A stretch of 64,000 bases of DNA, taken from the NCBI GenBank assembly GCA_947034895.1, contig OX344761.1, positions 88,859,447 through 88,923,446 of the forward strand, in the 5' to 3' direction. This stretch comes from Rhytidiadelphus loreus (taxonomy: Eukaryota > Streptophyta > Bryopsida > Hypnales > Hylocomiaceae). Each line of letters opens with the position of its first letter. Within the stretch, counting starts at the first letter, position 1. Shown here one piece after another: positions 1-64,000 of the stretch. Position numbers and translations under genes: made by a program. Below the pieces are notes generated by a model, which did no database searches, was not told where the DNA came from, and saw only the letters and a program-made list of their open reading frames with translations.

Positions 1-1434
1 ACTGTGATGATTAAAATTTGACCTAATCATATGCTCTCATATTTGTATAATTAATGATGTAAGCAAGAATTAGTTTAGATTCCATTTGAAGCTAATTTGC
101 TAATTAATAGGTAAACAATCAACATCCACTAAATTCAACCTAGAATTATTTCAAATCGATCATCAAGTCCATTCATTGTTGCCGACTGAAGTGGACCTCT
201 AGGCGCCGAGAGCAAGGAAAGACCCAAGCCATGTTGACTTTAAGGCAAAATCATGTCTAAATTTCATGGTGTTCGGCCAATGGATAGGGTCTATCTCTAG
301 TTGACATACTGCAAATAATTGTTTTCTATGTGCATGAAAACCTTTTTTTGATAAGTAGTATTCTACTAAAAGACACCTCTCGGCCCCGAGAGGATGAACT
401 GGACCATCCACCTTTGATGGATACAATTGATTAGATAGCCGTAAATCCATAATTTTGTAAGACCTACAAATTAAATATCATAAAACTTGGATTTTTAGAT
501 TCTAAGCAGAATTAAGATGAACTAAAACAAGTCAATAGAAGGATTTTGATAACATGGACAAATTTTCTAGGATAAATTGTACCTCTCGGGGCCGAGAGGA
601 ACGCGGACCCTTAAACTTGTGATCATGTACATGATTCGTGAGGGATACTTTACATATTATTTTTCTTGTATATTTCTAATATTCTTGAACTTCATTTCAT
701 GCTTGTTGTTTTCTAGCAAAACCTAACACATTCATAGACACCTCTCGGCGCCGAGAGCTACATATATATGTGGACTTCTATAGATAGCATCATTCTATGA
801 TGTTTTGTTAGTTGATATTCTAAGGTAATTTGGGGGGTTTAGGAGGAAAACGAAATTCTTTTTGGCACAGCCACTACATATATCCCAATGTTGTTTCGAT
901 CTCAGACTAAAAGTGCTAGTCCTTAATGTCCATATGTTTTGCATATGTTGGATATCAGGCAGCCCTTAGTTATATTATAAGGTTAATGTGGAGATTAGGG
1001 TGATCAAGTGGGCAGGCTCAATTCCTTCCTCTCGGCGCCGAGAGCAAGGCTAGACCCCAAATTATACCTATTTAAATTTCAAATTGAGCCTAATAGTTTA
1101 TGTACTTGATCCAGTTCTGGCCTTCAAATATGTCCTCTCGGCACCGAGAGGACATGTTCTTCATAGTATGTTTGACATCTATTGGATAATGTTCCAGATT
1201 GTTATTTAGCAGTTTGTATCATTTATTGGAATTTCTGGTTTGGTTATATTTAGGAGAAGTCCTACGTTTGCATTGATATATCAAATACAAGATAATCTCT
1301 TGTACGTCTCGGCGCCGAGGCTGGATTAAGTGTGGAGTGAATAGATGATAAATTTCTCAGTTAGTATAGAATTATATTTTCCTTGCTTTTATAGTTGCCT
1401 AATCAATCATGATTTATATGCTTCTTTTATGTAG
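1..1434. other. 5' flank or upstream intron of the ParB-methyltransferase gene
   Basis: This AT-rich stretch has no convincing coding region. It ends in a good splice acceptor (TAG at 1432-1434) in front of an open frame. It is therefore either promoter and 5' UTR or a long first intron whose upstream exon I could not identify. Its only visible structure is the series of 18-bp palindromes described separately. The open frame on the minus strand at 199-450 has no recognisable domain and is disregarded. Confidence 0.5.
196..1320. repeat. Array of seven dispersed 18-bp palindromes, CCTCTCGGNNCCGAGAGG
   Basis: Seven copies start at about 196, 376, 582, 741, 1028, 1134 and 1305. The outer eight bases on each side form a dyad. 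The two central bases vary (CG four times, plus CC, GG and CA). The first copy has an A in place of C in the left arm, and the last is shortened. Spacing is irregular (106-287 bp) and the DNA between copies is unrelated, so this is not a tandem satellite. None lies inside the exons or introns of the neighbouring gene. The form resembles a binding site for a homodimeric protein, but the function is unknown. Confidence 0.85.
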
Positions 1435-4400
1435 GTTCAGCTACAAGCACCTCCTGCACAAGAGGTTGTTACGATATCGGGCATGGTTGAATCCCATGCC
1501 TCCGATCAGCCGGCTATTGGGACAACTGATGACATTGATGATGGAGGTTCTGATGATGAAGAGGCAACGGATGAATTCACCTCTGAAGATGCCCTTCGTA
1601 GGTTTCAGAAAGTCAATTCGGTGGCTTCAATCTCCAGTTTAAGGATGAAGCCTCATGGAGTTTCTCGTCTCCGCATTCCATTGTGTCGTCTTGTGCAAAT
1701 GCCTATGGTTCATCCCGCATTACAGTGTGACTTGACGAGGCTAGAGCAAGAATATGTACATGGATACAGAGATGGGTCATCTGTTTTTTATGTTTCAGTT
1801 ACTAATGAACAAGGGGAAGAAGAGGTTGTGACTGACAGTGATAAAGTTGCATGGGGACCTCTCTGGATTGAGGAGAACGATATATTCAATGCACATTTGA
1901 ATGCTACCCCTGAATTGAAGCATCTTCAGAATTCCAAGTTTTTTGTTTGTGATGGGAACCATCGACTTCTGGCCTGGTCAGCCTACATTTCTCGCCACCA
2001 TGCCACCGACCGAGATTGGCATGTTTCTGTTGACTCTATTTTATTAGAGACCAAAGGACGGATTGGTGTTGTCATGCATATCATGCATGACATTAACAAG
2101 TATGTCTATCCTTGACTCCATTTGTTAATGTCATTTCATTCTCTTGTTTATTGATTTCATGTATTTTAACAAATCAATATTTCTTGCTTTACAGGCATAC
2201 TGAGAATTCTTTTATCAAAACAAGCTTGGTTCACACCCTATATAGGGTGCGTAAGTATGGAGTCATGACGTTGGATAAGTTCTCTGAGCACTTGAGCCCC
2301 TCCGAGATGTCTCAGTGCACTCAGAATTTAAGGAAGTCTTGGTACAGTATGTCCACGGAGGTTTTTACAGCATTCATCTATCGTGTAAGTTTCAACTGAC
2401 CTCAAACGATTAATTCTCTATATTTTTTTAATTGGACCTATGTCATTTCTGACTTCTTTGTTTGAATTATTTCCTACAGTACGAGATTGCTGCCGCAGCT
2501 GATACCGCAGTGAGGTTGTATAAAGAAGAGACAGTAGTCGAGGATCAATCAGAAGATGGAGTTTTGGCTGCCATGAGACAAGGCAGCAAAGAGAAGACAA
2601 CTCATCTAACAAAGAAATTGGGAAAACTCACTGCTGTGGCTAATCCTAACCTTGGGAAGGAATGGCTTGATGAGGTGACTACATCTTTACAATGGATTTT
2701 TGTATTTTGTTGGTTTTCAATATTGCAATCATTTTGATAAATGACTTTATTGTGTGAAGATTGAGCGCCATTGGAGTACGAATGCTGTGCCAGAGATGAC
2801 TCTCGAAAAGTTGCAGATGATTGCTACCTGCAATGTAAAAACTGAGCACAAAGTGAAGTGGCTACGTTGGTGGAACTCTTCCGTCCAGACTAGAGAGGCA
2901 CGTCGGTTTCCATTGAAGCCTGTTGGAGAATCGGATTTGAAGTCCTTTTTAGTAAAGGCATGTTGGTATTCAGGGGTGAGTTATTCTAATTAAATTTTGA
3001 GGATTTTGCTATGTATATATAATTTTTATTTACAATTGAGATTAGATTTTGAAGTGTTGACTTAGTGATCAACACTTTAATCTAACCAGAATGTATCTAT
3101 TTATGTCTAGATTGAAGATGCTGCCACAGATATGTTTGATACTATCGTGAAGAAGGATAACCTAGTCTTGGACATGGACTCTCCCCAAGAACCAGAGGAC
3201 CTATCAGAATACATTGAGGCTTGGAGAATTCGCCTCTGGGATCATGCTTTTCTTGCAAACTTCAGAGGACATGATGTCTTCAGGAAGTCAGATTCTTTCA
3301 TAAAGCACAAAGGCTCGGACCTTGTGGTTAAGCGTGTTTTATTTAGGTAACTCTTCTTTTGAAGTGTTGATTTATAAGTTTAAATTCATGTCATTTTCTT
3401 CTCATTCTTCATTGTTTCCTTATCTCTAAAATTATTTCACATGCTTGTAGGTACTTCAAGTATGAATTACTTCCAAAGGGAGCAATTGCAAAACGTGATT
3501 TGCCACCTTTTCTTGGTACTTGGTTGGACGTGTCTACTGAGCATTGCATGTTCTCTCCCTCTCAGTTGAAGTGGTGGACAAGTGCGCACTTGAAATCAGG
3601 TGCATGGTACCTTGATTGCCCACCAGAGTTCACTCCTCTTCCTGAAGACCGCTTGAAGCAGTCCATCGATTCGCAAGAAGTTGTTCAAGAGTACGAGGAG
3701 TTTGCTGACTTGGAAGAAGATACTAGGGCAAAGGCTGTGAAGAGGAGAGACGACGCAGATAAAAGGATTGCCATTAAGAATTCTGAGGCCGTGGACAAGG
3801 CTCTCCAAAGAGTTTCAAGGAAGATTGCACGAAATGCTGAGAAAGGGAAGGCAACGCCTACTGAAAAGAATTCGGGGAAGAATTCAAAGCACCCCATTCC
3901 TGTGTCATCTGCAGTGGATCAGGGATCTCAACTCTAGACATCCAGTTCAAGAGGCACAAAACGTGGATCTGAGCATCTAGTATTGACGGAAGATGGGTTA
4001 GTACATGGCCCCACTGTCATTGATGTGATCAATGATAGTGACATCACCATTGATGAGTTCATTTGCAACTCGTCTTTGGAGGTTGTCCTCGGTGATCCCT
4101 TACCTCAGTTATACCATGACATTGTCAAATTCATGGAAAAGGTGCGTTCAATTACCTCTTAAATGCTTCCTCTTTCTCAAGTTTATTTATTTCTTATTTT
4201 ATTTTGACATTTGTATTTGTTGCAGCACATGGCGGATAAAGATCGATTCTTTAAAGGGGTTCAAAGTGACAAGCCACGTGTAGATCTTATCATTGCTGAC
4301 ATGCCAGAAGGATTACCAGTACCTGATGTTTCCAAGCCTCCTTCTACCATTCCAAAGTGGAATCAACGATCTGATACTTGGCTTCAGTCTCTTTTTGAGT

Positions 4401-5628
4401 TTGCTGATGGACATTTGCAAGATGATGGGGCATTGATTATTATCCATCCGTATAGGGCTCAGGCCAAAGCAGACATTCTTGGATATGCAGACCCATATGC
4501 ATTTAAACTACGGAAGGAATGGTGGGGGATGAACCGCTTACACTTGACGTCACCATTGGATCGTTCTTTCACGGTATGTTTAATTTAAATTATTACAAGT
4601 TTTTCAACTTTATATAAATTCTCTTGTAATTTCTAAAGTATTCTATTGACATTCTCTAGCCTTGTTCTACAGACATTGCGTTTTGGAATCTCACTATGGG
4701 TGAGAAACTTGCCAGAGGTTGGACCTTCGAAGTTTATATTTCAAGCGTGCCCAAAGTTGAAGGCACTTGGAGTAGACATTGCACGTGACGACATTCTCCA
4801 AAACTACACAAAGGCGGAGACAATGGCCATGAATGAGGGTATTCCTTGGAGAGGTGCACGTGAGAAGGACCCTCGGTTTATGCAGATGTTCATTGAAGCT
4901 TCATCTATGCCTGGTGACGTGGTTGTAGATTGTACAGCTTCAACTGGTAAATATTACAATCTACATTTTTTTTAACGAACTAAGTTTTTGAATATGTTGT
5001 ACATGTTTTTTTTATATCCGGTTTAATTTTAAGTCAATGCATATATTTCAGGTGCGGCCATCCACAGCTGTAGGCTTCTAGACAGGCACATCATTGCCTT
5101 GGAAGAAGATAAGGCCATCTTTGATGCAATGCTTGCCCCTCTCATTCGTAAAGTTGAGGTTGTTCCTGCCACACCTACAGTAGTAACGGTGCCCTCAGAT
5201 GACCCTGATGCAGAGGATGTTGTGGTTCCACGTATCGTCAAAAAATCCCGATTCAGTAAGTAAGTTTTTTTTGTTTTTTGTTTTGATTTTGCTTTCCATG
5301 AGTTTCAAGCACTAGACTATCTTTAAGTTTTTCTAACTCTAAATTTTGTTTTTGTAGCATGATTCATACTGAGGCCATACACCGGCCGTTCTACTCCTTA
5401 CCAGGATTTTTTCCGAGTCCGGAGAAATCATATATTCTACCGACGTATGCTGAGGCTTTAGCTGTTGATTGTGCATCTCGGCAACTTATTCCTACACGGA
5501 ATAAAATTGCCAATGTACATCCCAAGGTGTTGCAGTTTTTAGATTTGACAGCCATAGAAGTAGATGAGGGCCATTCTTGTACTGATAGTAGTGATTATTC
5601 TCAGTCAATGTCTTCTTCATCTATGTGA
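1435..5628 (+). CDS. ParB-like domain fused to divergent beta-class DNA methyltransferase-like protein
   Basis: Ten exons join in frame: 1435-2099, 2195-2384, 2480-2674, 2760-2975, 3111-3346, 3451-4141, 4226-4573, 4673-4946, 5052-5259 and 5358-5628. All introns are GT-AG and about 80-140 bp long. From the ATG at 1483 this gives about 1,081 residues. The frame is open from 1435, so a more upstream start is possible. Near residue 157 is DGNHRLLAW, the signature of ParB/sulfiredoxin-like domains. A Lys/Glu-rich linker follows. The C-terminal half has the beta-class methyltransferase order: LIIADMPEG (motif IV position, residue 740, where DPPY is usual), then VVVDCTASTGA (motif I, residue 917, where DPFxGSGT is usual). 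An alpha-helix and an acidic residue follow it, as in SAM-binding folds. Both catalytic motifs are altered, so activity is doubtful. One in-frame TAG (3935-3937) interrupts exon 6. The family is my inference from motifs; cellular role unknown. Confidence 0.72.
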
Positions 5629-8102
5629 TTCTATTTTCAGTTACTACATAGTTGTTGGATCAAATTTTCCATTTGTTTTTATTTATTTTCATGATGAAGG
5701 GAAAACAATTACTATTTCATTACATTGAACTTCTAATTTTTGTTGATTTTTTTATAGTTTTTCATAATGAAGGCAAAACAACTACATTGCATTGTTCTAT
5801 ACTTTCAATTTCTTGTGTGATGTTTTTGTTGTACAATAAAATATGCTATGGATACTATAGCCTCCTCTTCTTAATATTTTTGGTGGATAAATTAGACTTA
5901 ATTCACAAGGATTTAGATTGAAATGGAGAGAGCCTTGTTACATTGATTTTTTGGAAGATTGATCAATGTTGTCTATCGTTGTAGGACCTCTCGGAGCCGA
6001 GAGAAGGAACTAGTGTCAACCTTTTGATTTCCACCGTAACTCTTTTTGTAGCCATTATAGGTCAGTGCAATTCTTCTAGGCCTTTTGAAAGGTAGAATTT
6101 GAATTTGGATATACTTCTTCAATTAAAATATTATGAACCTTGTACTTCTTAGTTCTTTTGAATGCTTATTTCAACTTTTCAATATTGTCATTGTTTTGAC
6201 ACTTCAATGATAGTATCCTGTGATCACAAAACATTACACTTTCAAAAATTTTGTCTTGAATTTTTGTGGTTCCAATTCAATGAATATATCAATGTCACCA
6301 CCATTTTGGCTACTCCTATTTTTTTTATACCTTTCTTCCTATTCTCAAATATTTTCAATTAGTATGATTTAATGAAAGAATTTCTTATTGATAGTATTCA
6401 GAATCTTAATTGAATGTTTCTAATTATGGAAATTGTGGAATTAAATAGTACACATATAAAATATGTGATATTTGATACAAATTTATTAATAGGTAAATAT
6501 AATGAACTTCAACAAAATTGGACTTACAATATATTTTTAGGATTAAAATTGATTTGGATTGCCAAAATGGGAATATTATTTCAATATTTTATTCCATTTC
6601 TGTACTATTCTAAAAGCCGCGGTCATAGGTCTCACTCTAAACTTTACACCAAAAAATTGTATGCTCGCAAGCTCACAAGCTCACGAGCGTAGGCTCACAG
6701 AATAGCAACCCTGTGTAGTGAATAAGGAGGATTGTAAAAATTAAAGTATTATAATGATGAATTTTATTAAAAATTGCACATAGAACAAAACTTCATTGAA
6801 ATAATGAAATCCAATAAACCAACAAAAGAAATATATTAGTGAAGCCTATATAATCTATTAGAATGTAGGTACTTTTAATCTATCATGAGCAATTTGAATC
6901 TGTGTGACTATGTCTAATTCAACTACTTTGTGGTACTTCATACCACTTCAAATATCAAAAATGCCAAACCAATCTATAGCTTCAATTTCTTTTCTACATA
7001 AAGATACCCTCATAGGTGCATATAATGCTCTAAGCTTTATTTTGCTTCTTCATTCATTCTTCACCAAATTCTATTTTGAAAAATTATACTCACATATGGA
7101 CATATGGTTGTGCTTGATGGAATTACCATCACTTTTTGACAAATATTGATGAGTGTAGGCCAAATAATAGAAAAAATCATCTGAAACAAAACAATATGTC
7201 CAAGCATTTGCTACAGATATCTACTCACATTCTCTCCACATTGTCTCTACAAACTCAATAAATAAACATCTAGTCATATTAGATTAACATAACTTGAGAA
7301 GCAATCTATCAAGCTAGTTATTTATAATTTTTTTTCTTTTTGTGTCATTATATAAATAATGTTTTGGACTAAATAGTCCTGTAGCATTGAAAGTAGGCAC
7401 ATTTGGAAACTTTAGTTTAAATTGTTTGTGAGTGCCCAAATGTAATTTTTGCCAATCTTATAAACTTCCATCAATTAAAGAACTAGGTACCGTATGGTTA
7501 TGCAGAATGGGGTCTCAAAAAGTATCATCTGCATCAACAAAAGCTATAGACTGACCATATTGGTACCACTTCACAAAGAAATGGTCCAAGGTGTTGAATA
7601 TTTCTACCAAAATCTTTGCCCAAGTAGTAGCTTCTTAAAATAATAATGGTGACATCTAAAGTAGATCCAATATGGTACTAGTGAATGATGTCTACATGAT
7701 CATATTGAAATCTTTTGTTGAGTTTATTTTCAACAATTTTGAGACCAAGGCTTTAAAATTGATACTCTGAAAAGCCCTTCATTTGACCTTCAATTTTAAG
7801 CTAGCTCTTTAAATGCAAGGTCACATTTTTTTTCCACCCTTTGCATTTACAAGGTCAACTTTTTTTTTTTATTTCATTTGAAGGGCACTTGTTTTCCCCC
7901 TCTTTTATTTAGAGGCATTTTGCAATGTTAAGGGCTTTACAACCTTAAAAATATAAGGTAGGAATTCCATTGTAGAATGTTTGGTCAATGCACATACTTT
8001 TACTTATTGGATTCATAATTATTATAAGTAGTCAAAGCAAAAACATATAGCTTTCCATTGTGGTTCCCAAGGGAGGACTATTCTTGCCCTTTTGGATTCT
8101 AA
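5629..8102. other. AT-rich intergenic region
   Basis: This region starts with the 3' UTR of the ParB-methyltransferase gene. It then runs through AT-rich DNA in which I see no gene, only short chance open frames of 66-92 codons. It contains the eighth palindrome at 5987-6004. A more G+C-rich patch around 6616-6705, rich in GCTCAC-type words, may be the end of an unidentified repeat. Nothing else is supportable. Confidence 0.5.
5987..6004. repeat. Eighth copy of the CCTCTCGGNNCCGAGAGG palindrome, downstream of the gene
   Basis: The copy reads CCTCTCGG-AG-CCGAGAGA and lies about 360 bp after the stop codon. It shows that the palindrome family brackets the ParB-methyltransferase gene on both sides rather than being confined to its promoter side. 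No further copy was seen in the remaining 58 kb. Confidence 0.8.
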
Positions 8103-9089
8103 CACTATAAGAAAATTGCGTTTTTGGTGAGTTAGCCATAGAATGGCACATGTTTTTTGAAACGTCCTGCGTTTTCAAGTTAACGTACATAGTCATGCAA
8201 ATTTTTTTTGACGTCTATACAGACATGGCGTTGTAAACATTAGAATGCTAGATGTCAAATGAGACGTGTACATCTTTGAAGACGTCCCAGAAAACATCAC
8301 TTACAACAAGTTTGTCCACATCAGAATTAATTACATTTTGCACTTGCAGAAGTTAGTGCGGTCAGCGATAGAGTATTGACCGGTGGTAAAAAATGCAATT
8401 CGGGTAGCAGGCAAAGATGTCAAGTGAGACGTTTACGTCTTTGAAGACGTTTGTAGGAACATCCCAAAAAACGTAATTCATTGTACATCCCCTTTTTTAC
8501 TTATCCCATATCGTTTTTCTCTCTATGGGCAGAGAAAGAATATAAGTAAAACCTCAAAATCCTTCATTTTTACTAAATTTTAATGAAGAAATTCCTTCAT
8601 TTTACCATCAGAAATTTACTTGAAGGTAAATAGTAAGTTTTTTTAAATTTTTGTTGAATTTTTAAATTTTTTTAAATTTTTAAATTTTTAAATTTATCTT
8701 CATTTTATAGATAGGATATGTTATATGTACCAACTAATGTTTCAAAAACCGTCTAATTTGACGTCTCAAAAAACACCAATAAAATTTTCAAATGATACAA
8801 AAATTATCTGACCGGATGGATGAAAAATTTCACATGTGGCATTGCCCGCCAAAAATAGGTGACGTGTCCTCCACGTGGCTTGTTTTTTGAAGTTGAAAAA
8901 CACACGTTCTTCTTGATGTCAACAAAAAACATGCCAAAATCGGACATGTTTTAACATGTTTGTTACACGTTTTTTGCTAGTCAGTTATAACGGATTTTAG
9001 AAGACATCTACGGTTATTACTTCCACGTCAAAAAAGACGCCATCCCATGTTTTCTGCAACATAAAAAAAAACTCTGTTTTCTTATAGTG
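8103..9089. mobile_element. Non-autonomous CACTA-like element (987 bp)
   Basis: The terminal inverted repeats are CACTATAAGAAAA and TTTTCTTATAGTG. They are flanked on both sides by a 3-bp TAA target duplication, as expected of the CACTA (En/Spm) superfamily. The subterminal and internal DNA is full of GACGT/ACGTC-type words in both orientations, for example near 8210, 8260, 8280, 8425, 8440, 8760 and 9030. Repeated subterminal motifs of this kind usually bind the transposase. There is no transposase reading frame, so it depends on a partner element elsewhere. Confidence 0.85.
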
Positions 9090-9388
9090 TAATGTGGCTC
9101 TCTTACTCCCTACATAGTTCCAATGGAAATCCAAAAATCTCCCATGTTTAATAAAATGATGAGTGAATCTTTTGCCAAGTGGAAAAGGACGCATGGGTGA
9201 GTTCATTGAATTCATTAAATGTTGACTTTCTACCCTTATTTCAACCCTTTCATCTCCAATTCCAAAACTTTGAGTTCCAATTGCACACTCTACAATAAAA
9301 ACTACGTTAGAACACAACATAATTGAATTGAATCCAAAAGTAGAGCTCCAAATTGGACTGCAATCCATAGTTTTTTTTTTTATCTTAA

Positions 9389-10180
9389 CCTCTAATTACC
9401 TAAGCAATCATATATGGTCGATCTAACATTTCAGGCTCATTTTGCAATGGGTAGATAAATTTTTTTGACCATTTAAAAAAAAGTTTATAGGCAACTTTGA
9501 GGGTTAATTATTTGAAGCTTTCATTTTTCACTAAAAAAGGTAAATATTTGACTTCTGAGAGGTCCTCAAATGCATATATGTACCATTAGTGAAGAGTAAA
9601 GCTTGCCAATTTTACTTCATTTCCAGACTTTGAGCAAAGCTCATCAATTTCACTTGATTTGAGATCTAAAAAATTGTACTTACCCATTAGCTTTAAAAAT
9701 GGTTACAATATAAAGTGTAAAGTGTTTTCATGATTTTCACCATTGAAAATTTAAACTTGTAAGTGTGGATTTGGAGTTATTTGCAATTTCAACTTATAAA
9801 AAATTGCATTTCAACAATTGCAAGGTGGATTGTGTAACGGTTTTGATAGCTTTTCATGTGAAATTAAGTTTTTTGAGAGTGCATTTTAGTGTACTAACTC
9901 TATTTGTAGTTATTCATGTCACCTCCCATCCAAGAAAACTTTTATTTGCAAATTTCTGAAACATTGTGGGGAGGGATAACATACTAAAAATAGAATGTGT
10001 ACATTTCTCTTGTTCTAAGTTCACAGCTCCTATACAATTTCACACTCAAAATTGGTAAGTTTACTAATAAGCAAACTCTCTAAACATCTGTACGGTCATA
10101 TGAAAAAAAAAACAATTTGCTTCGTTGGGGATAACTATAAGCCCAAGAGAAGCACACTTAGAAAGGCTTAGGCACTTAGA
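9389..10180. mobile_element. Relic of the TTAA-target element, long subfamily, in the dihydropyrimidinase promoter
   Basis: It begins next to TTAA (9385-9388) with CCTCTAATTACCTAAG, a worn form of the family terminus. It then follows the same order of sequence as the better copy at 41785-42571: the 'TTTGCAATGGGTAG' block, the 'TTTCACTTGATTTGAGATC' block, and the 'TGTGGGGAGGG' block. The right end, near 10180, is degenerate and has no recognisable TTAA. It stops about 120 bp before the start codon of the next gene and so probably supplies part of its 5' region. Confidence 0.65.
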
Positions 10181-10299
10181 GCTCCTCAAGAAATTGCAAA
10201 TTACTCCTTGTCTGATCGCCGTAGTAGTGTGCTGGCTGCTGGAGCTCCCCTTTCGGATTGCAAGCCCGCCCGTGAGCCCGAGCTCGCAATTTAGAAAAA

Positions 10300-15384
<5,085 letters not shown>

Positions 15385-15820
15385 AACTTCATGATGAACT
15401 TGGGCGAACAAGCTGCAAGAGGAAGAGACAGTTGAATTTCACTTCCACTGCAAGCGCCTTGGAATTGCTGAATACACTTTAGGTATTACTTCATTCAGGA
15501 AAAAACTGACAAAGAACCAGGGTCTCCAGAGTTAATCATATGTACATATATACTTGAACTTTATTCGCTTTTCAGATCCTTGTTCGTAGTTGCAATAAGA
15601 TGACTATCGGTATTCGACATGTAGTTTGTTCATAGAAGTGATTAGACTTCCCTGTAATTACAGATGCTTTGTATAGGTATAATTGTGCAGATTTTATTTT
15701 ATTGTTTCTTCCTGGAAGATACAGGATTTCATGGAACGTTATCGATAATTGACTTCCTCATACTCTTTCTCTTTAGTCTGTTACTTGTGGTTCCTTGAAG
15801 TTATCGGAGACAAGTTACAA

Positions 15821-15932
15821 CCATGAAGTCGAGAAAAGGGAGGTTGATTTTCTGGGTTAGAGCATAAGTTGGCGTTCCATGAAGTCGAGAAAAGGGAGGT
15901 TGATCTTCTGGGTTAGAGCATAAGTTGGCGTT
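15821..15932. repeat. Two-copy 56-bp tandem repeat
   Basis: The unit beginning CCATGAAGTCGAGAAAAGGG is present twice back to back (15821-15876 and 15877-15932) with a single T/C difference. It lies about 440 bp after the dihydropyrimidinase stop codon. It looks like a recent slippage or local duplication. Confidence 0.9.
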
Positions 15933-18294
15933 CGCACTTTTCGTCTACATTAGTTGTGCACTTCCTGACATTTGCAAATTTGATGGACACTTCCACCTTC
16001 TTACCGGTAGTGTCGTGATATCATACTATACTATACTCTTTATTTGACTTGTCAACATATTTAGATGTGTTTCCATCTTGTACTCTTGTAACGTTTCATT
16101 ACAATTGTATGCATTAATTAATTTTCAGAAACAAACTCTTTTGAACATAACGTTATTGAACATGAAGTTTGAGTGCTCCTTCTACAGTGGCACTGTAGAA
16201 GGAATTCCATCAATAGTGCCTTTGCGATTCAAGTGCTGGCATCAATTCAACAACTTTCAGCAATACAAAGGAGTCACAATTGTGCGCCAGAAAGCAAAGA
16301 GGTGAATCCTTAACCCCTTTAGGATGTGGAGACCATGTCTGGGCCTCAATTTCTAGTATTTCATATTTTTGTGTGGTTCCCTTATGTATTGGGCAAAATA
16401 TGAAATTAAAACACTTTGGCAAAGTTGTGGAGCAAATTATGAGATTAAAAAATAAAAGGGTAGAAACTATGCCTTAGTGAAGAACAAGTTCTATGTATTC
16501 ACAGTGAATACAAGTTCTTTCTTGTAGAAGGTTTCATGTTAGATGTATTTTACTTGGAGAATACACATACATCTTTGGCTACTAGCAAGAGTGATAAAAA
16601 AATAGTTATCCTACTTCCTCCACTGATCAATTACCCTATCATGAAAATTTAAACATATTTGAGAATCACTTTACATACATTTGAAAGCCACTTACTATAA
16701 GCATATCGAAGTCAGGAGACAAGCTCTTTGTACAAGTGGGATGATAGGAAGTAAAACAATCCACTTTGGATATGTAAATTAGGATTAGCAAGAGCTAAAC
16801 CATTCATACCTAGTTAAGTCAAAAAGTAGGAATTGTGTTCAATATAGAACTTCAACCTCATTTTGGCATAGTAAAATAACTTTTTCAAAAAAATTTGAAC
16901 TAAGAAACATTGGTAAATCACACTAACTTTCATCTCCAAAAATTTATTTGAGATTTCAAGCTTCTATAAGGAAAAATTTCAGCTCTCAAAGGGGCTACTT
17001 TGTTTTGATGTTTGGAGGAGTTCCCTTGAATGGAACTCTTGAAGAATAGTAGTCACTATTCATCATCAATGATGAATAGTGACCACAATAAAATAAAAAA
17101 ATTGTAAGAATTTTTTATAAATAATTTTAAATAATTTTAAAATAATATTAGAATAATAATGCCACATCAGATCTGAAATTTTATAATTTTACATCTATTT
17201 TAATAATATTATTTTAAATATTATTTAAATATTTAAAAAATGTTTTAACTGATTTGTCCCACGCAAAGGAGGCCCTGAGGTTTGCTGGCTGAAAAAAAAA
17301 TGACCAAAACTTTTATTTTATTTTTTCTTTTCCTAGCCAACGTTCCCTAAAATCCCTACGTTCCATAGACTCACGGCCCCTTTGAGGGCTCATTTTTTTC
17401 CTAATACAATCAGAATTTATAGACAAACTGAAGAGGGGTTAGAAGGGACATTTTTTTTGACATTTTCAAACATTTTCTATGAATTTTGTCTATAACTTTT
17501 GATTGAAGGTTCAAACTCACAAATGGTTTTTTGGAAATGAAATTCTGCTTGATTTCCCAACTTTTCTTGGTTCAAAGTTTTGAAAAAATTGATTCTATTA
17601 TGCCCAAATGAAGTTTGAAGTTCTACATTGAACACAATTCCTTTGTCTTGACAATAAGCAATCATGTTTTCATCTTCAAATTGTCCCATATCTTTTGAGG
17701 ATTCATGAGAAACAATAGATTTCATTATAAAAATGACCTCTCTACCTCTCATCTTACAATTGAATTTCCTTGATTGTGGTGCTTTGCATTTTCTCTTGAA
17801 GGGTATTATTGATTTTGTTGGAAATAAAATCAAGGATGCCATTGAGAAAAAATGTCAACTATAATATTACATGTCAATTATCAAATAGGGTTTTCTTTTT
17901 TTTGGATAAAAGCAGTGTCTCTGATTCATTTTGTATTTTTGTAACAAGCAAGGTTTAGTTTACTGGGTTTTTTATTGTACAACTTAGGTTCGGGACATTT
18001 TTGCTTTTTTGGAACAAAGTAGTGTTTGGATTCATTTTATACTTTTGTAACAACTTAGGTTTTGAAATCTTTCATTATTTTGTAATAAGGTGGGTCTACA
18101 TTTTTTTGGGTAACAAGTACATTCTTCATTTGTTATTGTTACAAGCTCTAAACTTGCCAGAAACAAATCACAAAGGATTGTATGCAATATAAAAATATGC
18201 CAATAAACTACAACCTTCATAGATTCTCAATTTCAAAATGAATTAGCATCAAATTTCTCATGAAGATTTTAGAATTCTCACAATTGAAGTACCT

Positions 18295-18509
18295 TAGTTC
18301 ATGGAGTGTTGTTGTAGTCATCCGAACCACATTTTGCTTGGCCAATGGTACTTCCAGTCTATACTTGACTTGCAACTAATGTAAATATGTCATACCAAGT
18401 GTATGTAGTTCATGGATTGATGTTGTAGTCATCCAAACCACATTTTGCGTGGCCAATGGTACTCCAGTCCATACTTGACTTGTAACTGATGTAAGTATGT
18501 TATACCAGA
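18295..18509. repeat. Two-copy tandem repeat of about 110 bp
   Basis: The unit starting TAGTTCATGGA occurs at 18295-18405 and again at 18406-18509. Several substitutions and small gaps separate the copies. Both contain the block 'AACCACATTTTGC.TGGCC'. No coding potential is seen. Confidence 0.8.
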
Positions 18510-19441
18510 CGAATGAGATAGTTCAATGGACAATCTGATGTTGATTTCTCTTTCTTCTCCAACTTGGTATTGTGTAGTCTTTCTACAAAAAGCATCAAAG
18601 ACCCATTAGTAGTCAAAAATTTATTGCTAGAGCATGTTTTCTTCAAAACCACTTTTGATTGCAAAAGAGTGTAGTACACTTATAAGTGGTTTTCCACCTT
18701 AAAAAGACATAGTTTAGGGTTACTAAATAGTGGTTGTACATCATTTTCCTCAAAATAAGCTTAAATTTGTTCATGTTTGTTATTTTAGAACATCCTAAAG
18801 GGCTTAAAGTTCAAGAATGTTATGAAACATAGACCTCATTTGAAGTACCAATTAACGGTCAAACTTCATCTACTCATAACTTTTACTAGGAAAGTTCAAT
18901 CTTTGAGTATCTTAGCAATTCTTATAAGTGAATTCAAACTCTATAAAGATAAGTTTTAAAAGTCTAAAAATAAAATTGATGGAAGTATTTTAGGGTCCTT
19001 TTTCCCTCAAGCCCCAACAACTTTTTGAGAATCAAGGCTTTCAATGAATTGTCCCAATTTGATATGGATGTGCAAAATAGTAAATTGATGGAAGTAATTT
19101 TGCACATGGATGTGCTTGAAATTTTTAATTTTAACCAAAAAAACACTAAAGACTACTATATCTAATATGCATAGAATAAATTGTGATAATTTTGACTATT
19201 TGATTATTAAATTATAACAATTTTGGATGATCAACTTTATAGTCAAAATAAACTTTAAGATTTTGTGCAAGGGTGTCCATTGCAATCTTGACTTTTTGTA
19301 GTGTCGAGGGCTCTTGGAAATGAGCCTCAAATACACTAGATCTTGGAGAAAAAATCACATTAGAAATTCATTTAAAAAATTGTAGAGTAGATTTTGAGAA
19401 TCCATAAATTGATTGAGATTATGCATGTTAGGGCCTTTTAT

Positions 19442-19668
19442 TGAGTACAAAAGAGTGTCACACATATATCTTGAAGAGGAAACATACATTAGATATTAAT
19501 ATAATCAAAGTACAACCTCAATAAATATGAGGGAGAAGGTAACATAAAAAGTCAAGTTACTAAGGCCGAACTCTTAGGTTCATGAGAGACATTGTTGCTA
19601 AGGGACATATCTCCTAGAATGATGCTAGATACTATAACTAAACTAAATTATAATACTATTAATATTCC
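19442..19668 (-). repeat. 3' LTR of the copia element
   Basis: It starts on the plus strand with TGAGTACAAAAGAG and shares the order of blocks with 39404-39624, for example 'AATATGAGGGAGAAGGTAAC' and 'AAAAGTCAAGTTACTAAG'. The adjacent CCCCCTTAAATT is a polypurine tract on the element's strand. Outer neighbour: TTTAT target duplication. Confidence 0.85.
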
Positions 19669-20097
19669 CCCTTAAATTATAGGCCTTATAATAATTTTTA
19701 TTTGTTTTTTTGTAGTCTTCAATGTCTTCTTCAAGAAACCGGAGTTGATGAATCATCAACTACATTAAGTTTTATTATTGCAGCAATACCAAAACAAAGT
19801 GTATGCAGGAATTTGTCAAAAGACTCGTCCATAATTAGTATGCCTATATATCCGTCCATATTCATGTCTTTGTCTTTGTTCATGTCTTTGTCCTTCTACT
19901 CTTCCGTTGTGCAAAAAAGGTGATCCTTGAGTACTTCTCATTAATGGGTTAGGAATGAAAGAATGATTTGTAAAAGAATTACAAATTGGTCGAGTGTGAA
20001 GCAATTAAAAACAAGTTGAACAACATTTAGATATAGGTTGAGTTTTCTTTGGTGATTGATAAGGAACATCGTAAACACTTGGAGGATAACAAGAAGG

Positions 20098-20640
20098 TCA
20101 AAATATATGATGAAACATCATAGCACGGGTGATAGCTTTGTAAGTATTCAAAGAGGCATCATCTGAAATAGGTGGATGAAGGAGATAATCCATCAATGTC
20201 ATACACTTGGAACATTGACCTTTAGTTAGACTTTTGGTAAGTATATTTGTTGCCATTATAGTTGTTGGAATATACTTAAGGATAAGAGTTTGAGACTCAA
20301 GATATTCTCCAATGAATAGCAATGTTTTTGCTACGGGCATGTAACTTGGGATTTTTTGCCAATGCAATAGCACTTTTATTATCAATAAAAATAATAATGG
20401 GTTAGATTGAGCAAACCCCAAATTAGAAAGAAGTTATCAAAGCCAAATTGCTTCAATGGTTGCTTTTATAAGTGCCATATACTCGGACTCTATACTTGAA
20501 AAAGTCATAGATTTTTGTTTTGGGCTTGACCAAGAAATGAACCCATCAACCAATAAGAAATAGTTTCCTGAAGTGGAGCAACAAGAGTCGTGATCTCCAT
20601 CCCAATTATCATCAGTGAAACCATGTAGAAAGAAAATTTA
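20098..20640 (-). pseudogene. Copia RNase H fragment
   Basis: Minus-strand translation gives the copia RNase H order: a GFTDDNWDGD start near 20620, a SGNYF...ISW block, an SSIESEYMAL block, and the C-terminal LKYIPTTIMATNILTKSL near 20260. Codon phase shifts at least once, between about 20400 and 20460. It is separated from the reverse transcriptase by foreign DNA at about 20641-22880. Confidence 0.8.
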
Positions 20641-22880
20641 GAAAATTTAGTAAATTTAGTGAAAAAAATAGCTATTAGGGGTAGAAAAAGTTAAAATAAA
20701 GTTAAAAATAAAGTTAAATACATTTAATAGTGTGAATAGATATATACATAAGGACAAATAAAAAAGAAATAAAATTAAAATTAAAATTAAAACTTGGATG
20801 AATGAGGTGTGACTTAGGTCACTTCTTCATGAGTTACACCCATTTGTTTTTTTTAGAAACTAGAAAAAGTTAGAAAACTAGAAAAGCAATGGCATTGTAT
20901 AAGTCTCAAATTTCTTATAAATTATATTTATATTAATATTTTCATTGTATTGTGATTTTTATACCTTTGGCTTATAGTGTTTTTGTATTGCTGTGATTTC
21001 TGTGTTTCTCTTCTTGTGTTATATTGTTGGACTATCTGTGAGTGTTCTGTGATTTTTGAGTGATTGTGGTGAAGGAGAGTATGGTAGCTCTTCCTTTATT
21101 AATCTCAAGTTAGGGTTTGTTAATTTGAGTATACACATTACAATTTGTGAGAGATTTGGTTGTCTTAGTGAATTGGACGAGCAATTGGCTTTTGAGGGGA
21201 ATTTGAATTGGATTGGGGAGAGGAAGACCGATCTTGCTGTGATCTGTGCTGCGGAGTTCAAACAGAGCTTCTCAACAACAGTGCAGTGATCTTCATCAAC
21301 TTCTCAAATTCAGTGAATTAGTGTGTTAGAAGGGGATTTTGACCTTGGATTTGTGGTGGTAATGTGTGTATGATGAATAACATGTGTGTTTCTTGCGATC
21401 AAATGTTTGGAAGAAATTGCGGTCAAATTTTGGAAATTTTGCTGTGAAAGTTGTGGTACTAATTGACTTCATCATCAAAATTTCACAAATAGGTTGAATT
21501 TGTGAATTTGAGGAGGCTTGCAATGATTGAATTGTTAAACGAATAAATTTCATAGATTGGAACGAATCTATCAAAATTTTCCAATCCAACAAGCAATTTA
21601 GTGATCGCCAACTACAATACTGGCAATGAAAAAAACTTGAAAATTTCCAAAATTTCACTTACATCTTGGATTGAACGCAACCTAGATTGCAAACGACTTG
21701 GATTGTATCAAGATCAGTAAACAATTTGACCAAAATTGCAAAAAAATTGGAAATTCAGAGAGTCGTGCTCCACTGGCATCCAAATTTCAAAAATTTGTAT
21801 CAATTTCATTATTGGAAGGGCTTGTTTGGATCATGATTAATCAAACAAGTAGAAATCATGAATAAATTTCAACAAATTTCAATAAATTTCAATCAATTGA
21901 CTATCAAATTTTAATCGAAAGAAGAGGCGAAGGAAGTCTGTGTAGTCTGGGGAGAATTTTGCATGGCCATAGGAGGCGTCACATAGTTATAGGATTCAAA
22001 TTGCGCGGTTATAGGATCCAGATCACAATTTTAGGTCCTGTGCATGCTTTTAGGGGTTAATTCGCTTGGTTTGGGGGTATTTTTTTTATTGTGAGTTTGA
22101 GCATTAATTTCCACAGGTTTAGGCCTTTTTTAAGTATGTTTTTAAGTCTGGTATTGGATAGTTATAGGGGCTAAAACCCATGGCCATAACCCATGGCCAT
22201 AGGTCTAAAGACCATGGTTTTAAGTATTTGGTTTAGGATATTGTTTGTTATGATTTAGGTTTATCTCTTGAGTAACCATGAAAATAAGATCAATGTTTTT
22301 GTTGCATATAGGTACTTACTTTGTGGTCATTTGGATCATTTGACTTGGAATAATTTGACCAAAAGCAAATGCAAAAGAAAAAAAAAAAAATTTGACCATT
22401 TGTAAAATTCAAAACTCAGCATACTTTGCATAACTGGGAACAATTTGACATAGAATATGGAATTGCTAGACATTCTTGCATAAACAAGATGAACTATAGA
22501 TCGATTGGAAAAGTTGACCTAAGCATAAAAAGGAATAATTAATGAATTATGTTTACTATTTTATAAGTATTATCTTATTATTAGAGCATGCATCATATAA
22601 GAATCATTTGACCAAACCTGATTTATTTGACAAAGAATCATTTGACCTCTTTTTAGAACACTATATAGGACTGGGGCTTCATGCATTGTGTCACATACAT
22701 TGGTAACAAACTGTCCAAACAAATTTCACACACATGGGAATAAAAATGTTATAATATTATTCTAAACTTGTAAACACAAATTTATTTGAAAGTGACTTTA
22801 GTCACAAAACGTTAGACTAATTAAACCTTTCCCTAAAACAAAGAACCCCTGTACTATTGTTTCCTAGGTTTTGTGGAAGT
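20641..22880. other. Unidentified 2.2-kb insertion inside the copia pol gene
   Basis: Copia coding similarity stops near 20640 and resumes near 22885, so this block is an insertion. It is AT-rich with long A and T runs. It has short open frames at 21056-21289 (+) and 21326-21658 (-) without recognisable domains. I could not see terminal repeats or a target duplication, so the type of element is unknown. Confidence 0.5.
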
Positions 22881-22884
22881 GCAA

Positions 22885-23930
22885 AACCAAGACTACAAAT
22901 TACTTAAAATATTTCATTGTGGAATACATTGATATATAATTCCAATATCAAGTGAACCTTGAAAGTAGCATAAAACATGCTTAAGATCTTGCCAATGTAG
23001 GTCACTAGGATTAAAAAGATATTGAGCTAAACAACCAACATAATAACAAGCATCTAGCTAGGAATTAATAGTAGCATGCATTAAAGATTCCAACACTTGA
23101 GAATAAAGAACTTCTATCATGGAAGTACGATCATCATAAGTTTGAGGACTATTATCTTTTGTTAAGACCAAACCAACTTCAAGGGAGTCAGTAGGTTTAG
23201 GCTTACAAAACTCCATATTGTAGTGTCGAAGTATTTTACGGAGATACTTAGATTGACTTCTTTTTAGCCAACTTTGGTCTTTATTCCTTTCAGTTTGGAG
23301 GCCAAGGAGATATTGTAATTCCCCTTGATAACTCATTTTCAATTCCTTCTCAAGAAGAATTCTTAATTCCAATATAAGATGAGGATTGTTATTTGCAACT
23401 AAAGCATCATCAACATAAATTACAAGGATGATAACACCTTCATTACTTCTTTTGATGTAGACATTTGAATTGGCATTACTTCGTATGAAATCGAGAAGGA
23501 TCAAATAATTATGCAACTGGTGGTACCACATGTGTGCGCCTTGTTTTAAGCCATGAAGTGCTTTTAACAATTTATACATAATGTTGTGATGAAGAGGTCA
23601 AGGGACACCCTCCGGAATTTGCATATAAATTTCTTCAACAAGTAACCCATTTAAAAACGCAACTTTTACATCAAATTGATGCAACTCTAGATCATACAAC
23701 GCAGCCAAAGCCAAGATGATGCGTATTGAAGTCAATTTTGCAATTGGAGAGAAGGTTTTTATTTAGTCAATTCCTTCTACTTAAGTATAACCTTTGGCGA
23801 CTAACTTTGCCTTGTATTGATTGATCAATCCATCAGCATTGGTTTTTAGTTTGAAAACCCATCGGTTACCAATAGGTTTCCTATCAAGAGATAAGGTAAC
23901 GTATTTCCATGTTTTATTTTTTGGAAGAGA
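22885..23930 (-). pseudogene. Copia reverse transcriptase fragment
   Basis: The clearest part (23058-23579) reads 173 residues with LKALHGLKQ, then the catalytic IYVDDALV, then LGLQ and a KYL...L block, as in Ty1/copia polymerases. Beyond its stop codon the YVGCLAQYL...LHW block continues to about 22885. Upstream, FDVKVAFLNG and EEIYMQ-type blocks appear in shifted frames to about 23930. Not functional. Confidence 0.85.
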
Positions 23931-24597
23931 ATGTGAATCTTCATTGATGGCCTCTTGCCATTTAGAAGCATCTTCATAAATTAAAGATTTTTGAAAGATT
24001 GTAGATTCATTTAATATACTTGCTCAAGACATCATGGCTTCATGGTGGTAACTTGGATGACTATGAAGGTGTTGACCTTCAATGACTTCAATAAGTCTCT
24101 TAGACCTTTTAATGAACTGTGGTAATCTTCTTTATAATTGGGATTGAGGAAATCCCCTTGTGAATTGTGATACTTGTTGTTGAGACATTGATTGTGTGTT
24201 GTTCGAGGCTTTCCTTTCCTCGGGGGCTCTATCAATGATAGATGTGGCCAAAGGCATTTGACCTGCTTGAGGTAGGCCCTTAAATAGGTTCCAACACATA
24301 TTCAATTCCTTTTAAAGGAAGTGTTGGAGGACCTTACATATCAGTTGGTATAACTTTAAAAAAACTTAGGATCCAACAACAAACTTTCATTAGTAGGAGC
24401 CTCCATATTTGTGGGAGTTAATGATGGTAGATCACTTTGAGAAATATTAGATTCCAGAAAGGTTACATGTCTAGAGAAAATGATCTTGTTATCATATTTT
24501 TACATTAATTTGTACCCTTTGGTTTCATCATTGCAGCCTAGGAAAATTCATTCCATAGTATGGGATCAAGCTTTTTCCTTTGATCTTTAGGAATTAA

Positions 24598-25254
24598 CCC
24601 CTAAATGCCCAAGGCCTATTTTGAGCTTTTTGGAATTTGCTTTAAATTGAACAAAATGCCAACATTTTGATAAGTTGTATCAATTTTTTTTTTGAATTGT
24701 AACCGTACAAATTCAAACTAGATATGTTAAAGATCTCATAGGAAAAGAGAACACAACAATATCACTTATGGAGCGAAAGACTATAATGATTGACCATGAG
24801 GGTGTTAAAATTGCAAAAGTGATGTGAAGTCTTTCAATCCTCTTTTCACAAGTCAAATCTAAAAAGTTGGTGACAAAAAAACTATGAGGTTAAAGGGCCT
24901 AACATGTATAATCCCAATCGATTTATGGCTTCTCAAAATCTACTTTATAATTTTTTTAAATGAATTTTGAATGTGATTTTTTCTCCAAAATCTAGTGTAT
25001 TTGAGGCTCATTTCCAAGAGCTCTCAACACTACGGGAAGTCAAGATTGCAATGGGTACCCTTGCACAAAATCTTGAATAGAAAAATCACTATCATTAATT
25101 TTCAAGATCGGATTTTTGATTCTAAAACTAGAGTACTAGACTTTGAAAAGAACTTTTCAAAAATATAAACCACTAAAAATAGAAAATTGGTTAGGTTTTA
25201 TTTAGCTTCAAAGTTTTGCAAACACCAAATTTTGGTGCCTCGGGCATTTAGGGG
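24598..25254. mobile_element. TTAA-target short element (657 bp), piggyBac-like ends
   Basis: It has terminal inverted repeats, CCCCTAAATGCCCAAGGC at the left and GCCTCGGGCATTTAGGGG at the right. TTAA lies immediately outside both ends (24594-24597 and 25255-25258). It interrupts the copia pol region. Its interior matches, in reverse order, 19250-19441 plus 39630-39903, the older copy split by the copia element. There is no coding capacity. The TTAA duplication and CCC-type termini are typical of the piggyBac superfamily; the superfamily is my inference. Confidence 0.8.
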
Positions 25255-25257
25255 TTA

Positions 25258-26256
25258 AAGCAAAAGCTCTACACCCAAAGACCCTAACATGTCATAGATT
25301 GGGTTGTCTACCAGTCCATAATTCATAATGAGTCTTATACAAGTCAATGGCACTAGTTGGTACCCTATTTTGTAAATATGTGGCAGTCATGATTGCTTTG
25401 CCCCAGAATACCTTAGGTAATTTAGCATCATTGAGCATGGTGAAAACAACTTCTACTAACATTTTATTACATCATTCTGCCCCTCCATTTTGTTGACAGG
25501 TGTAGGGAACTATAAATTGACAGTTTGACACAATATTCCATGATTTTCACAAAATTTAGTGAATTCAAGGGATTTGTATTCTCAACCACTATCGGCATGA
25601 AGATCCTTTATGGTCTTGTTCATTTGGTTTTCTACCATTTATTTATACTGTTTAAATTTTTTAAAGACTTTAGACTTTTGTCGTAGAAAACATATTACAG
25701 TATAGCGAGTGTAATCATCAATAAAGGTGATAAAATATATGTAGAGCCTGAGTGTGGATGTTTGCATTTGTCCACAAATATCCAAATGGATAAGCTCCAA
25801 AACTTCTTTGGTGCGAGTTCCACCTTGCTTTGGAAATTTGTCTCTATGTTGCTTTCCTTGAATACATGAAGTACATTGACTAATATTTTTAATATCAAGA
25901 TTTTTCTAACCTAAGACCATGGAATTTGTGACAAGTTGTGATAGTTGTGTATAGTTTATGTGACAGTCATTTATGTCACAATTTGGTCTTATCTATCTTT
26001 GAACCAATTGTAGGAAGAGCAACTGCATGGCACTTAGAGGATGCTAGACCTATCTTGTATAAATCATTCTCTAGCTTACAAGTAGCTATTATAGCTCCAC
26101 TAGGTGCTCTAAGTGTACATAGATTAGACTTGATGTTCATATGGCCTCCAACTTCATCTAGCTCTTTGACTGAAAACAATTTTTTTATTAATCCAAGCAC
26201 ATGAAGGACATTAGGTATGGTTTTTTCTTGACCATTATTTAATGTAATAGATATGT
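25258..26256 (-). pseudogene. Copia integrase and pre-integrase fragments
   Basis: Minus-strand frames contain a degenerate integrase core around 25480-25640 (FCENHGI and a VNKMEGQN block) and 25695-25898. Further upstream is a pre-integrase/protease-end segment (25976-26256) with VLHVLGLIKKLFSVKELDE, typical of copia polyproteins. Multiple stops and shifts. The right end is cut by the CACTA element at 26257, and the frame continues on its far side. Confidence 0.75.
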
Positions 26257-26590
26257 CACTACTAGAAAGGCATGTCCACAAGAACAGAAAATCAACTAAT
26301 TTGTGTTATTTAGAGTAGTACAATGATCATTTTGATCATATCTGTTGAAAAACAACAGAATGGCAAATACTTTCTGTTGTTTTGGATAGTGCAATGACCA
26401 AATCAACAAGTTTCTGTTGATTTAAAATTTTTTTAAAATTTTTTTGGAATTTTTTTGGAATTTTTTTGGAATTTTTTGGAATCTTCGGGAATTTTATGAG
26501 AATTTTCTAGATTCTTCATGGAATCTTTTAGGAATTTAAATATAATGATTAAAAAAAATTTTGAACATGTGAAATTAGTGTTTTTTCAAT

Positions 26591-26940
26591 TCAGCAGACT
26601 TTGGAGTCCAATCTCTCATAGTAGAACACATTTTTTCACAAAACTTGTAACTAAAGAAAGTTGTAAAATCAAGCTATCTTTCACCTCAAAAAATCCGTTT
26701 GGGATTTAGATCCTCCAATCAAAAGTTATAGATAAAAATCAGAGAGGGGTAGTTATGAACATTTATTTAACATTGTCAAACATCCTCTCTGATTTCTGTT
26801 CATAACTTTTGATAGGAGGATGAAAATCACGAACGGAGTTTTGGAGGTAAGAGATAGCTTAAATATACAACTTTTCTTAGTTACAAGTTTTGTGAAAAAA
26901 TGTGTTCTAATATGAGTAAATGGACTCTGAAGTCCGCTGA
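26591..26940. repeat. Long hairpin 1 inside the CACTA element
   Basis: The left arm runs from TCAGCAGACTTTGGAGTCCA and the right arm ends in the matching TGGACTCTGAAGTCCGCTGA. Interior blocks such as CACAAAACTTGTAACTAA pair with TTAGTTACAAGTTTTGTG. Arms are about 165 bp with a short loop near 26766. A transcript would fold into long double-stranded RNA. Confidence 0.85.
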
Positions 26941-26998
26941 AAATATGGAATTATTTAAAAAAAAATTTTAATCATTCACAAATTGGTATTTTAAAAAT

Positions 26999-27338
26999 TC
27001 AGTAGACTTCAGGGTCCATTTGCACATAGTAATTCTACTTTTTTTTTAAACTTAGAACTAAGAGAAGTTGTAAAACAAACTTAACTTTCATCTCCAAAAA
27101 TCCGTTTGCAATTTCGATTTTCCAATAAGAAGTTATGGGCAAAATTCAGAGAGGGCCATTTTCTTTTCACTTTTTAACACCCTCTCTGATTTTTGTCCAT
27201 AACTTCATATTAAAAAATCGAAATCACAAACGGATTTTTGGAGATGAAAGATAACTTTATTTTTCAACTTTTCTTAGTTCTAAGTTTTTAAGAAAAAGTC
27301 AATTTACTATGTGAAAATTAGCCCTAAAGTCTGCTGAC
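26999..27338. repeat. Long hairpin 2 inside the CACTA element
   Basis: It has the same architecture as hairpin 1 and is clearly related in sequence. It starts TCAGTAGACTTCAGGGTCCA and ends in the matching GTCTGCTGA, with CATCTCCAAAAATCCGTTTG pairing with its complement near 27225. The two hairpins look like a duplicated unit. Confidence 0.82.
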
Positions 27339-27415
27339 TTCACAAAGCACATAAAAAATTACTTAGAAAGAATTGAAATGCATTTTTTTTACTCATTATG
27401 ACATGCAAATTCAAA

Positions 27416-27482
27416 GGTGGCTTAGTGGATGAAACCTTCGAATTTAACTCCAAGGTTGGGGGTTCGAATCCCCCCGAAGGCA
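27416..27482 (+). other. tRNA-like segment with A- and B-box consensus
   Basis: TGGCTTAGTGG fits the polymerase III A box and GGTTCGAATCC fits the B box exactly, at tRNA-like spacing. The GGGGG...CCCCC T-arm is intact. A normal acceptor stem is absent; instead CCTTCG (27434-27439) pairs with CGAAGG (27475-27480). It is a tRNA relic or SINE head, not a functional tRNA gene. Confidence 0.5.
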
Positions 27483-27711
27483 AGGTGCCCGTGGTTGCCT
27501 AGTTGGCAGTGCCACGTGGCATTTATTTATTTTTTAAATTTTAAATTTAAAAAAAAAATTGAATTATTTAATTTTCTTATTTGTCTGAAACAACAGAAAA
27601 AACAACAGATTTCAGTTAGATTTTGTCCGAAACAACAATCCGTAAATGACTGAACTAACAACAGTTTTCGGTTGAATTTTAGTTCTTTTGGTCATATCCT
27701 TTCTAGTAGTG

Positions 27712-28550
27712 TGTTTCCTTCACCTACAACCTCATGGGATGTATCATTGCTTAAGTAACCTTTATTTACAAGTTTATATGTGATATAAGAATTCCATTAA
27801 TGGGCCATATGTTAGGTAGCTCCAATGTCAATATACCAATTGAAATAAGATCTTTTCCTTAGATAAATAAAACAGTAGCCACATATAATCTAGCATTATC
27901 ATTTGTGACTAGATTAGATTGACTAAAAATTCTTCACTTCTTCTCATTTGCAATTCTTTTATGACAATCTTTAATAGCATGACCAAGCTTTTTACATTAA
28001 AATCATTTCAATTTTCTGTTGTCTGAACCGAAATATTGTTTATTCAAAGAAGTGTCCTCTTGTATCATAGGATTTGAATCATGAAAAGAGGACTTATAGG
28101 ATCCATACCTTTTTGATATGACGGATGGGGTCTCTTACCTACAAAAAAAGCCTTTATTATGTCATTACCAAATCCAAGATCTTTCACTACTATCTCTTCT
28201 TGAAGAAGACCAACAATTAATCTTTGAAGAGGCAAGATTTATAATTGCCTCCTCAAAGTGATTAAGTAAGGCTTATAGCCACTTGGCATGCTTCTCATTA
28301 ATGACAAAATGGCATCTTTCTCATCAATTGGACTTCCAATTGAAGCAAGTTGTTTTAGAATAGAGCAAAATGTGTGTACATGTTTTGCAACACCGTATCT
28401 ATGTCTCTCATTTTAAGACTTTGTAATTTGTCTTGTAGGCACATCCTAGAGATGACATCTTTTGCCTCAGAGAATGTTGAATATCAGAGATGATTGAAAT
28501 TTCAAGACAATTGTTAATTATAGATAAAGCTAATGCATCTTTATCCTTTC
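27712..28550 (-). pseudogene. Copia gag fragment
   Basis: Minus-strand frames show a worn zinc knuckle near 27960-28010 (KKLGHAIKDC, first cysteine of the box lost to a stop context). Near 28480-28550 is the gag helix segment KDKDALALSIINNCLEIS. It is cut on the left by the CACTA element and on the right by the gypsy insertion. The gag start probably lies beyond the gypsy element, around 38793-38830. Confidence 0.65.
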
Positions 28551-28635
28551 ACTCAACAATGCTACCCTTTCTAGTGAAAGGCAATGCTTGAGCACCTTCA
28601 ACAATAGATGGTATAGGTTTTGGCTCAATCCCTTT

Positions 28636-28752
28636 TGTCGTGTCACTCCGTATCGCTAACAATAAGTGTTGTAAACTACATGTACTACCACATACACACA
28701 TGCCCACATGCAAATCCACACTACAGCAAGGCATGAATGAAGAACCATTCAA
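28636..28752. repeat. 117-bp repeat on the outer side of the left gypsy LTR segment, copy 1
   Basis: This block, starting TGTCGTGTCACTCCGTAT, is repeated in direct orientation at 29131-29248. The two copies sandwich the LTR-derived segment 28753-29128. It indicates rearrangement or LTR-internal duplication at the 3' end of the gypsy element. Confidence 0.85.
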
Positions 28753-29128
28753 TAATAAGCTTCCCAAATATTCCAAGGTTGCTTCTACTTTGTCTCAATT
28801 GGATTAGTCTTGCAAAACAAGATGAATCAAGGAATAACACTAGTAAAGATTGGTATAACAACCAACCATCATTACTTCCATGCTCCAATTCCAATCAACT
28901 CATAAAACTACACACATATGCAAGACTTGAAGAGAGTGAAGGAGCAAAGGGGCGGCCTAGGGTTACAACCACCCCAAAGGAGCCCCCAAATAGCTTCGTT
29001 CACACCTCCTTTAGTCTCAAAACACTAGTATAGGCCCCCAATGGCCAATACATGGCCATTTGGACAATACTAAGCCTACGACATGCTCTACTGAGCCTAC
29101 CAACCACCCGCCATTGAATAACATGACA
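28753..29128 (-). repeat. LTR-derived segment at the left end of the gypsy element
   Basis: 376 bp are almost identical to 38418-38792. Both end on the plus strand in GAATAACATGACA, so the LTR begins TGTCATG on the element's own strand. The inner limit of the LTR could not be determined because sequence beyond the shared block differs at the two ends. Confidence 0.8.
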
Positions 29129-29130
29129 GT

Positions 29131-29248
29131 TGTCGTATCACTCCGTATTGCTAACAATAAGTGTCGTAAACTACATGTACTACCACATATACACATGCCC
29201 ACATGCAAATCCACACTACAACAAGGCATGAATGAAGAACCATTCAAT
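29131..29248. repeat. 117-bp repeat, copy 2
   Basis: Direct repeat of 28636-28752 with a handful of substitutions. It is followed at 29256-29289 by a compact hairpin with a 10-bp CTAGCTGAGT/ACTCAGCTAG stem and an inner GCG/CGC stem. Confidence 0.85.
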
Positions 29249-29596
29249 TGCCCACCTAGCTGAGTAAAGCGCCTTCGCAACTCAGCTAGCAACAAAAGTC
29301 CAATAAAATAAACTCCCCTACACTCACTATGTAATCAACATGTTGAAGAAGATAGACGAAAAGCCCCCATCCATTGCTGAGCTTGAATCAATCATAAGTG
29401 AAGGGGTAAGCTGGGTACAATTGAGCCCCATCCTCAATTGCTTCCAACATTGTAGTTGGACTCCACAAAATCTCCATCCTAGCTTCAATATCAAGAACCA
29501 CCGTTCATACTCCAACATTAAATGTTACAAAATGACTACATCTTCCGTCAATGAGAAAAGTAATCAGCAACCACTTGAAAAAGTAGTACTAGCTAA

Positions 29597-31507
29597 TCAC
29601 TTTCTACAACGGGGACAAATCCAACGTCCAACAAGAAGAGCAATCAATGGCGGTCGAAGACATGCCATGTGCCAACCTCGTTGATATGAATCACACAATA
29701 ACATTGTTGCAGCACCCTTGTTCCTACCACATACAAAACATTTAAATCCAGGTGGAACCACTGCCAACTCTGGATCCACAGTCCCTTCAATTGGCAAATG
29801 ACAAGGAGCGCAGTTCTTTGTGTTGTTTCTGCACTCTTGTCCATCCTTCCCCTCCAAAAGAAGAACTCCACTAGGCAAAATTGCCTTGACTCTCAAAATG
29901 GTCCGCCCTGTCCATACATCCAAGGTTGTTGGTGCCTCACGTTGTAAATACACGTAATCTCCAACCTTGAACCGTTGAAGTTGAGGCCTATAAGCCCCAC
30001 TTCTAATGCGCGCATATCTAAGAGTATCTCTGTGTTGCACTATCGCCAAATTCTCCATAGCCATTGGCATGGCCCTTTGGAAATACTTAGCTCGATCCTG
30101 TAGCACTTGTGCCCAAACTCCTGGATCATCCAAGTCTACAACTGGATCTAATTTCTCCCTTACCGCCGATGGTAACATTGGCTCTCTGCCATACAATAGC
30201 TCATAAGGGCTATAAGATGCAAGAGATGCCTATCGATTGAAACAATAACCCATCGCTATCCATGGTAACTTCAAATTCCAATCTCGGTGATTGCCTGCCA
30301 ACAATCCGTACTTGCGCAAACCGCGCTTAACTGTCTGAACCACCCTCTCTACTAATCCACCAGCCTCTGGGTGGTTTCTTAATGTTGTACAGTGATCAAT
30401 AAGAGCTTTAGTACAAAGCTCTTCAAATGCCCCTAGAAACTCTCTTCCTTGGTCTGTTAACACCTCAGCTGGAGCTCCAAATCTAGCCAATACACGATCA
30501 AGGAAGGCCGCTGTTGCTAACTCCGAGGAATTTTGTGGTAGTGCCACCAACTCAATCCACTTGCTGAAATGCTCTACCATCACAAGTACATACTTAGCAC
30601 CTCGTGATGTAGTCATCAATGGCATGGCAAAATCAAGACTCCACCTATAGCCCAAACCCATAATTGGCAAAGGCTGTAATTGGGGAGTTAGAGTGTTGAA
30701 GCTTGATCTAACCTGATTACAAACTTCACACCTCCCCACATAGGTTGCTACCTCTTGTCGCATGACCATCCACCAATACAAACCACGTAACATAGAATAT
30801 GTACGAAGCACTCCAAAATGACCCAACTCTTCATGAACCTGACGTATCAATTGAAGATGTTGGTTAGGCCTAGGAACAACCTTCCTTGTTCCATCTGGCC
30901 ATCTACGAAATATAAGACCACCCTCCCAATGAAACCTAGCCAAACGATGGACTACTCGGTCTCTTTCTTGAGATGTAATATTAGGTAGAAACTCCCTATG
31001 CTGAAGACGATGTAGAACCCCTTGGTCTTTCCACACATCACTGGTAACTTGAGGTCCTCTTCCATTTAAATCTTCATCAACAACATCCAATCGAGTCTCT
31101 CCTAAATCTTGGCTGGATCTTCCCTCCATCCAAGCCAAATAAGATGAAGCATGCCATCCTAGCACTACCTCTTGATCACATGTGCCATGCCAGCGGGTAC
31201 CAGTCAAATCTTCCTCCAAGGGACTTGGATTGCGGCTCAAGCCATCAGCATCCAAGTTTTGCAATCTCGCCTTGTGGACTACTTCAAAATCGTATTCTTG
31301 TAACAATAAGGCCCACCTAGCAAGCTTCCCTGTGAGTTTATCAGATTCCATCAACCATTTTAGAGGTTGATGATCAGTCACAAGTGTAAAGCTCTGGCCA
31401 TAGAGGTATGGACGAAAATGTGCAACTGCCCACACCACAGCTAAGCACTCCCCCTCATAAGATGAATATTTGACCTCTGCATCATTGTTGCTTCGTGAAG
31501 CATACAC
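29597..31507 (-). pseudogene. Gypsy RNase H end, integrase and PHD finger
   Basis: The frame starts within RNase H (TDHQPLKWL near 31360). It passes to an HHCC integrase zinc-binding region (VHEELGHFG...CEVC near 30730-30840), then the catalytic core with LDFA, TDQGREF (near 30450) and EAGGLVER (near 30350), the D,D-35-E triad. A TAG at 30227-30229 interrupts the frame. After it come YGREPMLPS, a beta-barrel-like FKVGDYVYLQRE segment, and a C-terminal PHD finger at about 29600-29740: CFVC...MLLCDSY...WHMAC...WICPRC. The fourth zinc ligand is Tyr instead of Cys. A PHD finger reads histone tails, so it could guide integration; chromodomains usually take that place in plant gypsy integrases. Confidence 0.88.
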
Positions 31508-32691
31508 AATAACATATTATTTGCCATCATCATCCTTCTGCGTCAATACAGCTCCAATTCCCAACATACTCCAATCTGTGTAGAGTTGAAAAGGTCGTCG
31601 AGCATCAGGCCTCCTCAACACTGGTGCTGAACCAAGTGCTCCTTTCAAAGCCTCAAGTGCCTTCTCTTGATCAGGACCCCATATCCATTCTTGATCAGCT
31701 CGAGTCAATCAAGTCAATGGTTTAGCTAAGAGACTGAATCCACGAACAAATCGTCGATAATAGTTTTCCAGTCCCATAAAGGCTCTCAACCTTGATACAT
31801 CTCTAGGAATTGGAATCATTTTCAATGCTTCCACCTTCGTGTAATCATATGTCCCAAATAAGGCAGCTGATCATGGAAGAATTTACATTTTCCGTGATGT
31901 AGGCGAAGACCCCAAGCTTGCAGCCTCTCAAAGACTTGCTGCAAGTGTTTTACATGCTCCTCCGGTGTATCACTAAAGATAATCACATCATCTATGTAAC
32001 ACCGAGAAAATGGCAACCCTTTCAAGACTTGATCCATAACACATTGGAACTTTGTTGGGGCATTCTTCAAGCCAAAGGGTAAGAACTTCCAATGGAAAAG
32101 CATATCTCTTCCATCCTCATCTACTCCCCAAAATGCCGTCTTCACCCTATCTTCAAGTCTCAATGGCAATTAATGGTATCCAGACCTCAAGTCCAAAGTA
32201 CTACAGACTTTTACCCTTCCAACTGCATCAAATAACTCCTTAGGTGTTGGCATAGGATATCGCTCTGATTTTGTTTTCTTGTTAACAGGACGATAATCTC
32301 CACACATCCGTTTCTCCGTCCAATTTCCAAGAACATCTTTCTTTGCTGGCATCACCGTGGCACATGCATACTCTCCATCTGAGAGTTCTACCAATCCGGC
32401 GTCCAAAAGTTCTTTGCACCTCAATTTGACCCCGTCTCTTTCTGAAAGGCTGAGTCTATATGGGTGTCTAAATACTGGATGATCATCTTCTAGTTGAATT
32501 CTTACAAACTTGCCTTTATAACCCTCCAAGTCAGTGAGTTTAAAAGCAAAGCAAGCCCTATACGAGCGAATGAATGCTCGCACCTTTCGTGCCTCTGCAC
32601 CAGTGAGTCCCATACCTATATCCATCTCCCAATCTTTGTCAATTGGCAAGATTATTTCTTTCTTTTGAGACCCCTTCGGTGGTACTGGCAC
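31508..32691 (-). pseudogene. Gypsy reverse transcriptase and RNase H N-terminal part
   Basis: Reverse transcriptase blocks occur in order: RHPYRLS near 32465, MCGDYRPVNKKT near 32300, STLDLRSGYH, FLPFGLKNAP near 32080 and the catalytic YIDDVIIFS near 31990, then LPYLGHMI. A TAA at 32170-32172 replaces a conserved codon right after GYH. The frame changes by one position somewhere between about 31720 and 31840. RNase H then begins with LYTDWSMLGIGAVL near 31590. A TAA stands at 31517-31519. Not functional as it stands. Confidence 0.9.
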
Positions 32692-32703
32692 TACCTTTGG
32701 TTG

Positions 32704-33128
32704 CTAGTTTGAAGGGCTTGCACCATTGTCCTTCTCTAAGACAATAGATGCATCTTCACCTTCTTTCATTTCAACTAAGCCATTTCCACTAGCATCACAA
32801 ACCACATCATTTGTAGAGTGAGATGATGTGGTGATATACGGGTTCTCTCTGGTAAGAAACACCCTCTTAAACTTTTCTTTGGCATCTTCCATATCCAAGT
32901 CTTGGGCTAATGCTGCCAATACACGTTGTCCTCACAAATCATCTTCTACAAGCCACTCCATAGCATATTGAGCTCTCTTCTTTTCAAATATTTGGCTCCA
33001 AGCTTGCTCACTATCATGCCATGCCTTAGCATTTAGAGTAGCCATCTTCTCCACTACTAGAGGCACAACACCCTTTGCCCCCTGGCCTGAAACATCTGCC
33101 CCCAGATGGCCTTGAAGGCCAAGTTTCT
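32704..33128 (-). pseudogene. Linker between methyltransferase and reverse transcriptase in the gypsy polyprotein
   Basis: The same frame as the reverse transcriptase continues upstream, interrupted by a TAG at 32704-32706 and a TGA at 32932-32934. The sequence is acidic and charged, with no domain I recognise. It physically joins the methyltransferase C-terminus to the polymerase, supporting a single gag-pol polyprotein. Confidence 0.7.
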
Positions 33129-33129
33129 T

Positions 33130-33866
33130 GTGCCGTTGAACTGCTAGGCATATCCCAACAAACCAAACCATAGATGTTAAGTCCATGGCTTGTCCAAGAC
33201 AATGGTGCCGTTGAGACTCTGTTAAACCAAGCCTGGTCCGCCATTGCGAAAAGCAAAAGACCGAGGATAACTCATCAACGTAGGAAATGCCAATCGAGGC
33301 ATTCCTACACGGTTGATTATAGCTAATGGTGGTTGATCTTCTTGCACCACTGGTTGGGCCGATCGCCCCTCCTCCAATATGTCATCAAGATGTTTGCCCT
33401 CGGGACGACTAATGCAATGTAATGCCGCAGAAATCCCTCGCATATGAGCCAAATTGGTCCACTTCCACCGTAAACGATGGGCGTAAGAACCAAGGGCTGC
33501 AGCATCCACTGCCACTGGCTCACCAAGGTGCTGACATACCAATCGTACATCCTCGTGAACTTGAGCTCCAACATCTCCCAATGGAGGCACATTCTCAAGG
33601 ACATAAGCCACACTTGTAGCTTGTCTACATTGCCACCAATGCAACAACCGTAAAAGCTCCCAAAATAAACTTGATCGTGGGTCTTGGAGTCCTTGGCGAG
33701 AACCAGCCCGGGAATGCCCTTGGCAAGGCCATCCAGCCATCACAAGGTCCACTTGGCCCAACCTCGAAAGATCTTCTTCTCCAATCAAGGCAATGTCTGA
33801 AGGAACTCGAGACATACAACCTTGAATAGCGCTTGCAGGTAGTTGCTTTGGATATTTCATTTTTAA
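33130..33866 (-). pseudogene. C5 cytosine DNA methyltransferase, motifs IV to X, within gypsy pol
   Basis: Motif IV is DLVMAGWPCQGHSRAG (catalytic Pro-Cys near 33750), followed by a GLQDPRSSLFWE helix. Motif VI is YVLENVPP, and motif VIII is AHRLRWKWTNL. A LDDILEEGR block and AFPTLMSYPRSFAF follow. The frame then shifts by one base near 33225, after which motif X-like RHHCLGQAMDLT appears. The spacing of ENV to AHR and the RLRWKW form resemble the DNMT3/DRM type more than DNMT1 or CMT. The catalytic Cys is retained. The upstream part with motif I lies beyond the MITE. Retrotransposon capture of methyltransferases is known from dinoflagellates and a charophyte alga (de Mendoza and colleagues 2018, from memory). 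Confidence 0.88.
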
Positions 33867-34080
33867 CACTACAAGAAAAGTTGTCCAAAATGACAGAAAC
33901 TCGTCCGAATCAACAAGTCCTAATTGACAAAAAATTGACAAATTTTTGTCGATTTGGACAAATTTCTGTTAATTCAATCAATTTTTTGTCCAAATCGACA
34001 AAAATTTGTCAATTTTTTGTCAATTAGGACTTGTTGATTTGGACCAATTTATGTCATTTTGGACAGCTTTTCTTGTAGTG
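33867..34080. mobile_element. 214-bp CACTA-type foldback MITE inserted in the methyltransferase
   Basis: The terminal inverted repeats CACTACAAGAAAAG and CTTTTCTTGTAGTG are flanked by TAA on both sides (33864-33866 and 34081-34083). Almost the whole element is self-complementary about a centre near 33973. Its position splits methyltransferase motif I from motif IV. The length of the insert plus one TAA explains exactly the frame difference between the two flanking coding parts. Confidence 0.93.
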
Positions 34081-34083
34081 TAA

Positions 34084-37000
34084 CTGCTCCAAATGATGTT
34101 TTGCAGCTCTACTCACCACTCTATTGTTGTCCACATAGGTATAACTTTGTATAGAAAATCTTGCCTCCAAAATTGCAGCCAAACCAGTACCAAGTCCAGC
34201 AAATAGCTCCACAAGAACTATGCCCTTAGGATCATCAGAAAGATCCACAAGTTGTTGTAGAGGTGGTAGTGTGTGTTGTGGTTTCCATAGCTGCTGGTTT
34301 ACTTTCTCCACTAATTCATAGCATTTCTCAGCTAAACCTTTTGGTGAAATCCATGGTGGTATGGGATCCTTGGGATGTCTTACAAATGAGTTGATTTTGC
34401 CTTGTGTTGGCGTATCTAACTCTGGAGGTGAGTCTATAGCAGACATGTTGCCCTCTAATAGAAAATCTCCGGTTGCAAACCACTCTGCAACACACCCATA
34501 CACTGCCACCAATCCCTCAACCACGCCAGCAAAAGCTCCAAAGATGACCGGAATCACCTCCTTCCATCCATCTCCTTGTGACCACCCTAGTCGAAACCAT
34601 GCCTCCTCAATCCAAGAATCATGACCAAAACCAATGGGGTACAAAGCTTGCTGCCCCAAAAGAATGTCATAGCTTATAGCATTTGTTACAACACACCTCA
34701 CAGAGATGTGAGTGTACGCATCAGTGCCCACCTTGAACCGAAGTTGTAGGGGCTCTTTCGTCATCCCCGTAGGCTGCTCTGTGCCCCCTAGCGATGTTGA
34801 TATGGTGAAAGGACATGGCTCCAAGTCACTAGCAAGAAGCCCCAAACTCTGAGCTAGCAACTTGCCTAGCATAACTAGTTGGGCTCCTGTATCAAGCAAT
34901 ACTTTTTGTGGAAACACTTGAGATGCTTTACCTCGATCCACAAAAAAGACATGACTAGAATTAGCCAAACGCACCACTCCAGGCTTGACTTGCAAACGCT
35001 CACGAGTTGCACGAGCTGGTACCGTTGCCAAATAGCTTGTGGCAACTTCAACATCACTTCCAACAGTTTCTCCACTTGAATTCAAGTTGCTATCAAACTC
35101 TCCTTCTGAAGGAGGTTCTTTTGGCCACCCCTTCCAACATCGCAAGGCATTTGCTGCTCCTTTAACAACATCCTTCTTTGTGCACTCATCACCCTCAGCC
35201 AAAGAAGACTCTTCCATCTTCCTCATGGCCAAATCAGCAGGCATCTGGACCGTACCTTGCATTATTTTTCCTGCCATATGATATACAGCAGCTGCATCAA
35301 AGTTACCACTGTGCAATTGGACCCCCGAGAACAATGGAACCTCCAAGAGTTTGAGAGCCAAACTCTTTACCATGTCTCCCTTTTTTGGTGAATCTCTTTC
35401 ACTAGAAACTGTTCCAAGTGATGGACCACTCACTACATCTGCTAGACCAAATGGCAATGGCAATTTTGATTGCCCAATGCTATCAGGAGGCCCATGGTGG
35501 CGCACGTGAGGTCGACTTTGGTTGCTTGAATTTTCTTCCACCATGGATGCCACAGGCACAGAACTAGCTTGAAATCTAGTGGCCACTGCTGCAACCACCT
35601 CACCAAGTGCACCATACTCAAACCTATCTGATCTAGGCTTTGAGCTAGAAGGTGTTGGTGTGATCTTTGTCGTCGCCGCAACTAGCAATGCTAGAGTATT
35701 TTGCAACTCTCCCATACGTGCCTCCAGATTGTTGCCCCCAGAATTTGATCCACTTCCTTGAGCAGCTTGTGGGGTAAATGATTGAGGCCTCAGTTGTGGA
35801 TTCTTCACCCAACACTTATCCTCTATGTGACCAACCTGGCTACAAGGTGCATAAGTGCATTTTGAAGGTGTACTTCCACTTTGAGCCTTCTTTGGTTGCC
35901 CCTTGTTTGCCGTAGATGCATTACCCTTGGTGGTAGCTGGTTGCCCACCGCTCTTGCCCTCAGATGATATATTTGTAGGACAATCTCTCTTCCCATGTCC
36001 TAGCAATCCACAATTCCAACACCGCATATGAGGATTGGCTACTACCTCCACTTCAGCTGCCATAGCAACTTGCTTGGAGGCCTTAGGAGTCCCTTGGCTT
36101 TTGCTAGAGCCACCAACAACGGCCTTAGATTGGCTTGTTGTTGAAGTCATGATGGATGACAGTCTCCCAGCCTCCTCTACACATAGCCCTCGATCCAATT
36201 GTTCCACAACAGCAAAGGCCTGTGCTAAAGTAGCCCGACCTCCATACAGTAACAATATGTGAGGGTGTGCCATGTCACGAATCTTCTTGTCTTGCTTCCC
36301 CATGTAAAGCTCCACCAACTGTCGCTCCGTAAATGCATCTCCACTTTCACAGGCAAATTTGGAAAGCCTTGCATACATGATGCGGGGAGTATCTCCAGTT
36401 TCTTTCTTGAAGTCTTGGATGTGGCGCACGCGATCTCGGCGAATACCACCAAATTCCATCTCCAAATGTTTGAAAATCAATTGAAGAGGATCAAACTGAG
36501 GAGGAGGGCCCATTGTGGCTATTGCCTCGGTTGAAGCTCGAGACAACCGAGAGATGAATGTAGCTGCAGTCCCATCAGTGCCACTTGTAGCGGCTCTTGG
36601 GTGCAACCGTGCAGCACGTGCTGCATTAGGGCCCGAGGTAGCTTCTGCACCCCGCTCATCATCTCCATCACCAGTCCTTGAAGCCACAACTGCTGGAATC
36701 GCAACTCCCTCCTTCAATGCGGTGACTAACTCCACCCTTCGAGCCCAATAGTCTTCTACCTCCTCCAATTCAAATCTATGATCCTCAAACCAAGAATCAT
36801 AAGCTTGTAGAGCCTCAAACTCAAGATGGGCGGGCAATTGTTCAAATGCCCACCAATCATTGAACAACGCATTGCGTTGTCTTTGTGTTCATTGCCAAGA
36901 ACGAAACCTAGTCTTCCAATCGTTGAAGGCCACGCCTTTAGCTCTCCTTGAGTAGCGGTCACGAACCATAGATCCACCGCCATGGTCCTCCATGATGCCA

Positions 37001-37131
37001 AAAGCACTGATCCCCCAAATTTTGGGTGGATCAATAGTCACAATTGGCAAGGCTGGCTCCTCATCACCCTCTGCACCACGAATATCAAAGTCTTCTAATA
37101 TGTTGTAGTCACGAGTACGTGTCTGTACCAC
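34084..37131 (-). pseudogene. Gypsy gag, aspartic protease and methyltransferase motif I
   Basis: Translation starts at the ATG at 37129-37131. A TGA at 36889-36891 breaks it, then the frame is open for over 900 codons. The gag core includes FDPLQLIFKHLEMEFGG and a Glu-rich helix. Two zinc knuckles follow: CWNCGLLGHGKRDC near 36020 and CTYAPCSQVGHIEDKC near 35840. A Ser/Thr/Pro-rich spacer leads to the protease with VLLDTGAQLVMLG near 34900 and YDILLGQQAL near 34660. After about 120 residues comes VLVELFAGLGTG near 34200, methyltransferase motif I (SAM binding), followed by YTYVDNN, the motif II region. The MITE interrupts the frame at 34080. Gag, protease and methyltransferase share one frame, so this is an in-frame fusion rather than a neighbour gene. 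Confidence 0.9.
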
Positions 37132-37639
37132 AAATAATCTTCAAACGTCGAATCTTCTACTCCACCGTCGAACTGCTCAACGTTGGCCTATCCTGTTGCG
37201 GCTCTAGATTGGTTCAAGTCGCAAGGTAGGGATAAGAAACCACAAGATATGGGACGGGTAGAACCGATGGCATACCACGAGATACCATCGATGAAATGGA
37301 TCCTAAACCTCAAACTTACGGTTTGTTGGTCATCAACTTAGTCCACCGCAAGAACAGAGCAATTCTCGACCATGTGGGTCATCAATCCCACTTCGTCACC
37401 ACGACAAGAAATGCAGCTGAGCAATGGTATGACCCACGCCACTCGCAACAACAATAGTTTACAAAGCGTAAATGAAGCCTCCAAAATAGGCCAAAGTATC
37501 ACAATTACAAGCAATTAACTGTAAGCCCTCTAAACCCTTCTAACTAGACTCCATCTATACTTCCCAAACTAAAACCAACCTCTACTATAATAGACAATTA
37601 CCACTATTTTTTTTTTTTTTTTTTTTGTAGTAATTTTCT

Positions 37640-37800
37640 CAAAACAACTCCAAAATTACTGCAGTAACTATCTAGGTAATTTTCAAAATTACCCCAGTAA
37701 CTACCCCAGTAACTTCCAAAATTACCCTAGTAACTACCCTAGTAACTTCCAAAATTACCCCAGTAACTACCTTAGTAACTTCCAAAAATTACCCTGATAA
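37640..37800. repeat. Short tandem repeat in the gypsy 5' leader or LTR
   Basis: About four to five imperfect copies of a unit of roughly 33 bp built from CAGTAACTACC and TTCCAAAATTACC blocks. It lies between the gag start and the LTR-derived segment. No coding potential. Confidence 0.8.
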
Positions 37801-38417
37801 TTGGTTCGGTAATACTAAAAGTTACTCTAGTAACTAGTCCGGTAACTTCTCAAAGTCAACCGGTCTTCGTCTCTCTCATTATTCCAAGCTATCAACGCTT
37901 GAAAAACATCAACAATCCTCACAAAAACACCTCCAAAAACAAACCCCAATGCAAAATTTCAAAACGCCATAACTTTCTCAATATTTGGTAGTTTTTGGCA
38001 ATTTTGCAGTTTTTGGATAGCTTACACTATTTGTGATCTTTCTAACACTAAACAACCACCTAAATGGCCCCAAAACACCAAATCATCACTTTTGCATGTT
38101 TGGTCCAGCACACATGAGGGTTTCCACCAATCTACTCAAACTCTCATAACTTTTGCAAAAAGTGTCGAAATTGCTTAAAACTTGTTTCTATGGAATTCTT
38201 ACATCAAAGAGCTTCTTCTTAGATCTTCATGGCACCTTTGGAAGCTCTCCAACACCCTCCACCTCTACATCAGCACCTCCAACACCAAAGCTCCAAAACT
38301 TGAATTTGCCAGAGCTTCCGCACGTCACCACCAACGCCAACAACTCCAATATACCAAATCAAACCTCTCTAACAACTCTAGTGCTCTCACATCAGCACCT
38401 ACACCACTCTCTTCAAG

Positions 38418-38792
38418 TAATAAGCTTCCCAAATATTCCAAGGTTGCTTCTACTTTGTCTCAATTGGATTAGTCTTGCAAAACAAGATGAATCAAGGAAT
38501 AACACTAGTAAAGATTGGTATAACAACCAACCATCATTACTTCCGTGCTCCAATTCCAATCAACTCATAAAACTACACACATATGCAAGACTTGAAGAGA
38601 GTGAAGGAGCAAAGGGCGGCCTAGGGTTACAACCACCCCAAAGGAGCCCCCAAATAGCTCCGTTCACACCTCCTTTAGTCTCAAAACACTAGTATAGGCC
38701 CCCAATGGCCAATATATGGCCATTTGGACAATACTAAGCCTACGACATGCTCTATTGAGCCTACCAACCACCCGCCATTGAATAACATGACA
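38418..38792 (-). repeat. LTR-derived segment at the right (5') end of the gypsy element
   Basis: Almost identical to 28753-29128. It ends at the junction with copia leader DNA (38793 onward). High similarity of the two copies, set against the many stops in the coding region, suggests either late gene conversion or that the element was already defective when inserted. Confidence 0.8.
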
Positions 38793-39403
38793 CTTTGACT
38801 ATTGGCCAAAACCTCTCAACCTTAAATAATGTCATGCAATATTTTCAAATATTAGAAATGTACCATCAAATTTTGTAACATCTTTATTGTCGATCACTCT
38901 ATGACAACTTGTCATAATTAGATTAATTTGTATTAAAATCTACAGTAGAGGGAATTTTGAGGGCAAAAACAACCCATTTCAGGCCTATTCCAAATGATGT
39001 TTCCACGGCAATAAAAGACTGCAGCGCGGTCAAATTTTTGTTTTTTAAATTAAAAAAGAAATGATTGAAAATTGAAAATTGAAAAAATATGAAAAAAAAT
39101 TGAAAAAAAAATTATTTTATTTTATATTTTTTAAAATGATGTGACCCAGTCTTGACCACGTCTAATTGCGCAGTTGGTAGCGTTCCCAATGCAATCGAGA
39201 GAGATTTCAAAGTCGGGAATTCACACGCTTCCGGAGGCTCCAAATATCTTATAATGCTTTACTTAGAAGCTTTGAAATTTCCTTTATCCAAGCTAATTGT
39301 TTTGAATACATTATGTGCTTCTACATGAATGACCTATTGTGTGTTAAGAAATACATGCTAGAAGACACATATGGAAATAATTGGAATCACTTTAATATCA
39401 CAT

Positions 39404-39624
39404 TGAATACAAAAGAGCATCACACACATATCTTGAAGAAAAAAAATACATTATATATTGATATACTCAAAATACAGTATCAATAAATATGAGGGAGAAG
39501 GTAACATGAAAAGTCAAGTTACTAAGACACAACTCTTAGGTTCATAAGATACATTGTTACTAAAGGACATATCTCTTAGATGCTAGATACTAAAACTTAA
39601 GTAAATTGTAATACTAATAATACC
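39404..39624 (-). repeat. 5' LTR of the copia element
   Basis: Partner of 19442-19668, clearly diverged from it. On its inner side the plus strand reads GGAATCACTTTAATATCACA, a worn version of the complement of the initiator-methionine tRNA 3' end used as primer site by most copia elements. Outer neighbour: TTTAT target duplication. Confidence 0.82.
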
Positions 39625-39629
39625 TTTAT

Positions 39630-39903
39630 CCTCATATTTTTTTTGCGACCAAATTTTTAGATTTAACACGTGAAAAAAAAATTGGAAGACTTCAAATCAC
39701 TTTTGTAGTTTTAATACCCTTGTGAATAAACATTATAATCTTTCAATCTATAAATGATATTGTTTTTTTGTTTTTTTTCTATGTAATCTCTAATATGTCT
39801 AATTTGAATTTGTACGGTTACAATTAAACTAAAATTAAACAACTTATGAAAATGTTGACTTTTTGTTCAATTAAGAGCAAAATAGGCCTTGGGCACTTTG
39901 GGG
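39630..39903. mobile_element. Right half of the TTAA element split by the copia insertion
   Basis: This block continues, without a gap, the alignment of 19250-19441 with the reverse of 24598-25254. It ends in GGCCTTGGGCACTTTGGGG followed by TTAA (39904-39907). The two halves fit together at the copia target duplication. Confidence 0.8.
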
Positions 39904-41074
39904 TTAAGATTTGAAAGCTACTACATAGTCACATTATTCAATCTTACAATGGTAGAAATGACTTACGAGATAGAAAAAAAATTTGCTAAATAAAACAAAA
40001 GGGGTGTTATCAAGTATTGGGAATGAGATTCAACTTTGAAATTCAATAAGAATTGGCAAAAAATGTAGACAAAAGGAATTGGATGATGATGATTGGAGAG
40101 AAATAATTCCAACTACAATGCATTGGCATAAATTAAGAGTCTTAATCTCAAATCCCAATTTTGTTCTTGAAAAAAAATATGCGTGATACCAAGACTTCAT
40201 ACCCTTGCTAGAAGGCGGACTCTATACTACCTAAAAGAGAACCTAAAGAGAAGAAGTGAAGGTAAAAATTAATAGTGAGAAGTAGATGGAAAGATTTAGT
40301 GAAGAGGGATGTTGGTGGATAAAGTTTGGTGTAGTCAATTTCAGTTGATGAAGACCAAATTCATTAGTTGTAAGTTGTAGTTTCCATTGAAATGAGAATT
40401 TTGTATATAATGACCATCCCCCAACAACTATGGCTTAGAGAAATAATAGTGATTTTTTATATGTGAATGTTGTGTCATGTATTGGAGGCCAAATCATGAG
40501 CTCAATAGTTGGTTGTAGGAGGTTGTTTATCTCGTTCAAGTGGTATGGATTCAATTCCTATTGAATTCGTATAAACAACTATGACATATACACAATTTAG
40601 TACTACTAAGTGAGCATCATAGGCAAAAAAGTTGTAAAAACCAAAGAGACCCATTTCCCAATTTCTTTTAATGTATTAACAAAAAAAAGTCTTTGTCACT
40701 ATCAATTTTTTCAATCATTTTATATTTTCAAATGAAATTTATGATGTGTCATGTGTGATGTGAATGTTGTGTCATGTGTGACGTGATGTGAATGTTGTGT
40801 CATAAGTTATATTTCATTTGAAAATACTTTCAAATGAAATTTTCAAATGAAATTCATTAGATATAGATACAAGAAATGAAGAATGTAAGAGTTTATATAT
40901 TAATATTACATATTATTGAATTTTCTTCAAGAAAATAAATTATACACCTTCACCCCTAAAGAATTTCGACTATGTTTTCACCAAAAATGCTTCCCAATTG
41001 TCATTTCTAAGAAAAGTACCAAATTTTACAAAAATGTCATATTAGTATGTCTCTCTCTCTCTCTCTCTCTCTCT
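39904..41074. other. AT-rich DNA left of the giant inverted repeat
   Basis: No gene seen. A short TGTCATGTGTGATGTGAATGTT-type tandem repeat lies at about 40737-40803. A (CT)12 microsatellite at 41051-41074 abuts the left end of the inverted repeat. From about 40950 the sequence belongs to the repeat family also found at 47290 and 49850. Confidence 0.5.
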
Positions 41075-41784
41075 GATCAAGTAGACAACTGGTTTGAGAA
41101 GATGTGGAAGAAAATTCAAAAATTTCCACCGTGTAGATTGCAAGATATTGATGTTTGAAGTGACAAAAATCCTTTCTTGGGCCCTACAAAACACTATTCA
41201 GCTGCACTTCACAAGCTCACATTTGTATGAAAACATGTACAAAATGGTAGTTATTCTTTTGATTACTTCTTCAAAGCAAGTTGTCTACATGCTTGAAAAT
41301 TTTCAGATCATTTGGAATTGTATAACATAGAGGAAAAAAATGGTAAGTAGAAAGAAATAGAGAATGATTCAAAATACAAAATTGTTCAAATTTGATTTAT
41401 GGTATTGAAAAATGCCAATCTTAATGGTTGTAATATTGTAATAAATAATCTACACCTAATTTATTTTTCCTATAATATTCAAAATTGAATTGAATAAGGG
41501 ACTTCAAAGTTTATCTTAGAATAGAGATTCCATAACTACCCGCAAACTACTCGCAAACTAAAGCTACTTGCAACTTTCATCTCATTATTCAAAATGGAAT
41601 GCGTCAAAGCTTTCTATGTACATATAAATCTAGAGAACCAATTTCAAATTTTCATTTCTTAAAATATATAATTTTGAAGAAGTGTTTTTAGCTACCTGGG
41701 TTGCATGTACATCACTAAAAACTACATATCATACAACAACTTCTTACACGTGTAGCCAAAAGTTATGAAATTGTTGGGCCTTAA

Positions 41785-42571
41785 CCCCTAAATGCCTAGG
41801 TGACCAAATATGGTTGATTTGAAATTTTAGGCTCATTTTGCAGTGAGTAGTTAAGTTACTTTGACCGTTTAAAAAAAAAATTCAAGTAGTTTTGATGATT
41901 AATTATTGAAAACTTTTATTTTTCACTAAAAAAGGTAAACATTTGATTTTCGACAAGTCTTCAAAGTCATATATGTCTATTACTAGAAGAGTAAATTTTG
42001 CTAATTTTACTTCATTTCCTAACTTTGAGCAAAGTTTGCCAATTTCACTTGATTTGAGATCTAAAAACTTGTACTTATCCATTTGCTTTGAAAATGATCC
42101 CAATGCAAAGAGTAAAGTGTTTTCATGTTTTTCACCATTAAAAATTTAAACATGCAAGGAATTATTTGTGATTTATACTTATAAATAAAAATCGCATTTC
42201 AACAATTGCAAGGTAGATTGTGTAATGAATTTGATAGCCTTTCATGAGAAATTAAGTTTTTTGAAAGTGCATTTTAGTGTGCTAACATAATTTGTAGTTG
42301 TTCATGTCACTTCCAATTCAAAAAAAATTATATGCAAATTTTTGAAACATTGTGGGGAGGGGCAACATATTAAAAATATAAAATGTACATTTCTCTTGTT
42401 ATAATCTCACAACTCCTATGCAATTTTGCACTCAAAATTGGTAAGCATATTAATAAGCAAGCTTTGTAAACATCTGTATGGTTAGATTTTGAAAGAAAAA
42501 AAAATTTGCTTCATTGGGAATAAGTTTTTTCATAGTCAAAACACACTTGAAAAGACTTGAGCATTTAGGGG
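41785..42571. mobile_element. TTAA-target element, long subfamily (787 bp), left arm
   Basis: The termini CCCCTAAATGCCTAGG and GACTTGAGCATTTAGGGG lie between TTAA sites (41781-41784 and 42572-42575). The surrounding DNA, 'TTGTTGGGCC-TTAA-AGCTACTCC', exists without the insertion at about 43472-43492 and 48091-48111, each with a single TTAA. These empty sites show directly that TTAA was the target and was duplicated. No coding capacity. Confidence 0.9.
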
Positions 42572-44801
42572 TTAAAGCTACTCCTTGGGCACATGTTGTG
42601 TAAAAACTCCCTTCATAGTGAACTGCTCAAAATTGCTATGTTGCCCCCAAAAATGCAATTTAGAGTTATAGGGGTCACCCCCGAACGTTTTTCGGTGTTT
42701 TTAGGCCCAAAACTACTTCAAAGTAGTCAAATCCAAAGTATGGCTAAACCCTTCATCCTTATTTTTTTCATTAACAAATCCAATCATAGCATCCTTTAGT
42801 TAACTTGTTAGTGTAGACCCTCCTAAAATTTTAGTACAAGAAACCTTACCAATTGCAAGATCTTGTTGCTTGGGTTTCAAAAAGAAGTATTTTCAACTCA
42901 TCTAAAATGGTTATATTTCATCTTTCAAACTTTTTATACAAAAAGGTGTAGATCCTACAACTTGTTACTCTCCATAACATGTTGAAAATATAAGTTAGAA
43001 ATACATACATATAAAATTTCAACAAAAAATATTTCATATTTATGCTTGAAAAAATAGTAAGTAGAAAAAGGTAGATTATGATTTAAAATACTAAATTTTT
43101 AAAAATTTAGTTATGGAATTGAAAAATGCCAATTCCAATGGTCATAATGTTGTAATAAACCATTTATATCCAATGCTTTTATTTTTTTCAAAAGTATTGA
43201 CTATTGAGTTAAACAAAGGACCTCAAAGTTTATTTTAGAGTAGAGATTCCATAAGTACCTACAAACTAAAATTGCTTGTAACTTTCATCTTGTTAATTAA
43301 AATGAAATGATTCAAAGCTTTCCACATATACATAAATCTAGGAAAACAAGTTCAAATTTTTATTTCTTAAAAACCTGATTTTTTCTAAACTTCCCAAGTT
43401 GCCCACCAAGCAATGAAAATTACATATCATACAATAACTTTTGAACCATGTAGTCAAAAGTTATGAAATTGTTTGTGCCTTAAAGCTACTCCTTGGGCAC
43501 ATGTTGTATGAAAATTTCAAAGAAAGAAAAGAAAACTCCATTCATAGTGAGTTACCAAAAATTGATATGTTGTGAAAACGTAGTTTAGTCCTTTTGGGTT
43601 TTCCCAATAGAAATCTATTGTGTCAAAATTATAACATACAATTCTACATCATTTATTTTGTACACATGATACAATATCCTTTGTAGTTATGCAAAAGAAT
43701 TACTACAAAAAAATGCAATCTATCTAACACAACTTAAAACATTATAGTATCATAAAGATTTTTAAAGATAAATGAGTTGTGTTGGTAGTGATTTGATATC
43801 AGATTGATTTGATGTGAGATTGATTTTACACTTGACTCGAGGAGTCTTTTTCTAATCTATATTGTATTTTGTTGGATGTTAGTTTGATAATGGTGGTTCT
43901 AAGAGTGGTAGAATATGCCTTGTAATGAAGATGACTTTTTTGCCCTCCCATGGTTCTCTAAACCTATCCATCTAAAGAAAATTGGTGAAAATTTCCCACT
44001 TCTTACTACTTTTAGAACATTATTTTGTTATTGTGTTTAGAATTCTAAAGCAATGGCAAGATGGCATTTGGATTTAGTAACTTGAGGATATGGGGAGCTA
44101 CTTCCTATCCCTACTCTAGTTGTTCAAGTTATTCTACATGCTATAAGTGCCCTTCAGATTCACAAATTATCCAATCTAATGATTTGGAAGCTTGGAACAA
44201 AAATGAAACTAATGATAATGGTGAAGTATTACTATTGCATATTGTTCTTGACCTTGGCAATGGATCTGAATTTTCAAATTTGCTAATACAAACACTCCTA
44301 AAGCCATGCAATGTCTTTGTGATATGCAATTGAATTTGAGAGATATCTCAAATGGTGACATGGCAAATATATGAAGAGGCTAGAAGGAATATTTTGCTTG
44401 TTGAACATTACTTCAAACAAGCCAATCCACAAGTTGTTGAGAAATAACAAGAATGGTTGATTTAGAAACAAACAAAGTTCAAGGTCTTTTCATAGTACCC
44501 ATTTCTACATTGCACAAATTACAAAACTTACAAATGAAAAAATTCAAATTCAAATAAACATGTTGTTGGAGGCATGGCACAATCTCACTACAATCTCTCT
44601 AGCTTAATAATCATCAAACACAATGACAAGTCTTTGTTCAATTTAATATGAAAAAATGATTTTTGCTTGATTTTAAATCAATAAAAATGTGGAACCAATT
44701 AACAAGGTCCATCAATACATGTAGAAAGAGTCTGCCCAAGTCCACAAACTATTCAAATATAAACATATTTACATCAATGTCTACATTCATAAAACTACAC
44801 T

Positions 44802-45755
44802 TTAATTTGTGCACTCAAAAGGAGTATAATTGCACCTACTTTTTTCTAACCTACTTTCTTCAAACTTCCTTGACATTTCTAGAAGCCATGGATGCTTCAA
44901 AACCTCCGATGCACTCAAACGCTCCTTGACATTGTATGTCAACATTCTTTGAATTAGGTCTTTTGCACCCTTCGAAATGCGTGGCCATGGATCCTTGGAA
45001 AACAAGTCATGGCCCTTTATAATTTTTCCATATACATTTGTGGATGTGCGGCCATTGAAAGGAGGAAACCCTACTAAAAGACCATATAGTACCACCCCAA
45101 GGCTCCAAATGTCCACTTTGGGTCCATGTTTGCGCTCCATGACTTCAGGGGCCATATATACCGGAGTCCCAACAACATTGGTGAATACATCACCCTGCTT
45201 AAAGAATTGGGCCAATCCAAAATCAATCACTTTGAGTGCCGAATCTTTGTCTTTGGTTTCGAACAACACGTTTTCAAGCTTCAAGTCCCTATGGACAATG
45301 CCAAAGCCATGGCAAGTCTTAATAGCACTAGCAATTTCCTTGATCATTTGAGCAACTCTTGGCTCGTCAAAAGTACCATTTTTAAGCATACGATCAAGGA
45401 TTGTCCCTCCTTCACATAGCTCCATGACTATGTATACATAGTCATCATCTTCCAAAACATCTTTGAGTGCCACTATATTTGGATGCTCTTTAAGATTGAT
45501 CAAGCATAGGATACCAACTTCACGTTCTACCATTTTAATTTTTTTTGGTGAGACAAGGTTGCTTTTTGGTATGTATTTGCATGCATAATGTTTTCCGGTT
45601 GTAATTTGGGTGCACAAGTAGATTACGCCAAAGTTCCCGGCCCCCAATTGCTTGCCTTTAGTATACAAGTCCATCATTTTGATTGTGCTCATTTTGAAGA
45701 GCGACAATTGACAAGGTTGTGAAAGCAAAGAGACAAGAATACTAAAGAATAGCAA
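44802..45755 (-). CDS. Serine/threonine protein kinase, CDPK-like catalytic domain only, left copy
   Basis: A single-exon gene of 317 codons. All kinase landmarks are present in order: GAGNFG glycine loop (residues 38-43), YACKYI lysine, VEREV glutamate, HRDLKLEN catalytic loop, DFGLA, GTPVYMAPEV activation segment and DIWSLGVVLYGLL. The domain resembles calcium-dependent kinases, but no junction domain or EF-hands follow, and the protein ends about 30 residues after the domain. In this it resembles phosphoenolpyruvate carboxylase kinases and orphan CDPK-type kinases. The best start is probably Met22 (ATG at 45690-45692), since the first 21 residues are hydrophobic and lie outside the domain. 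No introns, unlike most CDPK genes, so a retrocopy is possible. It is identical to the copy at 57282-58235. Confidence 0.9.
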   Translation of the reverse strand: MLFFSILVSLLSQPCQLSLFKMSTIKMMDLYTKGKQLGAGNFGVIYLCTQITTGKHYACKYIPKSNLVSPKKIKMVEREVGILCLINLKEHPNIVALKDVLEDDDYVYIVMELCEGGTILDRMLKNGTFDEPRVAQMIKEIASAIKTCHGFGIVHRDLKLENVLFETKDKDSALKVIDFGLAQFFKQGDVFTNVVGTPVYMAPEVMERKHGPKVDIWSLGVVLYGLLVGFPPFNGRTSTNVYGKIIKGHDLFSKDPWPRISKGAKDLIQRMLTYNVKERLSASEVLKHPWLLEMSRKFEESRLEKSRCNYTPFECTN

Positions 45756-45868
45756 TGCCTTGTCTTTTGTAGATCGAGGTACCTATCTTTTACTTTGATT
45801 TAGTATTTACCTATCTTTTATTTTGATCTATTTTCCATCTTTTTCATTGCTTGGATTTAGTTTTCATT

Positions 45869-46038
45869 TAGCTTTTACTTTGATTTAGATTTCTATTAGC
45901 TTTGACTTTGAATTAGTTTTCATTTAGCTTTGACTTTGACTTAGTTTTTATTTAGCTTTGACTTTGACTTAGTTTTTATTTAGCTTTGACTTTGACTTAG
46001 TTTTTATTTAGCTTTGACTTTGTCTTAGATTTTATTTA
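45869..46038. repeat. 28-bp tandem repeat upstream of the kinase, left arm
   Basis: About six copies of AGCTTTGACTTTGACTTAG followed by TTTTTATTT, the outer copies less regular. They start about 115 bp before the annotated first ATG, so they fall in the likely promoter. TTGAC words are the core of W boxes, the sites of WRKY transcription factors; here the matching strand reads AGTCAAAG. Mirrored at 56999-57168. Confidence 0.85.
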
Positions 46039-46848
46039 GAAACAATTCATTAATTTGAGAAACAAATGAGATGTAGAAGAAATTTTAACAAATAGTTGAT
46101 AGGTATGAATGTAGGTTTGCCAAAAGGAGAGTTGTCCTAGCAAAGCCTATGACATCTACATTTATGCTTTGGGCTCCCTCTTTACATATTGGTGCTCATC
46201 ATATTTTGCAGTCTTGTTGTATTGAGCATCCTTTTCACAAGTGGGTTACTTACATGAATTCACATGTCTTTTCTCAGTTTCATTGCTTGCTAATTCTAGT
46301 AAGGCAAAAATGTTTTTAATACTTGTTGATTAAGACATGTTAAGAAACTGGTTTGTTCATGGAGTCTAACCTATGGTAAATGTTCTAGAATTTGGGTGCA
46401 TTTGATGTAGACATATATCAATGTTTATTTAATGATCATTCAATTATGCCTCATGTAACCACTTCTAGATAGTTTAGTGAATTTTGGATAAAATACTTGC
46501 ACGAACACTTGGAGATTCCCATATGGTTATCTATTGATGTTGTATAGATCTTTGTATGTTTTGTATAGATCTATAAATGTTTTGAATGTTCTCCTAATGA
46601 CTAGTTTTTTTTATTATTGATTCTAGACTTTCAAAAGTTCAAAAGTAGTTAAATGTGTCATAATTTCTCTCATTTTTGAGTTTCATGTCTATTTTTTTCA
46701 ATTCATATTTGAATAAAAATTTGTATTTCAGGATTCTCCTTTGTGGATATGTAAAGGCTTTAAGTGCTCAAAGGAATAGATCCCTAGTGGGATGTTGGAG
46801 GCATGTTAGGCTTTCTAGAGAAGAGCATTAGGATTTTCATTTTTTGGT

Positions 46849-47149
46849 AATAGGCCCTTTAACCTCATATGTTTTTGGTGGACAAATTTTAGATTTGACA
46901 TGTGAAAAGAGGATTGAAAGACTTTAAATCACTTTTGCAGTGTTTACACCCTCATGATCAAAGAATATATTCTTTCAATCTCTAAATGATATTGTTGTGT
47001 TTTCTTTCCTATGTGATCTCTAACATGTCTAGTTAGAATTTGTATGATTATAATTCAATAGAAATTGATACAACTTATCAAAATGTTGACTTTTTGTTTA
47101 ATTTAGAGCAGTTCCAAGAAGCTCAAAAAAGGCCTTGGGCATTTAGGGA
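46849..47149. mobile_element. Truncated TTAA element, mid-length subfamily, left arm
   Basis: It matches the reverse of 24598-24905 and ends in GGCCTTGGGCATTTAGGGA followed by TTAA (47150-47153). The other half is missing. Mirrored at 55888-56188 in the right arm. Confidence 0.7.
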
Positions 47150-48934
47150 TTAAGTCTATTCTCTAAATGTCTTGCATTTTAGGAAACCTTTGGATCTCTT
47201 CTACAAGTTTTTGAAACTAAACTTGAAATGAAATTTAGTTTTAATGGTCTAAATCTAACTTGTACTTTAGCCGTGGGTTAACCGTTAAATGATTTGGACT
47301 ATGTTTTCACCAAAAACTCTCCAAAACTGCCATTTCTAGGATAAGTACCACATTTGAGGGAAAAAAACATTTTTAGATACATGTAGCTATAGGATCTTGT
47401 AGTACGTTGGTTTGAAAAGATGTGGAAAAATTTCAGAAATTTTCACCTTGTAGATTACAAGATATTAGCATTGGAAGTGACAAAAATTCTTTTGGGGGAC
47501 CTACAAAACATTGTTTAGTTGCACTTCACAAGCTCACATTTTTATGAAAAAATGTACAAAATGGTAGTTACTCTTTAGATTACTTCTTCAAATCAAGTTG
47601 TCTACATGCTTGAAATTTTCTAGATCATTTGGAATTGTATAACATAGAGGGAAAAAACGGTAAGTAGAAAGAAATAGAAAATGATTCAAAATTATACTAA
47701 ATTGCTAAGTCAGAATTAATTTATGGAATTGAAGTATGCCAATTCCAATGGTTGTAATGTTGTAATAAATAATTTGCTTTTAATATTTTTTTTCCTAAAA
47801 TATTGAGTTAAATAAAGGACTTCAAAGTTTATCTTAGAGTAGAGATTCCATAACTACCCGCAAACTACTCGCAAACTAAAAGTACTCAAAACTTTCATCT
47901 CATTAATCAAAATGGAATGCATCAAAGCTTTCCACATATATATAAATTTAGAGAACCAATTTCAAAATTTTGTTTCTTACAAAAGTTATTTTTTAAAGAA
48001 GTTTTTTTTGCTCCCCATCAAGCAATAAAAACAGCATATCATAAAATAACTTTTTAATCGTGTTAGTAGTTGAAAGTTATGAAATTGTTGGGCCTTAAAG
48101 CTACTCCTTGGGTACGCATTGTGTAAAAATTTCAAAGAAGAAAAATAAAAGATCCATTCATATTGAGTTGCCCTAAATTGCTATGTTGCCAAATACACAG
48201 TTTGGGTTGAGGTTCATAATTGCAAGACTTAGAGAGAAAAACGGATGGGATTTAGGAATTCACCTTGGATTGAACTTCATCTATGAGGTGGTCGAGAACG
48301 TCTTCAAAGCCTTCCTTGTTCGCCATCTTATTTTTCCTCAATATGTGCTTATCACTTAATTTTCAAAGTTTGGGTTACAAGTTGTGGAATTTCATTCCAA
48401 AAACTACTTCTTAATTTTTCCTTCTTTCTATTTCTCCTTCTTTTTCTTTTCCACTACTTCTTTTCTTTCTACTTCTATTCTATTCAATTCAATAAATAAT
48501 TGAACTTCATTAGTTGACTTTGCAATGGAATACTCGTTCAAATTTCAAGACAACGATGCAATAATCTTGTCTCCCTATCCAAAGTCAATATTCTTGTACA
48601 ATCTAATTCTTAATGGCTTAGTGGAATTCTTTAGATTTTTGCCTAATCCTATCATGATTGCAAACTCTTTGAATTCAATAATCTTCACCCATCCCACACT
48701 CAATTCTATTAGCATTTTTTAAGATGGCTTGAGTTTGGTAATTTCCTATCCTCTTTACATCAACAATTCTTCTCTCCTTCTGACTAGGTTGAGTTTCTAT
48801 TACCTTCTCTAATGTTTTGATTGCACCATTGAGAATATTTGTGAATTTTTTGGTATGTTTCAATTTTACCTACTCTCATACTAATTCTATTTTTTTACCT
48901 TTTCCCTCGATAGTTTCCAACTATCAATTATTAA

Positions 48935-49156
48935 ACCCCTAACTGCGTCGACATCTAGAAAGTGGACGATGAACAAAGGGCTTCAAGGCGTTGTTTTGTC
49001 CAACTAACTTTCCATTCATCCAATGTAAGACTTCAATTTTGAAAAGAAAACCTTCCTTAATGATCAATTTCATGAAATTCTAGTAAATGATATTTCTATA
49101 CAAAGATATAAGCAAAAATGTGTCAAAATTAGAAAAAAGATCGAGGCATTAAGGGG
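48935..49156. mobile_element. TTAA-target short element, 222-bp subfamily, left arm
   Basis: It is bounded by TTAA (48931-48934 and 49157-49160) with termini ACCCCTAACTGCG and GAGGCATTAAGGGG. Mirrored at 53881-54102, where the CG in the left terminus is CA. The interior is related to intron 3 of the dihydropyrimidinase gene. Confidence 0.7.
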
Positions 49157-50292
49157 TTAAACACCTAATGTTTTGTTTCTGTTTTTTATATGACTTTGGA
49201 GTCTAGAGCCAAACTCTAGACCATTCTAGACCAGACAGTCCAGAGCAAACCCCACCCCAAGTCCTTGCCACATGTCGGTCATGGATTGGCCAAGACCCGC
49301 CTCCTGACTGTACCAGAACCCTGCCGGGTGACTGTACCCGCCAAATGGCAGGTCTTGATTGGTCTGGCCCCCCCACCCCAAGAAACACCTGACTCTACAG
49401 GCTCCCAACCTTGTTTGGCTGGCTCCGAGGGTTGTTTGGAATTTTGATTTTTTGGGCCTTCCTATGTTGGTTGAACTCTACAACTGGAACTTGTTTTTTC
49501 CTAACATTGGGTATATGTTGGGTCTTCTATCCTGGGGTTAAAGCAATGGGACCTAGTTTTTGGTGCTAATTTTTAACACTCACTTAAAATTTTATATTTT
49601 GATATCTAATGGTTGGATGTTAGTGGTGGGAATCAAACACTAAATTTTGGACATTAAATTTTTGTACTAAATTTTGGGGCTAATTTTTATTTTTTGGTTG
49701 GGGTATTTGGATATTTGGAAACTAAATGTAACCACAAGTGTGGATATTTGGAAACCTAATGGTACGTTCTCACCTAGTGTTTGGTAATGTTCAACGATTA
49801 AAAAAAATATAATACCTCTGGACAAAAAATTTATTTAACCCCTTGATGTTTTTGACTATGTTTTTACCAAAAACACTCTAAACCATCATTTCTTTTACAA
49901 GTACCAAATTTTAGGAAAAAAACATTTTTGGATGTGTGTAACTATTAGGATCTTGTAGTAAACTTGTTTGAAAAGATGTGAAAAAAGTCTCAGAAATTTT
50001 CACCTTGTAGATTGCAAGATATTAGCATTTGAAATTATCTAATTGAAATCTATGTTTCTTTAAAAGAACTAAATCAAACAAGTGGATGCATCAAAGCTTT
50101 ATTGTTACTTTTAAGGATTTCATTTTTGGGGGTTCAATTTGAATCTGAAAATGAAGCTATAATTTATCATTCTATTGCATTTAAAAACTTTCAAAACATC
50201 CAAAAATATGATTTATTGCAAGAAAAATGCTTGCCTAGGCCTTTGTGCAAGTACTAAAGGTCTTTGAGACAATTGCTTGAACCTATAAACAA

Positions 50293-50390
50293 GTATTGTG
50301 GAAGATATTGTAATTTGTCACTAATGTCACTACCCCCCCAAGGGGGAGTTAGTGACATTAGTGACAAATCACAACATCTCCTACAACAAT
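50293..50390. repeat. Long hairpin in the spacer
   Basis: The core AATTTGTCACTAATGTCACTA (50312-50331) is matched by its complement at 50349-50368, across a C-run and G-run that also pair. Pairing extends imperfectly outward to about 48 bp per arm. Size and shape resemble a plant microRNA precursor or a small foldback element. Confidence 0.75.
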
Positions 50391-50866
50391 TGCTCAAAAA
50401 TTAGAGCAAATTCAAAGTAAATTTTCTATTTATTTTTAAAAATTAATTCAAAGTAAGAGAAATTTAACTATATTTATTTGTTTTGCATTAAAATTATAAC
50501 TTATAGTCCTAAAAATATAAGTTGTACTCCGTAGTAAATTATTCTTTTTTTTAAATAAATTCTTTTTATTTTTTTAATTTAAAATAAAGAATTTTTATAA
50601 TGATTTTTTCTTCACATTACAATATAATTTGTAGTGATGCAATTACTCTTTGAGCTTAATGTAAGCAGTCTATTTTTATACTATATTCCTTTGCTCTAAA
50701 TTAGAAATATAAAAATTATTTTTAGGAATAAAAGTTAGGCTTCTATGGGAGCCCTAATTTCTAATTTATTATAAATTTTCATCAAAGCACTTTTCATTTT
50801 GTTATTATTTCACTTGCAATATATATTCATTCATTACAATTTGTTCAATTTGTTCATTTTTTTGTC

Positions 50867-52421
50867 ATGGCATCTTCACAATCAACTGGTAGTAAAAGAA
50901 AACGGGTGGAAGGAAGAGATTACAAAGCACAAAATGTTTAAAAGAATAAACTAATTTCATGGAGTTTATCGGAGGAGAACCTTATTCAACTGGACTTTGA
51001 TGGAGATGGTGCCAAGGGATGTGTTTATTCCAAACATGCTTTCCAATATAAAAATAAAAGAATGTACATCATTCCTTGCCAATTTACACTAAAACATGAT
51101 GTTTTTATGAATTCATTTCAAAGCAATTATAGTAATCTATTTGAATGTGGACACTACACCCACTGTTGTCATAGAATTTGTGCAAAGTGTTTACCTATGT
51201 TTATAAAAAGAGGGGACTAAATGTCAAAAGTGTCCAAATGTAAGCAACACAGTATATTTCCAAAAATGTGTCGAGATGTTGGGATTATGGAATTGTAGGG
51301 ATTTTGAATTTGACAGAGTATTACAATTTCATAAAGAATTAGAAGGATGTAAAAAATTCACTAAAAATAAAAGTGAATTAGTAGTCCAATGTGTTATTTC
51401 AAAATTGAGTCTTCTATATAGTAATACATTACAAAGATCAAATATAGAACTTCACATAAGTTATTCAAGCATCCCAAATGATAGTGTTTTGAAGGATGAC
51501 AAACCATATTGGATACATCAAAAGTTTAACAATGACAAGATGAATTGGCATAATATATATAAAGAAGAAAAACTAGTAAACACTAGTTTCACAGTATTAC
51601 CTATTTTTGGTGGATCAAAAATTTCTCCATCAATGTTGCAATTGGAATTATCCTACATTGTAGCTCTTTATATTCTAAATGCATATGAAATTTTTTTATA
51701 TCAAGTGACATCAAGATTAATCAATTTGTATTATGAAACAAGCCCACCATATGGCCAAACTAAATATAAAACTACATCCTTGCATGGAAATTATAAGAAT
51801 GGAAGCCATGGTTATTTGACTAATGCTAGAGAGGGTGTAGAAGGAGATATTGTCCCATATTACAATTCAAGGATTTCACCTGCAACAAAAAAAGCATTCA
51901 AAGATTTGGGTGATCATTGTGCATCAAATATTTGGACAAGTTTGATGCCACATTTTGGAACATAAATCAATAATTATTTTGATGAACAAGATACTAGAAT
52001 TTGCTATTTGTGTATTGGTCTTAAAGAAAATCCAACCAATGTGATTTAGATGCACATTAGCAAAAACTCATATATCAAACCCCATATTGATCTCAATGAT
52101 TTGGAGTCATCAATTATCACATGGTTTAGTAAAAGACATCCAGGAAGAGCATAATTTGGTTTGTTTCAAATGCTATACAAATTCAAAACAGACAATGGTT
52201 CGGGTTTGTTCCTTAGGAGTCAAGAATATGTACATGGCACTTTAGGAATTGACACAAAAGGTGATGAGTTAGAAAATTACACTTTAGAAGTTGCATCGAC
52301 AAACAAAAAAGGATTAATTACTAGATCAACCAATCAATTGAATGCAAATACCAAATATCCTAGAGGAATTCCATCTTCCAAACATTGGTATGCCATTGAC
52401 CCAAGACACTTACTTGAATGA
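50867..52421 (+). pseudogene. Decayed gene with 2-oxoglutarate/Fe(II)-oxygenase-like C-terminus
   Basis: The start is ATG at 50867 with a basic SKRKR stretch. A TAA follows at 50939-50941. A Cys/His-rich segment (FECGHYTHCCHRICAKC) then runs into a one-base frameshift near 51215, after which KCQKCP continues it, so a zinc-binding module is likely. A 230-codon stretch (51276-51965) has no domain I recognise. After stops at 51963, about 52047 and about 52153 in the same frame, the end contains KPHIDLND (HxD), SQEYVHGTL (distal His) and LITRS (Arg). These are in the order and rough spacing of the double-stranded beta-helix of Fe(II)/2-oxoglutarate oxygenases, a fold that includes TET/JBP enzymes. 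The fold call is inference from a few residues. Confidence 0.55.
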
Positions 52422-53880
52422 AAGCAAGGTTATTCAAACTTGTATCTTTTACAAATGATATAAAAGAAAAAAATAGTCTAATTTTTGAAGAAGATGCATG
52501 ATCCCATATAGATCTTTGTGATTTTTTTAATTATAGAATGTCTCATTCAACATTGCCTCATCTTATAAATCATCCTCTCTCATTTGATCCCTAGCAGCAA
52601 GAAGTCAAGCCCTCCATTCGTCCATGATGAATAGAGGCAAAAAATAAAAAATAAAAACCTTCAACAATGACTCTCAAATAAAGAAAAGAAGCAAGAGCTA
52701 CTAACAAGTTTCCAAAACCACCCTTCAAAAGAGCTCCCAGTTTTGGGAGCCCAACTCATCCGCTTAGTTTTGAGGGGCCTGCCCAACTTGCTAGCCCAAC
52801 AATACTATCCAAAGGTGCCCGACTTTATTGCATTAAATTCTTTTTGGGATTCCTGACGAAATAGCCTCTTACGTGGCCTGCACCACGGGGGCTGCTGGGG
52901 TCCCAGCAACGTACCGGCCCCTTGAGGCCATATTTACACAGTCTCCAACAGTCTCTAGACTCTTCCAATTACAATCACTCAAAACTACAGTCTTACTAAA
53001 TGCTTTTTGATTTCTTACTCGCTACGTTGGGACATGTGTCATAAATCTATGAATCCCAATTTTGAAAAAACATTCTAGCTATGGTTGGAAATATGTCAGT
53101 GTAGAGGTTGGTTATTGGATACTAATTAGGAATGGGTGACTTCCCCTTATGTTGAACCAATGCCAAAGCAATTGAAATTATTTTTCCTATAAAACCTACA
53201 GCTCTCCATTTTTGTCCAGAGGTATTATATTTTTTTTAATCGTTGAACATTACCAAACACTAGGTGAGAACGTACCATTAGGTTTCCAAATATCCACACT
53301 TGTGGTTACATTTAGTTTCCAAATATCCAAATACCCCAACCAAAAAATAAAAATTAGCCCCAAAATTTAGTACAAAAATTTAATGTCCAAAATTTAGTGT
53401 TTGATTCCCACCACTAACATCCAACCATTAGATATCAAAATATAAAATTTTAAGTGAGTGTTAAAAATTAGCACCAAAAACTAGGTCCCATTGCTTTAAC
53501 CCCAGGATAGAAGACCCAACATATACCCAATGTTAGGAAAAAACAAGTTCCAGTTGTAGAGTTCAACCAACATAGGAAGGCCCAAAAAATCAAAATTCCA
53601 AACAACCCTCGGAGCCAGCCAAACAAGGTTGGGAGCCTGTAGAGTCAGGTGTTTCTTGGGGTGGGGGGGCCAGACCAATCAAGACCTGCCATTTGGCGGG
53701 TACAGTCACCCGGCAGGGTTCTGGTACAGTCAGGAGGCGGGTCTTGGCCAATCCATGACCGACATGTGGCAAGGACTTGGGGTGGGGTTTGCTCTGGACT
53801 GTCTGGTCTAGAATGGTCTAGAGTTTGGCTCTAGACTCCAAAGTCATATAAAAAACAGAAACAAAACATTAGGTGTTTAA

Positions 53881-54102
53881 CCCCTTAATGCCTTGATCTT
53901 TTTTCTAATTTTGACACATTTTTGCTTATATCTTTGTATAGAAATATCATTTACTAGAATTTCATGAAATTGATCATTAAGGAAGGTTTTCTTTTCAAAA
54001 TTGAAGTCTTACATTGGATGAATGGAAAGTTAGTTGGACAAAACAACGCCTTGAAGCCCTTTGTTCATCGTCCACTTTCTAGATGTCGACACAGTTAGGG
54101 GT
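53881..54102. mobile_element. 222-bp TTAA element, right-arm mirror copy
   Basis: Mirror of 48935-49156 with one visible C-to-T type change at the CG in its terminus. TTAA on both sides. Confidence 0.7.
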
Positions 54103-54710
54103 TTAATAATTGATAGTTGGAAACTATCGAGGGAAAAGGTAAAAAAATAGAATTAGTATGAGAGTAGGTAAAATTGAAACATACCAAAAAATTCACAAAT
54201 ATTCTCAATGGTGCAATCAAAACATTAGAGAAGGTAATAGAAACTCAACCTAGTCAGAAGGAGAGAAGAATTGTTGATGTAAAGAGGATAGGAAATTACC
54301 AAACTCAAGCCATCTTAAAAAATGCTAATAGAATTGAGTGTGGGATGGGTGAAGATTATTGAATTCAAAGAGTTTGCAATCATGATAGGATTAGGCAAAA
54401 ATCTAAAGAATTCCACTAAGCCATTAAGAATTAGATTGTACAAGAATATTGACTTTGGATAGGGAGACAAGATTATTGCATCGTTGTCTTGAAATTTGAA
54501 CGAGTATTCCATTGCAAAGTCAACTAATGAAGTTCAATTATTTATTGAATTGAATAGAATAGAAGTAGAAAGAAAAGAAGTAGTGGAAAAGAAAAAGAAG
54601 GAGAAATAGAAAGAAGGAAAAATTAAGAAGTAGTTTTTGGAATGAAATTCCACAACTTGTAACCCAAACTTTGAAAATTAAGTGATAAGCACATATTGAG
54701 GAAAAATAAG

Positions 54711-54773
54711 ATGGCGAACAAGGAAGGCTTTGAAGACGTTCTCGACCACCTCATAGATGAAGTTCAATCCAAG
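54711..54773 (+). other. Possible captured exon (21 codons)
   Basis: An ATG opens a short frame, MANKEGFEDVLDHLIDEVQ, ending in AAG just before GTGAATTC, a usable splice donor. The amino-acid composition is protein-like in an otherwise AT-rich stretch. The mirror copy is at 48264-48326 on the minus strand. No following exon was recognised. Confidence 0.3.
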
Positions 54774-55887
54774 GTGAATTCCTAAATCCCATCCGTTTTT
54801 CTCTCTAAGTCTTGCAATTATGAACCTCAACCCAAACTGTGTATTTGGCAACATAGCAATTTAGGGCAACTCAATATGAATGGATCTTTTATTTTTCTTC
54901 TTTGAAATTTTTACACAATGCGTACCCAAGGAGTAGCTTTAAGGCCCAACAATTTCATAACTTTCAACTACTAACACGATTAAAAAGTTATTTTATGATA
55001 TGCTGTTTTTATTGCTTGATGGGGAGCAAAAAAAACTTCTTTAAAAAATAACTTTTGTAAGAAACAAAATTTTGAAATTGGTTCTCTAAATTTATATATA
55101 TGTGGAAAGCTTTGATGCATTCCATTTTGATTAATGAGATGAAAGTTTTGAGTACTTTTAGTTTGCGAGTAGTTTGCGGGTAGTTATGGAATCTCTACTC
55201 TAAGATAAACTTTGAAGTCCTTTATTTAACTCAATATTTTAGGAAAAAAAATATTAAAAGCAAATTATTTATTACAACATTACAACCATTGGAATTGGCA
55301 TACTTCAATTCCATAAATTAATTCTGACTTAGCAATTTAGTATAATTTTGAATCATTTTCTATTTCTTTCTACTTACCGTTTTTTCCCTCTATGTTATAC
55401 AATTCCAAATGATCTAGAAAATTTCAAGCATGTAGACAACTTGATTTGAAGAAGTAATCTAAAGAGTAACTACCATTTTGTACATTTTTTCATAAAAATG
55501 TGAGCTTGTGAAGTGCAACTAAACAATGTTTTGTAGGTCCCCCAAAAGAATTTTTGTCACTTCCAATGCTAATATCTTGTAATCTACAAGGTGAAAATTT
55601 CTGAAATTTTTCCACATCTTTTCAAACCAACGTACTACAAGATCCTATAGCTACATGTATCTAAAAATGTTTTTTTCCCTCAAATGTGGTACTTATCCTA
55701 GAAATGGCAGTTTTGGAGAGTTTTTGGTGAAAACATAGTCCAAATCATTTAACGGTTAACCCACGGCTAAAGTACAAGTTAGATTTAGACCATTAAAACT
55801 AAATTTCATTTCAAGTTTAGTTTCAAAAACTTGTAGAAGAGATCCAAAGGTTTCCTAAAATGCAAGACATTTAGAGAATAGACTTAA

Positions 55888-56188
55888 TCCCTAAATGCCC
55901 AAGGCCTTTTTTGAGCTTCTTGGAACTGCTCTAAATTAAACAAAAAGTCAACATTTTGATAAGTTGTATCAATTTCTATTGAATTATAATCATACAAATT
56001 CTAACTAGACATGTTAGAGATCACATAGGAAAGAAAACACAACAATATCATTTAGAGATTGAAAGAATATATTCTTTGATCATGAGGGTGTAAACACTGC
56101 AAAAGTGATTTAAAGTCTTTCAATCCTCTTTTCACATGTCAAATCTAAAATTTGTCCACCAAAAACATATGAGGTTAAAGGGCCTATT
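55888..56188. mobile_element. Truncated mid-length TTAA element, right-arm mirror copy
   Basis: Mirror of 46849-47149, starting after TTAA with TCCCTAAATGCCCAAGGCC. Confidence 0.7.
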
Positions 56189-56998
56189 ACCAAAAAATGA
56201 AAATCCTAATGCTCTTCTCTAGAAAGCCTAACATGCCTCCAACATCCCACTAGGGATCTATTCCTTTGAGCACTTAAAGCCTTTACATATCCACAAAGGA
56301 GAATCCTGAAATACAAATTTTTATTCAAATATGAATTGAAAAAAATAGACATGAAACTCAAAAATGAGAGAAATTATGACACATTTAACTACTTTTGAAC
56401 TTTTGAAAGTCTAGAATCAATAATAAAAAAAACTAGTCATTAGGAGAACATTCAAAACATTTATAGATCTATACAAAACATACAAAGATCTATACAACAT
56501 CAATAGATAACCATATGGGAATCTCCAAGTGTTCGTGCAAGTATTTTATCCAAAATTCACTAAACTATCTAGAAGTGGTTACATGAGGCATAATTGAATG
56601 ATCATTAAATAAACATTGATATATGTCTACATCAAATGCACCCAAATTCTAGAACATTTACCATAGGTTAGACTCCATGAACAAACCAGTTTCTTAACAT
56701 GTCTTAATCAACAAGTATTAAAAACATTTTTGCCTTACTAGAATTAGCAAGCAATGAAACTGAGAAAAGACATGTGAATTCATGTAAGTAACCCACTTGT
56801 GAAAAGGATGCTCAATACAACAAGACTGCAAAATATGATGAGCACCAATATGTAAAGAGGGAGCCCAAAGCATAAATGTAGATGTCATAGGCTTTGCTAG
56901 GACAACTCTCCTTTTGGCAAACCTACATTCATACCTATCAACTATTTGTTAAAATTTCTTCTACATCTCATTTGTTTCTCAAATTAATGAATTGTTTC

Positions 56999-57168
56999 TA
57001 AATAAAATCTAAGACAAAGTCAAAGCTAAATAAAAACTAAGTCAAAGTCAAAGCTAAATAAAAACTAAGTCAAAGTCAAAGCTAAATAAAAACTAAGTCA
57101 AAGTCAAAGCTAAATGAAAACTAATTCAAAGTCAAAGCTAATAGAAATCTAAATCAAAGTAAAAGCTA
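56999..57168. repeat. 28-bp tandem repeat upstream of the kinase, right-arm mirror copy
   Basis: Six CTAAGTCAAAGTCAAAGCT-type units, mirror image of 45869-46038. They lie just upstream of the right-arm kinase gene. Confidence 0.85.
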
Positions 57169-57281
57169 AATGAAAACTAAATCCAAGCAATGAAAAAGAT
57201 GGAAAATAGATCAAAATAAAAGATAGGTAAATACTAAATCAAAGTAAAAGATAGGTACCTCGATCTACAAAAGACAAGGCA

Positions 57282-58235
57282 TTGCTATTCTTTAGTATTC
57301 TTGTCTCTTTGCTTTCACAACCTTGTCAATTGTCGCTCTTCAAAATGAGCACAATCAAAATGATGGACTTGTATACTAAAGGCAAGCAATTGGGGGCCGG
57401 GAACTTTGGCGTAATCTACTTGTGCACCCAAATTACAACCGGAAAACATTATGCATGCAAATACATACCAAAAAGCAACCTTGTCTCACCAAAAAAAATT
57501 AAAATGGTAGAACGTGAAGTTGGTATCCTATGCTTGATCAATCTTAAAGAGCATCCAAATATAGTGGCACTCAAAGATGTTTTGGAAGATGATGACTATG
57601 TATACATAGTCATGGAGCTATGTGAAGGAGGGACAATCCTTGATCGTATGCTTAAAAATGGTACTTTTGACGAGCCAAGAGTTGCTCAAATGATCAAGGA
57701 AATTGCTAGTGCTATTAAGACTTGCCATGGCTTTGGCATTGTCCATAGGGACTTGAAGCTTGAAAACGTGTTGTTCGAAACCAAAGACAAAGATTCGGCA
57801 CTCAAAGTGATTGATTTTGGATTGGCCCAATTCTTTAAGCAGGGTGATGTATTCACCAATGTTGTTGGGACTCCGGTATATATGGCCCCTGAAGTCATGG
57901 AGCGCAAACATGGACCCAAAGTGGACATTTGGAGCCTTGGGGTGGTACTATATGGTCTTTTAGTAGGGTTTCCTCCTTTCAATGGCCGCACATCCACAAA
58001 TGTATATGGAAAAATTATAAAGGGCCATGACTTGTTTTCCAAGGATCCATGGCCACGCATTTCGAAGGGTGCAAAAGACCTAATTCAAAGAATGTTGACA
58101 TACAATGTCAAGGAGCGTTTGAGTGCATCGGAGGTTTTGAAGCATCCATGGCTTCTAGAAATGTCAAGGAAGTTTGAAGAAAGTAGGTTAGAAAAAAGTA
58201 GGTGCAATTATACTCCTTTTGAGTGCACAAATTAA
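57282..58235 (+). CDS. Serine/threonine protein kinase, CDPK-like catalytic domain only, right copy
   Basis: Same 317-codon protein as the left-arm copy, with no amino-acid difference. The likely start is Met22 (ATG at 57345). It is transcribed outward, away from the palindrome centre, so the two copies are divergent with their promoters facing the spacer about 11.5 kb apart. Both remain open with all catalytic residues (lysine of YACK, HRDLKLEN, DFG). Either the duplication is recent, conversion keeps the arms alike, or both copies are under selection. Substrate unknown. Confidence 0.9.
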   Translation: MLFFSILVSLLSQPCQLSLFKMSTIKMMDLYTKGKQLGAGNFGVIYLCTQITTGKHYACKYIPKSNLVSPKKIKMVEREVGILCLINLKEHPNIVALKDVLEDDDYVYIVMELCEGGTILDRMLKNGTFDEPRVAQMIKEIASAIKTCHGFGIVHRDLKLENVLFETKDKDSALKVIDFGLAQFFKQGDVFTNVVGTPVYMAPEVMERKHGPKVDIWSLGVVLYGLLVGFPPFNGRTSTNVYGKIIKGHDLFSKDPWPRISKGAKDLIQRMLTYNVKERLSASEVLKHPWLLEMSRKFEESRLEKSRCNYTPFECTN

Positions 58236-60465
58236 AGTGTAGTTTTATGAATGTAGACATTGATGTAAATATGTTTATATTTGAATAGTTTGTGGACTTG
58301 GGCAGACTCTTTCTACATGTATTGATGGACCTTGTTAATTGGTTCCACATTTTTATTGATTTAAAATCAAGCAAAAATCATTTTTTCATATTAAATTGAA
58401 CAAAGACTTGTCATTGTGTTTGATGATTATTAAGCTAGAGAGATTGTAGTGAGATTGTGCCATGCCTCCAACAACATGTTTATTTGAATTTGAATTTTTT
58501 CATTTGTAAGTTTTGTAATTTGTGCAATGTAGAAATGGGTACTATGAAAAGACCTTGAACTTTGTTTGTTTCTAAATCAACCATTCTTGTTATTTCTCAA
58601 CAACTTGTGGATTGGCTTGTTTGAAGTAATGTTCAACAAGCAAAATATTCCTTCTAGCCTCTTCATATATTTGCCATGTCACCATTTGAGATATCTCTCA
58701 AATTCAATTGCATATCACAAAGACATTGCATGGCTTTAGGAGTGTTTGTATTAGCAAATTTGAAAATTCAGATCCATTGCCAAGGTCAAGAACAATATGC
58801 AATAGTAATACTTCACCATTATCATTAGTTTCATTTTTGTTCCAAGCTTCCAAATCATTAGATTGGATAATTTGTGAATCTGAAGGGCACTTATAGCATG
58901 TAGAATAACTTGAACAACTAGAGTAGGGATAGGAAGTAGCTCCCCATATCCTCAAGTTACTAAATCCAAATGCCATCTTGCCATTGCTTTAGAATTCTAA
59001 ACACAATAACAAAATAATGTTCTAAAAGTAGTAAGAAGTGGGAAATTTTCACCAATTTTCTTTAGATGGATAGGTTTAGAGAACCATGGGAGGGCAAAAA
59101 AGTCATCTTCATTACAAGGCATATTCTACCACTCTTAGAACCACCATTATCAAACTAACATCCAACAAAATACAATATAGATTAGAAAAAGACTCCTCGA
59201 GTCAAGTGTAAAATCAATCTCACATCAAATCAATCTGATATCAAATCACTACCAACACAACTCATTTATCTTTAAAAATCTTTATGATACTATAATGTTT
59301 TAAGTTGTGTTAGATAGATTGCATTTTTTTGTAGTAATTCTTTTGCATAACTACAAAGGATATTGTATCATGTGTACAAAATAAATGATGTAGAATTGTA
59401 TGTTATAATTTTGACACAATAGATTTCTATTGGGAAAACCCAAAAGGACTAAACTACGTTTTCACAACATATCAATTTTTGGTAACTCACTATGAATGGA
59501 GTTTTCTTTTCTTTCTTTGAAATTTTCATACAACATGTGCCCAAGGAGTAGCTTTAAGGCACAAACAATTTCATAACTTTTGACTACATGGTTCAAAAGT
59601 TATTGTATGATATGTAATTTTCATTGCTTGGTGGGCAACTTGGGAAGTTTAGAAAAAATCAGGTTTTTAAGAAATAAAAATTTGAACTTGTTTTCCTAGA
59701 TTTATGTATATGTGGAAAGCTTTGAATCATTTCATTTTAATTAACAAGATGAAAGTTACAAGCAATTTTAGTTTGTAGGTACTTATGGAATCTCTACTCT
59801 AAAATAAACTTTGAGGTCCTTTGTTTAACTCAATAGTCAATACTTTTGAAAAAAATAAAAGCATTGGATATAAATGGTTTATTACAACATTATGACCATT
59901 GGAATTGGCATTTTTCAATTCCATAACTAAATTTTTAAAAATTTAGTATTTTAAATCATAATCTACCTTTTTCTACTTACTATTTTTTCAAGCATAAATA
60001 TGAAATATTTTTTGTTGAAATTTTATATGTATGTATTTCTAACTTATATTTTCAACATGTTATGGAGAGTAACAAGTTGTAGGATCTACACCTTTTTGTA
60101 TAAAAAGTTTGAAAGATGAAATATAACCATTTTAGATGAGTTGAAAATACTTCTTTTTGAAACCCAAGCAACAAGATCTTGCAATTGGTAAGGTTTCTTG
60201 TACTAAAATTTTAGGAGGGTCTACACTAACAAGTTAACTAAAGGATGCTATGATTGGATTTGTTAATGAAAAAAATAAGGATGAAGGGTTTAGCCATACT
60301 TTGGATTTGACTACTTTGAAGTAGTTTTGGGCCTAAAAACACCGAAAAACGTTCGGGGGTGACCCCTATAACTCTAAATTGCATTTTTGGGGGCAACATA
60401 GCAATTTTGAGCAGTTCACTATGAAGGGAGTTTTTACACAACATGTGCCCAAGGAGTAGCTTTAA

Positions 60466-61048
60466 CCCCTAAATGCTCAAGTCTTTTCAAGTGTGTTTTG
60501 ACTATGAAAAAACTTATTCCCAATGAAGCAAATTTTTTTTTCTTTCAAAATCTAACCATACAGATGTTTACAAAGCTTGCTTATTAATATGCTTACCAAT
60601 TTTGAGTGCAAAATTGCATAGGAGTTGTGAGATTATAACAAGAGAAATGTACATTTTATATTTTTAATATGTTGCCCCTCCCCACAATGTTTCAAAAATT
60701 TGCATATAATTTTTTTTGAATTGGAAGTGACATGAACAACTACAAATTATGTTAGCACACTAAAATGCACTTTCAAAAAACTTAATTTCTCATGAAAGGC
60801 TATCAAATTCATTACACAATCTACCTTGCAATTGTTGAAATGCGATTTTTATTTATAAGTATAAATCACAAATAATTCCTTGCATGTTTAAATTTTTAAT
60901 GGTGAAAAACATGAAAACACTTTACTCTTTGCATTGGGATCATTTTCAAAGCAAATGGATAAGTACAAGTTTTTACACTTAACTACCCACTGCAAAATGA
61001 GCGTAAAATTTCAAATCAACCATATTTGGTCGCCTGGGCATTTAGGGG
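60466..61048. mobile_element. Long TTAA element, right-arm copy with 204-bp deletion
   Basis: Mirror of 41785-42571, reduced to 583 bp. TTAA persists at both sides (60462-60465 and 61049-61052). The junction near 60977 joins sequence that is 204 bp apart in the left arm. Confidence 0.85.
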
Positions 61049-61758
61049 TTAAGGCCCAACAATTTCATAACTTTTGGCTACATGTGTAAGAAGTTGTTGT
61101 ATGATATGTAGTTTTTAGTGATGTACATGCAAACCAGGTAGCTAAAAACACTTCTTCAAAATTATATATTTTAAGAAATAAAAATTTGAAACTGGTTCTC
61201 TAGATTTATATGTACATAGAAAGCTTTGACGCATTCCATTTTGAATAATGAGATGAAAGTTGCAAGTAGCTTTAGTTTGCGAGTAGTTTGTGGGTAGTTA
61301 TGGAATCTCTATTCTAAGATAAACTTTGAAGTCCCTTATTTAATTCAATTTTGAATATTATAGGAAAAAAGAATTAGGTGTAGATTATTTATTACAATAT
61401 TACAACCATTAAGATTGGCATTTTTCAATACCATAAATCAAATTTGAACAATTTTGTATTTTGAATCATTCTCTATTTCTTTCTACTTACCATTTTTTTC
61501 CTCTATGTTATACAATTCCAAATGATTTGAAAATTTTCAAGCATGTAGACAACTTGCTTTGAAGAAGTAATCAAAAGAATAACTACCATTTTGTACATGT
61601 TTTCATACAAATGTGAGCTTGTGAAGTGCAGCTGAATAGTGTTTTGTAGGGCCCAAGAAAGGATTTTTGTCACTTCAAACATCAATATCTTGCAATCTAC
61701 ACGGTGGAATTTTTAAAATTTTCTTCCACATCTTCTCAAACCAGTGTTCTACTTGATC

Positions 61759-63481
61759 CTATGGCTATATATCTATGTCCACACTACTATTTCCTTCAAC
61801 ATCCTCATTGCCCCCCCCCCTTTCCCCCCTTGTCCCCTCAACACACGCCATGTAGTTGGGATGTGTGCATCTACTTGTTGCGTGTTTTCCCAATCGCCAT
61901 CCATATCACCTTCCATATCTACAACATCAATTATAACTGAAAAGCTTGCATGAAACTTCGCTTGTGTCACTATATCTTCAAATTGTGATCCTATACTATC
62001 TCAACTCATGCAATCAAATCCAGCCCCCGAGTTCAAATTCCATCCCTCTCGTCCATCCAATGACAAATGGAATCTTGTAGAGTTGTCACTACCTTTGCTA
62101 TTATCTTGACTCATACGATGGGGACTGAATCCAAAACAAGTTGGACTCCATTGCCAAGAAGCTTGTGAAGTAGGATGAAAATGCAAGCCCCCCCCCACCA
62201 AATTAAACATCTAGTCCCTCGTTCAAATTCACCCGAGCTCTCAGACTGTCTACCCCAACACAACGATAGCTTTGCAGCAGCCAAAAAAATAGTCATCTTG
62301 AGTACAAGAATATAAAAGATAAGAAGGTCTAAACTCACCCCCCTCCAAAAAAAAAACATCAAAAGAAAATCCAGATTCTCGGGGGGTGCACTTAGTTCTA
62401 TTACAACAAACCACATGCGAACAAGTGGTTTCTAATAAACTATAATGCCAATCTAAAATTTTGACCATTGTTTAATAATGACTATAGATTTCTATTGCCA
62501 AAATTTCCATCTCAAATTAAATATGAAATGATTTCTAAAAGAGGTTGAAAATGAATTAAAATGGCATGTTTTTCAACTCAAATAATTATAGAGAACACAT
62601 TTAGATGACCATTGAATCAATATTCAACTTAAAATGAGCTTTCAATAAAGAGGTATTTTAAATAATTTTTTGTTCATTTTTTAGACAATTTTTTCTTATA
62701 TAATATAGGGGTGTGAAAGTTATTTTTCAGTTCTACAATGTATCTTTTTACTTCAAAAATCTGTAACTAATTATTAGTAACAAATAAAAATATCAATAAT
62801 TCCAAACATAAACTTTCAAAGTAGAAAAATCAATTCGTATTTTTCTTATTTTGTTTTTATTTAAAATCCAAAAAGTATATAGGGGGTCCAAAGTTTTGTT
62901 CGCATGTGGTTTCAAATGGACACTCTAAGTGATCCCCCTGAGCCCAGATTACCCCAAGCTTCACCGTCACCTATTTAATTGGAGCCAGAAAAAAGCCAGA
63001 ACTAAAACAAAATGCCTTTTTGAACATATTCAACAAAAGAGTCCAAACCATTAGAAGAGATTTCACGATTTCAAGGGCCGTTTCGGGGCCGTTGCCGGCG
63101 TTGTTCCCCCGGCAGTCAAGGAACGCCGCTGATAGATTTTTTTTTTTTGAAAAAATAAAAATAAAAATAAAATAAAATTTAAGTCCTTAAAATGAGAAAC
63201 AAAGTTAAATTCATTTTTTTATTTTTTTTCGAAAAATCTGACCTGGCCGTCTCTCGGCCAGGTCAGCACAGGCCGGGAACGGCGAATTTCGGCGGTTCTC
63301 GGGGGGGGTTCGAGTTGGGAACTCGCAGCCCTCCCCGAGAGCCAAAACACATGTAATGCTTGTTCTGTCGATGTCAAAAAGTGCATACCTTGTTTTGTTG
63401 CTACGGAGGTTCTTGCACCATCCTACCTACTATAAAGCCTCCTACTACACCATGAAGGTGAGTTGCAACTTGGGGTGATCC
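61759..63481. other. Intergenic DNA with homopolymer runs and G+C-rich hairpins
   Basis: No gene seen. C- and G-runs occur at about 61811, 62191 and 63300. Two stem-loops stand out: 63240-63264 (10-bp stem GACCTGGCCG, 5-base loop) and 63294-63343 (imperfect stem of about 20 bp). Between 63075 and 63345 the base composition alternates sharply between G+C-rich and pure A/T blocks, which suggests one or more inserted repeats. Confidence 0.5.
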
Positions 63482-64000
63482 CTAGAATTGCAATGGAAAT
63501 TCGTCCAAATCGTCTTCATAGAATTGAACGCCCATGTTGTCATTTCTTTGGCCTCCAGAGTCTTCTATATGTGTGATGTGTCGTTGCTCTTGCAATTGAC
63601 GGCGAGTCTCTTCATTCTCTTGATTTTGTTGTTCAACCCTAATTCTCTCCGCCTCCAATTTGGCACTCTCAACAGCCGCAGTTTCTGCTCTCAATTTCGC
63701 AGCAACAAGTTTATCTACTTCAAGTCGCAAGTAGAGCTTCATAAGCTCCTCTTCTTGCCTCAATCGCAAGTACTCTTGAGCGGTAGAAGCAACAAGTTGC
63801 GAAGTAGGAGTCGTCATTAGAAGAAGCATGTTTTGTTCTTCAAGAATTTCATTTTTTTGCATTGTGGCCATTGTTAATTCTGCCGTTGCCTTCACTTGGG
63901 CATACCCCAATCCTTGCTTCTCCTTGGATGTCCACTGGTCCTCTTTAGCAACCTTAGTGCCGGATGAGCGATCTCTAAGGACTTGATTTGTGAAACATCT
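63482..64000 (-). CDS. Coiled-coil protein, C-terminal part (runs off the window)
   Basis: The minus-strand frame is open from the right edge to the stop at 63482-63484, giving at least 172 residues; the start lies outside. From the edge it reads KEDQWTSKEKQGLGYAQVK, then a long helix rich in Glu, Leu, Arg and Gln (LRLRQEEELMKLYLRLEVD, LRAETAAVESAKLEAERI). It ends in an acidic tail with EDDLDEFP. This resembles the C-terminal region of plant Myb/trihelix-like proteins, including those that accompany PIF/Harbinger transposases, but the DNA-binding part is not in view. The first Met inside the window (63910) is probably not the true start. Confidence 0.65.
   Translation of the reverse strand, partial: RCFTNQVLRDRSSGTKVAKEDQWTSKEKQGLGYAQVKATAELTMATMQKNEILEEQNMLLLMTTPTSQLVASTAQEYLRLRQEEELMKLYLRLEVDKLVAAKLRAETAAVESAKLEAERIRVEQQNQENEETRRQLQEQRHITHIEDSGGQRNDNMGVQFYEDDLDEFPLQF

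Follow-up and report, generated by a model that had tools for sequence, protein, structure and literature searches.

A multi-copy Ty3/gypsy retrotransposon lineage of a bryophyte-type plant carries a DNMT3-like cytosine methyltransferase upstream of a conserved, predicted leaky stop codon

The closest described system is KnitGypsy-Dnmt3 of the charophyte alga Klebsormidium nitens, in which a Dnmt3 enzyme is part of a gypsy Pol ORF and the repeats are DIRS-like (PMC5890265, de Mendoza et al. 2018). Its enzyme produced no methylation in yeast, a result that the authors call inconclusive (PMC5890265) and that counts against the explanation favoured below. Dinoflagellates have retroelements with C5 methyltransferases as well: SymbioDIRS-Dnmt3, a DIRS element with a tyrosine recombinase and repeats ordered A-coding region-B-A-B, and SymbioLINE-Dnmt, a LINE (PMC5890265). 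The plant Ty3/gypsy lineages (chromoviruses, Athila, Tat, Phygy and Selgy) have plain LTRs and, for the most part, target duplications of 4-5 bp; neither a methyltransferase nor a PHD finger is mentioned in the main text of their description (PMC6317226, Neumann et al. 2019). No land-plant case of a methyltransferase-bearing element was found in the literature covered, with most subscription papers and all preprints lying outside that coverage.

We analyzed a 64,000-nt stretch of DNA (the window), which holds on its minus strand a 10.2-kb Ty3/gypsy element whose protease and reverse transcriptase (RT; Table 1) flank a C5-cytosine methyltransferase. Pfam matches include DNA_methylase (E 5.7e-12), RVT_1 (2.8e-23) and rve (2.1e-14), and the presence of five methyltransferase motifs is far beyond chance. 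The sequence-only reading had reported motifs I, IV, VI, VIII and X in canonical order from protease to RT, with motif I in the protease frame; both statements are confirmed, the motifs lying at 33184-34218 on the minus strand. Scans of the window, of locus L041 and of L122, a 9215-nt contig discussed below, give the Ty3/gypsy domain order protease-RT-RNase H-integrase, with the DDE integrase after the RT, and place a PHD finger (PF00628) at the end of the integrase product (E 3.9e-9, 4.5e-10 and 4.3e-10, respectively). An Rfam scan of the window at the gathering threshold returned no match.

The element is of the KnitGypsy-Dnmt3 kind, with the addition of a predicted leaky stop, a PHD finger, target duplications and a land-plant range. 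In both elements the gypsy polyprotein includes a Dnmt3-type enzyme that lacks introns and is not rearranged, and both have repeats arranged as in DIRS, according to the legend of Fig. 4c for KnitGypsy-Dnmt3 and in family A here (PMC5890265). The enzyme belongs to the Pol polyprotein ORF in KnitGypsy-Dnmt3, whereas here it lies upstream of a conserved leaky-stop context; the PHD finger present here is unmentioned in the main text of the published account, and the 4-bp target duplications of our element are a further point to set against KnitGypsy-Dnmt3 (PMC5890265). The host here is a bryophyte-type plant, with relatives elsewhere, rather than K. nitens; the likeness is judged by published description and not by sequence, and none of the sequence matches was recognised as a K. 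nitens element. Compared with the dinoflagellate elements, the present one has a DDE integrase and 4-bp duplications instead of the DIRS or LINE machinery (PMC5890265). It shares the gypsy domain order and the 4-bp duplication length with the plant lineages, but has split repeats in place of their plain LTRs (PMC6317226).

Table 1. Features of the element in the window (window coordinates)
Feature	Position	Strand	Remarks
Whole element	28636..38792	-	Termini TGTC...GACA; 4-bp target duplication AAAG at 28632-28635 and 38793-38796
Repeat A1 (left terminal repeat, without B)	38412..38792	-	98.4% to 28748-29128; K2P 0.011
Open stretch: gag (weak zinc-knuckle match), aspartyl protease, methyltransferase motif I	34054..36888	-	
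Methyltransferase motif I VLVELFAGLGTG	34183-34218	-	In the protease's own open frame (34054-36888)
MITE-like insert, 216 bp, inside methyltransferase	33866..34081	.	TAA on both flanks; inverted arms; termini CACTACAAGAAAA
Methyltransferase motifs IV, VI, VIII	33222..33968	-	Opening residues of the frame are MITE sequence
Motif IV GWPCQGHSRAG	33702-33734	-	
Motif VI LENVPP	33582-33599	-	
Motif VIII AHRLRWKWTN	33453-33482	-	
Motif X RHHCLGQAM	33184-33210	-	Within 32932..33381 (motif X and linker); frame differs from IV-VIII
Conserved UAG (32704-32706), then CAA CCA AAG G	32694..32706	-	Predicted leaky stop at methyltransferase/RT boundary
Reverse transcriptase	31822..32703	-	Two open pieces, 32170-32703 and 31822-32169; Pfam RVT_1 on the second
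RNase H, integrase zinc domain, DDE integrase core	30230..31516	-	
Integrase end with C-terminal PHD finger (about 29606-29740)	29597..30229	-	PF00628 E 3.9e-9
Repeat B1	29131..29248	-	Followed on the sense strand by 2-nt spacer AC (29129-29130)
Repeat A2	28748..29128	-	From repeat comparison
Repeat B2	28636..28753	-	6-nt overlap with A2

The copy in the window is dead. A MITE-like insert splits its enzyme between motifs I and IV, and because motif X also lies in another frame, no continuous enzyme is encoded; further stops or frame changes occur in gag and in the RT-integrase region. We take the insert to be of the CACTA type, judging by its termini; similar stretches are widespread in the genome, appearing as short matches to query residues 1 to about 40. 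The right end of the element adjoins a complex fold-back at 26578-27350, made of 55-181-bp inverted and direct repeats. Elsewhere in the window, a large inverted repeat (42062-49828 and 53209-60975) has arms of 7,767 bp that are 99.97% identical, and both arms encode one and the same CDPK-like kinase as a 326-aa ORF (44802-45782, minus strand; 57255-58235, plus strand). The repeat either arose by recent palindromic duplication or is an artefact of the assembly. A 226-aa open frame at 1435-2115 (plus strand) has no Pfam match at E 0.01.

We searched 407 Mb of genome, nearly all of it in five long contigs. Close copies (family A) occupy 25 places including the window, at 74-100% identity to the query, and a divergent set (family B and kin) adds at least 28 matches, each 150 residues or longer and 33-45% identical, in addition to fragments; one family-B copy has an integrase end similar to the PHD-bearing one, judged by eye. 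The enzyme's 355 codons are matched by one stop-free stretch of at least 339 codons in 7 of 24 family-A loci, and by two stretches in three more. Integrases of this lineage are 39-100% identical to that of the window, followed by those of ordinary gypsy elements at 26-33% (their RNase H at 43-51%). At least 50 of 65 lineage integrase clusters have an enzyme on their own strand no more than 6 kb upstream, as do at least 41 of the 47 exceeding 1 kb, as opposed to 0 of 26 ordinary gypsy clusters, where "without enzyme" means without a match to relatives of this query enzyme; counts of clusters and enzymes are lower bounds. They draw on 74 + 26 of 126 integrase rows, leaving aside 26 RNase H-only rows of ordinary elements, and on 70 methyltransferase rows, leaving aside MITE-only matches and second pieces of the same copies. 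One of the six larger clusters without an enzyme (C1:42558595) is a split-off part of an enzyme-bearing element. The proposal of a gypsy lineage thus stands, and a one-off insertion is ruled out by the cluster counts.

The ends of family-A elements consist of A1 (381 bp) on the left and of B1 (118 bp), a 2-nt spacer, A2 and B2 on the right. This A1-ORF-B1-A2-B2 arrangement of split direct repeats is DIRS-like and excludes a plain LTR element, there being no full-length LTR pair. Genome-wide, 40 of 66 candidate A matches were scored: B lies on both sides of 10, on one side of two and on neither side of 28. Among B matches (42; 40 of 49 candidates scored), 11 pairs are 493-531 bp apart. All eight elements examined, the window and seven others chosen for having both ends in the match lists, start with TGTC, end with GACA and are flanked by a perfect 4-bp target duplication. 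Instead of the tyrosine recombinase and lack of target duplication typical of DIRS, the lineage has an rve integrase and 4-bp duplications; such integrase-type duplications together with split repeats pose a concrete puzzle for reverse transcription. The split-repeat plan is read in family A; in two family-B copies (L061, L062 and L063) tandem arrays contain or adjoin the ends. L122 has a GACA-NN-TGTC junction as in the window, and the two ends of its contig share 57 nt of overlap, which either folding of the repeats by an assembler or circular DNA would produce. A1 and A2 of the eight elements diverge by K2P 0.003-0.032, so the insertions are young.

Relatives occur in the liverwort Calypogeia fissa (P0060, 714 aa, 47%) and in Sphagnum troendelagicum (P0074, 46%), according to a protein search. 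Many metagenome proteins are also related, reaching 80% over parts; P0051 and P0057 are at 73% along their full length. Five proteins (P0072, P0081, P0093, P0062 and P0067) make up a deeper group at 34-36% identity, and in P0072, P0081 and P0093 the enzyme is joined to an aspartyl protease; the longest contig of P0093 measures 147 kb. The gene-name style of P0047 is, we presume, that of the charophyte Spirogloea. L122 is a whole relative of the element, with an enzyme 55% identical; its assignment to a Synechococcales MAG is evidently a binning error. P0053 is filed under an Obscuribacterales MAG, as L122 is under a cyanobacterial one, and both are apparently eukaryotic retroelements mis-binned as bacterial methyltransferases. 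A scan of viral_contigs gave 34 loci with 25-46% identity over parts, which we read as phage-type enzymes. In the assembly itself, three small contigs (C397, C174 and C80; loci L001-L003) carry long open frames that match PF00145 strongly, in L001 along with an ORF that we take to resemble GyrB, and are probably bacterial contamination.

The sequence-only reading had called the enzyme DNMT3/DRM-like, and only the first half of that label survives. The best solved relative of the window enzyme is DNMT3A (3.1e-8), and profile comparison favours DNMT3A (3.7e-19) over DRM2 (8.1e-10). The fold and the motif order I-IV-VI-VIII-X are those of DNMT3 (animal DNMT3A/B and plant DNMT3); in DRM2 the order is rearranged, VI-X preceding I-V, which excludes a DRM origin. 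By these comparisons the enzyme is DNMT3-like and not DRM, though it forms a clade of its own, and neither a PWWP nor an ADD domain turned up in the scanned element proteins (window, L041 and L122). In the tree, the 28 element rows group as a single clade (100/100), separate from the host DNMT3 and DRM, from human DNMT3A and, with the root not fixed, also from phage-type enzymes. Judging by eye, we take the host loci to comprise two rearranged DRM-like (L045/L046), four DNMT3-like (each split into exon-like pieces), two CMT-like and one MET1-like. A YABBY search of the genome, which had no positive control, gave no match. Together with the liverwort and Sphagnum relatives, this suggests a bryophyte host and agrees with the land-plant setting proposed earlier; as also anticipated, searches and tree reveal no host DNMT3-like locus close to the element enzymes.

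The enzyme is under purifying selection. Its dN/dS has a median of 0.21 over 85 divergent pairs (dS>0.25), and 0.40 over all 225 pairs, mostly of young copies, compared with 0.48 for the RT start and 0.23 for the protease; the all-pairs values count against the favoured explanation. In the alignment used, the MITE letters at motif I of the window row are a mapping artefact. Purifying selection is common to KnitGypsy-Dnmt3, with a published Ka/Ks < 0.2 (PMC5890265).

The boundary between enzyme and RT is marked by UAG at 26 of 27 distinct readable places (22 in family A, one of which has TAC, and 5 in family B), followed in both families by CAA CCA AAG G. A letter-by-letter comparison of one family-A with one family-B copy reveals 14 exact letters at the stop between ungapped flanks that are 37% identical. 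The looser leaky-stop rule, CARYYA, covers CAA CCA, and is the only rule that families A and B fit. The type-I context proper is UAG CAA UYA, with readthrough in plants measured at 32% in the TMV and 11% in the BNYVV context (PMC2754532). L122 fits it exactly: UAG CAA UCA is the boundary between two long open frames, of 1162 and 1047 aa. Since the enzyme is upstream of the conserved UAG, its synthesis would accompany that of Gag and protease, most likely in an abundant Gag-protease product, with RT, integrase and PHD finger in a rare extension. The position between protease and RT given by the sequence-only reading holds; the UAG-CAA-YCA context, the split direct repeats with 4-bp duplications and the PHD finger had been overlooked, as had the MITE-like insert in the window copy.

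With moderate confidence, we favour an old Ty3/gypsy lineage of bryophyte-type plants, its plan being gag - protease - DNMT3-like methyltransferase - predicted leaky UAG - RT - RNase H - DDE integrase - PHD finger between split direct repeats. The majority of ribosomes would halt at the UAG and yield Gag-protease-methyltransferase, and a minority would read through and add RT-integrase-PHD. The enzyme would then be packaged at about the level of Gag and methylate the element cDNA either inside the particle or ahead of integration, and the PHD finger may steer the integrase on chromatin. Methylation of the element's own cDNA is plausible, and a site in or near the particle ranks first given the predicted translation of the enzyme together with Gag; the most likely benefit would be a cDNA that arrives bearing the mark of host DNA. 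The window copy is no longer able to do this. Ordinary gypsy elements without the enzyme have no stop inside the match in 17 of 26 integrase rows, so that a gypsy element can persist without it, which counts against this explanation.

Action after integration is an unlikely competitor: the enzyme could work in trans on chromatin, methylating the insertion site or other copies for self-restraint or to silence nearby host genes, with the PHD finger as a reader. The PHD finger in the integrase product and the DNMT3-like fold suit this idea, as does the decay of the copies. CG sites, 7.5% of cytosines, account for 9 of the 33 transitions between A1 and A2, and CHG sites, 4.1% of cytosines, for 6; the copies have thus probably undergone methylation, whichever enzyme was responsible. 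This mark shows that copies are not spared methylation, which weighs against the cDNA explanation, but the host's own DNMT loci could account for it. Moreover, the PHD finger lies downstream of the UAG and so belongs to a different main product from the enzyme, and a particle-packaged enzyme would meet cDNA first.

A lower probability attaches to a role on RNA (genomic RNA or primer tRNA, as in DNMT2 relatives) or as a non-catalytic structural part of Gag. Translation with Gag would suit it, and RNA methylation was raised by de Mendoza et al. for their LINE enzyme (PMC5890265); however, the catalytic motifs are retained in most family-A copies, and the profile match to DNMT3A far exceeds that to tRNA-C38/DNMT2 chains (1.1e-5 to 9e-5). 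We consider it very improbable that the UAG stems from ordinary decay, or from a quirk of the assembly, and not from recoding: many copies do contain other stops, and CAA CCA departs from the strict CAA UYA context, but those other stops vary among copies while this codon recurs at nearly every readable place, its exact context is common to a family-A and a family-B copy with strongly diverged flanks, and a third lineage, L122, obeys the strict rule. A one-off or recent capture of a host DNMT3 gene followed by neutral drift, for which the host's four DNMT3-like loci would be the source, deserves almost no credence, being contradicted by the tree, in which no host DNMT3 falls within the element clade, by the more than 50 places in two sets, and by the low dN/dS of divergent pairs.

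Beyond the favoured cDNA-methylation explanation, we tentatively suggest, with less confidence, a streptophyte-wide gypsy class that combines split repeats with a DDE integrase and, by a leaky stop, packages its DNMT3-like enzyme at Gag level. The GACA-2 nt-TGTC junction of the window and L122 might template the element ends in a cycle intermediate between DIRS and Ty3, with methylation in the particle preceding PHD-guided integration. With the copies described here, the range of DNMT-bearing gypsy elements, previously a single charophyte alga, comes to include bryophyte-type plants, in a host that seems to own DNMT3, DRM, CMT and MET1 itself. The leaky stop predicts where and how much of the enzyme would be made, and the question of why a transposon carries a silencing enzyme thereby becomes testable.
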